NCBI GenBank assembly: GCA_028583605.1
Contig: CM053326.1
Coordinates: 49,660,159-49,724,158, forward strand
Length of the DNA: 64,000 nucleotides
DNA from: Dastarcus helophoroides
Lineage: Eukaryota > Arthropoda > Insecta > Coleoptera > Bothrideridae
Direction: 5' to 3'
Every line of letters starts with the position of its first letter. Position 1 is the first letter of the stretch. The notes under the pieces were generated by a model. It was not told where the DNA came from and did no database searches. It saw only the letters and a list, made by a program, of their open reading frames with translations. Of this stretch, positions 1-64,000 are shown in pieces. Both the position numbers and the translations under genes were made by a program.

Positions 1-2504
1 ATAGTTTTCATTTCATTTTTTTATAGAAACTTACTACTTTCTTACAGAAGTAATGTCCATTTACATTAAAAAAGAAAAATATATAGATATATACGTGGTG
101 TTGTGACATAGTAACGTAATTTTGTAAATGTGAGGAGGAAAAATTTCTTGGACTAAATTATTTTATGATAATTTTTATTTCGTTTTTTTTATAGGAAGCT
201 TGCTACTTCTTTACAGAAATAATGTAATTTTGATCCATTTACGTTATAAAAGAAAAATATATACATATATACGTGGTTATTGTGACATAGTAACGTAATT
301 TTGTAAATGTGAAGGATAAAAATCTCTTGGACTAAATTGTTTCGTGATAGTTTTTATTTCGTTTTTTTATAGAAAGCTTTCTACTTCCTATCAGATATAA
401 TGCACTTTTGCTCCATTTACATAAAAAACGAAAAGTATATACATATATACGTGATCAGTGGGACACAGTAGCGTAATTTTGTAAATATGAGAAATAGCAA
501 CTTCTTGGACTAAATTGTTTCAGGATAGTTTTTATTTCATTTTTTTATAGAAACTTACTACTTTCTTACAGAAGTAATGTCCATTTACATTAAAAAAGAA
601 AAATATATACATATATACGTGGTGTTGTGACATAGTAACGTAATTTTGTAAATGTGAGGAGGAAAAATTTCTTGGACTAAATTGTTTTATGATAATTTTT
701 ATTTCGTTTTTTTTTATAGGAAGCTTGCTACTTCTCTACAGAAATAATGTAATTTTGATCCATTTACATTATAAAAGAAAAATATATACATATATTACGT
801 GGTTATTGTGACATAGTAACGTAATTTTGTAAATGTGAATAAAAATCTCTTGGACTAAATTGTTTCGTGATAGTTTTTATTTCGTTTTTTTATAGAAAGC
901 TTACTATTTCCTTTCAGATATAATGTACTTTTGCTCCATTTACATAAAAATCGAAAAGTATATACATATATACGTGATCAGTGGGACATAGTAACGTAAT
1001 TTTGTAAATATGAGGAATAGCAACGTCTTGGACTAAATTGTTTCATGATAGCCTTTAGTTCATTTTTTTTATAGAAACTTATCACTTCCTTACAGAAGAA
1101 ATGTCCATTTACATTAAAAAAATATATATATACATATATACGTCGTGTTGTGACATAGTAACATAATTTTGTAAATGTGAGGAAGAAAAATTTCTTGGAC
1201 TAAATTGTTTTATGATAGTTTTTATTTCGTTTTTTTATAGAAAGCTTACTACTTCCTTTCAGATATAATGTATTTTTGCTCCATTTACATAAAAAACGAA
1301 AAGTATATACATATATACGTCATCAGTGGGACACAGTAACGTAATTCTGTAAATGTGAGGATAGCAACCTCTTGGACTAAATTGTTTCATGGTAGTTTTT
1401 ATTTCTTTTTTTTTTATAGAAAATTTACTACTTCCTTACAGAAGTAATGTCCATTTACATTAAAAAAGAAAAATATATACATATATACGCGGTGTTGTGA
1501 CATAGTAACGTAATTTTGTAAATGTGGGGAAGAAAAATTTCTTGGACTAAATTGTTTTATGATAGTTTTTATTTCGTTTTTTTATAGGAAGCTTGCTACT
1601 TCTCTACAGGAATAATGTAATTTTGTTCCATTTACATTATAAAAGAAAAATATATACATATATTCGTGGTTTTTGTGATGTAGTAACGTAATTTTGTAAA
1701 TGTGAGGAATAAACATCTCTTGGACTAAATTGTTTCGTGATAGTTTCTATTTCTTTTTTTTATAGAAAGCTTACTACTTCCTTTCAGATGTAATGTACTT
1801 TTGCTCCATTTACATAAAAAACGAAAAGTATATACATATATACGTCATCAGAGGGACATAGTAACGTAATTTTATAAATATGAGGAATAGCAACCTCTTG
1901 GACTAAATTGTTTGGTGGTAGTTTTTATTTGATTTTTTTATGGAAAACTTACTACTTCCTTACAGAAGTAATGTTCATTCGCATTAGAAAAGAAAAATAT
2001 ATACATATATACGTGGTTGTTGTGACAGTAACGTAATTTTGTAAATGTGAGAAATAAAAATCTCTTGGACTAAATTGTTTCGTGATAGTTTCTATTTCTT
2101 TTTTTTATAGAAAGCTTACTACTTCCTTTCAGATGTAATGTACTTTTGCTCCATTTACATAAAAAACGAAAAGTATATACATATATACGTGAGTAGTGGG
2201 ACATACTAACGCAATTTTGTTAATATGAGGAATAGAATTTCTTGGACTAAATTGTTTTATGGTAGTTTTTATTTCATTTTTTTATAGAAAACTTACTACT
2301 TCCTTACAGAAGTAATGTCAATTCACATTAGAAAAGAAAAATATATACATATATACATGGTTGTTGTGACATAGTAACGTAATTTTGTAAATGTAAGGAA
2401 TAAAAATCTCTTGGACTAAATTGTTTCGGGATAGTTTTTATTTCGTTTTTTTTTATAGAATGCTTACTACTTCGTTTCAGAAATAATGTAATTTTGCTCC
2501 ATTC
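1..2504. repeat. Satellite array, ~175-bp monomers in A-B-C higher-order pattern
   Basis: About fifteen head-to-tail monomers of 168-178 bp share a T-rich start, a CTTACTACTTC segment, TATATACATATATACGT, a GTAACGTAATTTTGTAAAT core and CTTGGACTAAATTGTTT. Three monomer types are seen: A has TGTCCATTTACATT and GGTGTTGTGAC, B has AATTTTGATCC and GGTTATTGTGAC, C has TTTTGCTCC and GATCAGTGGGAC. Their order is roughly A B C A B C A C A B C A' C A' then a partial B-like copy. The array is cut by the window start, so its true length is unknown. No ORF and no ribozyme-like core was seen. Confidence 0.93.
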
Positions 2505-3009
2505 ATTATCAACTCTAGACTTCTTCTTGAATCATTAAACCTATAGCAGAAACAAGATCTTCTTTTGCTTCAAACATATTTTCGTCAAACATTTACTTTT
2601 CTTATCTAGGACATTCCGTCGATGTCTGACTTTTTATTTCTTCTGGTTCGTTCTAGTTCCATAAATGTGTTACTTCGATGAAGTGGAATGAACATAAGAA
2701 AAAATGTTTTTTCAACGCCTAAACTAATAATAATAGTAATAAAGGCAACAGTTTTTTGTCTAATCAGCCGAGATAGGTTCCCTACTTAAAGACATCAGTT
2801 GTTTATCCTTTGGAATATTTGTCTGTATTAATAAAATTGAAGCGTCTAAGTGTCTGTCTGTCTGTCGACTAATCTTTTGTCCGGGCTAATCTCTGAAATT
2901 GCCAAATCGATTTTAGTGAAACCTTTACTAAAATGTAGGGTAATTCGAGGGGTACCTTTTAGACTAGTACTATTCCATTAAAACTAAATCTTTCACTCTT
3001 TCAACTCTT
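2505..3009. other. Unique AT-rich spacer
   Basis: No gene seen. It holds a short GTCTGTCTGTCTGTC run near 2850, followed by a phrase about a 'gaaattgccaaatcgatttt' type that resembles dispersed repeats in other arthropods (impression only). Confidence 0.5.
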
Positions 3010-3265
3010 CTATAATGCACAGACCAATAGGTTTGAAGATTGAAACCGGTATTTGGTTTCCAAACTTCGAATCTAGTAAATGTTCAAACCTATTGGTCTG
3101 TACATTATAGAATCCTTGTCTTCTGGGAACTCTCCTAGAGAGCAACCGCTTCGCTAGGTGGCAGTGTTTCAACTGTTGGTAGTTCAGCTACCTATGATTC
3201 GCCACTATACACGCCGCCTGGAGGGCTGCATGAATTTGTAGTCTAGGTTGCATTCTTCTTGCATC
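3010..3265 (+). repeat. Partial R390 repeat with inverted junction
   Basis: The left part is a hairpin: a copy of the CAGACCAATAGGTTTGAA segment is followed by its inverse. The right part continues with the usual R390 text (CCTTGTCTTCTGGGAAC, GCAACCGCTTCGCTAGG, GGAGGGCTGCATGAATTTG). The hammerhead core is missing except for a GAAACCGGTATTTGG remnant near 3043. Confidence 0.75.
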
Positions 3266-3389
3266 TTTCAACTCTGTTAACAATTTTATTTGAGGTTATA
3301 ACACACTTCAAAGTTTTGGAAACTTAGTCATCCTGTATGCCTTTTTTGCAATGAATACACGGCTTTTTATAACAAAATCTTTTTAATTA

Positions 3390-3543
3390 GGTACCCTTCC
3401 AATCGAGGAATAGGTCCTTCCGATCGGGGTATAGGTCCTTCCGATCGAGGGATAGGTCCTTCCGATCGAGGGATAGGTTCTGTCGATCGAGAGATAGGTT
3501 CTTCCGATCGAAGAATAGGTCCTTCTGATCGAGGGATAGGTGT
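3390..3543. repeat. 21-bp minisatellite, about 7 copies
   Basis: The unit ATAGGTCCTTCCGATCGAGG is repeated about seven times with few changes. The 21-bp period is a multiple of three, so the minus strand stays open as a 7-residue repeat (SEGPIPR). I read this as a by-product of the period rather than a protein, since there is no flanking coding signal. Confidence 0.85.
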
Positions 3544-3880
3544 ATCCTCTTTCATCCATTATTATTATAGTTACCGCAAGATCTTAGCAACAATGTTTAA
3601 CTATTCGAAAACTTTTAAAATGGAACCGAAAGCCATATTTTTTTTTAAATTATATTCACCTCCAAATCGCTAATCTCACTCTAGGAACCCTAATAAAAAT
3701 TGCCTCATTGAAGACTAACATTCGATTTCCTTAGATAAGGACCTACTCGGGTAAGGAAATTATTATTTTATGAGGTTAATTGTACAAATTGTACATTAAA
3801 CGGAGGTTCATTTAAGACAATTTTCACTCGGGTTCTTAGGGTTACATTAGGTCTCTTATTGGAGATCTGGAGATGAATAT
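3544..3880. other. Unique AT-rich spacer
   Basis: Nothing recognisable apart from a poly-T run near 3640. Confidence 0.4.
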
Positions 3881-4170
3881 TGTAGCGAAATGTAAATTAT
3901 AGAACTTAGTACGTAAGAAAATTTTCTAGAAAGATCTGATAAGGAGAAAGCGGCCGTGATAACGAAGCTAACGGCGGATAAGAAATTTCGGCAAGCGATA
4001 AGCCTTATATGCGGGATTTTTCTAGAACCTGGGAGCCAAAATTATATAAGGCGGTCGCCTTTCCTTCGAGTTAGTTAGAATCAGTCAATGTAATTAGTGA
4101 GTTAGTAGTTAGAAGTAAACACGTGAGTCCATTATTGAGTTGTAGTGTTCAGAGTTTAGTTTGATAATAC
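3881..4170 (+). mobile_element. LTR fragment (U3-R side) of the TGTAACG...GCAACA LTR family
   Basis: The fragment starts TGTAGCGAAATGTAAATTATAG, runs through the GATAAGGAGAAAGCGGCCG and AAACGATAAGCC-type segments, has a TATATAA box near 4044 and ends near GTTTGATAATAC. ATAT lies directly before it (3877-3880). The R-U5 end is missing here but is found at 4935-5110. Confidence 0.85.
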
Positions 4171-4790
4171 ATACATATACAGATAAGGAAAAATTTTCAC
4201 TGTCCATGTTAAACGCTAAGAATTGTCCCTTCCATATGTTTCTACGGCCGCTGAACGTATTCCCCTACTTTGACTCCGCATGATCGTATCTTTCAGTTTA
4301 AATGTTAGAAAAAAACTCGTCGAGAGTTTTACAACATACTGGAATATTATTTAGCACAGTCTGGCGGCCTATTTGAACTCCTTATATTGTAATGTTTAAA
4401 AAGTTATCATGTTATATTCTTCATTACAATTATTATTTATTTTGTTTAAGAAATCTCGTTTATTTATTTTGGTTATCAAAGAATATCAGTTTTGTTTTGC
4501 CTCAGACGTTGATTATATCGACGCTCTAAAAGAACAAACAGCATGTGGTATGCAAATTTTAATAAAACTGTTGCCTGTCAGTAGTAGTTAGTAATCCCGT
4601 AACAAAACACGTTAGAAGATATGATGTACTACTGAAATCTCCATCAGCACTGATCGCTGCGCTCTGCGTTGAATTGTTTACACCGGTGTAGGAGAATACA
4701 AGGCGCCGCCCATCTATCCCATTATTAGCTCTCAATGTTAAATATCTCATTAACATTTTCCCTATGGACAGTGTTTGACTTTCCTGATCT
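4171..4790. other. Unassigned insert between two LTR fragments
   Basis: No gag, pol or other retroelement coding is seen. Short ORFs on both strands (about 60 codons) look random. It is followed directly by a satellite fragment. Confidence 0.4.
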
Positions 4791-4932
4791 GTATACGTGG
4801 TGTTGTGACAAAGTAACGCAATTTTGTAAATATGAGGAAGAAAAATCTCTTGGACTAAATTGTTTTATGATAGTTTTTATTTCGTTTTTTTATAGGAAGC
4901 TTGCTACTTCTGTAGTAATGTAATTTTGCCCC
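4791..4932 (+). repeat. Isolated satellite monomer fragment
   Basis: This matches the 1-2504 satellite (GTGGTGTTGTGAC, GTAACGCAATTTTGTAAAT, CTTGGACTAAATTG, TATAGGAAGCTTGCTACTTC) and joins the LTR fragment at 4935 without a spacer. Confidence 0.88.
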
Positions 4933-4934
4933 AA

Positions 4935-5110
4935 AGGTGGTCGCCTTTCCCTCGAGTTAGAGTCAGTCAGTTTAATTAGTGAGTTAGTAGTTAGAAGTAA
5001 ATAAGTGAGTTTATTATTGAGTTGTAGTGTTCCGAGTTAAGTTTGATAATAAAGTGGGTATTATTCAATTCACGTGTTAATAATCAATTCGAACCGATAA
5101 GCTCATAACA
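4935..5110 (+). mobile_element. LTR fragment (R-U5 side)
   Basis: It starts just after where the TATA box would be (GGTCGCCTTTCCCTCGAG), includes AATAAAGTGGGTATTATTC and ends CATAACA followed by ATAT (5111-5114). It repeats about 115 bp also present at the end of the 3881-4170 fragment. Confidence 0.85.
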
Positions 5111-5114
5111 ATAT

Positions 5115-5949
5115 AATAGAAAAAAAAAGATGGGTTTCAGTTTCATTTTAAAAGTTTTCGAATAATTAGGGTTCCTTACCTTAAAAGGAACAAAACGGAA
5201 TCCTTATAATCTCACTCTCGAGTCCGTTCGTCTGTCACAAAGAGGTTTTCCTGGAAAACTATGTAAGGTAGAAATTTTGAAATTTTACATGGCGTTAGTT
5301 CTCGATGACCCACGTAAATATCGTCAGCCAACGATTAGAAAAAGAAATTATTTTATAATAAAATTGAGATGAATTTGGTCACCGAAAAATCCAATTTTAA
5401 TTAATATATCGTAAGAGGTATTATCTGAAAGAGCTCTAAAGATCCTAAAATATTTTTTTAAATAATTTTCTGTCCAATTAAAGATACAGTTTTGCAACAA
5501 ATGATCATCCCCCCTTATCTCCTAGGTTTCTAAAGAATATAGTTAGTAATATAGTTAGATATAGTAGATAGTATAGTTTTTAATTGGGTCAGTAGATTTT
5601 GGATCATAAAACGAAAACTGCAAGTTTTTTCAAGATCGTAATAGTTGTTTCGAAAAAAAAACATTTTTTATGGAAAAATAGACACTGGCATTCCAAAGCT
5701 TTTCGACCCAAATATTTTTCAAATAAAAATTTTGTTTTAGCCGAGGGATGTAATGCAGATCAACATTATTTCATTTAGATGAATGTTTTCGGAGTTAGCA
5801 CAAGTTTATTAAATTCCACGGAGCGCAGTAATGTGGCTGAAATCGAACATAACACAGAATATCAATCAATCCGTAATGTTTGTGAGTGCCCCTCATCTAC
5901 AATACTAGTTGAGGAGCGCGAACCTTTAAGAATCGATTATTCTATTAAA
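5115..5949. other. AT-rich spacer
   Basis: No gene. A short run of TATAGTTAG-type words occurs at about 5535-5575. A sequence at 5750-5860 is an ancestral-looking relative of the 55-bp repeats at 6239-6513. Confidence 0.4.
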
Positions 5950-6140
5950 TTTTGGTGAAACGAACTGGTCCTTGGTTATCTTCAAAAATTCAAATACAAG
6001 CTAAATCCAAGCTGTCATCTTCAGAGATATACATCTCTCTGAAGATGATAGCTTGGCTGCCGAAACGCGTTAGAGCAACCTTTGTTGTATTTTTTAATCT
6101 ATGTTGGTTTCAGGAAACAAGTTTTGTATTTCAATTGTTA
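5950..6140 (+). mobile_element. Foldback (FB) element copy with hammerhead
   Basis: It opens TTTGGTGAAACGAACTGGTCC and CTTGGTTATCTTCAAAAATT, has a shortened left arm, then a right arm with TAATCTATGTTGGTTTCAGG and GTATTTCAATT. The family consensus begins TTTGGTGGAACGGACTGG and is nearly palindromic over about 290 bp. Confidence 0.85.
6035..6075 (+). ncRNA. Hammerhead-type ribozyme motif (FB family)
   Basis: CTGAAGA (6039-6045) is followed by stem II GATAGC/GCTGCC with loop TTG (one mismatch, one wobble), GAAA (6062-6065), self-complementary stem III ACGCGT (6065-6070), cleavage base T6071, and stem I CTCT (6035-6038) with AGAG (6072-6075). The core matches the consensus CUGANGA...GAAA; activity is inferred only. 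Confidence 0.7.
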
Positions 6141-6238
6141 TTCCATTAAAATCAAATGAAACTACTGTTTAAATAAAAACTTGATTTAACTGAAGAATCG
6201 AATGCAGATGTTTTACATTATTTGATTTAGATGTAGAT

Positions 6239-6513
6239 AGTTAGCACTAGTTCACGCAACGCAGTAATTGCGGTTGGAATCGAATATTTTCGGAGTTAGC
6301 ACTAGTTCACGCAACGCAGTAATTGCGGTTGGAATCGAATATTTTCGGAGTAAGCACTAGTTCACGCAACGCAGTAATTGCGGTTGGAATCGAATATTTT
6401 CGGAGTAAGCACTAGTTCACGCAACGCATTAATTGCGGTTGGAATCGAATATTTTCGGAGTTAGCACTAGTTCACGCAACGCAGTAATTGCGGTTGGAAT
6501 CGAATATTTAGCC
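6239..6513. repeat. 55-bp tandem repeat, 5 copies
   Basis: The unit GTTAGCACTAGTTCACGCAA plus CGCAGTAATTGCGG and GAATCGAATATTTTCGGAG is repeated five times with almost no divergence. The copies are much more alike than their relative near 5790, so the expansion is recent. Confidence 0.95.
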
Positions 6514-7065
6514 GCGATCCGAGGCCATCTCGTAAACTGTGTTTGTCACCAATTTATTACGAATGAATGCTTTTTACTTGAGACGTTATCAACACAGAGT
6601 TCCATAAATATTACGATTGATTGTAGAAAAAAGTGTTTATATCAAAATAGACAATTTTTTTGTTTTTCGATCAAAACAAGAGAAAATTTGGACTAAATTT
6701 TATATTCACACATAAGTAAAAATGATTTAATTTGGTCTATTGACCGTTCGTTGTGGTCTTCTTGTAGTAATTGTTACGGAACCCTAATGTGAGAGCTTGG
6801 CTCGCTCCTTGCTGACCTTATGTACTGATTTCGATAACTCCCCGTTTTATTGTCCAAAGTTGATTATTTTAGTCTTTTGTACTAAAGAGTTTGATTTTCT
6901 ATTTGTTTTTTATTATCTTCGTTATTGATATAATTATGTTTCATTAAAGACTTTCTAGTTATTATTATTTTTGCCTAATTCATTTGGTTTTTTTTCACAC
7001 CAAAACGCCCCATTGGGGAATTGAAAGCGATAAACACATCCAATGCTTATTTATTAAAATTGTGC
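6514..7065. other. AT-rich spacer
   Basis: No gene or repeat identified. Confidence 0.4.
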
Positions 7066-7170
7066 TTCAAAAATTGAAATACGGAACTTGTCCCCTGAAA
7101 AGTCAGGGGACAAGTTCTGTATTTCAATTTTTGAAAATAACCAAGGACTAGTCCATTTCATCAAAAAAAT
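7066..7170. mobile_element. FB element reduced to a near-perfect hairpin
   Basis: The arms TTCAAAAATTGAAATAC.GAACTTGTCCCCTGA and their inverse meet with a few unpaired bases. The centre, including both hammerheads, is deleted. The outer AACCAAGGACTAGTCC is present on the right only. Confidence 0.85.
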
Positions 7171-7206
7171 TGTGCTGATTACGAGTACACATATATTCAT
7201 TCTATA

Positions 7207-7365
7207 TAAGGTTTCACCCCTTTACCACATCGGCAATTAAATAAATAATAACGAGATACGTATTTCGCCAGCTGAAGTGGCATTTTCAAGCGCACTAATC
7301 TAAATAGATTAGCAAAAGATGCATCGACGTCATCTGCATTAAGATTCAAACCGATACTTCTTATT
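7207..7365 (-). repeat. Dispersed repeat with degenerate hammerhead-like core
   Basis: This is the inverse of the sequence at 42131-42320. On the minus strand it reads GATTAGTGCGCTTGAAAATG, GGCGAAATACGTATC and AATTGCCGATGTGG. See the better-preserved copy at 42224-42266. Confidence 0.7.
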
Positions 7366-8920
7366 CAAGGTAAATAAAGTAACAATTAACCTTAAATTAG
7401 ATCCTAATTTAGTTTCTTTTACTCCAGTAAATGCCTAAACATTTTCTCCTTCCATCTACTTTTCATTTGCCATCAAAGCAAATAACATTATGTCATACAA
7501 TGGTGTACAAGATAACCAAGACTAAGTTCGTTCCAGAAAAATAATGGTGGTCAACAAGAATAAATTTTGGATAAAAAACGTACGTTTGTATTTTGTTAAA
7601 AAACGATCAATTCTTCACTGTTCATCTTCAAAATTCAAACGTAATTTCACAATCAATTAATTTTGAATTCAGAGGAGTAACATCATTCATTAACTGGTCT
7701 GATTTTAATCCGTAAAGTACTTAAATTTAAACGAAACATATCTGCTAAAATAATGTCTTTGTAAAATTTGTCCCACCTCCACTAAAATGTTATCTTTCGT
7801 CTTTTATTCCTTGAAATGATACGACTAAAAACCCTTACCCACTATTTAAGAAAAATCGCACAATTTGGCAACGCCGCTAACTGTCCGTCCTCGGGCTTAG
7901 CTTGCTACGACCTCGTCACCTGCGTGCGTATGACATTGAATCGTGGGAGTGTTGCCCATTCACTAGCACACAACCATACTCATACTCACTTCATCTACTT
8001 TCCACATGGTATTCTACTTTCCTATGTATCTGCAAATATCATTCGAATATCCATCCGAAAGGACAAACACGCTGCCCTACCTTATGCAAAAAGAAATTAC
8101 GCCGGCTGCGATTCGGGGGAAGGAAATCTTCTAGAAATCGTCGTGATATTGCGTAGTTACTGATTACGATGCGATCGAGCTGGATTTAATTTATGAATTA
8201 AGCTTGCGTTTGTTCGTTGGCGTCTTTATACAGTTTTGAATTATTTACGTAATTACATCAATATGAGCAAGAATTACTTCAATATTATCAAGAATTACCT
8301 CAATATTACCAAGACACATCGAACAGAAGTGTGAACATATTCCTGAAAGTTTTTAAAAAAGAATTGCATCCTAGTTTCGTTTCTTATAGACGCCTATAAA
8401 ATGAAAATTGTCACGTCACCTTTACGCAACTAGATTTTGTTAGTTCTTTCATATTTTTAATTGCACTATAAAATTTTAATGTTATCAACATTCATACAAT
8501 GGTTTTTTGAAGTGAAAACTTCTTTAGACTCGTTGAGCGATTTTATATAGAAGGTTTCGCGTCGCCATCACGCTAATTGGCGTTACCAACATGCTCTAAT
8601 GTTAACAGTATTATGTAGCTTGAGTAAGACGTGTAATGGGATTAAAAAAACGCAGGGGGCAAATTTAATGTTAAGAAAATCATTAAATGAATCAAATAAG
8701 GTAATCAAAAATAAGACAATTTATCTGCTTTAAAGCGGCAACGTTGCAGTTAGTTGATAGTTAACCCTTTTGACTACTAGCATTTGCGTAAGGTGTTCAT
8801 AATTAATATAAACAAAGATGAATAACTATTAAGCATCATAAAGTTGTGATAAAAATGGAAAAAATTATGTACTGGAAAAGAAACATGCATCATTGAAGTA
8901 GTTCGTTACAGCAGTGAGTA
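7366..8920. other. Unique sequence; 115-codon ORF of unknown status
   Basis: A + strand ORF spans 7816-8163 (115 codons, ATG start). It has no recognisable domain, its composition (CTNRGSVAHS-like, HTHTH) is unconvincing, and another open frame overlaps it. Base composition around 7850-8160 is more balanced than its surroundings, so an unidentified exon is possible. The rest shows nothing. Confidence 0.25.
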
Positions 8921-9068
8921 CAGTATCTCTCTGAAGATGTTAGGTTGGTTATTGAAACGCGTTAGAGCAATCTCTGTTATGTTTTTTTAACTTTCTTGGT
9001 TTCAGGGGACAAGATTTGTATTTCAATTTTTGAAGATAACCAAGGACCAGTCCCATCCACCAAAAAAA
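8921..9068 (+). mobile_element. FB element, right half
   Basis: It carries CTGAAGA (8931-8937), a degenerate stem II, GAAACGCGTTAGAG, the CTTTCTTGGTTTCAGGGGAC arm and the end ACCAAGGACCAGTCC. The left arm is absent. Confidence 0.85.
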
Positions 9069-9340
9069 AGACTACTGTAGTAGTTGTACAACAAGAGCGG
9101 ATTTAATGATAGTTTTAATTAATAAATTATGAAATTTTAATCTTCGATACTACAAGTAATTTGACAATTAAAGAAAAACCACTCCTAGTTCCTAATTTTA
9201 AGTTTTCACTTCTGTCGGCAGTCCCCAGATTGCTTAATATTACTTTAAGAAACACCTGATCCTAATTACCTTTCAGAATTATAGTGAAACGCTAAAAGAC
9301 GGTTTTATTTAAATTATTTCCTCAGAATTAGTGTTACTAA

Positions 9341-9410
9341 ACATCGATAATATCGATAGTTACGACTACTGGAAACTATCGATAGTAATGTTCGATAGTA
9401 TCGATAGTTC
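9341..9410. promoter_or_regulatory. Cluster of TATCGATA words
   Basis: ATCGATAATATCGATAGT, ACTATCGATAGT and AGTATCGATAGTT occur within 70 bp. TATCGATA is the DNA-replication-related element bound by DREF in flies, and CGATA words bind BEAF-32 there. No gene start is evident nearby, so a regulatory role is a guess; a small repeat is the alternative. Confidence 0.35.
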
Positions 9411-9647
9411 TTAACAAGCAACGTTCGCCATTTGATAAAACTGTATAACTTTTGCGAAAAATTTTAAGAAAAAAGATAAATTACTCAAAATTGTTGCTGA
9501 AATAGAACTTCTAAAGTTTTGAAGAAAAAGTCGATTTAAACAAAATTTCAAAAATATGAAATTACACGCAAGGTTTAAAGTCAAAAATTTCAGAGATTTT
9601 TGTCTTCAATTTTAAGCTTTTCTCGAAATTTTGATCTTTTTCTCGGA

Positions 9648-10060
9648 ACTTCGTTTGGTGGAACGGACTGGTCCTTGGTTATCTTCAAAAATTGAAATAC
9701 AGAGCGAGTTTCTCTGTGAAGACGATATCTTCAGAGAGATATCTCATTGATAGCCAAGCTCTCATCTTCAGAGAAGAAGATGATAGCTTAGCTATCGTAA
9801 CGCGTTAGAGCAAAGCTCTCATCTTCAGAGAGATAACTGTCTGATAGCCAAGCTCTCATCTTCAGAGAAGAAGATGATAGCTTGGCTATCGTAACGCGTT
9901 AGAGCAAAGCTCTCATCTTTAGAGAGATAACTCTCTGATAGCCAAGCTCTCATCTTCAGAGAAGAAGATGATAGCTTGGCTGTCGAAACGCGTTAGAGCA
10001 ACTTTTGTTGCGTTTTTTAATCTTTCTTGGTTTCAGTTTTCAGGTTTCTGTATTTCAATT
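9648..10060 (+). mobile_element. FB element with triplicated central module
   Basis: After the left end (TTTGGTGGAACGGACTGGTCC) the core module runs three times at a period of about 105 bp: GATAGCCAAGCTCTCATC, TTCAGAGAAGAAGATGATAG, CTTGGCTATCGTAACGCGTT. Two copies have GTAAC where the hammerhead needs GAAAC; the last (9985-9989) has GAAAC but AAGAAGA in place of CUGAAGA. None looks catalytically complete. The right end is damaged after TTTCAGTTTTCAGG. Confidence 0.8.
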
Positions 10061-10356
10061 TTCGGAACTTCGTGTGTTAAAACTCGAATCTATTTTACAA
10101 CTTTCCAGTTTTTCCCAAAACCAGAACTTCTGTTTGAAATTCCAGGTTAAAACTTGGAATTTTTACACTCGAAATTCGAGAAACTATACATTTTACGTTT
10201 AATCCTGACTTTACCAGTAAAAACCGATTTAAATTAAAATTTCATTTATTAAAAAAATTCTCAGAATTTCGAATTTGAAATACTGATTTAAAATTTGAAG
10301 TAAAATTTCAACTTTAAATTCGAAATCTTCACCTTAAGTTGATTTAAAACACGAAA
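10061..10356. other. AAATTTCGA-type AT-rich sequence
   Basis: Low-complexity sequence with repeated AAAATTTC/GAAATTTT words; no gene. Confidence 0.5.
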
Positions 10357-10612
10357 ATTGAAATACAGAACTTGTCCCCTGAAACCAAGAAAGATTAAAA
10401 AACACAACAAACTTTGCTCTAACGCGTTTCGACAGCCAAGCTATCATCTTCAGAGATATACTGTATCTCTCTGAGTATCTCTCTGAAGATGACAGCTTGG
10501 CTGTCGAAACGCATTAGAGCAACGTTTGTTGTGTTTTTTAATCTTTCTTGGTTTTAAGGGGCAAGTTCTGTATTTCAATTTTTGAAGATAACCAAGGACC
10601 AGTCCGTTCCAC
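10357..10612. mobile_element. FB element, near-complete palindrome
   Basis: The left arm starts AAAATTGAAATACAGAACTTG and runs CCAAGAAAGATTAAAAAACA; the right arm is its inverse and ends CAGTCCGTTCCACCAAA. Hammerhead cores occur on both strands. Confidence 0.9.
10416..10457 (-). ncRNA. Hammerhead-type ribozyme motif (FB family, left arm)
   Basis: On the minus strand CTGAAGA is followed by stem II GATAGC/GCTGTC with loop TTG (one wobble), GAAA, palindromic stem III ACGCGT, cleavage base T, and AGAG able to pair with CTCT. This is one of the best-preserved FB cores; the opposite arm (10483-10516, + strand) has GACAGC/GCTGTC and GAAACGCATT. Confidence 0.75.
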
Positions 10613-11035
10613 CAAAAAAATTAAAACACGAAGTTTTTTTGTAACATTGTGGTTTTGAACTCGAAATGTTAGGTCCAGAAATTGAAATGTTTGAACAGAA
10701 ATTTCGAGAAAATTTTAACATAATTTTCAAACTTTGACTCGAAAATCGATGATTGAAGCAAAATATTTTTGTAGAAATTCTTCAATTTTTTTTGACTAAA
10801 CTTTCACGTTTCGTTAAAAATAAACAATCAGTTCAAATTTTTAGAATTTATTTTTAAATTCTAACATATATTTTCAGCCATAAATCCGAAATAATTTTAT
10901 GGCTTCAATTTTATAATAATAAAATTTGACAAAAACCTAAAAAAGTTGAAAAATATGTTTGGAAATTTGCAAATTTTAATATCTTTTTGTACATTTTAAT
11001 TTTTAAAGTTAAAAAAAATTGACTAGCATTTTTAT
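10613..11035. other. AAATTTCGA-type AT-rich sequence
   Basis: Low-complexity; no gene. Confidence 0.5.
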
Positions 11036-11162
11036 GTTGGCCATGGCTATAGTTTTCTCTATGGACCAATAGGTGGTGGTAATCTGAGAGTCGCACGCTT
11101 GACGTTCGTTGATTCTTTAGTACCTCCTTGTCGGAACATTTGTTAGCATTCGAGTTGGATAT

Positions 11163-11205
11163 ACCAAACTGACGAGATCTAACAAGATCGAAACAGGTCT
11201 TTGGT
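11163..11205 (+). ncRNA. Hammerhead-type motif (R390), stem III mismatched
   Basis: ACCAAA, CTGACGA (11169-11175), stem II GATCT/AGATC, GAAA, stem III ACAGGT (centre no longer self-complementary), cleavage base C11199, TTTGGT. Core residues are intact. Confidence 0.65.
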
Positions 11206-12083
11206 TTCCATACTTCGAATCTATGTTCAAACCTATTCGTCTATGCATTAGAATCCTTGTCTTCTGGGAACTTTCCTAGAGAGCAACCGCTTCGCTAGAT
11301 GGCAGTGTTTCAACTGTTGATAGTTCAGCTACCTATGATTCGCCGCTATTAAAAAAAAAGACAATATTTAAAAAAAATATTCACAGAGTTATTTCGACAT
11401 TTAGTTCTTTTAAAAAAAAAGTCGAAATTTTACTATTAAAATGTATAAATAAAAATATAATTTTCCTGAAATGTCGAATTTGCACTAAAAATTCACAAAT
11501 CGGTCCCAGAATTCCAACTTTAATTGGGATACTTCAGAAAAAAAAATGTTTTCTTAAATCAATGTTCATTGGGCGTCATTTTAACAACTATTATTATTAT
11601 CTATGGACCAATAGGTGGCAATAGTTTGAGAGTCACACGCTTGACGTTCGTTAATTCTTTAGAACCTACTGTCGGAGCATTTGTTAGCATTCGAGTTGGA
11701 TATACCAAACTGACAAGATATAACAATATCAAAACCGGTCTTTGCTTCCCAAACTTCGAATCTAATAAATATTCAAACCTATTGATCTGTGCATTAGAAT
11801 CCTTGTCTTCTGGGAACTTTCCTAGAGAGTAACCGCTTCGCTACGTGGCAGTGTTTCAACTGTTGGTAGTTCAGCTACCTATGATTCGCCACTATACACG
11901 CCTGGAGGGCTGCATGAATTTACAGTCTAGGTTGTATTCTACTTGCATACGACATTGTTGGCGCTGACCACAGTTTTCTCTATGGATTAATAGGTAGCGG
12001 TAGTTCGAGAGTCACACGCTTGACGTTAGTTGATTCTTTAGTACTTCGTTGTCGGAACATTTGTTAGCATTCGAGTTGGATAT

Positions 12084-12126
12084 ACCAAACTGACGAGATC
12101 TAACAAGATCGAAACCGGTATTTGGT
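12084..12126 (+). ncRNA. Hammerhead-type ribozyme, complete (R390)
   Basis: Stem I ACCAAA (12084-12089) pairs perfectly with TTTGGT (12121-12126). The core CTGACGA (12090-12096) fits CUGANGA. Stem II GATCT/AGATC (12097-12101, 12106-12110) has loop AACA. GAAA (12111-12114) overlaps stem III ACCGGT (12114-12119), a self-complementary hexamer with no loop. The cleavage triplet is GUA, ending at A12120. Every consensus position is satisfied. Because stem III has no loop, two RNAs may have to pair; that is known for minimal hammerheads and inferred here. Confidence 0.85.
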
Positions 12127-12735
12127 TTCCAAACTTCGAATCTAATAAATGTTCAAACCTATTGGTCTATGCATCAGAATCCTTATCTTCTGGGAACTTT
12201 TTCCTAGAGAGCAACCGCTTCGCTAGGTGGCAGGGTTGCAAACTGTTAGCAGTTCTGTCATGTATGATTCACACACCTGGAGGGTTGCATGAATTTGTAG
12301 TCTAGGTTGCATTCTACTTGCATTTCTAGTTCAAATTAAAAAAAATAATAATTATAAAGATTCTAAGATCATATATGACATTTTCAAAGGAAGCAACAAA
12401 TATTTAAAAAAATATTCGAAATTTCTAGGCTTTTTTGTCCATTTCCTTATTCACAACTGTGAAACTTTTAAGTTTGAAGAATTTAATAGATGCATTCTAC
12501 TTGCATATGACATTGTTGGCGATGACCACAGTTTTCCCTATGGACCAATAGGTGGCGGTAATCTGAGAGTAACACGCTTGACGTTCGTTGATTCTTTAGT
12601 ATTTACTTGTCGGAACATTTGTTAGCATTCAAGTTGGATATACCAAACTGACGAGATTTAACAATATCGAAAGCGGTCTTTGGTTTCCAAACTTCGAATC
12701 AAATAAATGTTCAAAGCTATTGGTCTGAGCATTAG

Positions 12736-13202
12736 CATTTTTAAATAAACAAGACCTATTGCGATTGCAAACTTCCTCTTTCCTTTTTGTTATTATTTCG
12801 TTCATCAACTTTATTCTAACAATTTTATGAATTACGCTTAAAATTTGGCACCTTAAAACTAAAGCTCGCGTGAAATTAATTTATTCCTGGAATTTTTATT
12901 TATACACGATATTTTGGCTCGATATTTATATAAATCATTGTTCTGCCTTTACTAAATGATAGATCCTAACTAGTTCAGAGAAAAAGAAAATTGTTACAAT
13001 GAGCGAAATTAAGCCAATAATATTTGATTAGTGATGTAACATCTACTTCCAGTTATTCAAGTATCCATCGATTTAAAACGAAATTTGCCTTAAGTTGAAA
13101 ATTATTGAAAAATGAAGAAAAAAATACAAATAAATTAGCAACTTTAATTTGTTTAAATGTTAAATAACATTAATAAATTTAATAAATAAAATCCCCTATT
13201 TT
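12736..13202. other. AT-rich spacer
   Basis: Nothing recognised. Confidence 0.4.
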
Positions 13203-13365
13203 TTGGGTGAAAAAGACTGTCCTTGGTTATCTTCAAAAATTGAAATACAAATATTGTCCCCTGGAACCAAGAAAGACACAACAGAGGGTTGCTCGAGAGC
13301 AACTTCTGTTGTTTCTTTAATTTTTCTTGGTTTTAGGGGACAAGATTTATATTTCAAAAATTCCC
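13203..13365. mobile_element. FB element, core deleted
   Basis: The arms GTCCTTGGTTATCTTCAAAA and CAAGAAAGACACAACAGAGG are followed by GTTGCTCGAGAGCAAC and the inverse. The palindrome closes at GCTCGAGAGC, with both hammerheads lost. An almost identical deletion form is at 19396-19550. Confidence 0.85.
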
Positions 13366-13380
13366 TATGGTAAATAATCT

Positions 13381-13760
13381 TGTTGCGGGCTATCGGTTCG
13401 AATTGATTGCCACGTGTGAATTATACCAGTTTATCCCCAAACCAAGCTCAGAACACTCCAACGGCAACTAACACTGTTTAATTAACTTCTAACTACTAAC
13501 TCACTAACTACTAACTCACTAACTACTAACTCACTAACTACCATTGATTAAATGACTAACTCATTTGAGGAAAAGGCGACCGCCTTATATAGTTTTCGCT
13601 TCCGGGTTCTAGAAAAATACAGCAGATAAGGTTTATCGTTTGCCGAAATTTCTAGAAGGCTTATCTGCCGTTAGCTTGATTATCGCGGCCACTTTCCCTT
13701 ACCAGATATTTCTAGAAAATTTTCTTACGTACTAAATTCTACCATTTACATTTCGTTACA
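13381..13760 (-). mobile_element. Solo LTR
   Basis: On + it reads TGTTGCGGGC to CGTTACA, the inverse of TGTAACG...GCAACA. Promoter features on the minus strand: TATATAAGGCGGTCGCC and a GAGTTAGT-rich leader. The repeated ACTAACTCACTAACT block shows a small tandem expansion at 13490-13545. ATAT follows at 13761-13764. Confidence 0.88.
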
Positions 13761-13764
13761 ATAT

Positions 13765-14360
13765 AATGTAAATCAGCTTGTATATGTATAATTTATAGAT
13801 GACACCCACCGTTACACATTGCAATCAAGTCTCGAACAATTATTGGAGTTAACCACATTGAATGGAATATTCAAACCACACAAACAGTTAATTTTGATTA
13901 CATATAATGTTATATTTAAACCACTTGAGCTAGCTAACTTTGGAAAGATTATAAACTTCTGTGAAAATAATTATACTTTGTATGAATCCTTATCAATTTC
14001 CTTTATATTTTGAAGAATCCACTCCTTTTAAATCTTGAGGTTTATTTATTTATCTTATAAAGTGTTCCTTATCTCGTTACTCGCCCGATTCAGGAATTGT
14101 TGAGTTTATTGATAAGATATCGTTACTCAAGATATTAAAATCACAAAGTATACTAAACGTTCGTTAAAAAATACAGCTTCTATAAAAATGCCAAAATAAC
14201 CAATTGAATCAAATGATAATTACTTCCATTTCACGTTAGTTAACCTATTGAAGACACTAAAAGAGAGAATTTTACTCATTTTGGTGTTCGATGTACTTAT
14301 TTGATTCGACATATAATGACCAATTTTTTGTATAACGTACTCCAATGATTAGGTATTGCC
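13765..14360. other. AT-rich spacer
   Basis: A 64-codon + strand ORF at 13819-14013 has no recognisable features. Nothing else. Confidence 0.35.
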
Positions 14361-14420
14361 GCCGATGATGCTGTAAAGCGAAACCTGGTCCAGTGTTAGC
14401 AAATATTTATCGAAACATTA
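14355..14420 (+). ncRNA. Degenerate hammerhead-like motif
   Basis: CCGATGA (14362-14368; U4 of the core is C), stem II GCT/AGC with loop GTAA, GAAA (14380-14383), ACC-T-GGT as stem III, and C14390 as a possible cleavage base. Stem I is weak. The tail CCAGTGTTAGCAAATATTTA is shared with the hairpins at 43276-43458 and 52440-52620, tying this to that family. Confidence 0.4.
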
Positions 14421-15361
14421 ATCGAACATTCTGCATAATATCTCTGAGTTATAAACTGGCTTTGAAAGTTTGGAATCATAGCAGAATAAAGTGGCTTTGA
14501 AAGTTTGGAGTCATAGCAGATGAAAATTGGTACGAATTTCGAAAATCAAGTACTATCGATCCTGCAAAAATCAAAATATACATAAAAATCAGCATTAGCA
14601 AGCTTGATGAAAAAATTATAAATCTATCTGTTGCGATTTTTAATATACGTTCAAAATTTGTGCTCTTCATACCTTTTTGGAAGAAGCCCTTCATTTATAT
14701 CGCACTTTGGTACTGGTGTACGCAAAATATAGCAAATTATGTAAATAATGAAATTATTTATGTTGTCCCCGTTACCGCAAACGCAGGAATGCCCGATTCC
14801 TGTTGCAGTGTATTATTCATCATCGCCACGACTTTCTAATAACGTTGCTTTAAATAATTTTGGGTGTATCCCGCTCGTCGTCTCCGCCTATGTGGAGCCA
14901 GATACCTTATAAATATGCATACATATAATACGTACGCGGAGAGAGATATGTACAGCAAATGTTGATACCAGAACGAGGTTTGGGCAGTGGGCAGAGAAAT
15001 GCCCACGCTCTTGTGGGCGAATCGTGGGGCTGTAGAACCTGGCCATATGTTTCTACCTGATTATAACAACGTTGCACTTTTCACAACACCCTCGGAAAAC
15101 ACCTCTGTTCGGACAGAGACATACTTGCCGGTTAAAGATATTTTTAGGATTATGTAAACTCGATGAAAGTCATTTTGTTACTTAAAACTATACAGCGTTT
15201 CTGCAACGTTTAATTACATAATCGTACGATTCTTAATTCAGTTGTAATTAAAATGCACAACACTACGATGTAAACAAGATCATTGGCATGCACTACTTAG
15301 TTGTCATTTTTGTATAAAAAAAAATAATTTTGTATAATTATATCCCGCTAATAAAATTTAG
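14421..15361. other. Unique region upstream of spry
   Basis: 14700-15110 is less AT-rich than its surroundings and contains TATAAATA (14908-14915). It could hold a promoter or 5' leader for spry 2.5 kb downstream, but I cannot identify a donor site or first exon with confidence. Confidence 0.3.
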
Positions 15362-15412
15362 ATTACTACCCTTTAAGGAAGACTACCCTTTAAGGAAGAC
15401 TACCCTTTAAGA
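15362..15412. repeat. 16-bp tandem repeat, 3 copies
   Basis: ACTACCCTTTAAGGAAG is repeated three times, the last copy changed at its end. Confidence 0.85.
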
Positions 15413-15959
15413 AAAATTGACCCCTATATCATCCATGATTTCTCTCTTTGGTCTAAATTTACAAACGCCAAAAATTAAATAAAATTATATTGCTTTATTT
15501 TTCTTTAAATCGATAATTCATGCTCTAAATTGAGATTAAGGCGTACACTGGAATTTAAGTGTGGATTTTTTTATGTAAATAGTTAATGTACCAGGTCTTG
15601 TACCTGTAAAGCATTAAAGCTGGTAGCATAACGTTCATTTTCGTTGATGTCAACAATTTAATTTACTCTAATATACGCAGAATATGAACTGAAGTAGATA
15701 TATCTGGAGACTTCTGGGCCGAAAGTGACGTAATATCTTAGTGAATCCCACCTGCTAGACAAGTACAATTGTACTTCTAAAACCAACTATCAAACAACTA
15801 GTTTTAAAATTAAAACAAACTGATAGATAAGTAGCTGAGCAAGTAAAACCATCTGATAACCAATTAACGGACAAATAGTTGTACAACTAAGAAGAATTGA
15901 GGTGGAAATATACGAGATGTTCCATTTAAAAAATATGTGATAAATCTTAAAAACGCTAT
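15413..15959. other. AT-rich spacer
   Basis: Nothing recognised. Confidence 0.35.
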
Positions 15960-16392
15960 TGTTACGGGCTTATCGGTTTGAATTGATTATCACGTGTGAA
16001 TTACACCTCTTTATTACCAAACTTAACTTGGATCACTACAATTGAACATTTAACTCACTTATTATTAACTTCTACTAACTCACTAATTACACTGACTCCA
16101 ACTGACTGACTCGAGGAAAAGCTGACTGCCTTTTATAGTTTTGGCCCCCGGCTTCTAGAACTTTTCGGCAGATAAAGCTTATCGTTCCCGAAATTTCTGG
16201 AACGCTTATCTGCCATTTGTTTCGTTATCGCGGTCGCTTTCCCCTTATCAGATCCTTCTAGAAACTTTTTTTTATGTACTAAATTCTACAATTTACATTA
16301 CGTTACAATGGTTTTTCGAAGTTACAACTTTTATTCAAAATTTTATACAATTCTATTCTAAATTCTATTCCATCTATTTACATTGCGTTACA
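15960..16392 (-). mobile_element. Solo LTR with CTAT target duplication
   Basis: It runs from TGTTACGGGC to GCGTTACA. CTAT is found on both sides (15956-15959, 16393-16396), a 4-bp duplication. The end has the longer variant with ATTCTATTCCATCTATTTAC also seen at 40815-41201. Confidence 0.88.
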
Positions 16393-16769
16393 CTATGTTT
16401 AATTGTTTTTTTTAATAGATAATTATCAACGTAAAAAATGCTAATTTAAGGGAAGCTCAAGTTAGACTAACTGTGCGGTTCAGTTTGATATAGTGAGGAC
16501 TTCTGTCTATGGAGACTTTTTTCTATAGAATTTCCAAGCTATGGAATTCGTTACCAAACGGAATTATCCCCAAAAGCTATCCTTGTTGCGGTTCATCGTC
16601 ATTTATCCTTGTTTCCGCATCCTACTCGCGGTGCTCTGAAAGCATAATGTTTAAATAATAAATAAGAAAAAAAAACTAAATTATTTACTGTTCTCATGAA
16701 TGGAACACCACATTGACTCTCTAGACAATGGGAGCATAAATGGATTTGGTCGACGATTTGTCTCTGTTT
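16393..16769. other. AT-rich spacer
   Basis: A 68-codon minus-strand ORF at 16599-16805 runs into the FB element and looks random. Confidence 0.35.
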
Positions 16770-17201
16770 TTGAATTGAAATACAACTCTTATCTCTTGAA
16801 ACCAAGAAGGATTAAAAAACACAACAAATGTTGCTCTGACGCGTTTCGATAGCCAAACTGTTGTTGCGCGTTATCAGTTCGAAGATTAATACTGCGTGAA
16901 TTGTAACCACTTTATTTCCAAACTAAACTCGGAATACTAAAACTGTAATTCACTAATTAATACCAATTAATGAACTAGCTTATTCATTGTCTGACTAACT
17001 TAGGGAAAGCTGACCGGTCCGTCTATTTATAGATCCTGTTTTGGGTTCTAGAAGGAACGAGCAGATAAGACTTAATTTCTGGAACGCTAATCTGCCGTTT
17101 GCTTCATTATCGCGACCGCTTTCCCTTATCAAATATTTCTAGAAAAATTCCTTAGGTACTAAATTCTATAATTACATTTTGTTACACTCAGAGAGATACC
17201 C
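16770..17201. mobile_element. FB element split by a solo LTR
   Basis: The FB left arm (AATTGAAATACAACTC to CGTTTCGATAGCCAAACTG) is cut by an LTR (16862-17186, minus orientation, TGTTGCGCG to TTGTTACA) and resumes with CAGAGAGATAC. The LTR is therefore younger than this FB copy. Confidence 0.8.
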
Positions 17202-17347
17202 ACTGTTTTTGAAATTTATCGCACTGTTTTTAAAAGTTATCGCACTGCATAAAAAAATGAGAAAGAAAGTCCAAAATTTAATTCTCATTTTTTTTCTTAT
17301 CGTCACATTTTCCATTGCACCATTATCAACATATTTTCTATTGCAGC

Positions 17348-17428
17348 AGGTCGCCGCGATGAAAATGCCGGCGAACAACCTGGAACGAAGCAAATCCTGG
17401 ATAGGCCGATAGATAGGCCGTTGGCCAC
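17348..17428 (+). other. spry: spry 5' leader with a 17-codon upstream ORF
   Basis: A pyrimidine-rich tract ending TTTTCTATTGCAG is a good splice acceptor, so this exon probably begins at about 17347. An upstream ORF at 17359-17412 (ATG AAA ATG ... TAG, 17 codons) ends 16 bases before the spry start, the layout of a translation-damping uORF. This is inferred from sequence only. Confidence 0.55.
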
Positions 17429-17689
17429 ATGGCTCAGCATGGAGGCCCCAATACACTGCCGCCGCGTGCGCATCGCCCACGGGCGCCTATTATGAGCGCT
17501 CCTGTGCCATTGACAGCGCCCCTTGCTCCGCTGCGGCCACCCCCACCAGTCACATTGACGGCACCGCGACCAGAAAATGAACGAGTTGCCAACGAATATG
17601 TCGAAACACCATTTAGGAACACAAATGTCAACAACTTGGCGGCGGCGACGACGGCGGCGACGCACGCCATCACCACCATACCATCATTG
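17429..17689 (+). CDS. spry: Sprouty, coding exon 1 (residues 1-87)
   Basis: Sprouty proteins are membrane-associated antagonists of receptor tyrosine kinase-Ras-MAPK signalling (FGF and EGF receptors). This exon codes the N-terminal part. It opens with a proline-rich stretch containing HRPRAP (residues 15-20), like the start of fly Spry, which supports the Met at 17429. PRPENERVANEYVETPFRNT (47-66) holds the conserved NEY tyrosine (Tyr57), equivalent to SPRY2 Tyr55, the phosphotyrosine bound by Cbl. The exon ends in phase 0 at a GTGAGT donor. It is GC-rich against an AT-rich background, as are ORFs on the opposite strand, which are shadows. The usual long linker of the fly protein is absent. 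Confidence 0.9.
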
Positions 17690-17734
17690 GTGAGTATCGT
17701 ACCGATAAGATGAGCCATAACTCATTGACACTTT

Positions 17735-17940
17735 TGATAACGAAGGCTTCCACGTCCAGAGTCAGTACAGGATATACTTCTTCCGGGATTAGACCGTGTT
17801 AAAGAACTACTAAAAGTGTTCGACGTTTCACCCACCATCGTAGGGGGCTTCTTCAGGAACAAAGAAAAGAAACAATAAATAAAAAGGGAAATATAAGGAA
17901 ATACGCAAAAATGAAAGAATGAAAAGGCCAATTTCAAAAT
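17735..17940 (-). mobile_element. Penelope-like element end
   Basis: On the minus strand: GGCCTTTTCATTC, TTTATTGTTTCTTTTCTTTG, the hammerhead, TTTTAGTAGTTC, GAAGTATATCCTGTACTGAC, ending GGAAGCCTTCGTTATC. Identical blocks flank the GIY-YIG copy at 39.8-40.8 kb, which identifies the family. Confidence 0.8.
17815..17861 (-). ncRNA. Hammerhead-type motif (Penelope end)
   Basis: CTGAAGA, stem II GCCCCC.../GGTGGGT with a TACGAT loop, GAAAC, stem III ACGT, cleavage base C. The last stem II pair is weakened by a C-to-T change (GGGT rather than GGGC). Confidence 0.65.
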
Positions 17941-17942
17941 AT

Positions 17943-18175
17943 CCAGAAGAGTTTCGCCTCTGGTATGGTGGACATACTGAGTTACCGTGCTCTTCTATCT
18001 AAACTTTCTTATCCTTTGTACCAATTTTCAATTCAGAAGAGTTTCGCCTCTGGTATGGTGGACATACTGAGTTACCGTGCTCTTCTATCTAAACTGTCTT
18101 ATCCTTTGTACCAATTTTCTATTCAGAAGAGTTTCGGCTCTGGTATGGTGGACATACTGAATTACCTGACGTTTC
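17943..18175 (+). repeat. 90-bp tandem repeat, about 2.5 copies (Penelope 3' region)
   Basis: The unit starts CAGAAGAGTTTCGCCTCTGG and recurs at 17943, 18033 and 18123. The period is a multiple of three, so a 30-residue repeat stays open; I treat this as non-coding. The same repeats lie at 39.99-40.25 kb. Confidence 0.9.
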
Positions 18176-18184
18176 TGTGACGTT

Positions 18185-18360
18185 TTGAAATTGGCCTTTT
18201 CATTCTTTCCTTTTGGCGTATTTCCTTATATTTCCCTTTATATTTATTGTTTCTTTTCTTTGTTTCTGAAGAAGCCCCCTACGATGGTGGGCGAAACGTC
18301 GAACACTTTTAGTAGTTCTTTGATACGGTCCAACCCCGTCAGAAGTATATCCTGTACCCT
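18185..18360 (+). mobile_element. Penelope-like element end, inverted partner
   Basis: The inverse of 17735-17940, so the two ends with the 90-bp repeats between them form a palindrome of about 600 bp. Confidence 0.8.
18261..18305 (+). ncRNA. Hammerhead-type ribozyme, complete (Penelope end)
   Basis: Stem I TGTTT (18261-18265) pairs with GAACA (18301-18305, one wobble). The core CTGAAGA (18266-18272) is followed by stem II GCCC.../GGGC (with one mismatch above), GAAA (18293-18296), stem III ACGT (18296-18299) and cleavage base C18300 (GUC). Hammerheads with a two-base-pair stem III are known from Penelope-like elements. Confidence 0.8.
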
Positions 18361-18591
18361 TGTATGTATTCAAAAGTTTTAAAAAAAGTGCCCATAAAAT
18401 TACATAAAAACAAAACAATATGAAAATAACAGAAGTATATCATTGACACTTTTCCCCGGAAATTACAACTTGAAACGAGAGTTCATCCCTATCCATTCTC
18501 CTTCCTACTTACAGGGGTGCCAAGTTCGTAATAGTAAGTAATAAAAAGTGAATCCGAATTACTTTACAAACATCGATTGTCAATGCAAGGT

Positions 18592-18758
18592 AAACTGAAA
18601 TACAAATCTTGTCCCCTGAAACCAATATGTATCTCTCTGAAGATGATAGCTTGGCTATCGAAACGCATCAGAGCAACCTCTGTTATGTTTTTTAATCTTT
18701 CTTGGTTTCAGGGGACAAGATTTGTATTTCAATTTTTGAAGACAACCAAGGACCAAAA
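18592..18758 (+). mobile_element. FB element with hammerhead
   Basis: The left arm is short; the core CTGAAGA (18637-18643), perfect stem II GATAGC-TTG-GCTATC, GAAAC (18660-18664) and the full right arm to ACCAAGGACC are present. Stem III is ACGCAT, no longer palindromic. Confidence 0.85.
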
Positions 18759-19081
18759 AAAAATGTATATTTGGTGTTATAATCAACAAAAAGTTTCACG
18801 TTAATAATTTCTTTCTCGAATAACGGAGTAAAAAAAAAATAATTTTCAGATTTTATTAATTGATACTCTGTTGTTGGCACTGCCCATCAATGAGTAGCTC
18901 GAAATAAGAATTAAAAAGATACATCCAACAAAATGCTGTTTCTGTTATATGAAAATAAGTAAACTGAAGAATATTTAAAAATGTTATTTGATTTCTTTTT
19001 CTACTGAAGATTACCAATAAGTACAAAAAGTTTCTTTTATTAGAGGCGCCACATTAAATTTTTGGAAATTTGACAAGATTT

Positions 19082-19395
19082 TGTTGCGGGCTTATCGGTT
19101 CCAAATGATTATTAACACTTGCTGAATAATACCCACTTTATTTCTAAACTAAACTCGGAATTTCTAAACTAAACTAAATTCGGAACACCACAACTGGTTA
19201 ATTAACTCACTTCTAACTTCTAACTCACTAATTAACTACACTGACTGACTGACTCGAGGGAAAGGCGACCGCCTTATATAGTTTTCGCTTTCGGATTCTA
19301 GAAAAATACAGCAGATAAGGCTTATCGTTTACCGAAATTTCTGGAATGCTTATTTGCCTTTTGCTTTATTATCGCGGCCGCTTTCCCTTATCAGA
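19082..19395 (-). mobile_element. LTR cut by an FB element
   Basis: It runs from TGTTGCGGGC to CTTTCCCTTATCAG, with its 5' end (minus strand) replaced by the FB element. The TTTCTAAACTAAACTCGGAA segment is duplicated. Confidence 0.85.
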
Positions 19396-19550
19396 CTGTC
19401 CTTGGTTATCTTCAAAAATTGAAATACAAATATTGTCCCCTGGAACCAAGAAGGATTAAAAAACACAACAGAGGTTGCTCTAGAGCAACCTCTGTTGTTT
19501 CTTTAATCTTTCTTGGTTTCCGGGGACAAGATTTATATTTCAAAAATCCC
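19396..19550. mobile_element. FB element, core deleted
   Basis: The arms close at GCTCTAGAGC. The copy is almost the same as 13203-13365, so this deletion form has itself spread or been copied. Confidence 0.85.
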
Positions 19551-19566
19551 CTATAATAAATAATAT

Positions 19567-20171
19567 TGTTGCGGGCTATCAGTTGGAATTGGTTGCCACG
19601 TGTGAATTGTACCAGTTTATCCGAACAACTGCAACTAACACGTTTAATTAACTACTAACTCACTATCTGCATTGATTAACTGACTTCGAGGAAAAGGCGA
19701 CCGCTTCCGGGTTCTAGAAAAATACGTCAGGTCGCGATAACGAAGGAAACGGCAGATAAGCGTTCCAGAAATTTCGGCAAACGATAAGCCTTATCTGCGG
19801 GATTTTTCTAGAACCCGGGAGCCAAAACTATATAAGGCGGTCGCCTTTCCCTCGAATGAGTTAGTTAGTCAGTTAATCAATGTAGTTAATGAGTTAGTAG
19901 TTAGAAGTTTATTAAACAGTGTTAGTTGCGGTTGTAGTGTTCCGAGTAATAAACTGCGGGATTTTTCTAGAACCCGGGAGCCAAAACTATATAAGGCGGT
20001 CGCCTTTCCCTCGAATCAGTCAGTCAGTTAGAGTCAGTGTAGTTAGTGAGTTAGTTAGACGTCAATAAGTGAGTTCATTATTCAATTGTCGTTTTCCGAG
20101 TTTAGTTTGGTAATAAAGTGGGTATTATTCAGTGTTTAATAATCATTTCGAACCGATAAGCCCGCAACAAT
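19567..20171. mobile_element. Rearranged LTR: inverted and tandem pieces
   Basis: 19567-19727 is minus-oriented (TGTTGCGGGC to GGGTTCTAG); 19731-19949 is plus-oriented from the middle of U3 to just short of AATAAA; 19950-20171 repeats, in plus orientation, from CTGCGGGATTTTTCTAG to GCCCGCAACA. The two TATATAAGGCGG boxes are 145 bp apart. Confidence 0.8.
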
Positions 20172-20344
20172 ATTTTATGATGGAGAGAAATGTACGGAAT
20201 AAAGTGTCTAATTTAAACGTACCCTTAGAGGCCTAATAAATTTGAAACTTTTTTTTAAAATTATTTTTGGTGTATTGATACCGGCACCTTACGGTATAAG
20301 GGAATTGGTTATATATGTACTGATTGGTAATTTGTTTGTTATAG

Positions 20345-20905
20345 GTGCACCCTCCATCGCCTCCTCCGACACCGCCCCGTCTGCAGAGGCCACCGCCACC
20401 TCCCCTGGCACCGACGACGATTACGAAACAGCCACAGGCCTCCTTCAGCAAAGATCCTCCGGCAGCAGCGTGCATCGCTCGAACGTCTATCGTGTGTCCC
20501 GAGTGCGGTAGATGTAGGTGCGCGTCATGCCAACAGCCGAAGCCGCTGCCGCAGCGGTGGGTGTGCCGCAACGGTTGTCTTTTATCAGCGGACAGCATCA
20601 TCGACTACGCGTCCTGTTTGTGCTGCGTCAAAGCGATTTTCTATCACTGTTCGGAATCAGATGGTGGTGAGAGTTGTGCGGACGAACCTTGCGGATGTGG
20701 GTCTCACAAAAGGTACGCCAGATGGGGTTGTTTGGGTGCCTTGTCGTGCGTATTACCCTGTTTATGGCTGTATTGGCCGTTGCGCGGTTGTAAGAGAGCA
20801 GTCGAGATGTGTTATGCGAGGCATTCGAGGGCTGGATGTCGATGTCGTCCACCTTTACCCACCCCCGAGAAAAGGCTGTTGGACTCTGTCAGCCCGGACT
20901 TTTGA
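20345..20905 (+). CDS. spry: Sprouty, coding exon 2 (residues 88-273, Cys-rich domain, stop)
   Basis: This exon carries a proline-rich linker (88-112), ITKQP (113-117) shared with fly Spry, and the Sprouty cysteine-rich domain at about 138-254: CPECGRCRC, LPQRWVC, SADSIIDYASCLCCVKAIFY, CADEPCGC, LPCLWLYWPLRGC, AGCRCR. This domain directs membrane targeting and partner binding in the family. The end TPEKRLLDS matches the fly C-terminus. The first codon after the acceptor is GTG (Val88), in phase with exon 1, so GTG is not a start. Two usually conserved cysteines are replaced: CLC is CLL (Leu167), and the LCEKC-type pair reads AVEMC (Val240). TGA stop at 20903-20905. Confidence 0.95.
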   Translation: MHPPSPPPTPPRLQRPPPPPLAPTTITKQPQASFSKDPPAAACIARTSIVCPECGRCRCASCQQPKPLPQRWVCRNGCLLSADSIIDYASCLCCVKAIFYHCSESDGGESCADEPCGCGSHKRYARWGCLGALSCVLPCLWLYWPLRGCKRAVEMCYARHSRAGCRCRPPLPTPEKRLLDSVSPDF

Positions 20906-21835
20906 AATTGTGCGCGAGTGTGCCGATTCCCTACAGCGCGTTGATTCTAAGAAACAGCGCGCTGGGTCTCTGATAAGGACGCGATCATTGCGCCAAATTG
21001 GCCTGTGGTGATTCTCCCTGCTGACACCACTGCTGCGACTGTCTAAGTGTACCTACTACTATACGTTATACGGGGCGTTTCTAACCAAACGAAGTAGCAT
21101 TTTTCTGTCTCCTATTCAAAATTCAGATAGCTATTTTCAAACGGCATCTATCTTATGAAGTTACAAATGACTTAAATGAAAATCAGCAACAGTTTTCACG
21201 TTTTAGATGTTTCGAGATCGTAAAATTTAAAATCGAAAAACCAACAATTTTTGTGACAGTTACAGAAAATTCGTGTTACCGTTACAATCAGAGACTAAAT
21301 AGACTGAACGTAACAGGGTAAGCAGTGAAGGCAGTTGAAAGCCTAGCGAAAGCCTAGCTTGCAACGTTCTCTTATTATTTCACAGACCTCTGCGAAGATA
21401 GTATCGGTTTTTTTTTAAGAAAATAGGCTATAAATATGAGGAAATGTATTGTGGAACATTGTCGAAACCTCAGAGAACACATTAGTGAAGGAAAATCAAG
21501 AGTTTTATTCTTTGGATAGGTAAACAAAATATATAAATATTCAATTATTGGCATGCGCGCGTCACCGTTTCACTGTAATCATCACGTGTTTACAGCACCG
21601 GCTTAACAATATTGCACACAGGCGTCGCGTTTAATCTAAATTGTTAGAACCATTACGCGGCAAGTTTCGTATTTATAAATTTTACTTAATCCGGCCATGT
21701 CAACGAGTAGTGGGATGCAGCGCCTTACTTCCCCGGATTTTACATTCAGCGGTTCACATGTTACGAGATTAAAACGTTCATTCTATTTAGTCTCTAGTTA
21801 CAATAGTATATTGTGCATCTAGTAATAAAAGCAAT
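20906..21835 (+). other. spry: Probable spry 3' UTR
   Basis: Unique sequence after the stop with no transposon. The first clear AATAAA lies at 21824-21829, giving a 3' UTR of about 0.93 kb if used. Extent is inferred. Confidence 0.5.
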
Positions 21836-22029
21836 TCCCCAACGACGATGCAAATTGTGGCCGAGGCGTTAGCCGAGACTAACAAACATCGAAATGCGTG
21901 AGTGTGCTTTTACTAGGAGGTATACATACTATTTTTTTTTAAATCACAATATTTCTTAAATGAAGGAATTTTCATAAATTCATTTTTCTTTGTTTAAATG
22001 TTCTCTGTCTCGTCTTTGCGATGTTTCGT

Positions 22030-22365
22030 TAATTCCATTCCTGGTGATTGGTACTTTCTTTGCCAGTTGCTTCTTACAGACGTCTAAATTTTCAGTTACC
22101 TCAGTACAGGATATACTTCTTCCCGGATTGGACCGTGTCAAAGAACTACTAAAAGTGTTCGACGATTCAGTAGTTTCAGTAGTTCTTTGACACGGTCCAA
22201 TCCCGGAAGAAGTATATCCTGACTGGCTCTGGTCGTGGAAGCCTTCTTTATCATTTTTAATTACCTCTTTTTTGCCATTCCTTAACAAAAAAAGAGATAA
22301 CTGAAAATTTAGACGTCTGTAAGAAGCAACTGGCGAAAAAAATGCCAATCAGCAGGAATGAAATT
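22030..22365. mobile_element. Foldback made of Penelope-like ends
   Basis: Outer arms GCCAGTTGCTTCTTACAGAC and GTCTAAATTTTCAGTTA appear at 22062-22100 and inverted at 22300-22340. Inside are inverted copies of GGATATACTTCTTCC and AAGAACTACTAAAAGTG. The hammerhead segment is deleted at the centre. Confidence 0.75.
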
Positions 22366-22770
22366 TTTCTCTGTCATTCAATTTTCTATGAAATCGTTTC
22401 CTTGACAATTTGTTTCTTGTTACTCGGCTCGAGAAAGTTTTCTCGACCTGTGTCTAGGGCGGAAAAACCTCGAACTGTTTTCTGATGGTTTTCTGACTGC
22501 TGTTGCTGCTAACCTAGCTGCTGGTGGTTCTTCAGCAAGGGACTAAAGCATTGGAATCGTGTATTTTGGGGTCTGAAACTGCATCGACAAAGTAGGCATT
22601 CTCATTAATTCAGAAAAGCATCATAGATCGCTATTGTCTATTATTTGGGCCTTTTTATTTAAAAAAGGATGATAAATGCGAAGTTATAAACTAATTTGAA
22701 TTTTTGATCCAGGAATCGAATAAATTTTAAACGTCAGATGCAATTTTACGTATGTTTTGGTTGGGTAGTA
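22366..22770. other. Unique spacer
   Basis: Nothing recognised. Confidence 0.35.
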
Positions 22771-22889
22771 ACTTCTAATAAAATTTAGGTTGAATATCTA
22801 ATAAAATTTAGGTTGAATATCTAATAAAATTTAAGTTGAATATCTAATAAAATTTAGGTTAAATATCAAATAAAATTTAGGTTGAATAT
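22771..22889. repeat. 22-bp tandem repeat, 5 copies
   Basis: The unit is CTAATAAAATTTAGGTTGAATAT with one or two changes per copy. Confidence 0.93.
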
Positions 22890-23119
22890 TTCTTACATTC
22901 ATTATTTCAATTTTTTTGTTGCCTAAACGTTTTTAAAACGAAAGGAAATACCAAGATCTTTTTTTTAAACAATGAGACACTTTACCTATCAGATTGAAAT
23001 AAAAATAACTCTTCTAATGAATATTAAAGGAATGCTGATGTAGAATTTTGAAACTTTATATGGCAACTTCTAGCGGCTCAGGACATCATTACTTTCTTAT
23101 GTTCTAATTTTGAAAATCA

Positions 23120-24650
23120 CTGAAATACCTATCAAGCCCACTATATTTCTATGGGACCAATGGCAATAAACCTAATTCGGTCCTAATCGGTAACTGGTCT
23201 ATACTAATGCACAGACCAATATATTTGAACATTTATTAGATTCGACGTTTGGCAACCATTCCGAATCTAATAAATGTTCAAATCTATTGGTCTGTGCATT
23301 AGAATTCTTGTCTTCTGGGAAATTTTTCCTAGAGAGCAACCGCTTCGCTAGGTGGCAGTGTTTCAACTATTGGTAGTTCAGCTACCTATGATTCGCCACT
23401 ATACACGCCGCCGCGAGGGCTGCATGAATTTGTAGTCTAGGTTGCATTCTACTTGCATGCGACATTGTTGGCGGTGGCCTTAGTATCTCTATGGGCGAAA
23501 GGTGACGGTAGTACTAAGAAATCACACGCTTGACGTCCGTGAATTCTTTAGTACTTACTTGTCGGAACATTTGTTAGCATTCGAGTTGGATATACCAAAC
23601 TGACGAGATCTAAAAAGATCAAAACCGGATTTGGTTTCCAAACTTCAAATCTAATAACTGTTCAGATCTATTGGTCCGTGCATTAGAATCCTTGTCTTCT
23701 GGGAAATTTTTTCTAGAGAGCAACCGCTTCGCTAGGTGGCAGTGTTTCAGCTGTTGGCAGTGTTTCAGCTGTTGGCAGTGTTTCAGCTGTTGGCAGTTCA
23801 GCTACCTACGATTCGCCATTATACACGCCGCCTCGAGGGCTGCATGAATTTGTAGTCTAGGTTGCATTCTACTTGCATACGATATTGTTGGCGGTGGCCT
23901 TAGTATCTATATGGGCTAAAGTGACGGAAGTACTAAGAAATCACACGCTTGACGTCCGTGAATTCTTTAGTACTAACTTGTCGGAACATTTGTTAGCATT
24001 CGAGTTGGATATACCAAACTGACGAGATCTAAAAAGATCGAAACCGGTATTTGGTTTCCAAACTTCGAAACTAATAAATGTTCAAACCTATTGGTCTGTG
24101 CATTAGAATCCTTGTCTTCTGGGAAATTTTTCCTAGAGAGCAACCGCTTCGCTAGGTGGCAGTGTTTCAGCTGCTGGCAGTTCAGCTACCTACGATTCGC
24201 CATTATACACGCCGCGTGGAGGGCTGCATGAATTTTTTTATTCTAGGTTGCATTCTACTTGCATACGACATTGTTGGCGGTGGCCTTAGTATCTCTATGG
24301 ACCAAAGGTGACGGTAGTACTAAGAAATCACACACTTGACGTCCGTGCATTCCTTAGTACTTACTTATCGGAACATTTGTTACCATACGAGTTGGATATA
24401 CCAAACTGACGAATTCTAACAAGATCGAAACCGAATTTGGTTTCCAAACTTCGTATCTAATAAATGTTCAAACCTATTGGTCTGTGCATTAGAATCCTTG
24501 TCTTCTGGGAAATTTTTCTTAGAGAGCAACCGCTTCGCTAGGTGGCAGTGTTTCAACTGTTGGTAGTTCAACTACCTATGATTCACTATACACGCCGCCT
24601 CGGGGACTCCATGAATTTGTAGTCTAGGTTGCATTCTGCTTGCATAAAAC
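23120..24650 (+). repeat. R390 array, inverted junction then three monomers
   Basis: It starts with an inverted half-copy (23213-23300, CAGACCAATA...AACATTTATTAGATTCG and its inverse), then monomers with cores near 23600, 24019 and 24406, about 385-420 bp apart. A GGCAGTGTTTCAGCTGTT unit is triplicated at about 23738-23790. No coding potential. Confidence 0.92.
24013..24055 (+). ncRNA. Hammerhead-type ribozyme, complete (R390)
   Basis: Stem I ACCAAA (24013-24018)/TTTGGT (24050-24055) is perfect. CTGACGA (24019-24025), stem II GATCT/AGATC with loop AAAA, GAAA (24040-24043), stem III ACCGGT (24043-24048), cleavage base A24049. The neighbours are damaged: the copy at 23600 has AAAA for GAAA, and the one at 24406 has a changed stem II and stem III. 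Confidence 0.85.
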
Positions 24651-26879
24651 TGGTCTATAGTCAAGTTCACATTTCCTCTTTGTTATGCTATGAAATTCAG
24701 AAGAACGTTTCACGGGTTTCAGTTTTGGATAGTATAACTTTCATAATTAGTTAAGCAACCGATCTATTTGCCCCTGTAATAAAAATAAGAGGTATTTCCT
24801 ATAAAACCATACATTTCGGATATTTTATTTTATTTGTTTCCTATCAAACATTTAAATATTAATATAGACATATGTGACTTATTTTTAAAAATTCTAACAA
24901 GTTTCAATTTTATAAATGAAACATGTCATTATTATAGCCTTTATGCGGACGAAAAATTCACAATAAAATGTTGAGTCTTGTTAAACTGAAAACTCTAGCA
25001 AGATATAAATAAAAATGTGAAAAACATTTTATAAATCATTAAATTTCACATCATGGTGCATATTTGAGAAAAAACTCAATCAAAAATAGTCTTTTGTGTC
25101 TTCTACAACGCTCCCCACTTTTTTATTAATAAAGCAGACCTTTACGCCAGAAAAACGCATTTTTTTTTCGTTTGGTTGGAAAACTGTGTAGATTATTAAT
25201 TTATTTTTGTAAATAACTAAGTGTAACTGTTTAAAACGATATTCCGTGCTTATTGCGTTCATCTCCTGATCAAGAGCGAGGTATAAAATGTTGACAACTG
25301 ATTTTCAATTTCCTTGATTGGGGGAGTTGGCAAAATCGCGGCTCTCCAGTATTATCTAGTCCTCTGCGCTAAAATGTCGTCTTCATATTCTCGACAGACC
25401 TCTTAATTCATCGTACAATCAGGTGTTGTGTCGACTTAAATAATTTATTTTGACAAAGAGCTTTTCAAAAGGACTCCGATAAGAGGAGTTGTGTAAGGGT
25501 TGGTCGAATTGAAAGTGTACGTACAAAGGGGGGAAACTTATTTATTATTTATTAAATTGATACCTCCATGTTTCTTATTAAAACGAACTACGATTGTTAT
25601 GGATCTGAAAAAAAGACTGATACAATTAGTTCTTTTGAAACAGCTTATTTCGAATTAAGTGTATTTGTAACGTCTGATTGTACTTAACTAGTCCAGAATT
25701 TTGAAGACGATTCATGAAGTTGTAATGAGTGAGCGTATCAGAATGTATACCGAAGTAGATTTTAACGTAATAACTAAGACAATCTGTGATCAGATGTATA
25801 CGGTTTATTTATTTTAATTAATACTTTTCTGTCATTGTCATGTACGAATTTTATAAATTATCAAAGAAATTAGATTTAACTAGAAAGTGTATTGTGATGC
25901 TTGGAAATTTATAAATGGGTGTATTTTTTCTCTGTCTATTTATTTGGTAAAAATTTGAAAATATAAAGGACCACAGGTTGTTTTAGTAAAACTGAAATAT
26001 TATTTTTTTTCGATAATGTTTCAGTATTATTAGTTTATAACTCAACTCCAAAAAACTATTCAGATTTCTTTTACTGTTAATACTGTTAATATAAATTTTT
26101 ATTGAAAAGCACCCTATTGTAAAAATTAAAATGTTTAGTGATTTAATTTTACATCTTTATGATAATTTGAAGCAGACTGTGATAAAAAGTTTATATGTGC
26201 TTTATGTACACAACCAAGGGATCATACATTGAGTTTAGGTATTCAAAACAAATACGCTTCCAGGTGAAACTTACCATATAAAAGTAGCAGGTACTAGAAT
26301 TTTTTCTGGACTATTTACTAAACTTTTAACATATTTAACAATCTAATAACTTGTACTATGTAATACTATGTAGTATGTAATACACTAGTCCTACAACTCT
26401 TAATGTATAGTTCCCTAATTGGTTGTGTTTTTTTACCACTAAATAATTCAATAAATTTCTTGTGTCTGTATTACAATTTACTTCGGTAGTTTATGTTTGT
26501 ATATGGAGTTGTACTCTCACAAATTGTGCCAAAAGGCGCCAAAAGCTCTATAGCTATTGTATACTTGTACATATAAAAAATCTGTAATATTATATTATCT
26601 AATGTTAATAACATCAACGTTATATATTATATGTTGTTTCACTTTCCAACACAACACGCGATACCCATCAAAAAGATCATATTTTCTACCAAGGAAGTAT
26701 GAAATTATATTGTATTGACAAATATTAGTTCTCGCTAAGCCTTGTAATTCAATGCAAAATGGCAAAAAAACTTTCCCCTTGCTACTGACTGCGAGTTTTA
26801 TTGGTTTGGTTAACTAATAAAGTGTTACAGTCGATCAGAAGATTCCACCTAACTGCAGCGTTCCATGGTATAAGTTTGA
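24651..26879. other. Long unique AT-rich region
   Basis: No gene, repeat or RNA recognised. Short ORFs (60 codons) look random. Confidence 0.4.
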
Positions 26880-27003
26880 ATTTTGGTGGAACCGATTGGT
26901 CCTTGGTTATCTTCAAAAATTGAAATACAGAACTTGTCCCCTGAAACCAAGAAAGATTAAAAAACACAACGCGTTTCGACAGCCAAGCTGTCATCTTCAA
27001 AAA
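26880..27003 (-). mobile_element. FB element, left arm only
   Basis: It runs from TTTTGGTGGAACCGATTGG to CGTTTCGACAGCCAAGCTG and TCATCTTCAAAAAG; the sequence between ACACAAC and GCGTTTCG is deleted. Confidence 0.85.
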
Positions 27004-27299
27004 GATAAGTTTTGATCAAAATTTGACCACAAACGATCAAATTTTTTGTATCGTAGTAAATCTCGATATTTTTTGGTGATATGTTGAACTTTAGTTGCAC
27101 AAGAAAACCGCTAAATAATTACGTTAATGACATGGATCAGATTGCTTAATTTTTATTTGAGAAGTTACCCAACTTTCGAATCTATGAGCGATAGTAATTT
27201 TGAACGTACTTATTTTCTTTTAAGTCTTCTTCCTTGTTGCTTGAAAAGATTCACGAGTGCGAAGAGGTAAGTATGAAATTTTAACATTGTGATATGTAG

Positions 27300-27405
27300 G
27301 GCTACGAACCGGAACCCGAAAAAGAAATCGTTATTTTTGTAGGAACGAAAACCGGAACAGAACAGGAAAAAATTCCAGTTTATTCCGGTTCGTTGAATTT
27401 GTATG
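27300..27405. repeat. CCGGAAC-rich module
   Basis: Words such as GAACCGGAAC, GAAAACCGGAAC and ATTCCGGTTCG recur in both orientations. A close relative is at 45846-45970 (shared GGTTCGTTGAATTTGTAT then CTTAAAATAAT), and a related module is at 38878-39005. Confidence 0.75.
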
Positions 27406-28020
27406 TTCTTAAAATAATGTTTACTCTAAAGTTTGAGAATTTCTTAGAAATTTCCTTTTCAAAATTTTACACAAATTCATGCAACTTTCATCTCAAAATT
27501 ACGAGTTTACGTTGAAAGTCCTATTAGAAATTTACAATTACCACTCTTTTTAAGAAAATGTTGATTTTATTCTCACAATTTCGAGCCAAATTGGATTTTA
27601 AGTTTTATAACTTGAATATTCTTTTTTTAAAATTTTCGGCTGTTAAAATTTGGACCTTTTTCTCGTAATATTTCTTTTCTTTTCCCAAAATTTCGAGTTT
27701 AAAATACAAATTTTATGTGCTATTGTAAATATGGACTCAAGCAGTGGAGTCTTTTACATTGAAGCCCAGTTTCCTGGCAATTTTATTAGCAAATTCGAAT
27801 TTTTCCGAAAATTCCAACTTTTTCTTCCGAATAAACATTCAAAATTTGTTTCCCTCCGACTCGAATACGCAAAAGAAGATAGTCGGCCAGCAAATTCTGA
27901 CTTTTTCTCAAATTTCACCCAGTTTTCTAAATTTCAACAAAATTTAACCCTTAAGAGATTCCGAATTTTTATTCAATTTGTCTTCAGAATTTTAAACTCT
28001 CTCGAAATTTTGATCTTTTG
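27406..28020. repeat. AAATTTCGA-type low-complexity sequence
   Basis: Diverged repeats of words like AAAATTTCGA and TTTTTCTCGAAATTT. Open frames here (123 codons at 27650-28021) reflect composition, not a gene. Confidence 0.6.
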
Positions 28021-30240
28021 AAACTATGAAATTTCGCATTTTTTTCGCAACTCCTTTTTTGAAATTTCGATTTTTTTCTCGAAATTTGTCGTTATTTGGA
28101 AATGTCGATATTTTAAGTCTCTCTATTTTCAAAATTACGTCTTTATCTTTCTTCCTTGACATTCTTCATAAAGAGTATTCTCAAAATTTGACTATATTTT
28201 GTCAAAATTTTAAATTCAACGCGAAATATCCATTTTTATTTGTTAACATTTTCTACTTTCATAACTTCTTTTTCGAAATTTCGATTTTTTCCTCGAAATC
28301 TGTCGTTCTTTGGAAATTTTGATATTTTTTTAAGTCTCTCTATTTTCAAAATTACGGCTTTACCTCAACTTCTTCCTTGACATTCTTCATAAAGAGTATT
28401 CTCAAAATTTGACTATATTTACTCAAAATTTTAAATTCAAGGCGAAATATCCATTTTTATTTGTTAACATTTTCTACTTTCATAACTTCTTTTTCGAAAT
28501 TTCGATTTTTTCCTCGAAATTTGTCGTTCTTTGGAAATTTTGATATTTTTTTAAGTCTTTCTATTTTCAAAATTACGGCTTTACCTCAACTTCTTCCTTG
28601 ACATTCTTCATAAAGAGTATTCTCAAAATTTGACTATATTTACTCAAAATTTTCCATTTTTTTTTCTCAAAATTTTGCACTTTCATAACTTCTTATTTGA
28701 AATTTCGATTTTTTTATTCGAAATTTGTCGTTATTTTGAAGTTTCGATAATTTTTTAAATCCGTCTATTTTAGAAATTACGTCTTTACCTCAACCTTTCC
28801 TTGATATTCTTCATAAAGAGTGTTCTCAAAACTGGACTATATTTACTCAAAATTTTAAATTCAACGCGAAATATCCATTTTTTTTTCTCAAAATTTTGTA
28901 CTCTCATAACTTCTTTTTCGAAATTTCGATTTTTTTCTCGAAATTTGTCGTTATTTGAAAATTTCGATATTTTTTTAAGTCTCTCTCTGTTTTCAAAATT
29001 ACGGCTTTACCTCAACTTCTTCCTTGACATTCTTTATAAACAGTATTCTCAAAATTTGACTATATTTACTCAAAATTTTAAATTCAACGCGAAAAATCCT
29101 TTTTTTCCCCCAAATTTTGCACTTTCATAACTTTTTATTTGAAATTTCGATTTTTTTATTCAAAATTTGTCCTTATTTGGAAATTTCGATAATTTTTTAA
29201 ATCCGTCTATTTTCGAAATTACGGCTTTACCTACCTTTCCTTTGACATTCTTCATAAAGAGTGTTCTCAAAATTAGACTATATTTATTCAAAATTTTAAA
29301 TTCAACACGAAATATCCATTTTTTTTCTCAAAATTTTGCACTTTCACAACTTCTTTTTTGAAATTTCGATTTTTTTCTCGAAATTTGCCGTTTATTTGAA
29401 AATTTCGATATTTTTTTAAGTCTCTATTTTCAAAATTATGTCTTTACCTCAACTTCTTCCTTGACATTCTTCATAAAGAGTATTCTCAAAATTTAACTAT
29501 AATTTCTCAAAATTTTAAATTTAACGCGAAATATCCATTTTTTTTTCTCAAAATTTTTGTACTTTCATAACTTCTTTTTCGAAATTTCTATTTTTTTCTT
29601 GAAATTTGTCATTATTTGGAAATTTCGATAATTTTTTAAATCCGTCTATTTTCGACATTACGTCTTTACCGCAACCTTTCCTTGACATTCTTTATAAAGA
29701 GTTTTCTCAAAATTTGACTATATTTTCTCAAAATTTTAAATACAACGCGAAATATCCATTTTTTTTCTCAAAATTTTGTACTTTCATAACTTCTTTTTCG
29801 AAATTTCGATTTTTTTCTCGAAATTTGTCGTTATTTGGAAATTTCGATCATTTTTTAAATCGGTCTATTTTTGAAATTACGGCTTTACCTCAACCTTTCC
29901 TTGATATTCTTCATAAATGCATTCGCTTGTCTAATAGCCTTCCGCAAAACATAGATATATTTCTTGACAATTTAAGTTCTCCGCGTATAAAAAGACAGTT
30001 ACTTAGAGTTACGTAGTATTGTTATTCAATAAATTAATATTAGTTCTGTACACCAAATTATTGGATTCCTTTTATTTTATTTTTATTTCTGTTATTTTTA
30101 TTTATTAGGATTCTTTATTTGTTATACATTTTCTTTTTTTATGTAATACCATTTAAATTATTAGGTTCTTATTTTTATCATGCTATATTTTTAAGTATGT
30201 AGGTATTTTTCCACTATAGACTTAAGTCTGTTGGAACGAG

Positions 30241-30275
<35 letters not shown>

Positions 30276-32815
30276 AGAGTGTTCTCAAAACTGGACTATA
30301 TTTACTCAAAATTTTAAATTCAACGCGAAATATCCATTTTTTTCCCCAAATTTTGTACTCTCATAACTTCTTTTTCGAAATTTCGATTTTTTTCTCGAAA
30401 TTTGTCGCTATTTGGAAATTTCGATATTTTTGTAAGTCTCTCTCTGTTTTCAAAATTACGGCTTTACCTCAACTTCTTCCTTGACATTCTTTATAAAGAG
30501 TATTCTCAAAATTTGACTATATTTACTCAAAATTTTAAATTCAACGCGAAATATCCATTTTTTTTTCTCAAAATTTTGCACTTTCGTAACTTCTTATTTG
30601 AAACTTCGACTTTTTTATTCGAAATTTGTCCTTATTTGGAAATTTCGATAATTTTTTAAATCCGTCTATTTTCGAAATTACGTCTTTACCTCAACCTTTC
30701 CTTGACATTCTTTATAAAGAGTTTTCTCAAAATTTGACTATATTTTCTCAAAATTTTAAATTCAACGCGAAATATCCATTTTTTTTTCTCAAAATTTTGC
30801 ACTTTCATAACTTCTTTTTTGAAATTTCGATTTTTTTCTCGAAATTTGTCGTTATTTGGAAATTTCGATATTTTTTTAAATCCGTCTATTTTTGAAATTA
30901 CGGCTTTACCTCAACCTTTCCTTTGACATTTTTCGTAAAGAGTGTTCCCAAAATTAGACTATATTTAGTCAAAATTTTAAATTCAACTCGAAATATCGAT
31001 TTTTTTTTCTCAAAATTTTCTACTTTCATAACTTCTTTTTCGAAATTTAGATTTTTTTCTCGAAATTTGTCGTCATTTGGAAATTTTTTTAAGTTTCTCT
31101 CTGTTTTCAAAATTACGGCTTTACCTCAACTTCTTCCTTGACATTCTTCATAAAGAGTATTCTCAAAATTTGACTATATTTATTCAAAATTTTAAATTCA
31201 ACGCGAAATATCCATTTTTTTTTCTCAAAATTTTGTACTTTCATAACTTCTTTTTTGAAATTTCGATTTTTTTCTCTAAATTTGTCGTTATTTGGAAAGT
31301 TCGATATTTTTTTAAGTCTCTCTAATTTCAAAATTACGTCTTTACCTCAACTTCTTCCTTGACATTCTTCATAAAGAGTATTCTCAAAATTTGACTATAA
31401 TTTCTCAAAATTTTAAATTTAACATGAAATATCCATTTTTTTCTCAAAATTTTGCACTTTCATAACTTCTTTGAAATTTCGATTTTTTTTCTCGAAATTT
31501 GTTGTTATTTGGAAATTTCGATATTTTTTTAAGTCTCTCTCTGTTTTCAAAATTACGGCTTTACCTCAACTTCTTCCTTGAGATTCTTTATAAAGAGTAT
31601 TCTCAAAATTTGACTATAATTTCTCAAAATTTGAAATTCAACGCGAAATATCCATTTTTTTTCTCAAAATTTTGCACTTTCACAACTTCTTTTTTGAAAT
31701 TTCGATTTTTTTCTCGAAATTTGTCGTTATTTGAAAATTTCGATATTTTTTTAAGTCTCTCTAGTTTCAAAATTATGTCTTTACCTCAACTTCTTCCTTG
31801 ACATTCTTCATAAAGAGTATTCTCAAAATTTGACTATAATTTCTCAAAATTTTAAATTTAACGTGAAATATCCATTTTTTTTCTCAAAATTTTGCACTTT
31901 CATAACTTCTTCTTTGAAATTTCAATTTTTTTTCTCGAAATTTGTCGTTATTTGAAAATTTCGATATTTTTTTAAGTCTCTCTATTTTCAAAATTATGTC
32001 TTTACCTCAACTTCTTTCTTGACATTCTTCATAAAGAGTATTCTCAAAATTTGACTATAATTTCTCAAAATTTTAAATGTAACGTGAAATATCCATTTTT
32101 TTTTCTCAAAATTTTGCACTTTCACAACTTCTTTTTTGAAATTTCGATTTTTTTCTCGAAATTTGTCGTTATTTGGAAATTTCGATATTTTTTTAAGTCT
32201 CTCTAATTTCAAAATTACGTCTTTACCTCAACTTCTTCCTTGACATTCTTCATAAAGAGTGTTCTCAAATGTTGACTATAATATCTCAAAATTTTAAATT
32301 CAACGCGAAATATCCATTTTTTTTCTCAAAATTTTGCACTTTCACTTCTTTTTTGAAATTTCGATTTTTTTCTCGAAATTTGTCGTTATTTGGAAATTTC
32401 GATATTTTTTTAAGTCTCTCTCTGTTTTCAAAATTACGGCTTTACCTCAACTTCTTCCTTGACATTCTTCATAAAGAGTATTCTCAAAATTTGACTATAA
32501 TTTCTCAAAATCTTAAATTCAACGCGAAATATCCATTTTTTTTTCTCAAAAATTTTGTACTTTCATAACTCCTTTTCCGAAATTTCGATTTTTTTCTCGA
32601 AATTTGTCGTTATTTGGAAATTTCGATAATTTTTTAAATCCGTCTATTTTCGAAATTACGGCTTTACCTCAACCTCTACCTTAACATTCTTTATAAAGAG
32701 TGTTCTCAAAATTAGACTATATTACTCAAAATTTTAAATTCAACGCCAAATATCCATTTTTTTTTTCTCAAAATTTTGTACTTTCGTCATCAAAATTTGT
32801 CTTTTTTCGGAATTT
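28021..32815. repeat. ~220-bp tandem array, about 20 copies
   Basis: The unit holds GAAATTTCGATTTTTTTCTC, TTGTCGTTATTTGGAAATTT, AAAATTACGGCTTTACCTC, CCTTGACATTCTTCATAAAG and CAACGCGAAATATCCATTT. The TAAAGAGTATTCTC marker recurs every 215-225 bp from 28168 to 32690. Many long open frames on both strands are a side effect of the repeat. Confidence 0.92.
29918..30276 (+). mobile_element. 5'-truncated LINE inserted in the tandem array
   Basis: About 30 codons of a C-terminal reverse-transcriptase ORF remain (29918-30016), including NSLP, a motif near the end of many LINE ORF2 proteins. Then comes a 3' UTR ending in (TAAA)n. The target ATAAA sits on both sides, and the array continues at 30277 in register. 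The family cannot be assigned from so little. Confidence 0.75.
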
Positions 32816-32821
32816 CGACTA

Positions 32822-33091
32822 CAGTCGACTCCCGCTAAAGTTGCGTCCGTTAAAGTTGCACGCTCATTAAAGTTGATACGACCGTTAAAGTTACGCGGAT
32901 ATTCCCCCACTCTAACACTTTCGAACAACGAACTGGACTTCAGCGTTTTAGCGCCACTTTTGAATAACCCACTCAACCCCACAAGGAGCAATCAAACGTA
33001 TATATCTTTCGACAATGGTAGGGATTACGGGGAGTAACAACTTTAACAGTCGATCCAGTACGGTAACTGCAACTTTAGCGGAAGTCTACTG
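32822..33091. mobile_element. pogo/Tigger-like MITE, 270 bp
   Basis: Terminal inverted repeats CAGTCGACTCCCGCTAAAGT and its inverse (with two changes) are flanked by TA on both sides (32820-32821, 33092-33093). GTTAAAGTTGC-type words repeat just inside. No transposase. Confidence 0.82.
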
Positions 33092-33240
33092 TATTTTGTT
33101 TTTCAAAATTTGCCCTTTTTTAATTTTGACTTTATTATGAAAAATCCACATTTGGATTTCTGTGTAAAAATTCTATTTCTTGTTCTGGAAATTTGTTATT
33201 GTTCTCGAAATGTCGATAATTAGCTTTATTTCTTTACTTT

Positions 33241-34620
33241 TCAGCTTTGTTCGCAATATTCGCCTTTTTTTTAAAACTGATTTTCTCTAAAAAAAATTCG
33301 AATTTTTCTCGGTTTCGAAATTTTTCTCGAAATTTCAATCGTTGTTTTTTTGAGATTTCTCCGTTTTTTCTTACCATTGGGATTTTTTTGAAAATGTCGA
33401 CCTTTTGGAATATGGATTTCCAGATATTTTGACCGGGTTCTTAAAATAAGACTCTTTAAAATCTTTTTCCTAAAGTTTGGAGTTCTATCTCAATTGATAT
33501 TCAACATTTCTAGAAATTTTGGCTTTTTCATCGAAATTTATCCAGTTCGAAATTTCGAATTGATTCTCAAAATTTAACTTTTTGAAAGAAAACTTCAGGA
33601 ATCTTTATTATTTGAAATGCTGCCATTTTTCTTAAAAATTTAAAATTTCGAATTTTTCTCGATCTCGAGGTTTTTCTCGAAATTTCAATCGTTGTTTTTT
33701 GAGATTTCTCCGTTTTTCTTACCCTTGGGATTTTTTAAAATGTCGACGTCTTTTCTTAAAGTTTGGATTTCTATCTCAATTGATATTCAACATTTCGAGA
33801 AATTTTGGCTTTTTTATCGAAATTTATCCAGTTCGAAATTTCGAATTGATTCTCAAAATTTAACTTTTTGAAAGAAAACTTCAGGAATCGTCATTATTTG
33901 AAATGCTGTCATTTTTCTTAAAAATTTAAAATTTCGATTTTTTCTCGATCTCGAAGTTTTTCTCGAAATTTCGATCGTTGTTTTTTGAGATTTCTCCGTT
34001 TTTTCTTAGCATTCGGATTTTTTGAAAATGTCGACCTTTTGGAATATGGATTTCCAGATATTTTGACCAGATTTTTAAAATAAGACTCTTTTTAAAATCT
34101 TTTTCTTAAAGTTTGGATTTCTATCTCAAATAATATTCAACATTTCTAGAAATTTTGGCTTTTTTATAGAAATTTATCCAATTCGAAATTTCGAATTGAT
34201 TCTCAAAATTTAACTCTTTGAAAGAAAATTTTAAAAATCGTCATTATTTGAAATGCTGTCATTTTTCTTAAAAATTTAAAATTTCGATTTTTACTCGATC
34301 AAAGTTTTTCTCGAAATTTCGATTGTTATTTCTTGAGATTTCTCCGTTTTTTCTTACCATTGGGATTTTTTTCAAAATGTCGACCTTTTGAAATATGGAT
34401 TTCCAGATATTTTGACCAGATTCTTAAAAAAAGACTCTTTTTAAAATCTTTTTCTTAAAGTTTGGATTTCTATCTCAAATGATATTCAACATTTCTAGAA
34501 ATTTTGGCTTTTTTATCGAAATTTATCCAGTTCGAAATTTCGAATTGATTCTCAAAATTTAACTTTTTGAAAGAAAACTTCAAAAATCGTCTTTATTTGA
34601 AATGCTGTCATTTTTCTTTA
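33241..34620. repeat. ~350-bp tandem array, four copies
   Basis: Marker GAGATTTCTCCGTTTTT occurs near 33350, 33700, 33986 and 34334. The second copy lacks about 64 bp (GGAATATGGATTTCCAGAT and neighbours). Confidence 0.88.
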
Positions 34621-35243
34621 TATGCATAAGTATATTCTAAATACTTCTGCTAGAACTTTTGATTGTAAAAACATTTTACAGTGAATTATCCCCTAACGTC
34701 AAAATTAACGTCGATATTTCAATTTCTAGATATCAACAGTAAAAATAGTAAAAATTGGATGACACTCGGATAAGTGATAGGATAAATTGCAGAGCTGGAT
34801 ATCCATTTAGATCCAGAATGATTTGGAGAACTGTTTTTTTGTGAAATTATGTAGAATATTAGTATGATTTATGATACTCTTCAATTTTCACTTGCAAATT
34901 TTGTTGCATCAGTTATTTATTTGGACGAAAAATCTTTTTTGTCCATAAGAAAACTGCCACTGCCTACTCAGTGACCTCATCGATCACCACACCTCACCTC
35001 AATTTTTTTTTTTTTGTAGGTGTCCTTTAAAAATCAAATTTACAAGCAAATATAGATAAGGTTGAAGCCTTACAGATTGCAAAAATGATAATTCAGACTA
35101 GATGATAGAACCATACTAAAGGCAATTCGAGTAGCCCAAAAATGAAGAAAAAAAGAGTATCGGGAAATGAACTGATTTGACGATTTACTAACAGCAAATT
35201 AGTGATTTTTTACTTTATTTTATTATAAGTTGGTGGTTTTTTT
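34621..35243. other. AT-rich spacer
   Basis: Nothing recognised. Confidence 0.35.
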
Positions 35244-35535
35244 TGTGGAACGGACTAGTTCTTGGTTATCTTCAAAAACTGAAATACGAATCTGGTCCCC
35301 TAAAACCAAGAAAAATTAAAAAACACAACAGAGGTTGATCTAACGCGTTTCGATAGCCTAGCTATTATCTTCAGAGAGGTACTCTGTATCTCAGTATCTC
35401 TCTGAAGATAATAGCTTGACTATCGAAACGTGTTAGAGCAACCTCTGTTGTGTTTTTTAATCTTTCTTGGTTTCAGGGGACAAGATTTGTATTTTAATTT
35501 TTGAAGATAACCAAGGACCAGTTCGTTCCACCAAA
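35244..35535. mobile_element. FB element, full-length palindrome
   Basis: The most complete copy: TTGTGGAACGGACTAG at the left, TAGTTCGTTCCACCAAA-type end at the right, two arms of about 140 bp and both hammerhead regions. On + : CTGAAGA (35402-35408), ATAG/CTAT, GAAAC (35425-35429), then ACGTGTT. On - : CTGAAGATAATAGC, GAAACGCGTT. Confidence 0.92.
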
Positions 35536-36300
35536 CTTACGGCTTCCAGTTTTTATAAATTCAGACTTCGACATTAAAAAAAAAATTTCATAGTTTTTCG
35601 AAGTTACAACTTTTTTCAACTTTTCTTCAAAATTTCTAAACTGTATTTAAAACAAAAAATGCCTGAAAGCAGAAAGAAACATTATATTGTATTTCGGTTT
35701 GCGAAACTTGGCCAGATTGCCATCTTTATCTAAGAATAATCGTAATATTCTTAAATATTTATCAAAGTGCTCCATACCTACATAAGTAGCAAAGATAATT
35801 TATCAAGCCAAGGAATAAACATCTAAGTTTAATATTTATGAAGTGTTATAAACAGTATGTGGTGGAACTTAACATGGTCTGGAAATTACTTCTGTACTGA
35901 AGCAAATGGCAAGATGTGGGATGTAACAACTGTTGCAGAACATGATTGACTAAAGATAATGCACTAAAAAAACCGAGCAAAAGATTAATTTGCAGACGAA
36001 ATCATTAATCTAAGAGAGCATGTTTAAAGCTTCTCCGCTATTAATTATATTTTATTTTAAAGATAGTGCTCACTGATAAAAGCATTTACCACTGACCCCA
36101 ACTACAGTCACAGTTATTAATCATTAATTTCTGTTTTTAATGTCAAAAAGAAATTTAAAAAATCAAAAATCTTCTTAATTGAGATTATTTTTCTTGTTCT
36201 TTGTCCATTTTACTAAGATATCCAATCAATATGACCACAACATTCTATTAAATAAACTTATTTTTGTTCCTTTAAATATTTAAAGTTTTTCTTTAACTTA
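35536..36300. other. AT-rich spacer
   Basis: Nothing recognised. Confidence 0.35.
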
Positions 36301-38877
36301 ATTTTTTTAGTTAAAAAATTTTGGAACTCTGCACATAAAATATCCAAATTTTAAACAAAAACTAATAGCCATTCACAAGAATTCAGTTCTAACACGAACT
36401 TTCGAGAAAAACGTCCAACTTTTAAGTTCAAATACAAAATCTCGAGAAAAAAGTTCAAATCTTGAGATGAAGGTTAACATTTTGAGATCAAAAGACAACA
36501 TTTTCAAAAAAAGTCCAGATTTCGTGTTTTGTAATAAAATTTTAAAGAAAAATATTAAGGTTCAAGTTGAACTAAGAATTTTCAGAAGAAACTCTCCTAA
36601 GAAAATCTTAAAATTTCCGCCTTATTCTCGAATTTTGAGAATGAAGTAAAACATTCGATGAAATGGCTAAAATGTCAAATTAAAATTTTTGCGAAAGGTT
36701 TTCCTTTAATAAATCGCACTTTCTTGGAAATGTTGACTTTTTTCTCGAAATTTCGACTTTAATATTAAAATGTTAAACCTAACCACTACATTTTGAGAAA
36801 AAAGTTTAAATGTCCAGAGAAGCATAAAATTGATAAAAACAAATGTCAAGTTATTAAGAAATTATGAGAAAAATTCGAACATTTTAAGAGAAACTAGAAA
36901 CTTATATTTTTTTTTTGCTATAAACTTTCGAATCTGTAAATGTCAAATTTAAACATGAAATTTTGATGTTTTCGAAAATTGCGATATTAAAATTAAAATT
37001 TTGAATTTTTTTAATAAATAATGTTTTTATTTTGATACAAACTTTCTAAGAAACCTGAATTTTCCCAAGGCTTCTGGTTAAAACTGACTTTTTTTTATAA
37101 TTTAGAAGTTCACCCACGCTAATAGTACCATTAAATTTTTAAAAACGAAAATAACAAAAGAGTCTTAAAATCTTTTCGTTTTTGTTTAAACTTCGAGTTC
37201 TCTGTCAAAATGTTAAATTTGAAATTAAAATTTTTACTTTTCTCCTAAAATTCCAACTTTAAAATCAAAATACCGACTTTATTTCGACTTTAATTTCAAA
37301 CTGTCGAGTTTTCTCGAAATTGTGAGTTCTAAGGTTAAAACTTCGAAAAAAAAAGAAAACAAAATTTCACTTTAATCAGAAAATTTGAACTTTAATCGGT
37401 AAATTTCGACCTTCATTATTTACGAGATTTGACTTTAAAACTTTTGGTAAAAAAACTTAAAACATTTTGATCAATTTCCGAATTTAAAAATCTTAACTCA
37501 AAATTTTGATAAAATTTGAAATTCTCAACATTTGCTTAAAAATTCAATGTTTCTATGGAAATCTCATTAATTATTAAATTTTAATCTCTGACAAACGCTT
37601 TTCACTTTCAATCAAAATTTGACCATTTCAAAAAACGATGAAAGTTTTCACTTTAAATTTAGGCTATTTTTATCTTAAAAAAATTAAAATTTTAAATTTG
37701 AACTTGGATTCTTCAGAACATAATAAAATTTCGAAAATAACTTTGAAATGTTTGCTCCAAATTTCCTATAAACTTGAAAATGTTTAAAAAGGATTCGAAA
37801 TTACGATAAAAGATAGTAAAAAGAGATTTAACTTTTTTTCGAAATGTACATTTTTCCTAATATTTTATACTTAAATTGCAATTTTTTTTCTAACTGACAA
37901 ACATGAAATGCGGTCTTTTTTAAAAATTGACTTCTTTTGATATTTACGCAGTAATCTCTAAATTCAAATGTTTAAAAGACTCAATTACTAGAAATAGTTG
38001 AAATCTTGAAAAATTTTTGTTTATGAAAAAATTGTTTTTTCGAACTTTGCTCACTGATTGAATCAAATTTGAGTTCCTAGAACGGTGCAATTGCTTCCCC
38101 TAAAATTGAATGATTTCCTCGAAATATTGAATCGAAACAGGACATTTAAAAAAAATTGTCAAGTTTTAACCCACATTTTTAAGAAAGTAGTCAAAATTTG
38201 CAAAAAAAACTAACTTTATGTAAAATAAATTCTAAAGGTTTCATTTTAATCATAACAGTTTAACTTTCAACTTAAAATCCTTAGTATAAGTCGGAATTTT
38301 GAGACTTAATATTTTTTTTAATTTTGAATTCTTTGCAAAATTTCAAAATTGTCATTTTCTTTTCCTGTATTTCGAGTATCTTCTCGAAACTTTATCCTTA
38401 GTATAAGTCGGAATTTTGCAACTTAATACTTTTTTTTTAATTTTGAATTCTTTGCAAAATTTCAAAATTGTTATTTTCTTTTCCTGAAAATTTTACTTCA
38501 AATTCAGATGTAGACGTTTTTTTTTAGAAATATTAACTCCGCTTTATATATTACTTTTCTAAACGTTTTATCTTTAAACTTAAAAAGTGTTAACATTATT
38601 TCTAAATGGTTTAACCCAAAATTTTGAAAATAAAAATTTTTAATTTTAAATTCTATTTATTCTAAAAGTGAAAGTACAAGTTTACAGTTCCCACATTTTC
38701 TAAAAAAAATTGACTTTGTACTCGAAATTTCAACCTAAATGGAAATTTTAAATTTAAATTTGAATTTTTTTCCTAAATTTCATATTTTTATTTTGAAACT
38801 TGAACTTTTGTTTCGAGATTGCCCGAAATACTTTCTAATTTCTAATTTTTTTAAATAAAAAATTAAAAACGAGTCAG
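36301..38877. repeat. AAATTTCGA-type low-complexity sequence
   Basis: Highly diverged; only one local duplication stands out (about 38280-38400 and 38400-38480, AGTATAAGTCGGAATTTTG). No gene. Confidence 0.6.
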
Positions 38878-39005
38878 AGCTGAACCAAAAATCGAAAACC
38901 GTAAAAAACCGGAGCGAAAACCGGAACTGAACCTATATAATTTTTTTTCCGGAACGAAATCCAAAAACCGTAACGAAAATAATAACGGTTCCAAGTCCAG
39001 GCTAG
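38878..39005. repeat. CCGGAAC-rich module
   Basis: GAAAACCGGAACTGAACC, TTTCCGGAACGAAATCC and AATAATAACGGTTCC; similar vocabulary to 27300-27405 and 45846-45970. Confidence 0.7.
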
Positions 39006-39338
39006 AATAAGGATGGATGAGATTTTTTCAAAATCCGTTTTTGCTTTTGCAATTTTTTTAAATTAGTTTTTCGAAATATCGACAGTTTTCTCAAAATCCG
39101 CCTTCTTTTCACTCTCAAATCCAATCCTTGTTCTTGGAAATCTCAACTTTTTCATCAAAGTTTCTATTTGTCTCAGAATTTCGATTTTATTTCAAAGTTT
39201 GTCTTTTTATAAACATTTATTTTTAAAATTAGACTATTTTCTCAAAAGTTGACTTTTTGTGCGAACTTTCCATTTTTTTTCTCGAGGTTTCGTCTTTATT
39301 CTCTCTACTTGTCTTTTTCCCTACATTTTCGTTATTTT

Positions 39339-39412
39339 TTTTGTGGAACGGACTTGTCCTTGGAGACTTGTATATTAATTTTGGAAGATAACCAAGGATC
39401 AGTCAGTTCTAC
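39339..39412. mobile_element. FB element remnant
   Basis: TTGTGGAACGGACTTGTCC is followed at once by GAAGATAACCAAGGATCAGT; most of both arms is gone. Confidence 0.7.
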
Positions 39413-39832
39413 TGAAATTACTCTTCTGGAAATTTCGACTTTTAGAAATTCCTTTATTCTTCGAAATATTCCGAAATATTTGGGTTTCATTCTAAATTTA
39501 ATTTTCTGACTTTTTTTTTCTGAAAGTTTGAGTCCTTTTCGAGATTTCGAAATGTAGAAATCCAGTCTCCTAAGTTCATGCAGTTCACTGAAAATATATA
39601 ATATACTCAGCTGGAAGATTTTCTGATTTTGTTCTTTTGTTGGCCATTAATTGTTCAAAATAATTGTCGTCCCCCCTGAATCCTGTCTACGCACATACCT
39701 GTTAGAAGATTTTTTTCAAATTCAATAATTTTCGTTTTATCTAGTTTTTTACGACACTTATAATATATACTTCTAGTTTCTGTTATTTTCATATTGTTTT
39801 GTTTTTATGTAATTTTTTGTGCACCTTGTGCA

Positions 39833-40270
39833 CAGGATATACTTCTTCCGGGATTGGACCGTGTCAAAGAACTACTAAAAGTGTTCGACGTTTCGCCCAC
39901 CATCGTAGGGGGCTTCTTTAGGAACAAAGAAAAGAAACAATAAATGAAAAGAGGAATATGAGGGAATATGCAAAAAGGAAAGAATGAAAAGGCCAATTTC
40001 AAAACATCAAAGCACGGTAACTCAGTATGTTCACCATACCAGAGGCGAAACTCTTCTGAATTGAAAATTGACACAAAGGACAAGAAAGTGTAGACAGAAG
40101 AGCACGGTAACTCAATATGTCCACCAAACCAGAGGAGAAACTCTTCTGAATTGAAAATTGGTACAAAGGACAAGAAAGTTTAGACAGAAGAGCACGGTAA
40201 CTCAGTATGTCCACCAACCAGAGGCGAACTTTTCTGAGAGGAAAGAAAGAAAGGGAAACTTTATATACCA
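39833..40270 (-). mobile_element. Penelope-like element 3' region
   Basis: Reading the minus strand after the ORF: three 90-bp repeats (CAGAAGAGTTT...), GGCCTTTTCATTC, the hammerhead region (39881-39927) and GAAGTATATCCTGTGCAC. The ribozyme core reads CTAAAGA, with G5 changed to A, a change expected to kill activity. Confidence 0.82.
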
Positions 40271-40283
40271 TTCGTCTGCGCGA

Positions 40284-40745
40284 TCACTTCCGAAGATTTT
40301 CGATGGTTGGTTTCCAGATGGAGGAAAGCATGTAACCGTCGCCTCTGTTGATGTTTTTGGGGAATTTTTGGATTTCAATGGTCTCGCCTATCTTCCTATT
40401 ATAGTAATTGGGAATATTGGATATAATTGAAATATTATTAAAGAGAATTTTATGTCCGGTCTCATGTTGATGTTCCGCGAAAATAAACCAGAGCTAAGAC
40501 ATCTTTGGTGCTCGGATATTCGCGTCTTAAATGATCGCCCCGTTTCTCCGATGTAGTTTGAACCACAAGAACAAAGAACCCTGCACACACCATTAGAACA
40601 AAAGGATGAAATTTTATCTTTGGGAGATGGGAGGAGCTGTTAGATCTTTGAAGATGATGAAGAAATGGGTTTAATGTTGTGTTTTTTCAATAATTTTCCG
40701 ATTTGATCTGTTATTCCGAGAATATAAGGAAGAAAGGTAGTTTTT
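40284..40745 (-). pseudogene. Penelope-like ORF, C-terminal GIY-YIG endonuclease domain, broken
   Basis: Penelope-like elements encode a reverse transcriptase joined to a GIY-YIG nuclease that nicks DNA for target-primed reverse transcription. On the minus strand the sequence reads a linker (ITDQIGKLLKKHNIKP), CRVLCSCGSNYIGETGR (the Y.IG block with the following Arg), TRISEHQRCL, HETGHKI and a final IWKPTIE. There is an in-frame TAA at 40642-40640 (KI*QLL), and a net loss of about 13 bp relative to the copy at 48.2 kb shifts the frame before HETGHK. The reverse-transcriptase part is missing. The frame ends at TGA 40286-40284. Confidence 0.88.
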
Positions 40746-40814
40746 TGACACGCTCCAATTCCGGATTGTACTAACTCTGGCCGTGGAAGCCTTCGTTATC
40801 ACATACAAGGGTAT
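40746..40814 (-). mobile_element. Penelope-like terminal fragment
   Basis: TTGACACGCTCCAATTCCGG and CCGTGGAAGCCTTCGTTATC match the outer end blocks of the family. Confidence 0.6.
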
Positions 40815-41201
40815 TGTTGCGTGCTATCGTTTCGAATTGACTAACACGTGAATTGAATATTACCCACTTTATTTCTAAAACTAAATTCGGAACACTACAA
40901 CTGAATAATGAACTCACTTATTGACGTCTAACTGCTAACTCACTAACTACACTGACTGATTGACTCCAACTAACTGATTCGAGCGAAAGCCGACCGCCTT
41001 ATATAGTTATCGTTCGCGGGTTCTCGAAAAATTCCGCAGATAAGGCTTATCGTTTGCCGAAATTTCTGAAACGCTTATCCGCCGTTAGCTTCGTTATCGC
41101 GGCCGCTTTCCCCTTATCAGATCTTTCTAGAAACTTTTCTTATGTACTAAAATCTACAGTTCTATTCTAAATTCTATTCTATCTATTTACATTGCGTTAC
41201 A
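40815..41201 (-). mobile_element. Solo LTR
   Basis: It runs from TGTTGCGTGC to TTGCGTTACA. Minus-strand TATATAAGGCGG. Flanks GTAT and ATAC do not match, so the target duplication is not clear. Confidence 0.85.
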
Positions 41202-41396
41202 ATACATAAATTTTCAGTTCTGTGCGACATTTAAATATCAACAAAATAATCAGCGTTATAAGTGAATAAGCAACATTAGTTTACAAAAAATAAAATATCC
41301 CTCTATTCCTCTAATATCCCCCTCTACTTATTTCATTCAAATGTTAAGTTTAATTTGAAAGATTTTATGTAAAGTTTTGATTTAAATTTCGAAGCC

Positions 41397-41487
41397 ATTT
41401 GCTTTGTTATCGCGGCCGCTTTCCCCTTATTAGATCTTTCTAGAACATCTTCTTACGTACTAAATTCTATAGTTTACATTTCGTTAC
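41397..41487 (-). mobile_element. LTR end fragment
   Basis: Only the last ~90 bp (on +), from GCTTTGTTATCGCGGCCGC to TTTCGTTACA. Confidence 0.8.
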
Positions 41488-42130
41488 AGTACCATGAACA
41501 ATTTTGTTGTATTAAGTTATTCAATATTGATACGCCACTGTAAATACAAGTAAACATTTGGAAAGGTAGGTAAGGTGTATTCAACAAAGGTTTCCAATGC
41601 GTAGGTTTGAGTCTGGACTCCCATATGCAGCCGCTGTTTACTTCACTGAATGGTGCTTCCTATCTAGTCAGCGCATGAATCGAAAAGACAAATTTACCGG
41701 ATACTGGCGTTAGATATGTATATGTATACGTTGGTAGGTGTGTGGGTGTTCATTTAGAGACCACATAGGACAAGCATTTTCAGCAATGATGAAGTTGATT
41801 TCGGACTCTTCCCAGAATAGACGTGCCCCTCTCCACACCGCCATTGCACTACTGCTTCCCGGGGCTATTTCTGGACACCGCCTGTCATCAGACCGGAGGT
41901 AGACCGTGGTATACGTAGGCGCCGATAAGCCTGTCTCATCTTTTTGAACTTTCGAGTGCTTGGACAACGACTGCCACGCATTATATTTATCTGTTCACTT
42001 TAAAAAATTGCTCTATCTAATCTTTTTATTTCCTGTAAGTGCACAATACCTAAAGTGTTGCACTTCGACGAAACATTCTTTTATAAAAGTAAAAAATAAA
42101 GTGTGAATTCAAACCACGAAATACTTATTT
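41488..42130. other. Unique region, balanced composition
   Basis: A minus-strand 85-codon ORF (41710-41967) covers the GC-richer part. I do not recognise it and see no splice or start evidence. Confidence 0.3.
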
Positions 42131-42320
42131 TGTGTTGAAACTTTTAAGCACTCCACCGCGTATCGATTTGAATCTCAATGCAAATGACGTCGATGCATCT
42201 TTTGCTAATCTTTTTAGATTAGTGCGCTTGAAAATGCCAGTTCTGCGGGCGAAATACGTATCGCGTAATTATTTATTTAATTGCCGATGTTGTAAAGGGG
42301 TGAAACCTTCTTTGGACTCC
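42131..42320 (+). repeat. Dispersed repeat with degenerate hammerhead-like core
   Basis: Same family as 7207-7365 (inverse). TTGAAAA (42228-42234) stands where CUGANGA is expected, with two core changes; stem II GCC/GGC; GAAA (42251-42254); self-complementary ATACGTAT (42254-42261); C42262; stem I GCGC (42224-42227)/GCGT (42263-42266). Confidence 0.6.
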
Positions 42321-42345
42321 ACCGTGTAGACAAACTAAGCAATAT

Positions 42346-42701
42346 TGTTACGCGCTCATCGGTTCGAATTGATTAACACGTGAATTGAATAATGCCCACT
42401 TTATTTTCAAACTCAACTCGGATCGCTACAACTGAACAATTAACTCACTTATTGACTTCTTACTGCTAACTCACCACTTAACTACACCGACTCTAACTAA
42501 CTTCCTCGAGGGAAAGCTGACCGCCTTATATAGTTTTGGCTCCCGGCTTCTAGAACTTTTCGGCAGATATCGTTTGCCGAAATTTCTGGAAGGCTTATCT
42601 GCCGTTTGTTTCGTTATCGCGGCCGATTTCCCCTTATCAAATCTTTCTAAAAACTTTTCTTAGGCACTAAATTCTATTCTATCTATTTACAATGCGTTAC
42701 A
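42346..42701 (-). mobile_element. Solo LTR
   Basis: TGTTACGCGC to ATGCGTTACA; flanks ATAT (42342-42345) and ATCT (42702-42705). Confidence 0.87.
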
Positions 42702-42921
42702 ATCTTTGTAATTTGTTTTTAAATAAGAATAAAAAAAAACTGCTTTGCGCAAAAATAAATAAACTGTTGACAATTTGAAGAACATAACTGAGAATTTAAT
42801 TGAAAGTAGTTTCTGAAATAATACACGAGCATGGTGCATCTGCTTATCTGTTTAGTAAGTCTAAGCAGAGACTAACAATAATTGACATTTTCAACCCTCA
42901 CTTCGTGGACTTCTTTAGTAT

Positions 42922-43273
42922 TTTAACGAGATGTAAATTATAGAATTTAATACGTAAGAAAATTTTCTAGAAAGATCTGATAAGGAGAAAGCGGCCGCGA
43001 TAACGAAGCAAACGGCAGACAAGCGTTCCTGAAATTTCGGCAAACGATAAACCTTATCTGCGGGATTTTTCTAAAACCTGGGAGCCAAAACTATATAAGG
43101 CGCTCGCCTTTCCCTCGAGCCAGTTAGAGTCGGTGCAGTTAACTAGGGAATTAGCAGTTAGAAGTCAATAAATGAGTTAATTATTCAGTTGTAGCGATCC
43201 GACTTCAGTTTGAAAATAAAGTGTTTCACAATTCACGTGTTAATAATCATTTCGAACCGATAAGCCCGCAACA
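42922..43273 (+). mobile_element. Solo LTR in the left arm, copy 1
   Basis: Begins TTTTAACGAG (TG mutated), TATATAAGGCGCTCGCC, AATAAAGTG, ends GCAACA; flanks GTAT/ATAT. Confidence 0.88.
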
Positions 43274-43275
43274 AT

Positions 43276-43458
43276 ATTCATAATTATTAAACTTTATTAA
43301 CCATAAAAACGCAACAAAATTTCAAAATTCCACGAGCTTTTCGATAAATTTTTGCAAAATGTGAAACCTGGTCCGGTGTTAGCAAATATTTATCGAAAAC
43401 CTTGTGCAATTTTTAAATTTTATTGCGTTTTTATTCTCAATAAAGTTTAATAGTTATG
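43276..43458. repeat. Long hairpin of the 1.07-kb unit
   Basis: Arms of about 80 bp (TTCATAATTATTAAAC, AAAACGCAACAAAATTT, TTTTCGATAAAT) face a loop with GAAACCTGGTCCGGTG. Further copies at about 44356-44525, 45200-45330 (half), 52440-52620 and 53292-53476. Confidence 0.85.
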
Positions 43459-44005
43459 AACAGAGACTGACAGATAACGCACAGCCCAAACCAATGGGTC
43501 TAGGTGCATGAAATTTCACGTAGATGTTGCCCATAATACGTAGGTGAGCACTAAGGGAAGATTTTTCAAAATTCAAGCTATAAGGTGATAGAATTGGGCA
43601 TTAAAAATCACTTAAGGTGCACACAATGAATAATACACGCGTTTGTATTTAAAGTTGCCTATACGCGTTGGGAGCTAACGTTATTGATGAATGTGTCTCT
43701 AGTCTCCACTCGAATTTATCCAAATGTTTGCATGTTTGCATAAACACACTTTTCAAAATTGTAGAACTCCCCCTTTTCGAGAAATCGATCGATTCATTTC
43801 GTCGTGGGATAATGGGTACACATAACAGTTTAAGAAAATCAACTTCGTGTCAATGTATTGGGATCAATTTATAACTGGGAATTTAATTCGAAGTAGTTTA
43901 TGAAATAGTGCACGATAAGCATGGTACATCTGTGTAATAAGTCTCTAAGCAGAGACTAACAATAATTGACATTTTCAACCCTCACTTCGCGGACTTCTTT
44001 AGTAT

Positions 44006-44353
44006 TGTAACAATATGTAAATTATAGAATTTAGTACGTAAGAAAATTTTCTAGAAAGATCTGATAAGGAGAAAGCGGCCACGATAACGAAGCAAACGGC
44101 AGATAAGCCTTCCTGAAATTTCGGCAAACGATTAACCTTATCGGCGGAATTTTTCTAGAACCTGGGAGCCAAAACTATATAAGGCGCTCGCCTTTCCCTC
44201 GGGCCAGTTAGAGTCGGTGTAGTTAACTAGTGAGTTAGCAGTTAGAAGTCAATAAATGAGTTAATTATTCAGTTGTAGTGATCCGAGTTTAGTTTGCAAA
44301 TAAAGTGTTTTACACTTTGTTAATAATCATTTCGAACCGATAAGCCCGCAACA
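44006..44353 (+). mobile_element. Solo LTR in the left arm, copy 2
   Basis: TGTAACAATATGTAAATT to CCCGCAACA, TATATAAGGCGC; flanks GTAT/ATAT. Confidence 0.9.
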
Positions 44354-45455
44354 ATATTCATAATTATTAAACTTTATTAACCATGAAAACGCAACAAAAT
44401 TTCAAATTTTCGATAAATTTTTGCAAAATGCGAAACCTGGTCCGGTGTTAGCAAATATTTATCGAAAACCTTGTGGAATTTTTAAATTTTGTTGCGTTTT
44501 TATTGTTAATAAAGTTTAATAGTTATGAACAGAGAGTGACAGACAACGCACAGCCCAAACCAATGGGTCTAGGTGCATGAAATTTCACGTAGATGTTCCC
44601 CATAATACGTAGGTGAGTACTAAGGGAAGATTTTTCAAAATTCAAGCTATAAGGTGATAGAATTGGGCATTAAAAATCACTTTAAATGCCTTCAATGAAT
44701 AATACACGCGTTTGTATTTAAAGTTGCCTATACGCGTTGGGAGCTAACGTTATTAATGAATGTGTCTCTAGTCTTCACTCGAATTTATCCAAATGTTTGC
44801 ATGTTTGCATGAACACAATTTTCAAAATTGTAGAACTCCCCCTTTTCAAGAAATCGATCGATTTATTTCGTCGTGGGATAATGGGTACACATAACAGTTT
44901 AAGAAAATCAACTTCGTGTCAATGTATTGGGATCAATTTATAACTGGGAATTTAATTCGGAGTAGTTTCTGAAATAGTGCACGATAAGCATGGTACATCT
45001 GCTTAATAAGTCTCTAAGCAGAGATTGACAGACAACGCACAGCCCGAACCGATGGGTCTAAGTGCATAAAATTTCACATAGATGTTCCCCATAATACGTA
45101 AGTGAGCACTAAGAGACGATTTCTCAAAATTCAGTCTCTGAGATAGTGAAAATGGGCTTTAATGGACATTTCCAACCCTTACTTCGTGGAATTCTTTAAT
45201 ATTCATTACTATTATACTTTATTAACGATAAAAACGCAACAAAATTTAAAAATTCCACAAGGTTTTCCATAAATATTTGCAAAATGCGAAACCTGGTTCG
45301 GTGTTAGCAAATATTTATCGAAAACTGGGAATTTAATTCGAAGTAGTTTCTGAAATAATGCACGATAAGCATGGTACATCTGTGTAATAAGTCTCTAAGC
45401 AGAGACTAACAATAATTGACATTTTCAACCCTCACTTCGCGGACTTCTTTAGTAT

Positions 45456-45807
45456 TGTAACGATATGTAAATTATAGAATTTAGTACGTAAGAAAATTTT
45501 CTAGAAAGATCTGATAAGGAGAAAGCGGGCGCGATAACGAAGCAAACGGCAGATAAGCCTTCCTGAAATTTCGGCAAACGATTAACCTTATCGGCGGAAT
45601 TTTTCTAGAACCTGGGAGCCAAAACTATATAAGGCGCTCGCCTTTCCCTCGAGCCAGTTAGAGTCGGTGTAGTTAACTAGTGAGTTAGCAGTTAAAAGTC
45701 AATAAATGAGTTAATTATTCAGTTGTAGTGTTCCGACTTCAGTTTGAAAATAAAGTGTTTTACAATTCACGCGTTAATAATCATTTCGAACCGATAAGCC
45801 CGCAACA
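45456..45807 (+). mobile_element. Solo LTR in the left arm, copy 3
   Basis: TGTAACGATATGTAAATT to CCCGCAACA; flanks GTAT/ATAT. Nearly the same as copy 2 across U3, as expected of segmental duplication. Confidence 0.9.
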
Positions 45808-45845
45808 ATATTCATAACTATTAAACTTTATTAACGATAAAAACC

Positions 45846-46990
45846 AAGGCTTCGAACCGGAACTAAACCGAAAACCGGAAACCGAAAAAAAACCGTTATT
45901 TTTGTTGTCGGAATGAAAACCGAAATCGAACCGTAAAATAATAACGGTTTATTTCGGTTCGTTGAATTTGTATATACTTAAAATAATTTTTACTTTATCC
46001 TAAAGTTCGGATTTTTTTAAATAAATTTCGATTTCTTTTTAAAATTTTACAAAAGTTCATCTCAAAATTAGGAGTTTACTTTCAATCTTTTTTTTTTCTG
46101 AAAGTTAAACTAGAAACTCCTAATTACCTCATTTTCTAGGAAAATGTTTACTTTATTTTAAAAATTTTAAGCCAATTTGAAGTTTTTTAAATTGAATACT
46201 ACTATTTATCAAAATTTCCAGTTCTTTCTTGAAAATTGGACTTTTTCTCGAATTTACTAGAAGTATTCTTTTCTTATCCTAAGATTTCGAGTTTAAAATA
46301 AAAATTTGATGCTCTGGTGTAAATTTGGACTAAAGCAGTGGCATCTTTTTTCTAATTTAAACCTTCAATTTTTTATCTGATTTTGTTTATGCTAAATTTG
46401 ACATTTTTCCTACAATTTGAATTCAAGTCTCGAAGTTGAGATTTTTTCAGATTATTTCGACTTTAAAAGTTAAAATTAAGTGTTATTAAAAATATTAATT
46501 GTTTTCAAAATACTTCTGGTTTAAATTAAAAAGTTCGTCCTGTTACTTCTGTCATATCTGTCATATAAATCGATTTTTATATGTTTATCTCAAAATTTTA
46601 AGTTTCTTCACAAACTTTTCCTAAAATTTCACCTTTAAAATTAACATTTCGCGTTTTTTTAAATGAATATTTGTCGTTGATTCTGAAATTCCATTTTTTT
46701 CATAGAAAATTTAACTTTGAATTGAAATCACATGTTTTTATAATTATCTTTTTTACTTTTACTATTAAAATTTATATTTACCTTAAAAATGTCGAATTTT
46801 TGCTAAAAATTTTACCACAAATTATATTTCATTGGAAAAGTTCTCGTTTGAATTTGAATATTTATTTTCTTTTTTATTTTGTAATTTTGTATTGTAATTC
46901 AAAATCTCGAAAAGATGTCAACATTTCAAGAAAAAAATTCAACATTTTTTAATAAAAGCTAAATTTTGGAGAAGAACAACTATTTTTTAT
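45846..46990. repeat. CCGGAAC module followed by AAATTTCGA-type sequence
   Basis: 45846-45970 repeats the 27300 module; the following 1 kb parallels 27406-28020 in order (shared words TAAAGTT.GGATT, GAATTTCTAG, AAAGCAGTGG.ATCTTTT). No gene. Confidence 0.65.
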
Positions 46991-46995
46991 AATTT

Positions 46996-47140
46996 CGGAC
47001 TGATCTTTGGTTATCTTCAAAAATTGAAATACAAATCTTCTCCCCTGAAACCAAGAAAGATTAAAAACCACAAGAGCAACCTTTGTTGTGTTTTTTAATC
47101 TTTCTTGGTTTCAGGGGGCAAGAATTGTATTTCAATTTTT
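46996..47140. mobile_element. FB element, centre deleted
   Basis: GGACTGATCTTTGGTTATC, AAAACCACAAGAGCAACC and the inverse arm; no ribozyme core left. Confidence 0.85.
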
Positions 47141-47877
47141 TTTTCATCCTTTATAAAACAGAATTTCCCTATCCATGTTTATTAAAAGTATAATAATTTT
47201 TTCATAAATCAATAAACATGTTTAAAAGTTTCTTAGTTTTAGCAATTTAGGTTTTTTCATTGATTTTTTTAGATCTTGAATGATTACTTCATGAATTATG
47301 AGAATTGTGGCTATTTTAAATTGGATATCCGTAACTTAATTCATCATCCGGCCGCATATACATACATACATGTTGATTTGAAAATATAAATAGCCGACTA
47401 ATATTTCCAAGCGGCGACGGTGACGGTAAAACCTCATCAAACCGGAGAGAGGCTGGATGTTAGAGCGAGATGTGAGAGCTCACCGGAAACGCCAGTTATA
47501 TACAGGCAGGATGACTTCCATCTGGCAATATCCTCATTCTGTGACTCGAAAGGAATTTTTAACCGACAAAAAAACATCTACAGATCGACACACGTTCTAG
47601 TCTGACGTCTACTGAAGCCGACTTTCCGTTTCTCGCTTGATTAGACAGATCTGCAGCCCACAAATAAGTGCATTTGGTGACTGAACGACAAAACCAATCA
47701 TTTGTGTCTTAAGGATTCCGGTTAATAATTTACTTAAATTCTTAAATAAATTACAGTTTTGAGTTTTTTGCACATACATAACTAATTATTTTTAAAATTT
47801 AGTCAGGCAACTGAATATTAGCCTCAGAATAAAAAGAAAATAATTATTTAGAGTTCAAAATATTATGTTTGCATCTT
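47141..47877. other. Unique spacer
   Basis: 47390-47660 has balanced composition with a 61-codon + ORF (47420-47605) that I do not recognise; otherwise nothing. Confidence 0.3.
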
Positions 47878-48073
47878 GGTGGGACTACTCCTTGGTTATC
47901 TTCAAAAATTAAAATACAAATCTTGTCCCCTGAAACCAAGAAAGATTAAAAAAGATTAAAGTATCTCAATATCTCTCTGAAAATGATAGCTTGGCTGTCG
48001 AAACGCGTTAGAGCAACCTTTGTTGTGTTTTTTAATCTTTCTTGGTTTTAAGTGACAAGATTTATATTTCAAT
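47878..48073. mobile_element. FB element
   Basis: The core on + reads CTGAAAATGATAGCTTGGCT: G8 of the core is A, so the ribozyme is probably dead, though GAAACGCGTTAGAG is intact. Confidence 0.85.
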
Positions 48074-48109
48074 GTTTACATTTTGGTAATTGGTTGATAT
48101 TTTCAACAC

Positions 48110-48265
48110 TTACAATTCTCAGTGTACATCGGAGAAACGGGGCGATCATTTAAGACGCGAATATCCGAGCACCAAAGGTGTCTTAGGTCTGGTTTATTTT
48201 CACAGTCAGCCATTGCCGAACATCAACATGAGACCGGACATAAGATTCTATACGAAAAAAATCAT
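48110..48265 (+). pseudogene. GIY-YIG domain fragment of a Penelope-like element
   Basis: Codons from about 48124 read VYIGETGRSFKTRISEHQRC, then SGLFSQSAIAEHQHETGHKI and LYEKNHVW (48124-48270), the middle of a GIY-YIG nuclease. Unlike the copy at 40.4 kb the QSAIAEH stretch is intact. It starts after the catalytic-core first half and stops abruptly. Confidence 0.85.
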
Positions 48266-48299
48266 GTATGGTGTGATTTTTTTTGTTAAAAGTGTAGCA

Positions 48300-48485
48300 G
48301 ACCGCAAAGACCGAGAGTACGTTATATGAAGTGAATGAGTAGAGTTAAAGAGTAGTGGTGGCGATGGCTCCGTGGTTAGGGGTCTGGATTGTAACATGAG
48401 GATCCTAGGTTCGATTCCCAATTGCTGATCACATATTTTTAACTCTACTACAGTTTCAGAAGTGGGATTAGGGATCCACCTGACA
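48300..48485 (+). mobile_element. tRNA-derived SINE, copy 1
   Basis: Box A-like TGGCTCCGTGG (48365-48375) and perfect box B GGTTCGATTCC (48408-48418) make an internal Pol III promoter. The body ends with ACTCTACTACAGTTT and GTGGGATTAGGGATCC. GAGTAGAGTTAA before the tRNA part pairs with TTAACTCTAC after it. Confidence 0.8.
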
Positions 48486-48574
48486 GCATAATATTTATAA
48501 TTATGTATCATGTTTACCGAGGTGTCGGCCGACAGCCGAGGACAACTGTATTGTCAGAAATGGCCGAGAGGCAG

Positions 48575-48760
48575 CAGACAGCAAAGACCGAGATTACGTT
48601 ATGTAAAGTGAATGAGTAGAGTTGAGAGTAATGGTGGCGATGGCTCCGTGGTTATGAATCTGGCATGTAACATGAGGGTTCTGGGTTCGACTCCCAGTTG
48701 CTAATCACATATTTTTAACTCTACTACAGTTTGAGAAGTGGGATTAGGGATCCATTAGGG
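48575..48760 (+). mobile_element. tRNA-derived SINE, copy 2
   Basis: Same order: AAGACCGAGATTACGTTATG, box A 48641-48651, box B GGTTCGACTCC (48684-48694), GTGGGATTAGGGATCC. Direct repeat of copy 1 about 275 bp downstream. Confidence 0.8.
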
Positions 48761-49740
48761 AACGTTGCTCGCAGAACCGGTTTTAAAATTTTTCCGAACC
48801 AGAACAAAAACTTGATATTGCCCAGAATACTTGTGATGCCTAAAAAAATACCTTCGAATGACAACCGCATTCCAGTCTGTCAGTTCCTCAGCAATTGACT
48901 TTCGTATGAAATTATGGAATCAGTGATAAAAACGAAAAAAGACAACACTCTATATAATGAAAAAATGGTTGATAAACTTTGAAGATTTATCTCAAAAAAA
49001 GAGCATTTGAACTAAAGCTTGTTTACATCCTAAAGAAGTAGGCTAGAATAAACTCAGAAATTATCAAAAATCTTAGAGCATTCTATGATGTAATTTTTTA
49101 AGAATCTGTATCGGCAAAAGTGAAATATTTCGGTAACAAAATGATATCATATTTTATTAATTACAAAAAGATAAAAATGCATTTGTTATTTGACAAATAT
49201 TTTATTAAAAAATTAAATTAAAAGAAAATTCCTAAAATCATAAAACCGTAGATCTATGCGTAAAACCAAAGATCTCTGCATAAAACCAAATTGAAAGGTG
49301 GCTTGGAGCCAATGCTATTAGTTAACAGGTAGAAAAATAGAATCCATTCAATATTTGGTCCCTTGCTGCAACTTTTATATAGGAACCGCTACTGGAATCG
49401 AAAAATCAAAAGTGGTTAGATTTTTCTACAATCTTTGTCGAAACCATTTAGACTAACACCACTACGTTGGGCGTCCAGCTGAAGAAATAGAGTGAATTTG
49501 TCAACAATGCATCCGACAGCTAGCGAAGGCAGGATGTGGCCCCTGCAGAGAGGTTCCCACGCCGCATCCCCCTCTACCGGAAGTGAATCCCTCACGGCTG
49601 CTGCAACTTAATGTCCTCCTCTCCCTCTTCAAGCATTCCGATCGACCATAGTGTTAAGCTATAGCTGCCGTAAATGTTCTACAAACATAATTCAAAGCGT
49701 GAACTAAAGATTTGCTTTTTATTCGATTTCCTGCGCTTTT
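48761..49740. other. Unique spacer
   Basis: 49440-49670 is GC-richer but has no ORF of note. Nothing recognised. Confidence 0.35.
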
Positions 49741-50205
49741 ATTGAAGGGTCAATTAAAAATTAATTGAAAAGTTGATCCCAATACATTAACACGAAGTTG
49801 ATACCTTAAACTGTTATCTGTACTCATTATCCCAGACTCATTGTATCAGACGAAATGAATCGATAGATTTCTCGAAAAGGGGGAGTTCGACAATTTTGAA
49901 AATTGTGTTTGGATAAATTCGAGTGGAAACTAGAGACACATTTATCAATAACGTTAGCTCCCAACGCGTATAGGCAACTTTAAATACAAACGCGCTTGTT
50001 ATTCATTGTATGCATTTTAAGTGATTTTGAATGCCCAATTCACCTTAAAGGTTGAATTTTGAAAAATCTTTCTTAGTGCTCACCTACGTATTATGGGGAA
50101 CATCTACGTAAAATTTCATGCACTTAGACGCATTGGTTTGGGCTGTGCGTTGTTTGTCAGTCTCTGTTCATAACTATTAAACTTTGTTAACGATAAAAAC
50201 GCAAC

Positions 50206-51740
50206 GAACGAGTCGAAGTTTTTAGAAAAATTCGAAATTTTACGAACTGGTAGAAAAATTTCAAAATGAGTTTTTAAGAAATGTCTCACCTAAAAGAAAA
50301 ATCAAAATTTTTAAATAAAGGACCGACAGTTTGCAAAGAATGTCGAAATTTTGAAAATAGTTGAAATTAAAAAAATAGTCAAAAATTTTAAGTGTTCCAA
50401 AATATTAAAATTTTAAAAAATTCGGGCATTTGCAAAAACCGAAATTTTCAATAAAGCGGAAATTAAAAAAAAGTCTAAAATTTTAGAAAAGTGCAGATTT
50501 AAGAAAAGGTTAAAATTTTCAAAAAAAGGTCGAAATTTTTCGACACTTTGATCTTTATAAATTTAGAGAAATATACGAAATATATACAAAATTTAAGGAT
50601 AAGGCAAAAATTTTCAAACACTTTCAAATTTTCAAAAGAAGTCAAAATTTTGAAAATGAAGAAATTTTTAAACAAATAGGTCAAAATTTTATAGTTGAAA
50701 TTAAAAAAATATATCAAAACTCTAAAAAAGTAGACACATTTAAAAGGTCTAAGAATTATTATCGAGTTTTTAAAATAATTCGAAATTTTAAAAAAGTTTA
50801 AATTTTGAATAATTGGGAAATTTTCACTCAAATTATCAGTAAAAACCAAAATTTTCAAAGCCGGAATATTAAAAACAAATCAAATCAAATTCGATCAAAT
50901 AGATCGAAGTTTTCAAAAGTCGAAATATTGAGAAGTTCAAAGTTTGAAAAAAGAGTAAATTTTTGGTAGTTAAAATTTTGAACCAAAGTTGAAGATTTTT
51001 TAAAAAAGATTGAAATTTTAGGTCAACAAAATTTTGAAAAAAAGTTAAACTTTTCATAAAACCTCAAGGTTTACAAAAAAGTCGAAATTTTGAAAGAATT
51101 TTGAAAATTGAAAAGTAACTACATTTTTAAAAAAATAGTCGTAAAAAAGTCAACATTTTACAAAATTTTTCCATTTAAAAAAATCGAAACTTTACAAAAA
51201 TAGTCGAAATTTTGAAAAATGGTTGACATTAAAAAAGCAGTCGAAATTATTAAGAATCGAAATTTTCATTTTAATTTAATAAAAAATGATGAAATTTTGA
51301 AATAGATCGAAAATTCAAAAAGTCAAAAGTCCAGTTATAAAAAAGTTAACATTTTCAGAAAAAGTAAAAATTTTCAAAGGGAGAACATTTTGAAAAAATG
51401 CACCTAATTTTAAAAAACAAATCAAGCAAAACAAAATACCGAAAAGTTGAAATATTCTCGAAAATGGAGATATTTTTAAAAGAGTATAGACAGATTTTCG
51501 GAAAAGTCAATACTTAAAAATAAAATAAAGTTGAAATTACAAGAAAAAAGTCTAAATTTTGGAATATAACCGAAATTTGAAAAAATTCGAGTCTTTCAAA
51601 AAACGCAACATTATTCAAAAATTTTCATTATCAAGTTTTCTAAGAAATCTAAAATTTGCGAAAAGTTACCTTTTGAAAATGCCCAATTTTTTAGTCGAAA
51701 TTTTAAAAAGTTAAAATTTTGAAGAAATCGACATTTTGGA
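50206..51740. repeat. AAATTTCGA-type low-complexity sequence inside the right arm
   Basis: Words such as AAAAGTCGAAATTTT in many diverged forms; long minus-strand open frames (119 codons at 50499-50858) are compositional. Confidence 0.6.
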
Positions 51741-53480
51741 TCGAACAAAAAACACTAAACATTGTCGCAGCACCCCCATTAGTTTTGGCTACGAGCCGCC
51801 TCTGATTAAAGCCTATTTTCACTATCTCAGAAGCTGAATTTTGAAAAGTCGTCTCTTAGTGCTCACCTACGTATTATGGAGAACATCTATGTGAAATTTC
51901 ATGCAGTTAGACCCATCGGTTTGGGCTGTGCGTTGTCTGTCAATCTACTTAGAGACTTATTAAGCAGATGTACCATGCTTATCGTGCATTATTTCAGAAA
52001 CTACTTCAAATTAAATTCGCAGTTATAAATTGATCCCAATACATTAACACGAAGTTGATTTTCTTAAACTGTTATGTGTACCCATTATTCCACGACGAAA
52101 TGAATCGATCGATTTCTCGAAAAGGGGGACTTAGACAATTTTGAAAATTGTGTTTATGCAAATATGCAAACATAAGGATAAATTCGAGTGGATACTAGAG
52201 ACACATTCATCAATAACGTTAGTTCCCAACGCGTATAGGCAACTTTAAATACAAACGCGTGTATTATTCATTGTGTGCACTTTAAGTGATTTTTAATGCC
52301 CAATTCTATCACCTTATAGCTTGAATTTTGAAAAATCTTCCCTTAGTGCTCACCTTCGTATTATGGGGAACATCTACGTGAAATTTCATGCACCTAGACC
52401 CATTGGCTTGGGCTGTGCGTTGTCTGTCAATCTCAGTTCATAACTATTAAACTTAATTAACAATAAAAACGCAACAAAATTTAAAAATTGCACAAGGTTT
52501 TCGATAAATATTTGCTAACACCGAACCAGGTTTCGCATTTTGCAAATATTTTTGGAAAACCTTGTGAAATTTTTAAATTTTGTTGCGTTTTTATCGTTAA
52601 TAAAGTTTAATAGTTATGAATATTAAAGAATTCCACGAAGTAAGGGTTGGAAATGTCCATTAAAGCCCATTTTCACTATCTCAGAGACTGAATTTTGAGA
52701 AATCGTCTCTTAGTGCTCACTTACGTATTATGGGGAACATCTATGTGAAATTTCATGCACTTAGACCCATCGGTTCGGGCTGTGCGTTGTCTGTCAATCT
52801 CTGTTTAGACTTATTAAGCAGATGTACCATGCTTATCGTGCATTATTTCAGAAACTACTCCGAATTAAATTCCCAGTTAAAAATTGATCCCAATACATTG
52901 ACACGAAGTTGATTTTCTTAAACTGTTATGTGTACCCATTATCCCACGACGAAATGGATCGATCGATTTCTCGAAAAGGGGGAGTTCTACAATTTTGAAA
53001 ATTATGTTTATGCAAACATGCAAACATTTGGATAAATTCGAGTGGAGACTAGAGACACATTCATCAATAATGTTAGCTCCCAACGCGTATAGACAACTTT
53101 AAATACAAACGCGTGTATTATTCATTGCTTGCACTTTAAGTGATTTTTAATGCCCAATTCTATCACCTTATAGCTTGAATTTTGAAAAATCTTCCCTTAG
53201 TGCTCACCTACGTATTATGGGGAACATCTGCGTGAAATTTCATGCACCTAGACCCATTGGTTTGGGCTGTGCGTTGTCTGTCAGTCTCTGTTCATAACTA
53301 TAAAACTTTATTAACAATAAAAACTCAACAAAATTTAAAAATTCGATATTCGATTTTCGATAAATATTTGCTAACACCGGACCAGGTTTCGCATTTTGCA
53401 AATATTTATCGAAAACCCTTGTGGAATTTTTTAATTTTGTTGCGTTTTTACGGTTAATAAAATGTAATAATTATGAATAT

Positions 53481-53832
53481 TGTTGCGGGCTTATCGGTTC
53501 GAAATGATTATTAACGCGTGAATTGTAAAACACTTTATTTTCAAACTGAAGTCGGATCACTACAACTGAATAATTAACTCATTTATTGACTTCTAACTGC
53601 TAATTCACTAGTTAACCACACCGCCTTTAGCTGATTCGAGATAAAAGCAACCGCCTTATATAGTTTTGGCTCCCAGGTTCTGGAAAAATCTCGCAGATAA
53701 GGCTTATCGTTTGCCGAAATTTCAGGAAGGCTTATCTGCCGTTTGCTTCGTTATCGTGGCCGCTTTCTCCTTATCAGATATTTCTAGAAAATTTTCTTAC
53801 GTACTAAATTCTATAATTTACATATCGTTACA
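53481..53832 (-). mobile_element. Solo LTR with ATAT duplication and a visible empty site
   Basis: TGTTGCGGGC to TATCGTTACA, flanked by ATAT (53477-53480, 53833-53836). The unoccupied site TATGAATATTAAAGAAT is present at about 52615-52631 in the neighbouring unit, proving the insertion point. Confidence 0.93.
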
Positions 53833-54090
53833 ATATTAAAGAATTTCACGGAGGGTTGGAAATGTCAATTATTGTCAGTCTCTGCTTAGAGACTTATTAC
53901 ATAGATGTACCATGCTTATCGTGCATTATTTCAGAAACTACTTCGAATTAAATTCCCAATTAAAAGTTAATCCAAATACATTAACACGAAGTTAATTTCC
54001 TTTAACTGTTACATGTACTCATTATCCCACGACGAAATGAATTGATCGATTCCTCGAATAGGGGGAGTTCGACAATTTTGAACATTTGGC

Positions 54091-55154
54091 AGGCTGTTTC
54101 AGTCCTAATAGTCTAAGAACTAGTGGTACTCGTCTACATTAACAGCTACTTACTGCCCGACCTTTGATTATTTAAATGTATTAAAAAAATTGAGTATTTT
54201 TTATTTCGCATTTTTCACTGCTTTCGAAGGATCTTGATTTAGGGTGCTTTCGAAGGAACTTAATCTAGGGTGCTTTCGAAGGATTTTGATCTAGGATCTC
54301 TAGTAGGGTTACCAATCCTTACCAATTTCTAAAGAAAAGTGAACATTTTGAGATGAAAAATCGTCAAATTTTGTAAATACATTTTAATTTCGAAAAACAT
54401 TCTGAGATTAAAGTCCAATTATAAAACAAAAATTAATAAAAAGTTGATTTTTAAGAAGAATGAAAAAAGATAGAGTTTAGAAAAAATACTGCTAAAAAAA
54501 CTGAAATTTTGAGAAAAAAATTGAATTTTAAGAATGAAATCGATATTTTGAAAAGGAGACAAATATAGAGAAGAGCAAAAATAGTCGAAATTTCGAGCAA
54601 ATGGCGGATTTTTACAACAAGGTCGAAATTTTTAGATAAAAAAGTCTTTTCGGTTGAATACAGGTTTTTTGCTTGACTGCGTAAGACAGAGGGGGGGGGG
54701 GATTGTTTCTCCCTGTCCTATTATGTCTACGTCTATGTATTAAGAACAACCCAAGACCCAAAGGTCTCTTTAATATTCACATCGACGTCGGAATTAAGGA
54801 AAATGAAGATATTTAAATTTTATGTTGCAAATTGAAGTTTCCACAAAAAAAATGAAAGTTCGGAAAACTGTTAACACAGAAAAACTTTTAACACAGAAAA
54901 ACTTGGATTCTAGATAAATGCTAGTGCAAAATTTATGGCATGAAAACGTACTGTAATATGCAAAACCTTCAGCTGCATATAGGACTTTAATAAAACGCTT
55001 GAGCTTATGGCAATTTGCAGTAATCTATGTTTTTCATTAAATTTTATCCACCTAACTTTTTCAAATACACGTTTATAGGAAAAAAATTCCGTTCAATTTA
55101 TGTTGACCTGTGTTTCAAATTTTTTATATGAAGTAATTTGATAAACTTATATTT
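54091..55154. other. AT-rich spacer with small repeats
   Basis: A 28-bp unit (GGTGCTTTCGAAGGA...TTGATCTA) is repeated about three times at 54224-54300. A run of G lies near 54692. AAATTTCGA-type sequence at 54340-54650. Confidence 0.5.
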
Positions 55155-55418
55155 TTTAAAAATTGAAATACAAATCTTATCCCTTGAAACCAAGAAAGAT
55201 TGAAAAATACAACAGAGGTTGCTCTAACGCGTTTCGTTAGCCAAGCTATCACCTTTAGAGAGATACTCATTAAAAAATGCAACAGAGGTTGCACTAAAGC
55301 GTGTCGATAGCCAAGCTATCATCTTCAGAGATGCGATTAAATAAATAAATCATCAGAGAGACAAGATTTGTATTTCAATTTTTGAAAATAACCAAGGATC
55401 AGTCCGTTCGACCAAAAT
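55155..55418. mobile_element. FB element, rearranged centre
   Basis: The GTTGCTCTAACGCGTTTCG / AGCCAAGCTATCACC module occurs twice in the left half (55215-55260, 55280-55330). The right arm is shortened and ends CAGTCCGTTCGACCAAA. Confidence 0.82.
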
Positions 55419-55444
55419 TATATTTTTTTTGATAATTACCATCT

Positions 55445-55690
55445 TTCAAGAAGAATGCAACCTAGTCTACAAATTCATGCAGCCCTCCAGGCGTATATAG
55501 TGAATCATAGGTAGCTGAACTACCAACAGTTGAAACACTGCCACCTAGCAAAGCGGTTGCTCTCTAGGAGAGTTCCCAGAAGACAAGAATTCTATAATGC
55601 AGAGACCAATAGGTTTGAACATTTATTTTGGTTTCCAAACTTCGAATCTAATAAATGTTCAAACCTATTGGTCTGTGCATTATAGTAGCA
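55445..55690 (-). repeat. Partial R390 with inverted junction
   Basis: Minus-oriented R390 (CTACAAATTCATGCAGCCC, GGTAGCTGAACTACC) then a hairpin at 55590-55690 (CAGACCAATAGG inverted pair). No ribozyme core. Confidence 0.78.
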
Positions 55691-56021
55691 TCTTTCAATC
55701 GATTATTATTTTAACAGTTCATAATAAAATCTTAGATGAGTCATTACAGCGTAGTGTGTTGAAAGGATGCGATGTGAATAGACCGGAAGTCTACTATCCA
55801 GGCTTAACCTCCCGCCGGAAATTCATATATCATGTCGAGATATAAAAATAAAGCATAATGCACTTAAAACAGCAAATTTTACACTGCAATTAGAGGTCTG
55901 TGTGATTAAATTCCCCAATTAATATCATTTAGGCGTGTTCCTGTAGAATCAATTTAATTATGGAAAATTTTGCCAATTTTTTTGCATGTTGACCAGATTG
56001 TGTTACAATTTTGGTGGATTT
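55691..56021. other. Unique spacer
   Basis: The 82-codon ORF that ends here begins in the R390 hairpin and is not supported. Confidence 0.35.
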
Positions 56022-56120
56022 TGGAAATCCTTGATTATCTTCAAAAATTGAAATACGAATCTTGCCCCCTGAAACCAAGAAAGGTTATAAAAACACAGCA
56101 GAGGTCGCTCTAACGCGTTA
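56022..56120 (-). mobile_element. FB element, left arm only
   Basis: TTGATTATCTTCAAAAATTG, CAAGAAAGGTTATAAAAACA, GCTCTAACGCGTTA then loss of similarity. Confidence 0.75.
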
Positions 56121-56588
56121 TTAAATTATCTTTATGTTTAATATACAAACATCATCTTCAAATTAAGGTATCACTAGAGAAATATTTCAAACTTAAACAA
56201 CAGAAATGCCCAAGTCAGTATTCAAGTTACATAAATTTAATTATTATTCATTAATCAATTTACTGCTATATTTTCAGTTTCATTACAGTCAGGGTTTGAC
56301 AATATGGAACCATTATATTGATCAGTTTTAATTTTTCCTTTTTTAGCTTAAGCTTAAGTGTAAGCGTAGTTCAGGCTCAATGCTTTTCTTTGCATTTAAA
56401 ATTGTTCTACTAGAAGATAGAGCTATTTGGATCCTTTGTTTAATTCCATGCCATTATACTGGGACAAATCGGAGTTGTCAAAAGTATTTATATCTTCTAC
56501 CAATTCCATTGAGAATCGTTCTTTTTCCACTGAAAAAATTTCCGCTGTTTATTTGCTAGGAGTTTGTAGTGTCATTTTTCCCCTTCCA
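56121..56588. other. AT-rich spacer
   Basis: Nothing recognised. Confidence 0.35.
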
Positions 56589-56596
56589 CAAACAAT

Positions 56597-57488
56597 CAGT
56601 GGCGGCTGGTGACTTTTTGACAGGGGGTGCGCAAATGCAAAATATTAGTAGTTAAGAGTTTAGGTGAATCCAGTGTCATAGCAAGATATTAAATTTAAGA
56701 AAAACAAAAGTGACACAGAAGGTGTGATATTTAATAGTATTTTTACGAATTAAATTTAATTACTATCTTATAATCTCCATTCCATGAAAACTGCATTTGA
56801 AAATAAAATATATTTTATTACAAAGTTCTAATTAAACTCTACAAAAACACAAAAAAAATATTTTTTAAAACAAAATCCGCTCTATGATCCTTTAAAGAAA
56901 TAAAGTCTTCATTACTTTCTCATCAAAATTGTTTAGATCCAAATCTATAAATGAATAATTAGACCCTAGATTGGGTACTGCTATCTCTTTGTGAATAGCG
57001 GTACTATTGGCAATTAGGCCTGGAGGCGGCACAATTAACAATTGCAATCATATCAGCCGGGACCTACGCATTTAGCATCATAAACGTAAATGCACACTCC
57101 AAACTCTAACTTGTACTCACCATTTGGCAATATCGCACATGCGCGGAGCGGCGTACCTCGGGCTAGCTTTAACGTGGTCTTTTGTAGTTTATTTCTCCGT
57201 ATCCCGTGAAGACCGTTCATAGGCATTGCACGGCACCCTCGCTAGGTGCATATTTCTGCGAGCACCAACTTATTTAAATTTCCTTATAATATTTAATATG
57301 TATAACGGAATTAAAATTGGTGTATTTTATTCCAAGTCATTCACAAGTATTATTAGTTAATTAGTATGTCATTATTTTGTGTTTAAAAATGTGATAAATC
57401 CAAGTCTTTTACATTAAACAAAAAAGAATAGATCGCTCATTTCACGAGGAGCGCGCGCTCTTGCGCTCTTTAAGACCAACCGCCACTG
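56597..57488. mobile_element. Non-autonomous hAT-type element, 892 bp
   Basis: Terminal inverted repeats CAGTGGCGGCTGGT and (inverse) CAGTGGCGGTTGGT. An exact 8-bp duplication CAAACAAT sits at 56589-56596 and 57489-57496; 8 bp is typical of hAT. No transposase ORF. The interior is partly GC-richer. Confidence 0.85.
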
Positions 57489-58113
57489 CAAACAATATTT
57501 AAATTCAACAATATGCACATACAGAAGTCATTAAATTTTTATCACTTTACAACCACAAAATGCGCATGATGTAGAATCGAGGGATTAAAGCGAACGGAGT
57601 ATCTGCAGACATTTGTATTCTTTAGTACCTACTGTCGGAGCATTTGTTAGCATTCGAGTTGGATATACCAAACTGACAAGATATAACAAGATCGAAACCG
57701 ATCTTTGGTTTCCAAACTTCGAATCTAATGAATGTTCAAACCTATTGATCTGTGCTTTAGAATCCTTGTCTTCTGGGAACTTTCCTAGAGAGCAATCGCT
57801 CCGCTAGGTGGCAGTGTTTCAACTGTTGGAAGTTCAGCTACCTATGATTCGCCGCTATACACACCGCCTGGAGGGCTGCATGAATTTGTAGTCTAGGTTG
57901 CATTCTACTTGCATACGACATTGTTAGCGATGGCCATAGTTTCTCTATGGACCAATCGGTGGCAGTACTTAAGAAGGTCACACGCTCGACGCCCGTGAAT
58001 TCTTTAGTACTTACTTGTCGGAACATTTGTTAGCATTCGAGTTGGCTATACCAAACAGACGAGATCTAGGCAGGATATACTTCTTCTTGGACCGCGTCAA
58101 AGAACTACTAAAA

Positions 58114-58159
58114 GTGTTTGACGTTTCGCCCACCATCGTAGGGGGCTTCTTCAGGAACA
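58114..58159 (-). ncRNA. Hammerhead-type motif (Penelope end)
   Basis: CTGAAGA, stem II GCCC.../GGGC, GAAA, ACGT, cleavage base C; stem I has one mismatch. Confidence 0.7.
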
Positions 58160-58244
58160 ACGAAAAGAAGCAATAAATAAAATTCATTTATTGTTTCTTT
58201 TCTTAAATAGCAATAAATAAAATTCATTTATTGTTTCTTTTCTT

Positions 58245-58289
58245 TGTTTCTGAAGAAGCTCCCTACGATGGTGGGCGAAACGTCGAACT
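58245..58289 (+). ncRNA. Hammerhead-type motif (Penelope end)
   Basis: TGTTT, CTGAAGA (58250-58256), stem II with TACGAT loop, GAAA (58277-58280), ACGT (58280-58283), C58284, GAACT. Confidence 0.75.
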
Positions 58290-58696
58290 CTTTTAGTAGT
58301 TCTTTGACGCGGTCCAATCCCGGAAAAAGTATAAATATATCCTGTACTGAGTTTAGCCGTGAAAGCCTTCGTTATGACGAGATCTAATAAGGTCGAAATC
58401 GGTATTTGGTTTCCAAACTTCGAATCTAATAAATGTTAAAACCTATTGGGTCTGCGCATTAGAATCCTTGTCTTCTGGGAACTTTCCTAGAGAGCAACCG
58501 CTTCGCTAGGTGGCAGTGTTTCAACTGTTGGTATTCATAGTTTCTCTATGGACCAATAGGTGGCAGTTCTGAAGAAGTCACACGCTTGACGTCCGTGAAT
58601 TCTTTAGTACTTACTTGTCGGAGCATTTGTTAGCATTTGAGGATTCTAATGCTCAGACCAATAGGCTTGAACATTTATTAGATTCGAAGTTTGGAA

Positions 58697-58739
58697 ATCA
58701 AATACCGGTTTCGATCTTGTTAGATCTCGTCAGTTTGGT
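58697..58739 (-). ncRNA. Hammerhead-type ribozyme motif (R390, inverted copy)
   Basis: On the minus strand ACCAAA, CTGACGA, GATCT-AACA-AGATC, GAAA, ACCGGT, A, TTTGAT. All core positions are intact; one stem I pair is lost. Confidence 0.75.
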
Positions 58740-59075
58740 ATATCCAAATGTTCCGACAAGTAAGTCTGTGACTTTTTTAGTATTTACTTGTCAGAACATT
58801 TGTTAGCATTCGAGTTGGATATACCAAACTGACAAGATATAACAAGATCGAAACCGTTCTTTGGCTTCCAAACTTTGAATCTAATAAATATTCAAACTTA
58901 TTGATCTGTGTATTGGAATCCTTGTCTTCTGGGAACTTTCCTAGAGAGCAATCGCTTCGCTAGGTAGCAGTGTTTCAACAGTTGGTAGTTCAGCTGGCTT
59001 GATTCGCACTATATAGGCCTGGAAGGCTACATGAATTTGCAGTTTAGGTTGTATATTCTATTTGCATAAACCATT

Positions 59076-59848
59076 ATCAATAAAATGGAAAAAAATAAGC
59101 AAATCATTGGTAAAACCAAAACCAAAAAATTATATTTTCATACAAGAATAACTGAAAAATTTTGAATAAAAACTTGTTCTGTTTCCTTATTGTCTTGATT
59201 TAAAAGTTAGTTTACAACTTGTTTTTCCTTAGTTAATTAACATCCTAACTTTGTTTTCTTTTTGCTTTTACAGCTTTTACTATTACTTTACTTATTAAGT
59301 TTAACATGTAATTTTGTATAAATGTTTCAGGTTTTAATTCTGATCCCTTCGAATACTGCTCGCATCCAAACCATCTTTTTTGTAAAACATTAAAAAGAGT
59401 TGAAGGAAACTATTAAGTCATTATACGCACACAATTCATTGTAATGTATTATTAAAACCTTAGCACAAAATATTGCCTGAACATCGAAAATTATACACTT
59501 CTATTAAATTTATACTTGGTTAGAACGTAAGATCAACAACAATAATTAAATAGTAGAAAAATGCTCTATTTTTATCCCGGACCTAATCATCCGTTTCTTA
59601 ATAAGATGTGTAAATTAGAAACAGTTAAGCCTCATTTCAAACATACACATTACCGAGAGGCATACTAAGAAGGGAAATGATCCATTAATTATATCTGAAT
59701 AAATTATCAAGTTAAACAGTTTAATAAAAAATATAACTGAATCAACTCAGTTCTATGGTAGTACGTACGGTCTTTATATGGCTTGAAAGTGACAACTTAC
59801 AACTTTCCTAAGCAACGGGTTGTTTGCAGTAACGGCAAGCTCGGTTAA
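59076..59848. other. AT-rich spacer
   Basis: Nothing recognised. Confidence 0.35.
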
Positions 59849-60171
59849 GGCTGCGTTTACACTAGACACTTTATTCAGTACATTTCTCTCTGACATAAAA
59901 TTAAGTGTCAGCTATTCTGAGGGACGTTATCCCTGCGTTTACCCTAGACATTTTATTCAGTACATTTCTCTCTGACATAAAATACATTAAGTGTCAGCGA
60001 TTCTGAAAGAAGTTATCCTTGCATTTACCATAGACACTTTATTCTGTACATTTCTCTCTGAGCTAAGTGTCAACTATTCTCAAAAGAGCTATGCGAGACT
60101 TCTTTACACAGCTGAGAGTCTTGGATAACTTCTCTCAGAATAGTTGACCCTTATCTCAGAGAAAAATGTAT

Positions 60172-60516
60172 TGTTGCGGGCTTTATTGATTGATTACACT
60201 CAATGGATTAAACCCACTTTATTTTCAAACTAAACTCGGAACACTGCAACTGAATAATTAACTGACTTATTGACTTCTAACTACTAACTCTAACTACACT
60301 GACTGCCTAACTCACTAACTCGAGGGAAAGGCGACCGCCTTATATAGTTTTGGCTCCCAGGTTCTAGAAAAATCCCACAGATAAGGCTTATCGTTTGCCT
60401 AAATTTCTGGAAGGCTTATCTGCCGTTTGCTTCGTTGTCGCGGCCGCTTTCCCCTGATTAGATCTTTCTAGAAAATTTTCTTACGTACTAAATTCTATAA
60501 TTTACATTTCGTTACA
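60172..60516 (-). mobile_element. Solo LTR
   Basis: TGTTGCGGGC to TTTCGTTACA; flanks GTAT and ATAT. Confidence 0.88.
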
Positions 60517-60604
60517 ATATCTAAATGCACAAAAAACTGAAAATATTTTAATTCCAGCAATATTGTTTAAATTTGTCTCTAAATTTATAAACACACTTAC
60601 CCTT

Positions 60605-60740
60605 GAAATACTTGTCCCCTGAAACCAAGAATGATTAAAAAACACAACAAAGGTTTTGGTGGAATGGACTGGTCCTTGGTTATCTTCAAAAATTGAAATA
60701 CAAAACTTGTTCCCTGAAACCAAGAAAGATTAAAAAAACC
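60605..60740. mobile_element. FB fragments in tandem
   Basis: CTTGTCCCCTGAAACCAAG...AACAAAGG is followed by a second left end TTTTGGTGGAATGGACTGG, then joins an LTR end (60739-60806). Confidence 0.75.
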
Positions 60741-60817
60741 CCTTATCAGATCTTTCTAGAAAATTTCCTTAGGTACTAAATTCTATAATTTACATTTCGT
60801 TACAGTATCTAGGAAAA

Positions 60818-61083
60818 TTGAAATAAAAATCTTGCCCCCTGAAACCAAGAAAGATTAAAAAAATCCAACAAATGTTGCTCTAACGCATTTCGACATCTAA
60901 GCTGTCATCTTCAGAGAAATACTCTCTGAATCTGAGTATCTCTCTGAAGATGATAGCGTGGTTGTCGAAATGCGTTAGAGCAACCTGTGTTGGGGTGGTT
61001 TTCAATCTTTCTTGGTTTCAGGGGACAAGATTTGTAGTTCAATTTCTGAAGATAACCAAGGATCAGTCCGTTCCACCAAAAAA
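60818..61083. mobile_element. FB element, near-complete
   Basis: Both arms; on + CTGAAGA (60944-60950), GATAGC/GTTGTC, GAAA (60967-60970), then ATGCGTT. Right end CAGTCCGTTCCACCAAA. Confidence 0.88.
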
Positions 61084-61430
61084 AAGTGTCTAGGGTAAAC
61101 GCATCATTAGAACCAAATTAAAAATTTTAGAAATCAATTCTAGAATTTAGCCTAAGAATCCAAAGCTCGATATCTACAGTAAGGTCAAACTAGGCAACAA
61201 TTCGACCTAATATTAACTGCCCCATTTTATTTGGTTTTTTGTGACCTGTTTCTTTTTCCACAACAGCAGATCCTCTGTTATTTTTTTATTGTCGAAGTAG
61301 CAATCAGGCATGGACTGGCTCCAAATTTTTTAGCGGGCTACTTAAATCAGAGGCCTCTTACAAGGAGATTGCTAATTTTATTATAATGCACAATTCAACC
61401 GTAAATTTAGTCTACGATAATCGACCGAAT

Positions 61431-61590
61431 ATTTCGACATCAGGATCGAACATTAAAAAAAAAGTTAAAATCACTAAATAATCCCAAAATTTCGACTTTA
61501 TAGTAAAAATTTGGGAACAAATTTTAGACATTAGGATCGAACATTAAAAAAAATTTAAAATCACCAAATAATTCCAAAATTTCGACTTTG
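61431..61590. repeat. ~110-bp direct repeat, two copies
   Basis: AGGATCGAACATTAAAAAAA and CCAAAATTTCGACTTT recur once; continues into an FB element. Confidence 0.82.
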
Positions 61591-61601
61591 CAGTAACAAC
61601 T

Positions 61602-61836
61602 GAAATAGAACTTGTCCCCTGAAACCAAAAAAGATTGAAAAACACAACAAACGTTGCTCTAACGCGTTTCGACAGCCAATATGTCATCTTTAGAAAGAAC
61701 AGTAGAGTAGATCAGTATCTCTGTGAAGATGACAGCTTGGCTGTCGAAACGCGTTAGAGCAACGTTTGTTGTATTTTTTAATCTTTCTTGGTTTCAGGGG
61801 ACAAGTTCTGTATTTCAGTTTTTGAAGATAACCAAA
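61602..61836. mobile_element. FB element
   Basis: On + the core reads CTGTGAAGA (one base extra), stem II GACAGC-TTG-GCTGTC perfect, GAAACGCGTTAGAG. The minus core reads CTAAAGA. Both are probably impaired. Confidence 0.88.
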
Positions 61837-64000
61837 TTTGTAGTAAAAATTTAGGAAAGAAAGAAAAAACGAAAAAAACGAATTTTAGGAAAATATTTCA
61901 GGTTTTAAAAACCTAAAAATGTTATAGAAATAATAAACAACAAACAGCTAAAGGCCAAACCGTTGCGTTGTGTAACAATTATCAAATATATGCTGCCATC
62001 TGCGTTTCAGGGGATCAATTACTGAAAGAAATCCCTAAAACCATAGCCTTTGACTATTATATTATCTAAGCAAAAATAAACAAATTAAATAACAACCAGA
62101 AGGGTAACTCTTCTCAAGCTACCGTCTGAGTTCCGCAACCTTCAAGCTTACGTCGAAATTTTGATGTTTGCTCAAATTTTGACATTAATCTCGAAATTTC
62201 AGTTTGAAATTCGAGTATGCGAAGATTTTTGAAGTTCCCACGATTAAACCCGTCATTATACTTGAAGTCCAAAATTTCTACAAAAATTGAACCTTTTAAA
62301 AGTCGAAAACTGGAGAAAAAAAATCAAGTTTTTCGTGATTAAACTGGATATTTTGAAAAATATTTAATAAATTAAACGTTTTTCATTCTTTTTACTCCCG
62401 AATTTTGAATTGTAATATAAAAAAGTCGAATTGTTGTTTAAACAATTCAGTTTTAATTTATAAAACCTTCAAGGTTTGATTTCGTATTTGGAAGAAAAAA
62501 GTTTATATTTAAGGAGAACCACAACATTAATAAAAGTTCAAGTTTAGTTCCAATTTGCATTTAAAATTTTGGAAATATCTTTTCCTACAAATTTTAAATT
62601 TCTTTTCACAATTTCACGAATTTTTTCTTCTTTCAAAGTAAAACTGAACTGAAATTAAAAAAAAACAAAAACAACAAAACAAAATTTTAAAATTAAGCTC
62701 GAAGTTTTAAAATTTCAAAAAAAATAGTCGACATTTCGACTTGAAATTTGTGTAAAATAAAAATTCCCATTCAAATCACTTATAAAATCACAAATCATTG
62801 ATTTTATTTAAACTAGGGCGTTTACATTTTAAAATTCTTATCATTTTCGAGACTAACCTAGAAATTTCAAAAAATAAACAAAATCTGAAAAGTATCTTTA
62901 AAATTATTGAGATCAAAGATGGACAAAGTTAAAAAAAATATTAGAAATTTAGAGCAAAGTTCGAGATCCTGAAAAAAAATTGCAACTTTTAAAAAAAGTC
63001 GAAACTTTGAGAAACCATCGAAAATTTGAAAAATGCTTAGATTTTTTGATAAAAATTAAAATTGTGAAAAAGGACAAAATTTTCCAAAGTCGACATTTTG
63101 AAAAAATAAGAAAATTGCAATAATTTACCGAGAAAAATATTTCACAGTTAGTAGAGAAATATGTAATTTTGAAGCAGAAATCGAAATTTTGAGCAAAAAA
63201 TTTAAAAACTAAGTAAAAATTAAATTTTGAAAGATGCAAAATTCAGATTTCTGGAAAAAAATTTCGAAATAACACTCGAATTTAAAAAATAATAACAAAA
63301 ATTTCTATTTTTAAAATTGTGCAAAGTTTTGAAACAAGTTTCCAAAAAAAAAACTTGCATTTTATGTACGAATAAATTGCCAACATTTGAATTTTAATCA
63401 CAAAAAATTGGCATCAAGCTGGAATACTTGATTTTCAACAAGTTGTTCGTAAAATTTCGACTCCATTTCAAAACTTACGACTTTTCTTTTTAAATTTCGA
63501 CTCTGAAAATTTGACTTTTTTTTTTAAAAGTTCAAACTTTTTTTGAAATTTTATTTGTACATTTTTTAAAAGTTTCCAATTTAATCTTCGACTTAAAAAA
63601 CTTTTGATAATTACGACTTTTTTCATAATTTTACCTTTTCAAAATTTCAACTTTCTTGATAATTACGAATTTTTCGATAATCTAGAGTTTTCTTCAATAT
63701 TTAAAAAATTTAGCTTCTTTGAAAATTTAATTAAAAACTCTGCAATTTATTTTAAATGTCGATATTTTTCCAAAAATTCCTACTTTATTCACATTCCCAA
63801 AATTATTGAAAATGTGGACCATTTTCAAAATTGAAATTTTATTTCGAAATCCTTATTTTCTTTTGAAAATATGACCTTTTATTGAAATTTTTGACTAATA
63901 TTTCTTAAAATTTCGACTCCATTTCAAAACTTCGACTTTTTTCTCAAAATTTCGACTGTTTAAAAATTTGGCCTTTTTTTCAAAAAGTTCGAACTTTTTA
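61837..64000. repeat. AAATTTCGA-type low-complexity sequence
   Basis: Mostly diverged AAAATTTCGAC words from about 62150 to the window end. Open frames (96 codons at 62949-63239) are compositional. No gene. Confidence 0.6.

Follow-up and report, generated by a model that had tools for sequence, protein, structure and literature searches.

A tandem repeat in this beetle genome bears on the question of what moves the retrozymes of animals. One review notes that retrozyme repeats carry no conserved motif that would reveal their autonomous partner, and puts forward Penelope elements in that role, as both have type I hammerhead ribozymes and the two co-occur (PMC7761336); the partnership has so far been proposed on the grounds of shared ribozymes and co-occurrence. 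The repeat, here R390, was recognized in an earlier note on the window, the 64-kb stretch analyzed here, as a retrozyme-like array with a complete hammerhead in each monomer. We ask what R390 is and how it came to be inserted. Our reading, to which we assign a probability of about 0.74, is that R390 is a tandem, non-coding beetle repeat of ~380 bp with a consensus hammerhead predicted to self-cleave, and that it was likely inserted by Penelope-like machinery acting in trans.

R390 consists of head-to-tail units of ~374–385 bp with 42% GC, as delimited in the 64-kb window by TRF and a 378-column nhmmer unit model, which is consistent with the ~385-bp monomers originally described. A long open reading frame was sought in two doubled monomers and the longest open frame is 87 aa; the unit is non-coding, as had been claimed. 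The hammerhead comprises stem I (ACCAAA/TTTGGT), CTGACGA, stem II (GATCT-AACA-AGATC), GAAA with ACCGGT, and the base A, after which the cleavage point lies. It is of type I, with stem I open, and its stem III is a single A-U pair closing a palindromic CCGG. In the predicted fold, pairing extends past stem I and an ATAT/TT internal loop to form a long, imperfect hairpin. The R390 consensus forms a complete type I hammerhead that is predicted to self-cleave.

A strict type I descriptor matched three times in the window, with CTGANGA at 11169, 12090 and 24019, compared with one match over 200 Markov-simulated windows. Two of the matches, at 12084–12126 and 24013–24055 (both on the plus strand), are intact hammerheads; these are the two copies that had been singled out as satisfying every consensus position, and the scissile bonds predicted for them, after 12120 and 24049, agree with the sequence as noted earlier. 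The third, at 11163–11205 (plus strand), has an intact core and the stem III element ACAGGT, with cleavage predicted after 11199. A scan of the window with the Rfam hammerhead models, which the earlier note had proposed, gave a divided result. At the gathering thresholds there were no hammerhead matches (clan CL00010), so that R390 misses the family threshold. Below gathering, five Hammerhead_HH9 matches were obtained (E from 1.2e-5 to 0.15), the best with 36.8 bits where 52 are required; they include 12072–12143 (E = 6.9e-5), 11151–11222 (E = 0.0039) and 24001–24072 (E = 1.2e-5), at the three descriptor matches. Rfam therefore backs the R390 hammerhead only weakly. In the MFE fold of a lone R390 hammerhead the core CTG pairs with CCGG, which is not the active fold; this modeled misfolding would fit the idea that R390 acts as a dimer, and is not proof of it. 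Folding of the unit circle gave z = −2.96 and −2.65, which indicates good structure and nothing more.

The unit model matched the window at 20 places, which we grouped into five insertions, A to E. Insertion A (11035–12732, plus strand; unit matches [8..321], [28..378], [2..378] and [3..230]) has its 3′ end at an inner site near unit position 228. The tandem array reported at 11036–12735 is thus present as four tandem monomers, within a single insertion that is interrupted by two non-R390 stretches, at about 11344–11597 and 12324–12490. An 11-bp target duplication, TAGCATTTTTA, borders insertion A at 11024–11034 and 12733–12743. The insert at 12324–12490 (~167 bp) carries its own 16-bp target duplication, TGCATTCTACTTGCAT. 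Its flank recurs about 200 kb away, at the sampled locus L009, so part of the array A region has been duplicated. Insertion B (23204–24647, plus strand) pairs ~3.5 sense monomers, which end at unit 378, head-to-head with an antisense arm covering unit positions 229 to 173, and lies between copies of the 12-bp duplication AACTGGTCTATA at 23192–23203 and 24648–24659. Insertion C (3009–3264, plus strand) joins an antisense arm from the inner site to a part-monomer ending at unit 378, with the target duplication TCTTTCAACTCT at 2997–3008 and 3264–3275. Insertion D (55450–55688, minus strand) has the anatomy of C in reverse orientation, with an inner arm from unit 227 to 171 and the 10-bp duplication CATCTTTCAA at 55440–55449 and 55689–55698. 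Insertion E (57580–59067, plus strand) is a rearranged array holding a Penelope-type insert and an antisense piece (58640–58765) with its start at unit 233; a search at the borders of E gave no target duplication. B to E were likewise delimited with the unit model.

Target duplications of 10–12 bp therefore surround four of the five window insertions (A–D), each around the whole array and not around a single unit, and in a random control only one of 599 pairs of places reached at least 10 bp. Because the duplications enclose whole arrays, each tandem array was most likely inserted in one event. All three head-to-head insertions in the window (B, C and D) have one arm from the inner site and one arm with the tail. 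A poly(A) or simple-repeat 3′ end was sought by eye at the window copies and none was seen.

The search of the genome for R390 monomers that the earlier note had suggested was made with a 401-base query in the 539-Mb assembly (50 contigs); it returned 2,924 candidate places, and 40 of these were scored. After one locus (L048) was dropped for its overlap with another (L017), the sample comprised 39 loci and 199.5 kb, made up of the places best matching one query and thus not random. Together with the window, these loci contain 149 R390 unit matches in 100 arms. The 3′ ends of the arms, where copying presumably started, lie at unit 226–239 in 32 arms, at 374–378 in 48 and elsewhere in 20. Two starting points, unit ~228 and unit 378, thus account for 80 of the 100 arms. 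The choice of 378 as the end of the unit followed from the observed ends of arrays, and other inserts have split some arrays into more than one arm. The inner site lies 57–58 nt past the scissile bond, and the tail between the two sites measures 150 nt. The 5′ ends of the 100 arms are scattered, with no peak at the scissile bond, and the copies are therefore no proof of copying from cleaved RNA. A footprint of hammerhead cleavage had been considered, as the inner arm of D ends at unit 171/172 and that of B at 173, yet it was rejected for R390 given the lack of a peak there among the 100 arms. Copying of exactly one turn of a rolling circle was also dropped: several arms with an apparent 5′ end at unit 1–3 extend 11–28 nt into the preceding unit, below the detection length.

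The 39 loci hold 49 R390 insertions, 25 of them head-to-head (antisense on the left, sense on the right) and 24 not. By our tally, 17 of the 25 combine an inner with a tail arm, three have two tail arms, none has two inner arms and five have other ends; eight of 25 thus fall outside the rule of one arm of each kind. Since either arm can be the longer one and the junctions differ, the pairs look to have been formed anew at each insertion and not inherited as a composite. Duplications of at least 10 bp were found at 11 of the 49 insertions, whose borders are approximate so that some may have been missed; one (at L034) was discarded as the repeat’s own sequence, leaving ten of 10–13 bp. Eight of the ten are 12–13 bp long, compared with random pairs, of which five of 400 reached at least 10 bp and none of 400 at least 12 bp. 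Units within an insertion are more alike than units from different insertions in 20 of 27 same-strand and 17 of 22 inverted insertions, by only about 1% (L009, which partly duplicates array A, was excluded from this count and retained in those of arms, insertions and copy integrity). This hints weakly that one RNA molecule may have been the template of each insertion. The longest arms reach about 1.4 kb, and the copies are short and dispersed. The earlier note mentions neither the Penelope link nor the single copies dispersed in the genome, the arms placed head-to-head or the duplicated target sites. A search of viral contigs, among which records of this genome are possibly absent, gave no matches.

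The claim that every R390 monomer has a complete hammerhead does not hold. In 11036–12735 two of the four monomers pass the descriptor (11169 and 12090); the one at 11710 has a CTGACAA core and an altered GAAA, and the one at 12648 has a broken stem II and an altered stem III. Across the window, three of the ten uninterrupted copies pass, and an eleventh is split by the Penelope-type insertion at 58069. Of 95 copies spanning the motif in the window and the 39 loci, 64 have the core in frame and 56 have the core and both stems; the perfect hammerhead is the commonest sequence (20/95) and the consensus is perfect. The stem III element ACCGGT is present in 56 of the 95. The base at the cleavage site, which in a hammerhead may chemically be A, C or U, is A in 46, C in 28, T in one and G in none of the 75 readable copies.

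We looked for selection on the hammerhead in the decay of core versus unit and in pair-keeping double changes, and found no sign of it: the core has 0.0554 changes per base versus 0.0539 in the remainder of the unit, and pair-keeping double changes are few (stem I, 2 of 3; stem II, 1 of 3). Decay of the core at the rate of the unit is what would be expected of dead copies. Judged by their sequences, most of the sampled copies are dead; a working source is suggested by the consensus alone. Three window copies have CTGACAA and a changed stem II in common, and may reflect the spread of a lineage whose hammerhead was dead; in two of them the pairing of stem II is incomplete, and in the third (11598–11948) pairing is restored and GAAA is changed. 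R390 copies are ~10% apart, and the family may therefore no longer be active.

Animal non-LTR retrozymes are characterized by a type I hammerhead, tandem units of 150–450 bp, GC below 50%, absence of coding sequence and of LTRs, PBS and PPT, and target duplications longer than 4 bp (PMC7229834). R390 has a type I hammerhead, units of 374–385 bp, a GC fraction of 0.42, no coding sequence and duplications of 10–13 bp. The DNA features tested thus place R390 among the animal non-LTR retrozymes, and its retrozyme-like identity as first proposed is supported at that level, by the hammerhead, tandem units, GC, non-coding sequence and target duplications. The animal retrozymes described by Cervera & de la Pena (2020; PMC7229834) resemble it in their type I hammerhead, non-coding tandem units of ~170–400 nt, low GC and duplications longer than 4 bp, and circular RNAs have been demonstrated for those of coral, mussel and axolotl (PMC7229834). 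The axolotl HHR_Amex1 has, like R390, a stem III of one pair with a palindromic tetraloop, and it cleaves far better as a dimer (PMC7229834). R390 differs from the mussel, coral and axolotl retrozymes in being borne by a beetle and in its two preferred starts and head-to-head arms, which we did not find described for retrozymes in the literature consulted. Plant LTR retrozymes are likewise non-autonomous hammerhead elements (PMC4918200), but they have type III hammerheads, LTRs, PBS/PPT and 4-bp duplications (PMC7229834), whereas R390 has a type I hammerhead and duplications of 10–13 bp. The cave-cricket satellite pDo500 is, like R390, a tandem hammerhead repeat of an insect for which a double-hammerhead form has been proposed; it is a ~500-bp satellite whose double form has intermolecular stems I and II, and not stem III (PMC2837043).

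The anatomy of many of the insertions matches that published for Penelope elements. Rotifer Penelope elements typically have head-to-head pLTRs, an optional 31-bp tail on one of them and duplications of 8–10 bp (PMC3846280). The purified lizard Penelope PAc cuts and extends both target strands in vitro, and its cDNA starts at two internal sites downstream of the hammerhead, the tail being the stretch between them (PMC11167929). In the same work, Frangieh et al. report no RNA reads starting or ending at the PAc cleavage site, and cleavage was not needed in vitro (PMC11167929). R390 shares with Penelope the head-to-head arms, the tail on one arm, the target duplications, the two internal starts downstream of a type I hammerhead and the partial tandems (PMC3846280, PMC11167929). 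It differs in the length of its duplications (10–13 bp versus 8–10 bp in Penelope; PMC3846280) and of its tail (150 nt versus 30–40), and in having a canonical and not a minimal hammerhead and no RT/GIY-YIG ORF; comparison with Penelope pieces detected no related sequence. R390 thus has the head-to-head arrangement with a one-arm tail that marks insertion by Penelope-type machinery and, being non-coding, lacks the ORF with RT and GIY-YIG of a Penelope element. On its sequence we regard R390 as behaving like a passenger of Penelope and as not itself a Penelope element.

P1 and P2, two other families of the window, are by our reading of Penelope type. The P1 element at 58069–58375 (plus strand) lies inside an R390 hammerhead and has head-to-head arms, a minimal hammerhead (CTGAAGA..GAAACGTC) and the tail end GTGAAAGCCTTCG. 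One arm runs to the inner end and one to the tail end, between copies of the 11-bp duplication GACGAGATCTA at 58058–58068 and 58376–58386; by our count the inner start is about 60 nt past the scissile bond. A P1 arm with the minimal hammerhead at 17738–17884 (minus strand) corresponds to 155–306 of the 58069 element at 87% identity, with no target duplication found. Another arm, at 18238–18354 (plus strand), was identified by its match to the same element; here a frame, MVGETSNTF.., opens within stem II of the hammerhead, like the frame of PAc (PMC11167929). The minimal P1 hammerhead reads CTGAAGA..GCGAAACGTC, and the end TGAAAGCCTTCG is present at the corresponding place in lizard PAc. Genome-wide, the arm at 18238 gave 836 candidate places, of which 40 were scored. 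Of four P1 copies tested for duplications, the one at 58069 had them and the three others did not. Tandem repeats of 90 bp adjoin P1 arms at 17944–18166 and 40011–40237.

P2 has a minimal hammerhead with a palindromic stem III (CTGAAGA..GAAACGCGTT). A P2 composite assembled by eye has an open frame of 42 residues that begins in stem II and continues through the tail; in the four window copies tried, the frame is open to the end of the match in one, has a stop in another and lacks a detectable start in two. The element at 10354–10616 (plus strand) has head-to-head arms, the palindromic stem III, one arm with the inner end and the other tailed, and the 12-bp target duplication TTAAAACACGAA. Inner and tail ends are also combined at 9654–10062 (12-bp duplication TCGGAACTTCGT) and at 7065–7165 (11-bp duplication AAAATTGTGCT); at 46996–47140 the sense arm starts exactly at the predicted scissile bond (47073). 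Duplications of 11–12 bp were found at four of 19 P2 copies tested. By our tally, an inner arm (ending at 104–116) is paired with a tailed arm (ending at 121–142) in 12 of the 14 head-to-head P2 copies of the window, with the copies at 13203 and 19394 sharing flanks and thus representing one event; the other two have both arms tailed.

Thirteen of 34 P2 arms, from 17 distinct genome junctions, end exactly at the first base past the predicted scissile bond; the junction set covered 18 places and was gathered with a pattern that permits short gaps only, and the four-letter end is open to chance matches. Among 31 P2 anchors in the window and the loci, just two ends lie at or adjoin the scissile point (extension of 4 and 5). 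P2 cDNA would apparently have run off cleaved RNA at such ends, a possible genomic footprint of ribozyme cleavage. The window sites of P2 arms ending at the predicted scissile bond are 13296, 19482 and 47073.

Enzymes of the Penelope kind are encoded in the genome. The GIY-YIG family gave 1,070 candidate places, of which 150 were scored, with 91 matches; by our reading of its frames, the top-scoring match (L049) resembles a cellular gene. Two Penelope-like copies (L053, 2059–3309, and L054, 1957–3204, both on the minus strand) each have RVT_1 and GIY-YIG in one open frame and are 98.3% identical over 1,384 bp; Penelope enzymes were therefore probably active here fairly recently. An intact RT/EN gene linked to P1 or P2 was sought at four loci (L050 and L052–L054) and none was found. 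Comparison of R390 with the P1 element and with the RT/EN copies detected no sequence in common.

From the unit, the hammerhead, the duplications around arrays, the two start positions and the head-to-head insertions, all of them read directly from the DNA, we infer the following route. The hammerhead would cut transcripts of R390 arrays to size, probably in dimeric form given a stem III of no more than an A-U pair closing the palindromic CCGG, and the units would be ligated into circles or remain multimers. A Penelope-like RT/GIY-YIG enzyme would cut both target strands, and reverse transcription would start inside the R390 RNA, at site 228 on one strand and at 378 on the other. The polymerase would then cross the ligated or uncut hammerhead junction for one or more turns, yielding tandem units. 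The joining of two cDNAs at their scattered 5′ ends would give a head-to-head insertion with the duplication of a staggered cut. Since many arms start at 228 or 378 and run through the bond 170/171, the template of these arms must have been unbroken there, either as a circle or as an uncut multimer; this agrees with the circle model and is not proof of it.

Several other explanations have to be weighed. LINE twin priming also yields 5′ inversions between target duplications, and R390 might on that account be a retrozyme moved by a LINE, with inverted arms of the ordinary twin-priming kind; we also read LINE-like RT frames beside one P1 copy (L052). In twin priming, however, the inverted part begins at scattered places, whereas 32 of 100 R390 arms start within 14 nt, and no poly(A) or simple repeat was seen by eye at the 3′ ends of the window copies. 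Initiation at internal sites and extension on both target strands, moreover, are described for Penelope in the PAc study, and as not shown for R2 or LINE-1 (PMC11167929). We hold the LINE explanation to be improbable. Still less credible is a classical satellite with a hammerhead that merely trims transcripts, spread by unequal crossing-over and DNA circles. R390 arrays are indeed tandem, pDo500 is an example of a hammerhead satellite (PMC2837043), and units of the same array are slightly more alike than those of different arrays (20/27 arrays). Crossing-over, however, does not produce the part-units and head-to-head pairs present among the copies, several of which are bordered by target duplications; the copies, moreover, are short, with arms of at most about 1.4 kb, and dispersed.

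That R390 is a reduced Penelope element, a pLTR minus its ORF, and not an independent retrozyme, deserves more thought, although we consider it doubtful. A review proposes a derivation of retrozymes from Penelope elements by reduction (PMC11722881), R390 and Penelope have the hammerhead and the two-start head-to-head anatomy in common, and the inner start lies at a similar distance past the scissile bond in R390 (57–58 nt) and in P1 at 58069 (about 60 nt). But R390 has no sequence match to the Penelope pieces compared, its stem II has no start codon, and its stem I is long and canonical with an internal loop, whereas the P1 and P2 hammerheads are minimal. Finally, we give very little credence to the view that the hammerhead is without a role, having arisen by chance or persisting as a fossil. 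Such a motif would sit well with the lack of Rfam matches at gathering level and with conservation no higher than in the remainder of the unit. It sits badly with a perfect hammerhead as the consensus of the sampled copies, with A, C or T at the cleavage site in 75 of 75 readable copies, and with three matches in the window against one in 200 simulated windows.

We thus prefer a retrozyme inserted in trans by Penelope-like machinery, and we lean, with less assurance, toward a wider proposal: animal retrozymes would be passengers of Penelope; the two R390 start sites would be used on the two strands of one cut target; retrozyme and Penelope insertions would be made by one two-ended reaction, with circular or multimeric RNA giving rise to arrays; and the P2 ends at the scissile bond would make junctions a record of cleavage in vivo. 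The ends of R390 insertions would supply a mark of the autonomous partner, which can be sought in the published retrozymes of mussel, coral and axolotl. With three hammerhead families of one insertion anatomy in 64 kb, this beetle is a good system for the study of ribozyme-bearing retroelements. In the literature surveyed (supplementary files and the 2014 and 2017 papers on Penelope hammerheads being outside its scope) neither retrozyme insertions with head-to-head arms and two starts nor a beetle retrozyme were found to be described.

The window also has features of other kinds. Rfam microRNA matches were inspected, fall on palindromic repeat arms and were not taken as microRNAs. A 178/345-bp tandem array at 1–2503 extends to the left end of the window, and a large satellite of ~221 bp, rich in TTTCTCGAAATTTCGA-like sequence, lies within 28049–34618, adjoined by a 286/349-bp array. 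A coding exon of Sprouty, which points to a beetle host, is located at 20345–20905 (PF05210, E = 9.8e-37); its identity is 78% to the protein of Zophobas morio, a darkling beetle, and 79% to that of Leptinotarsa decemlineata, a leaf beetle.
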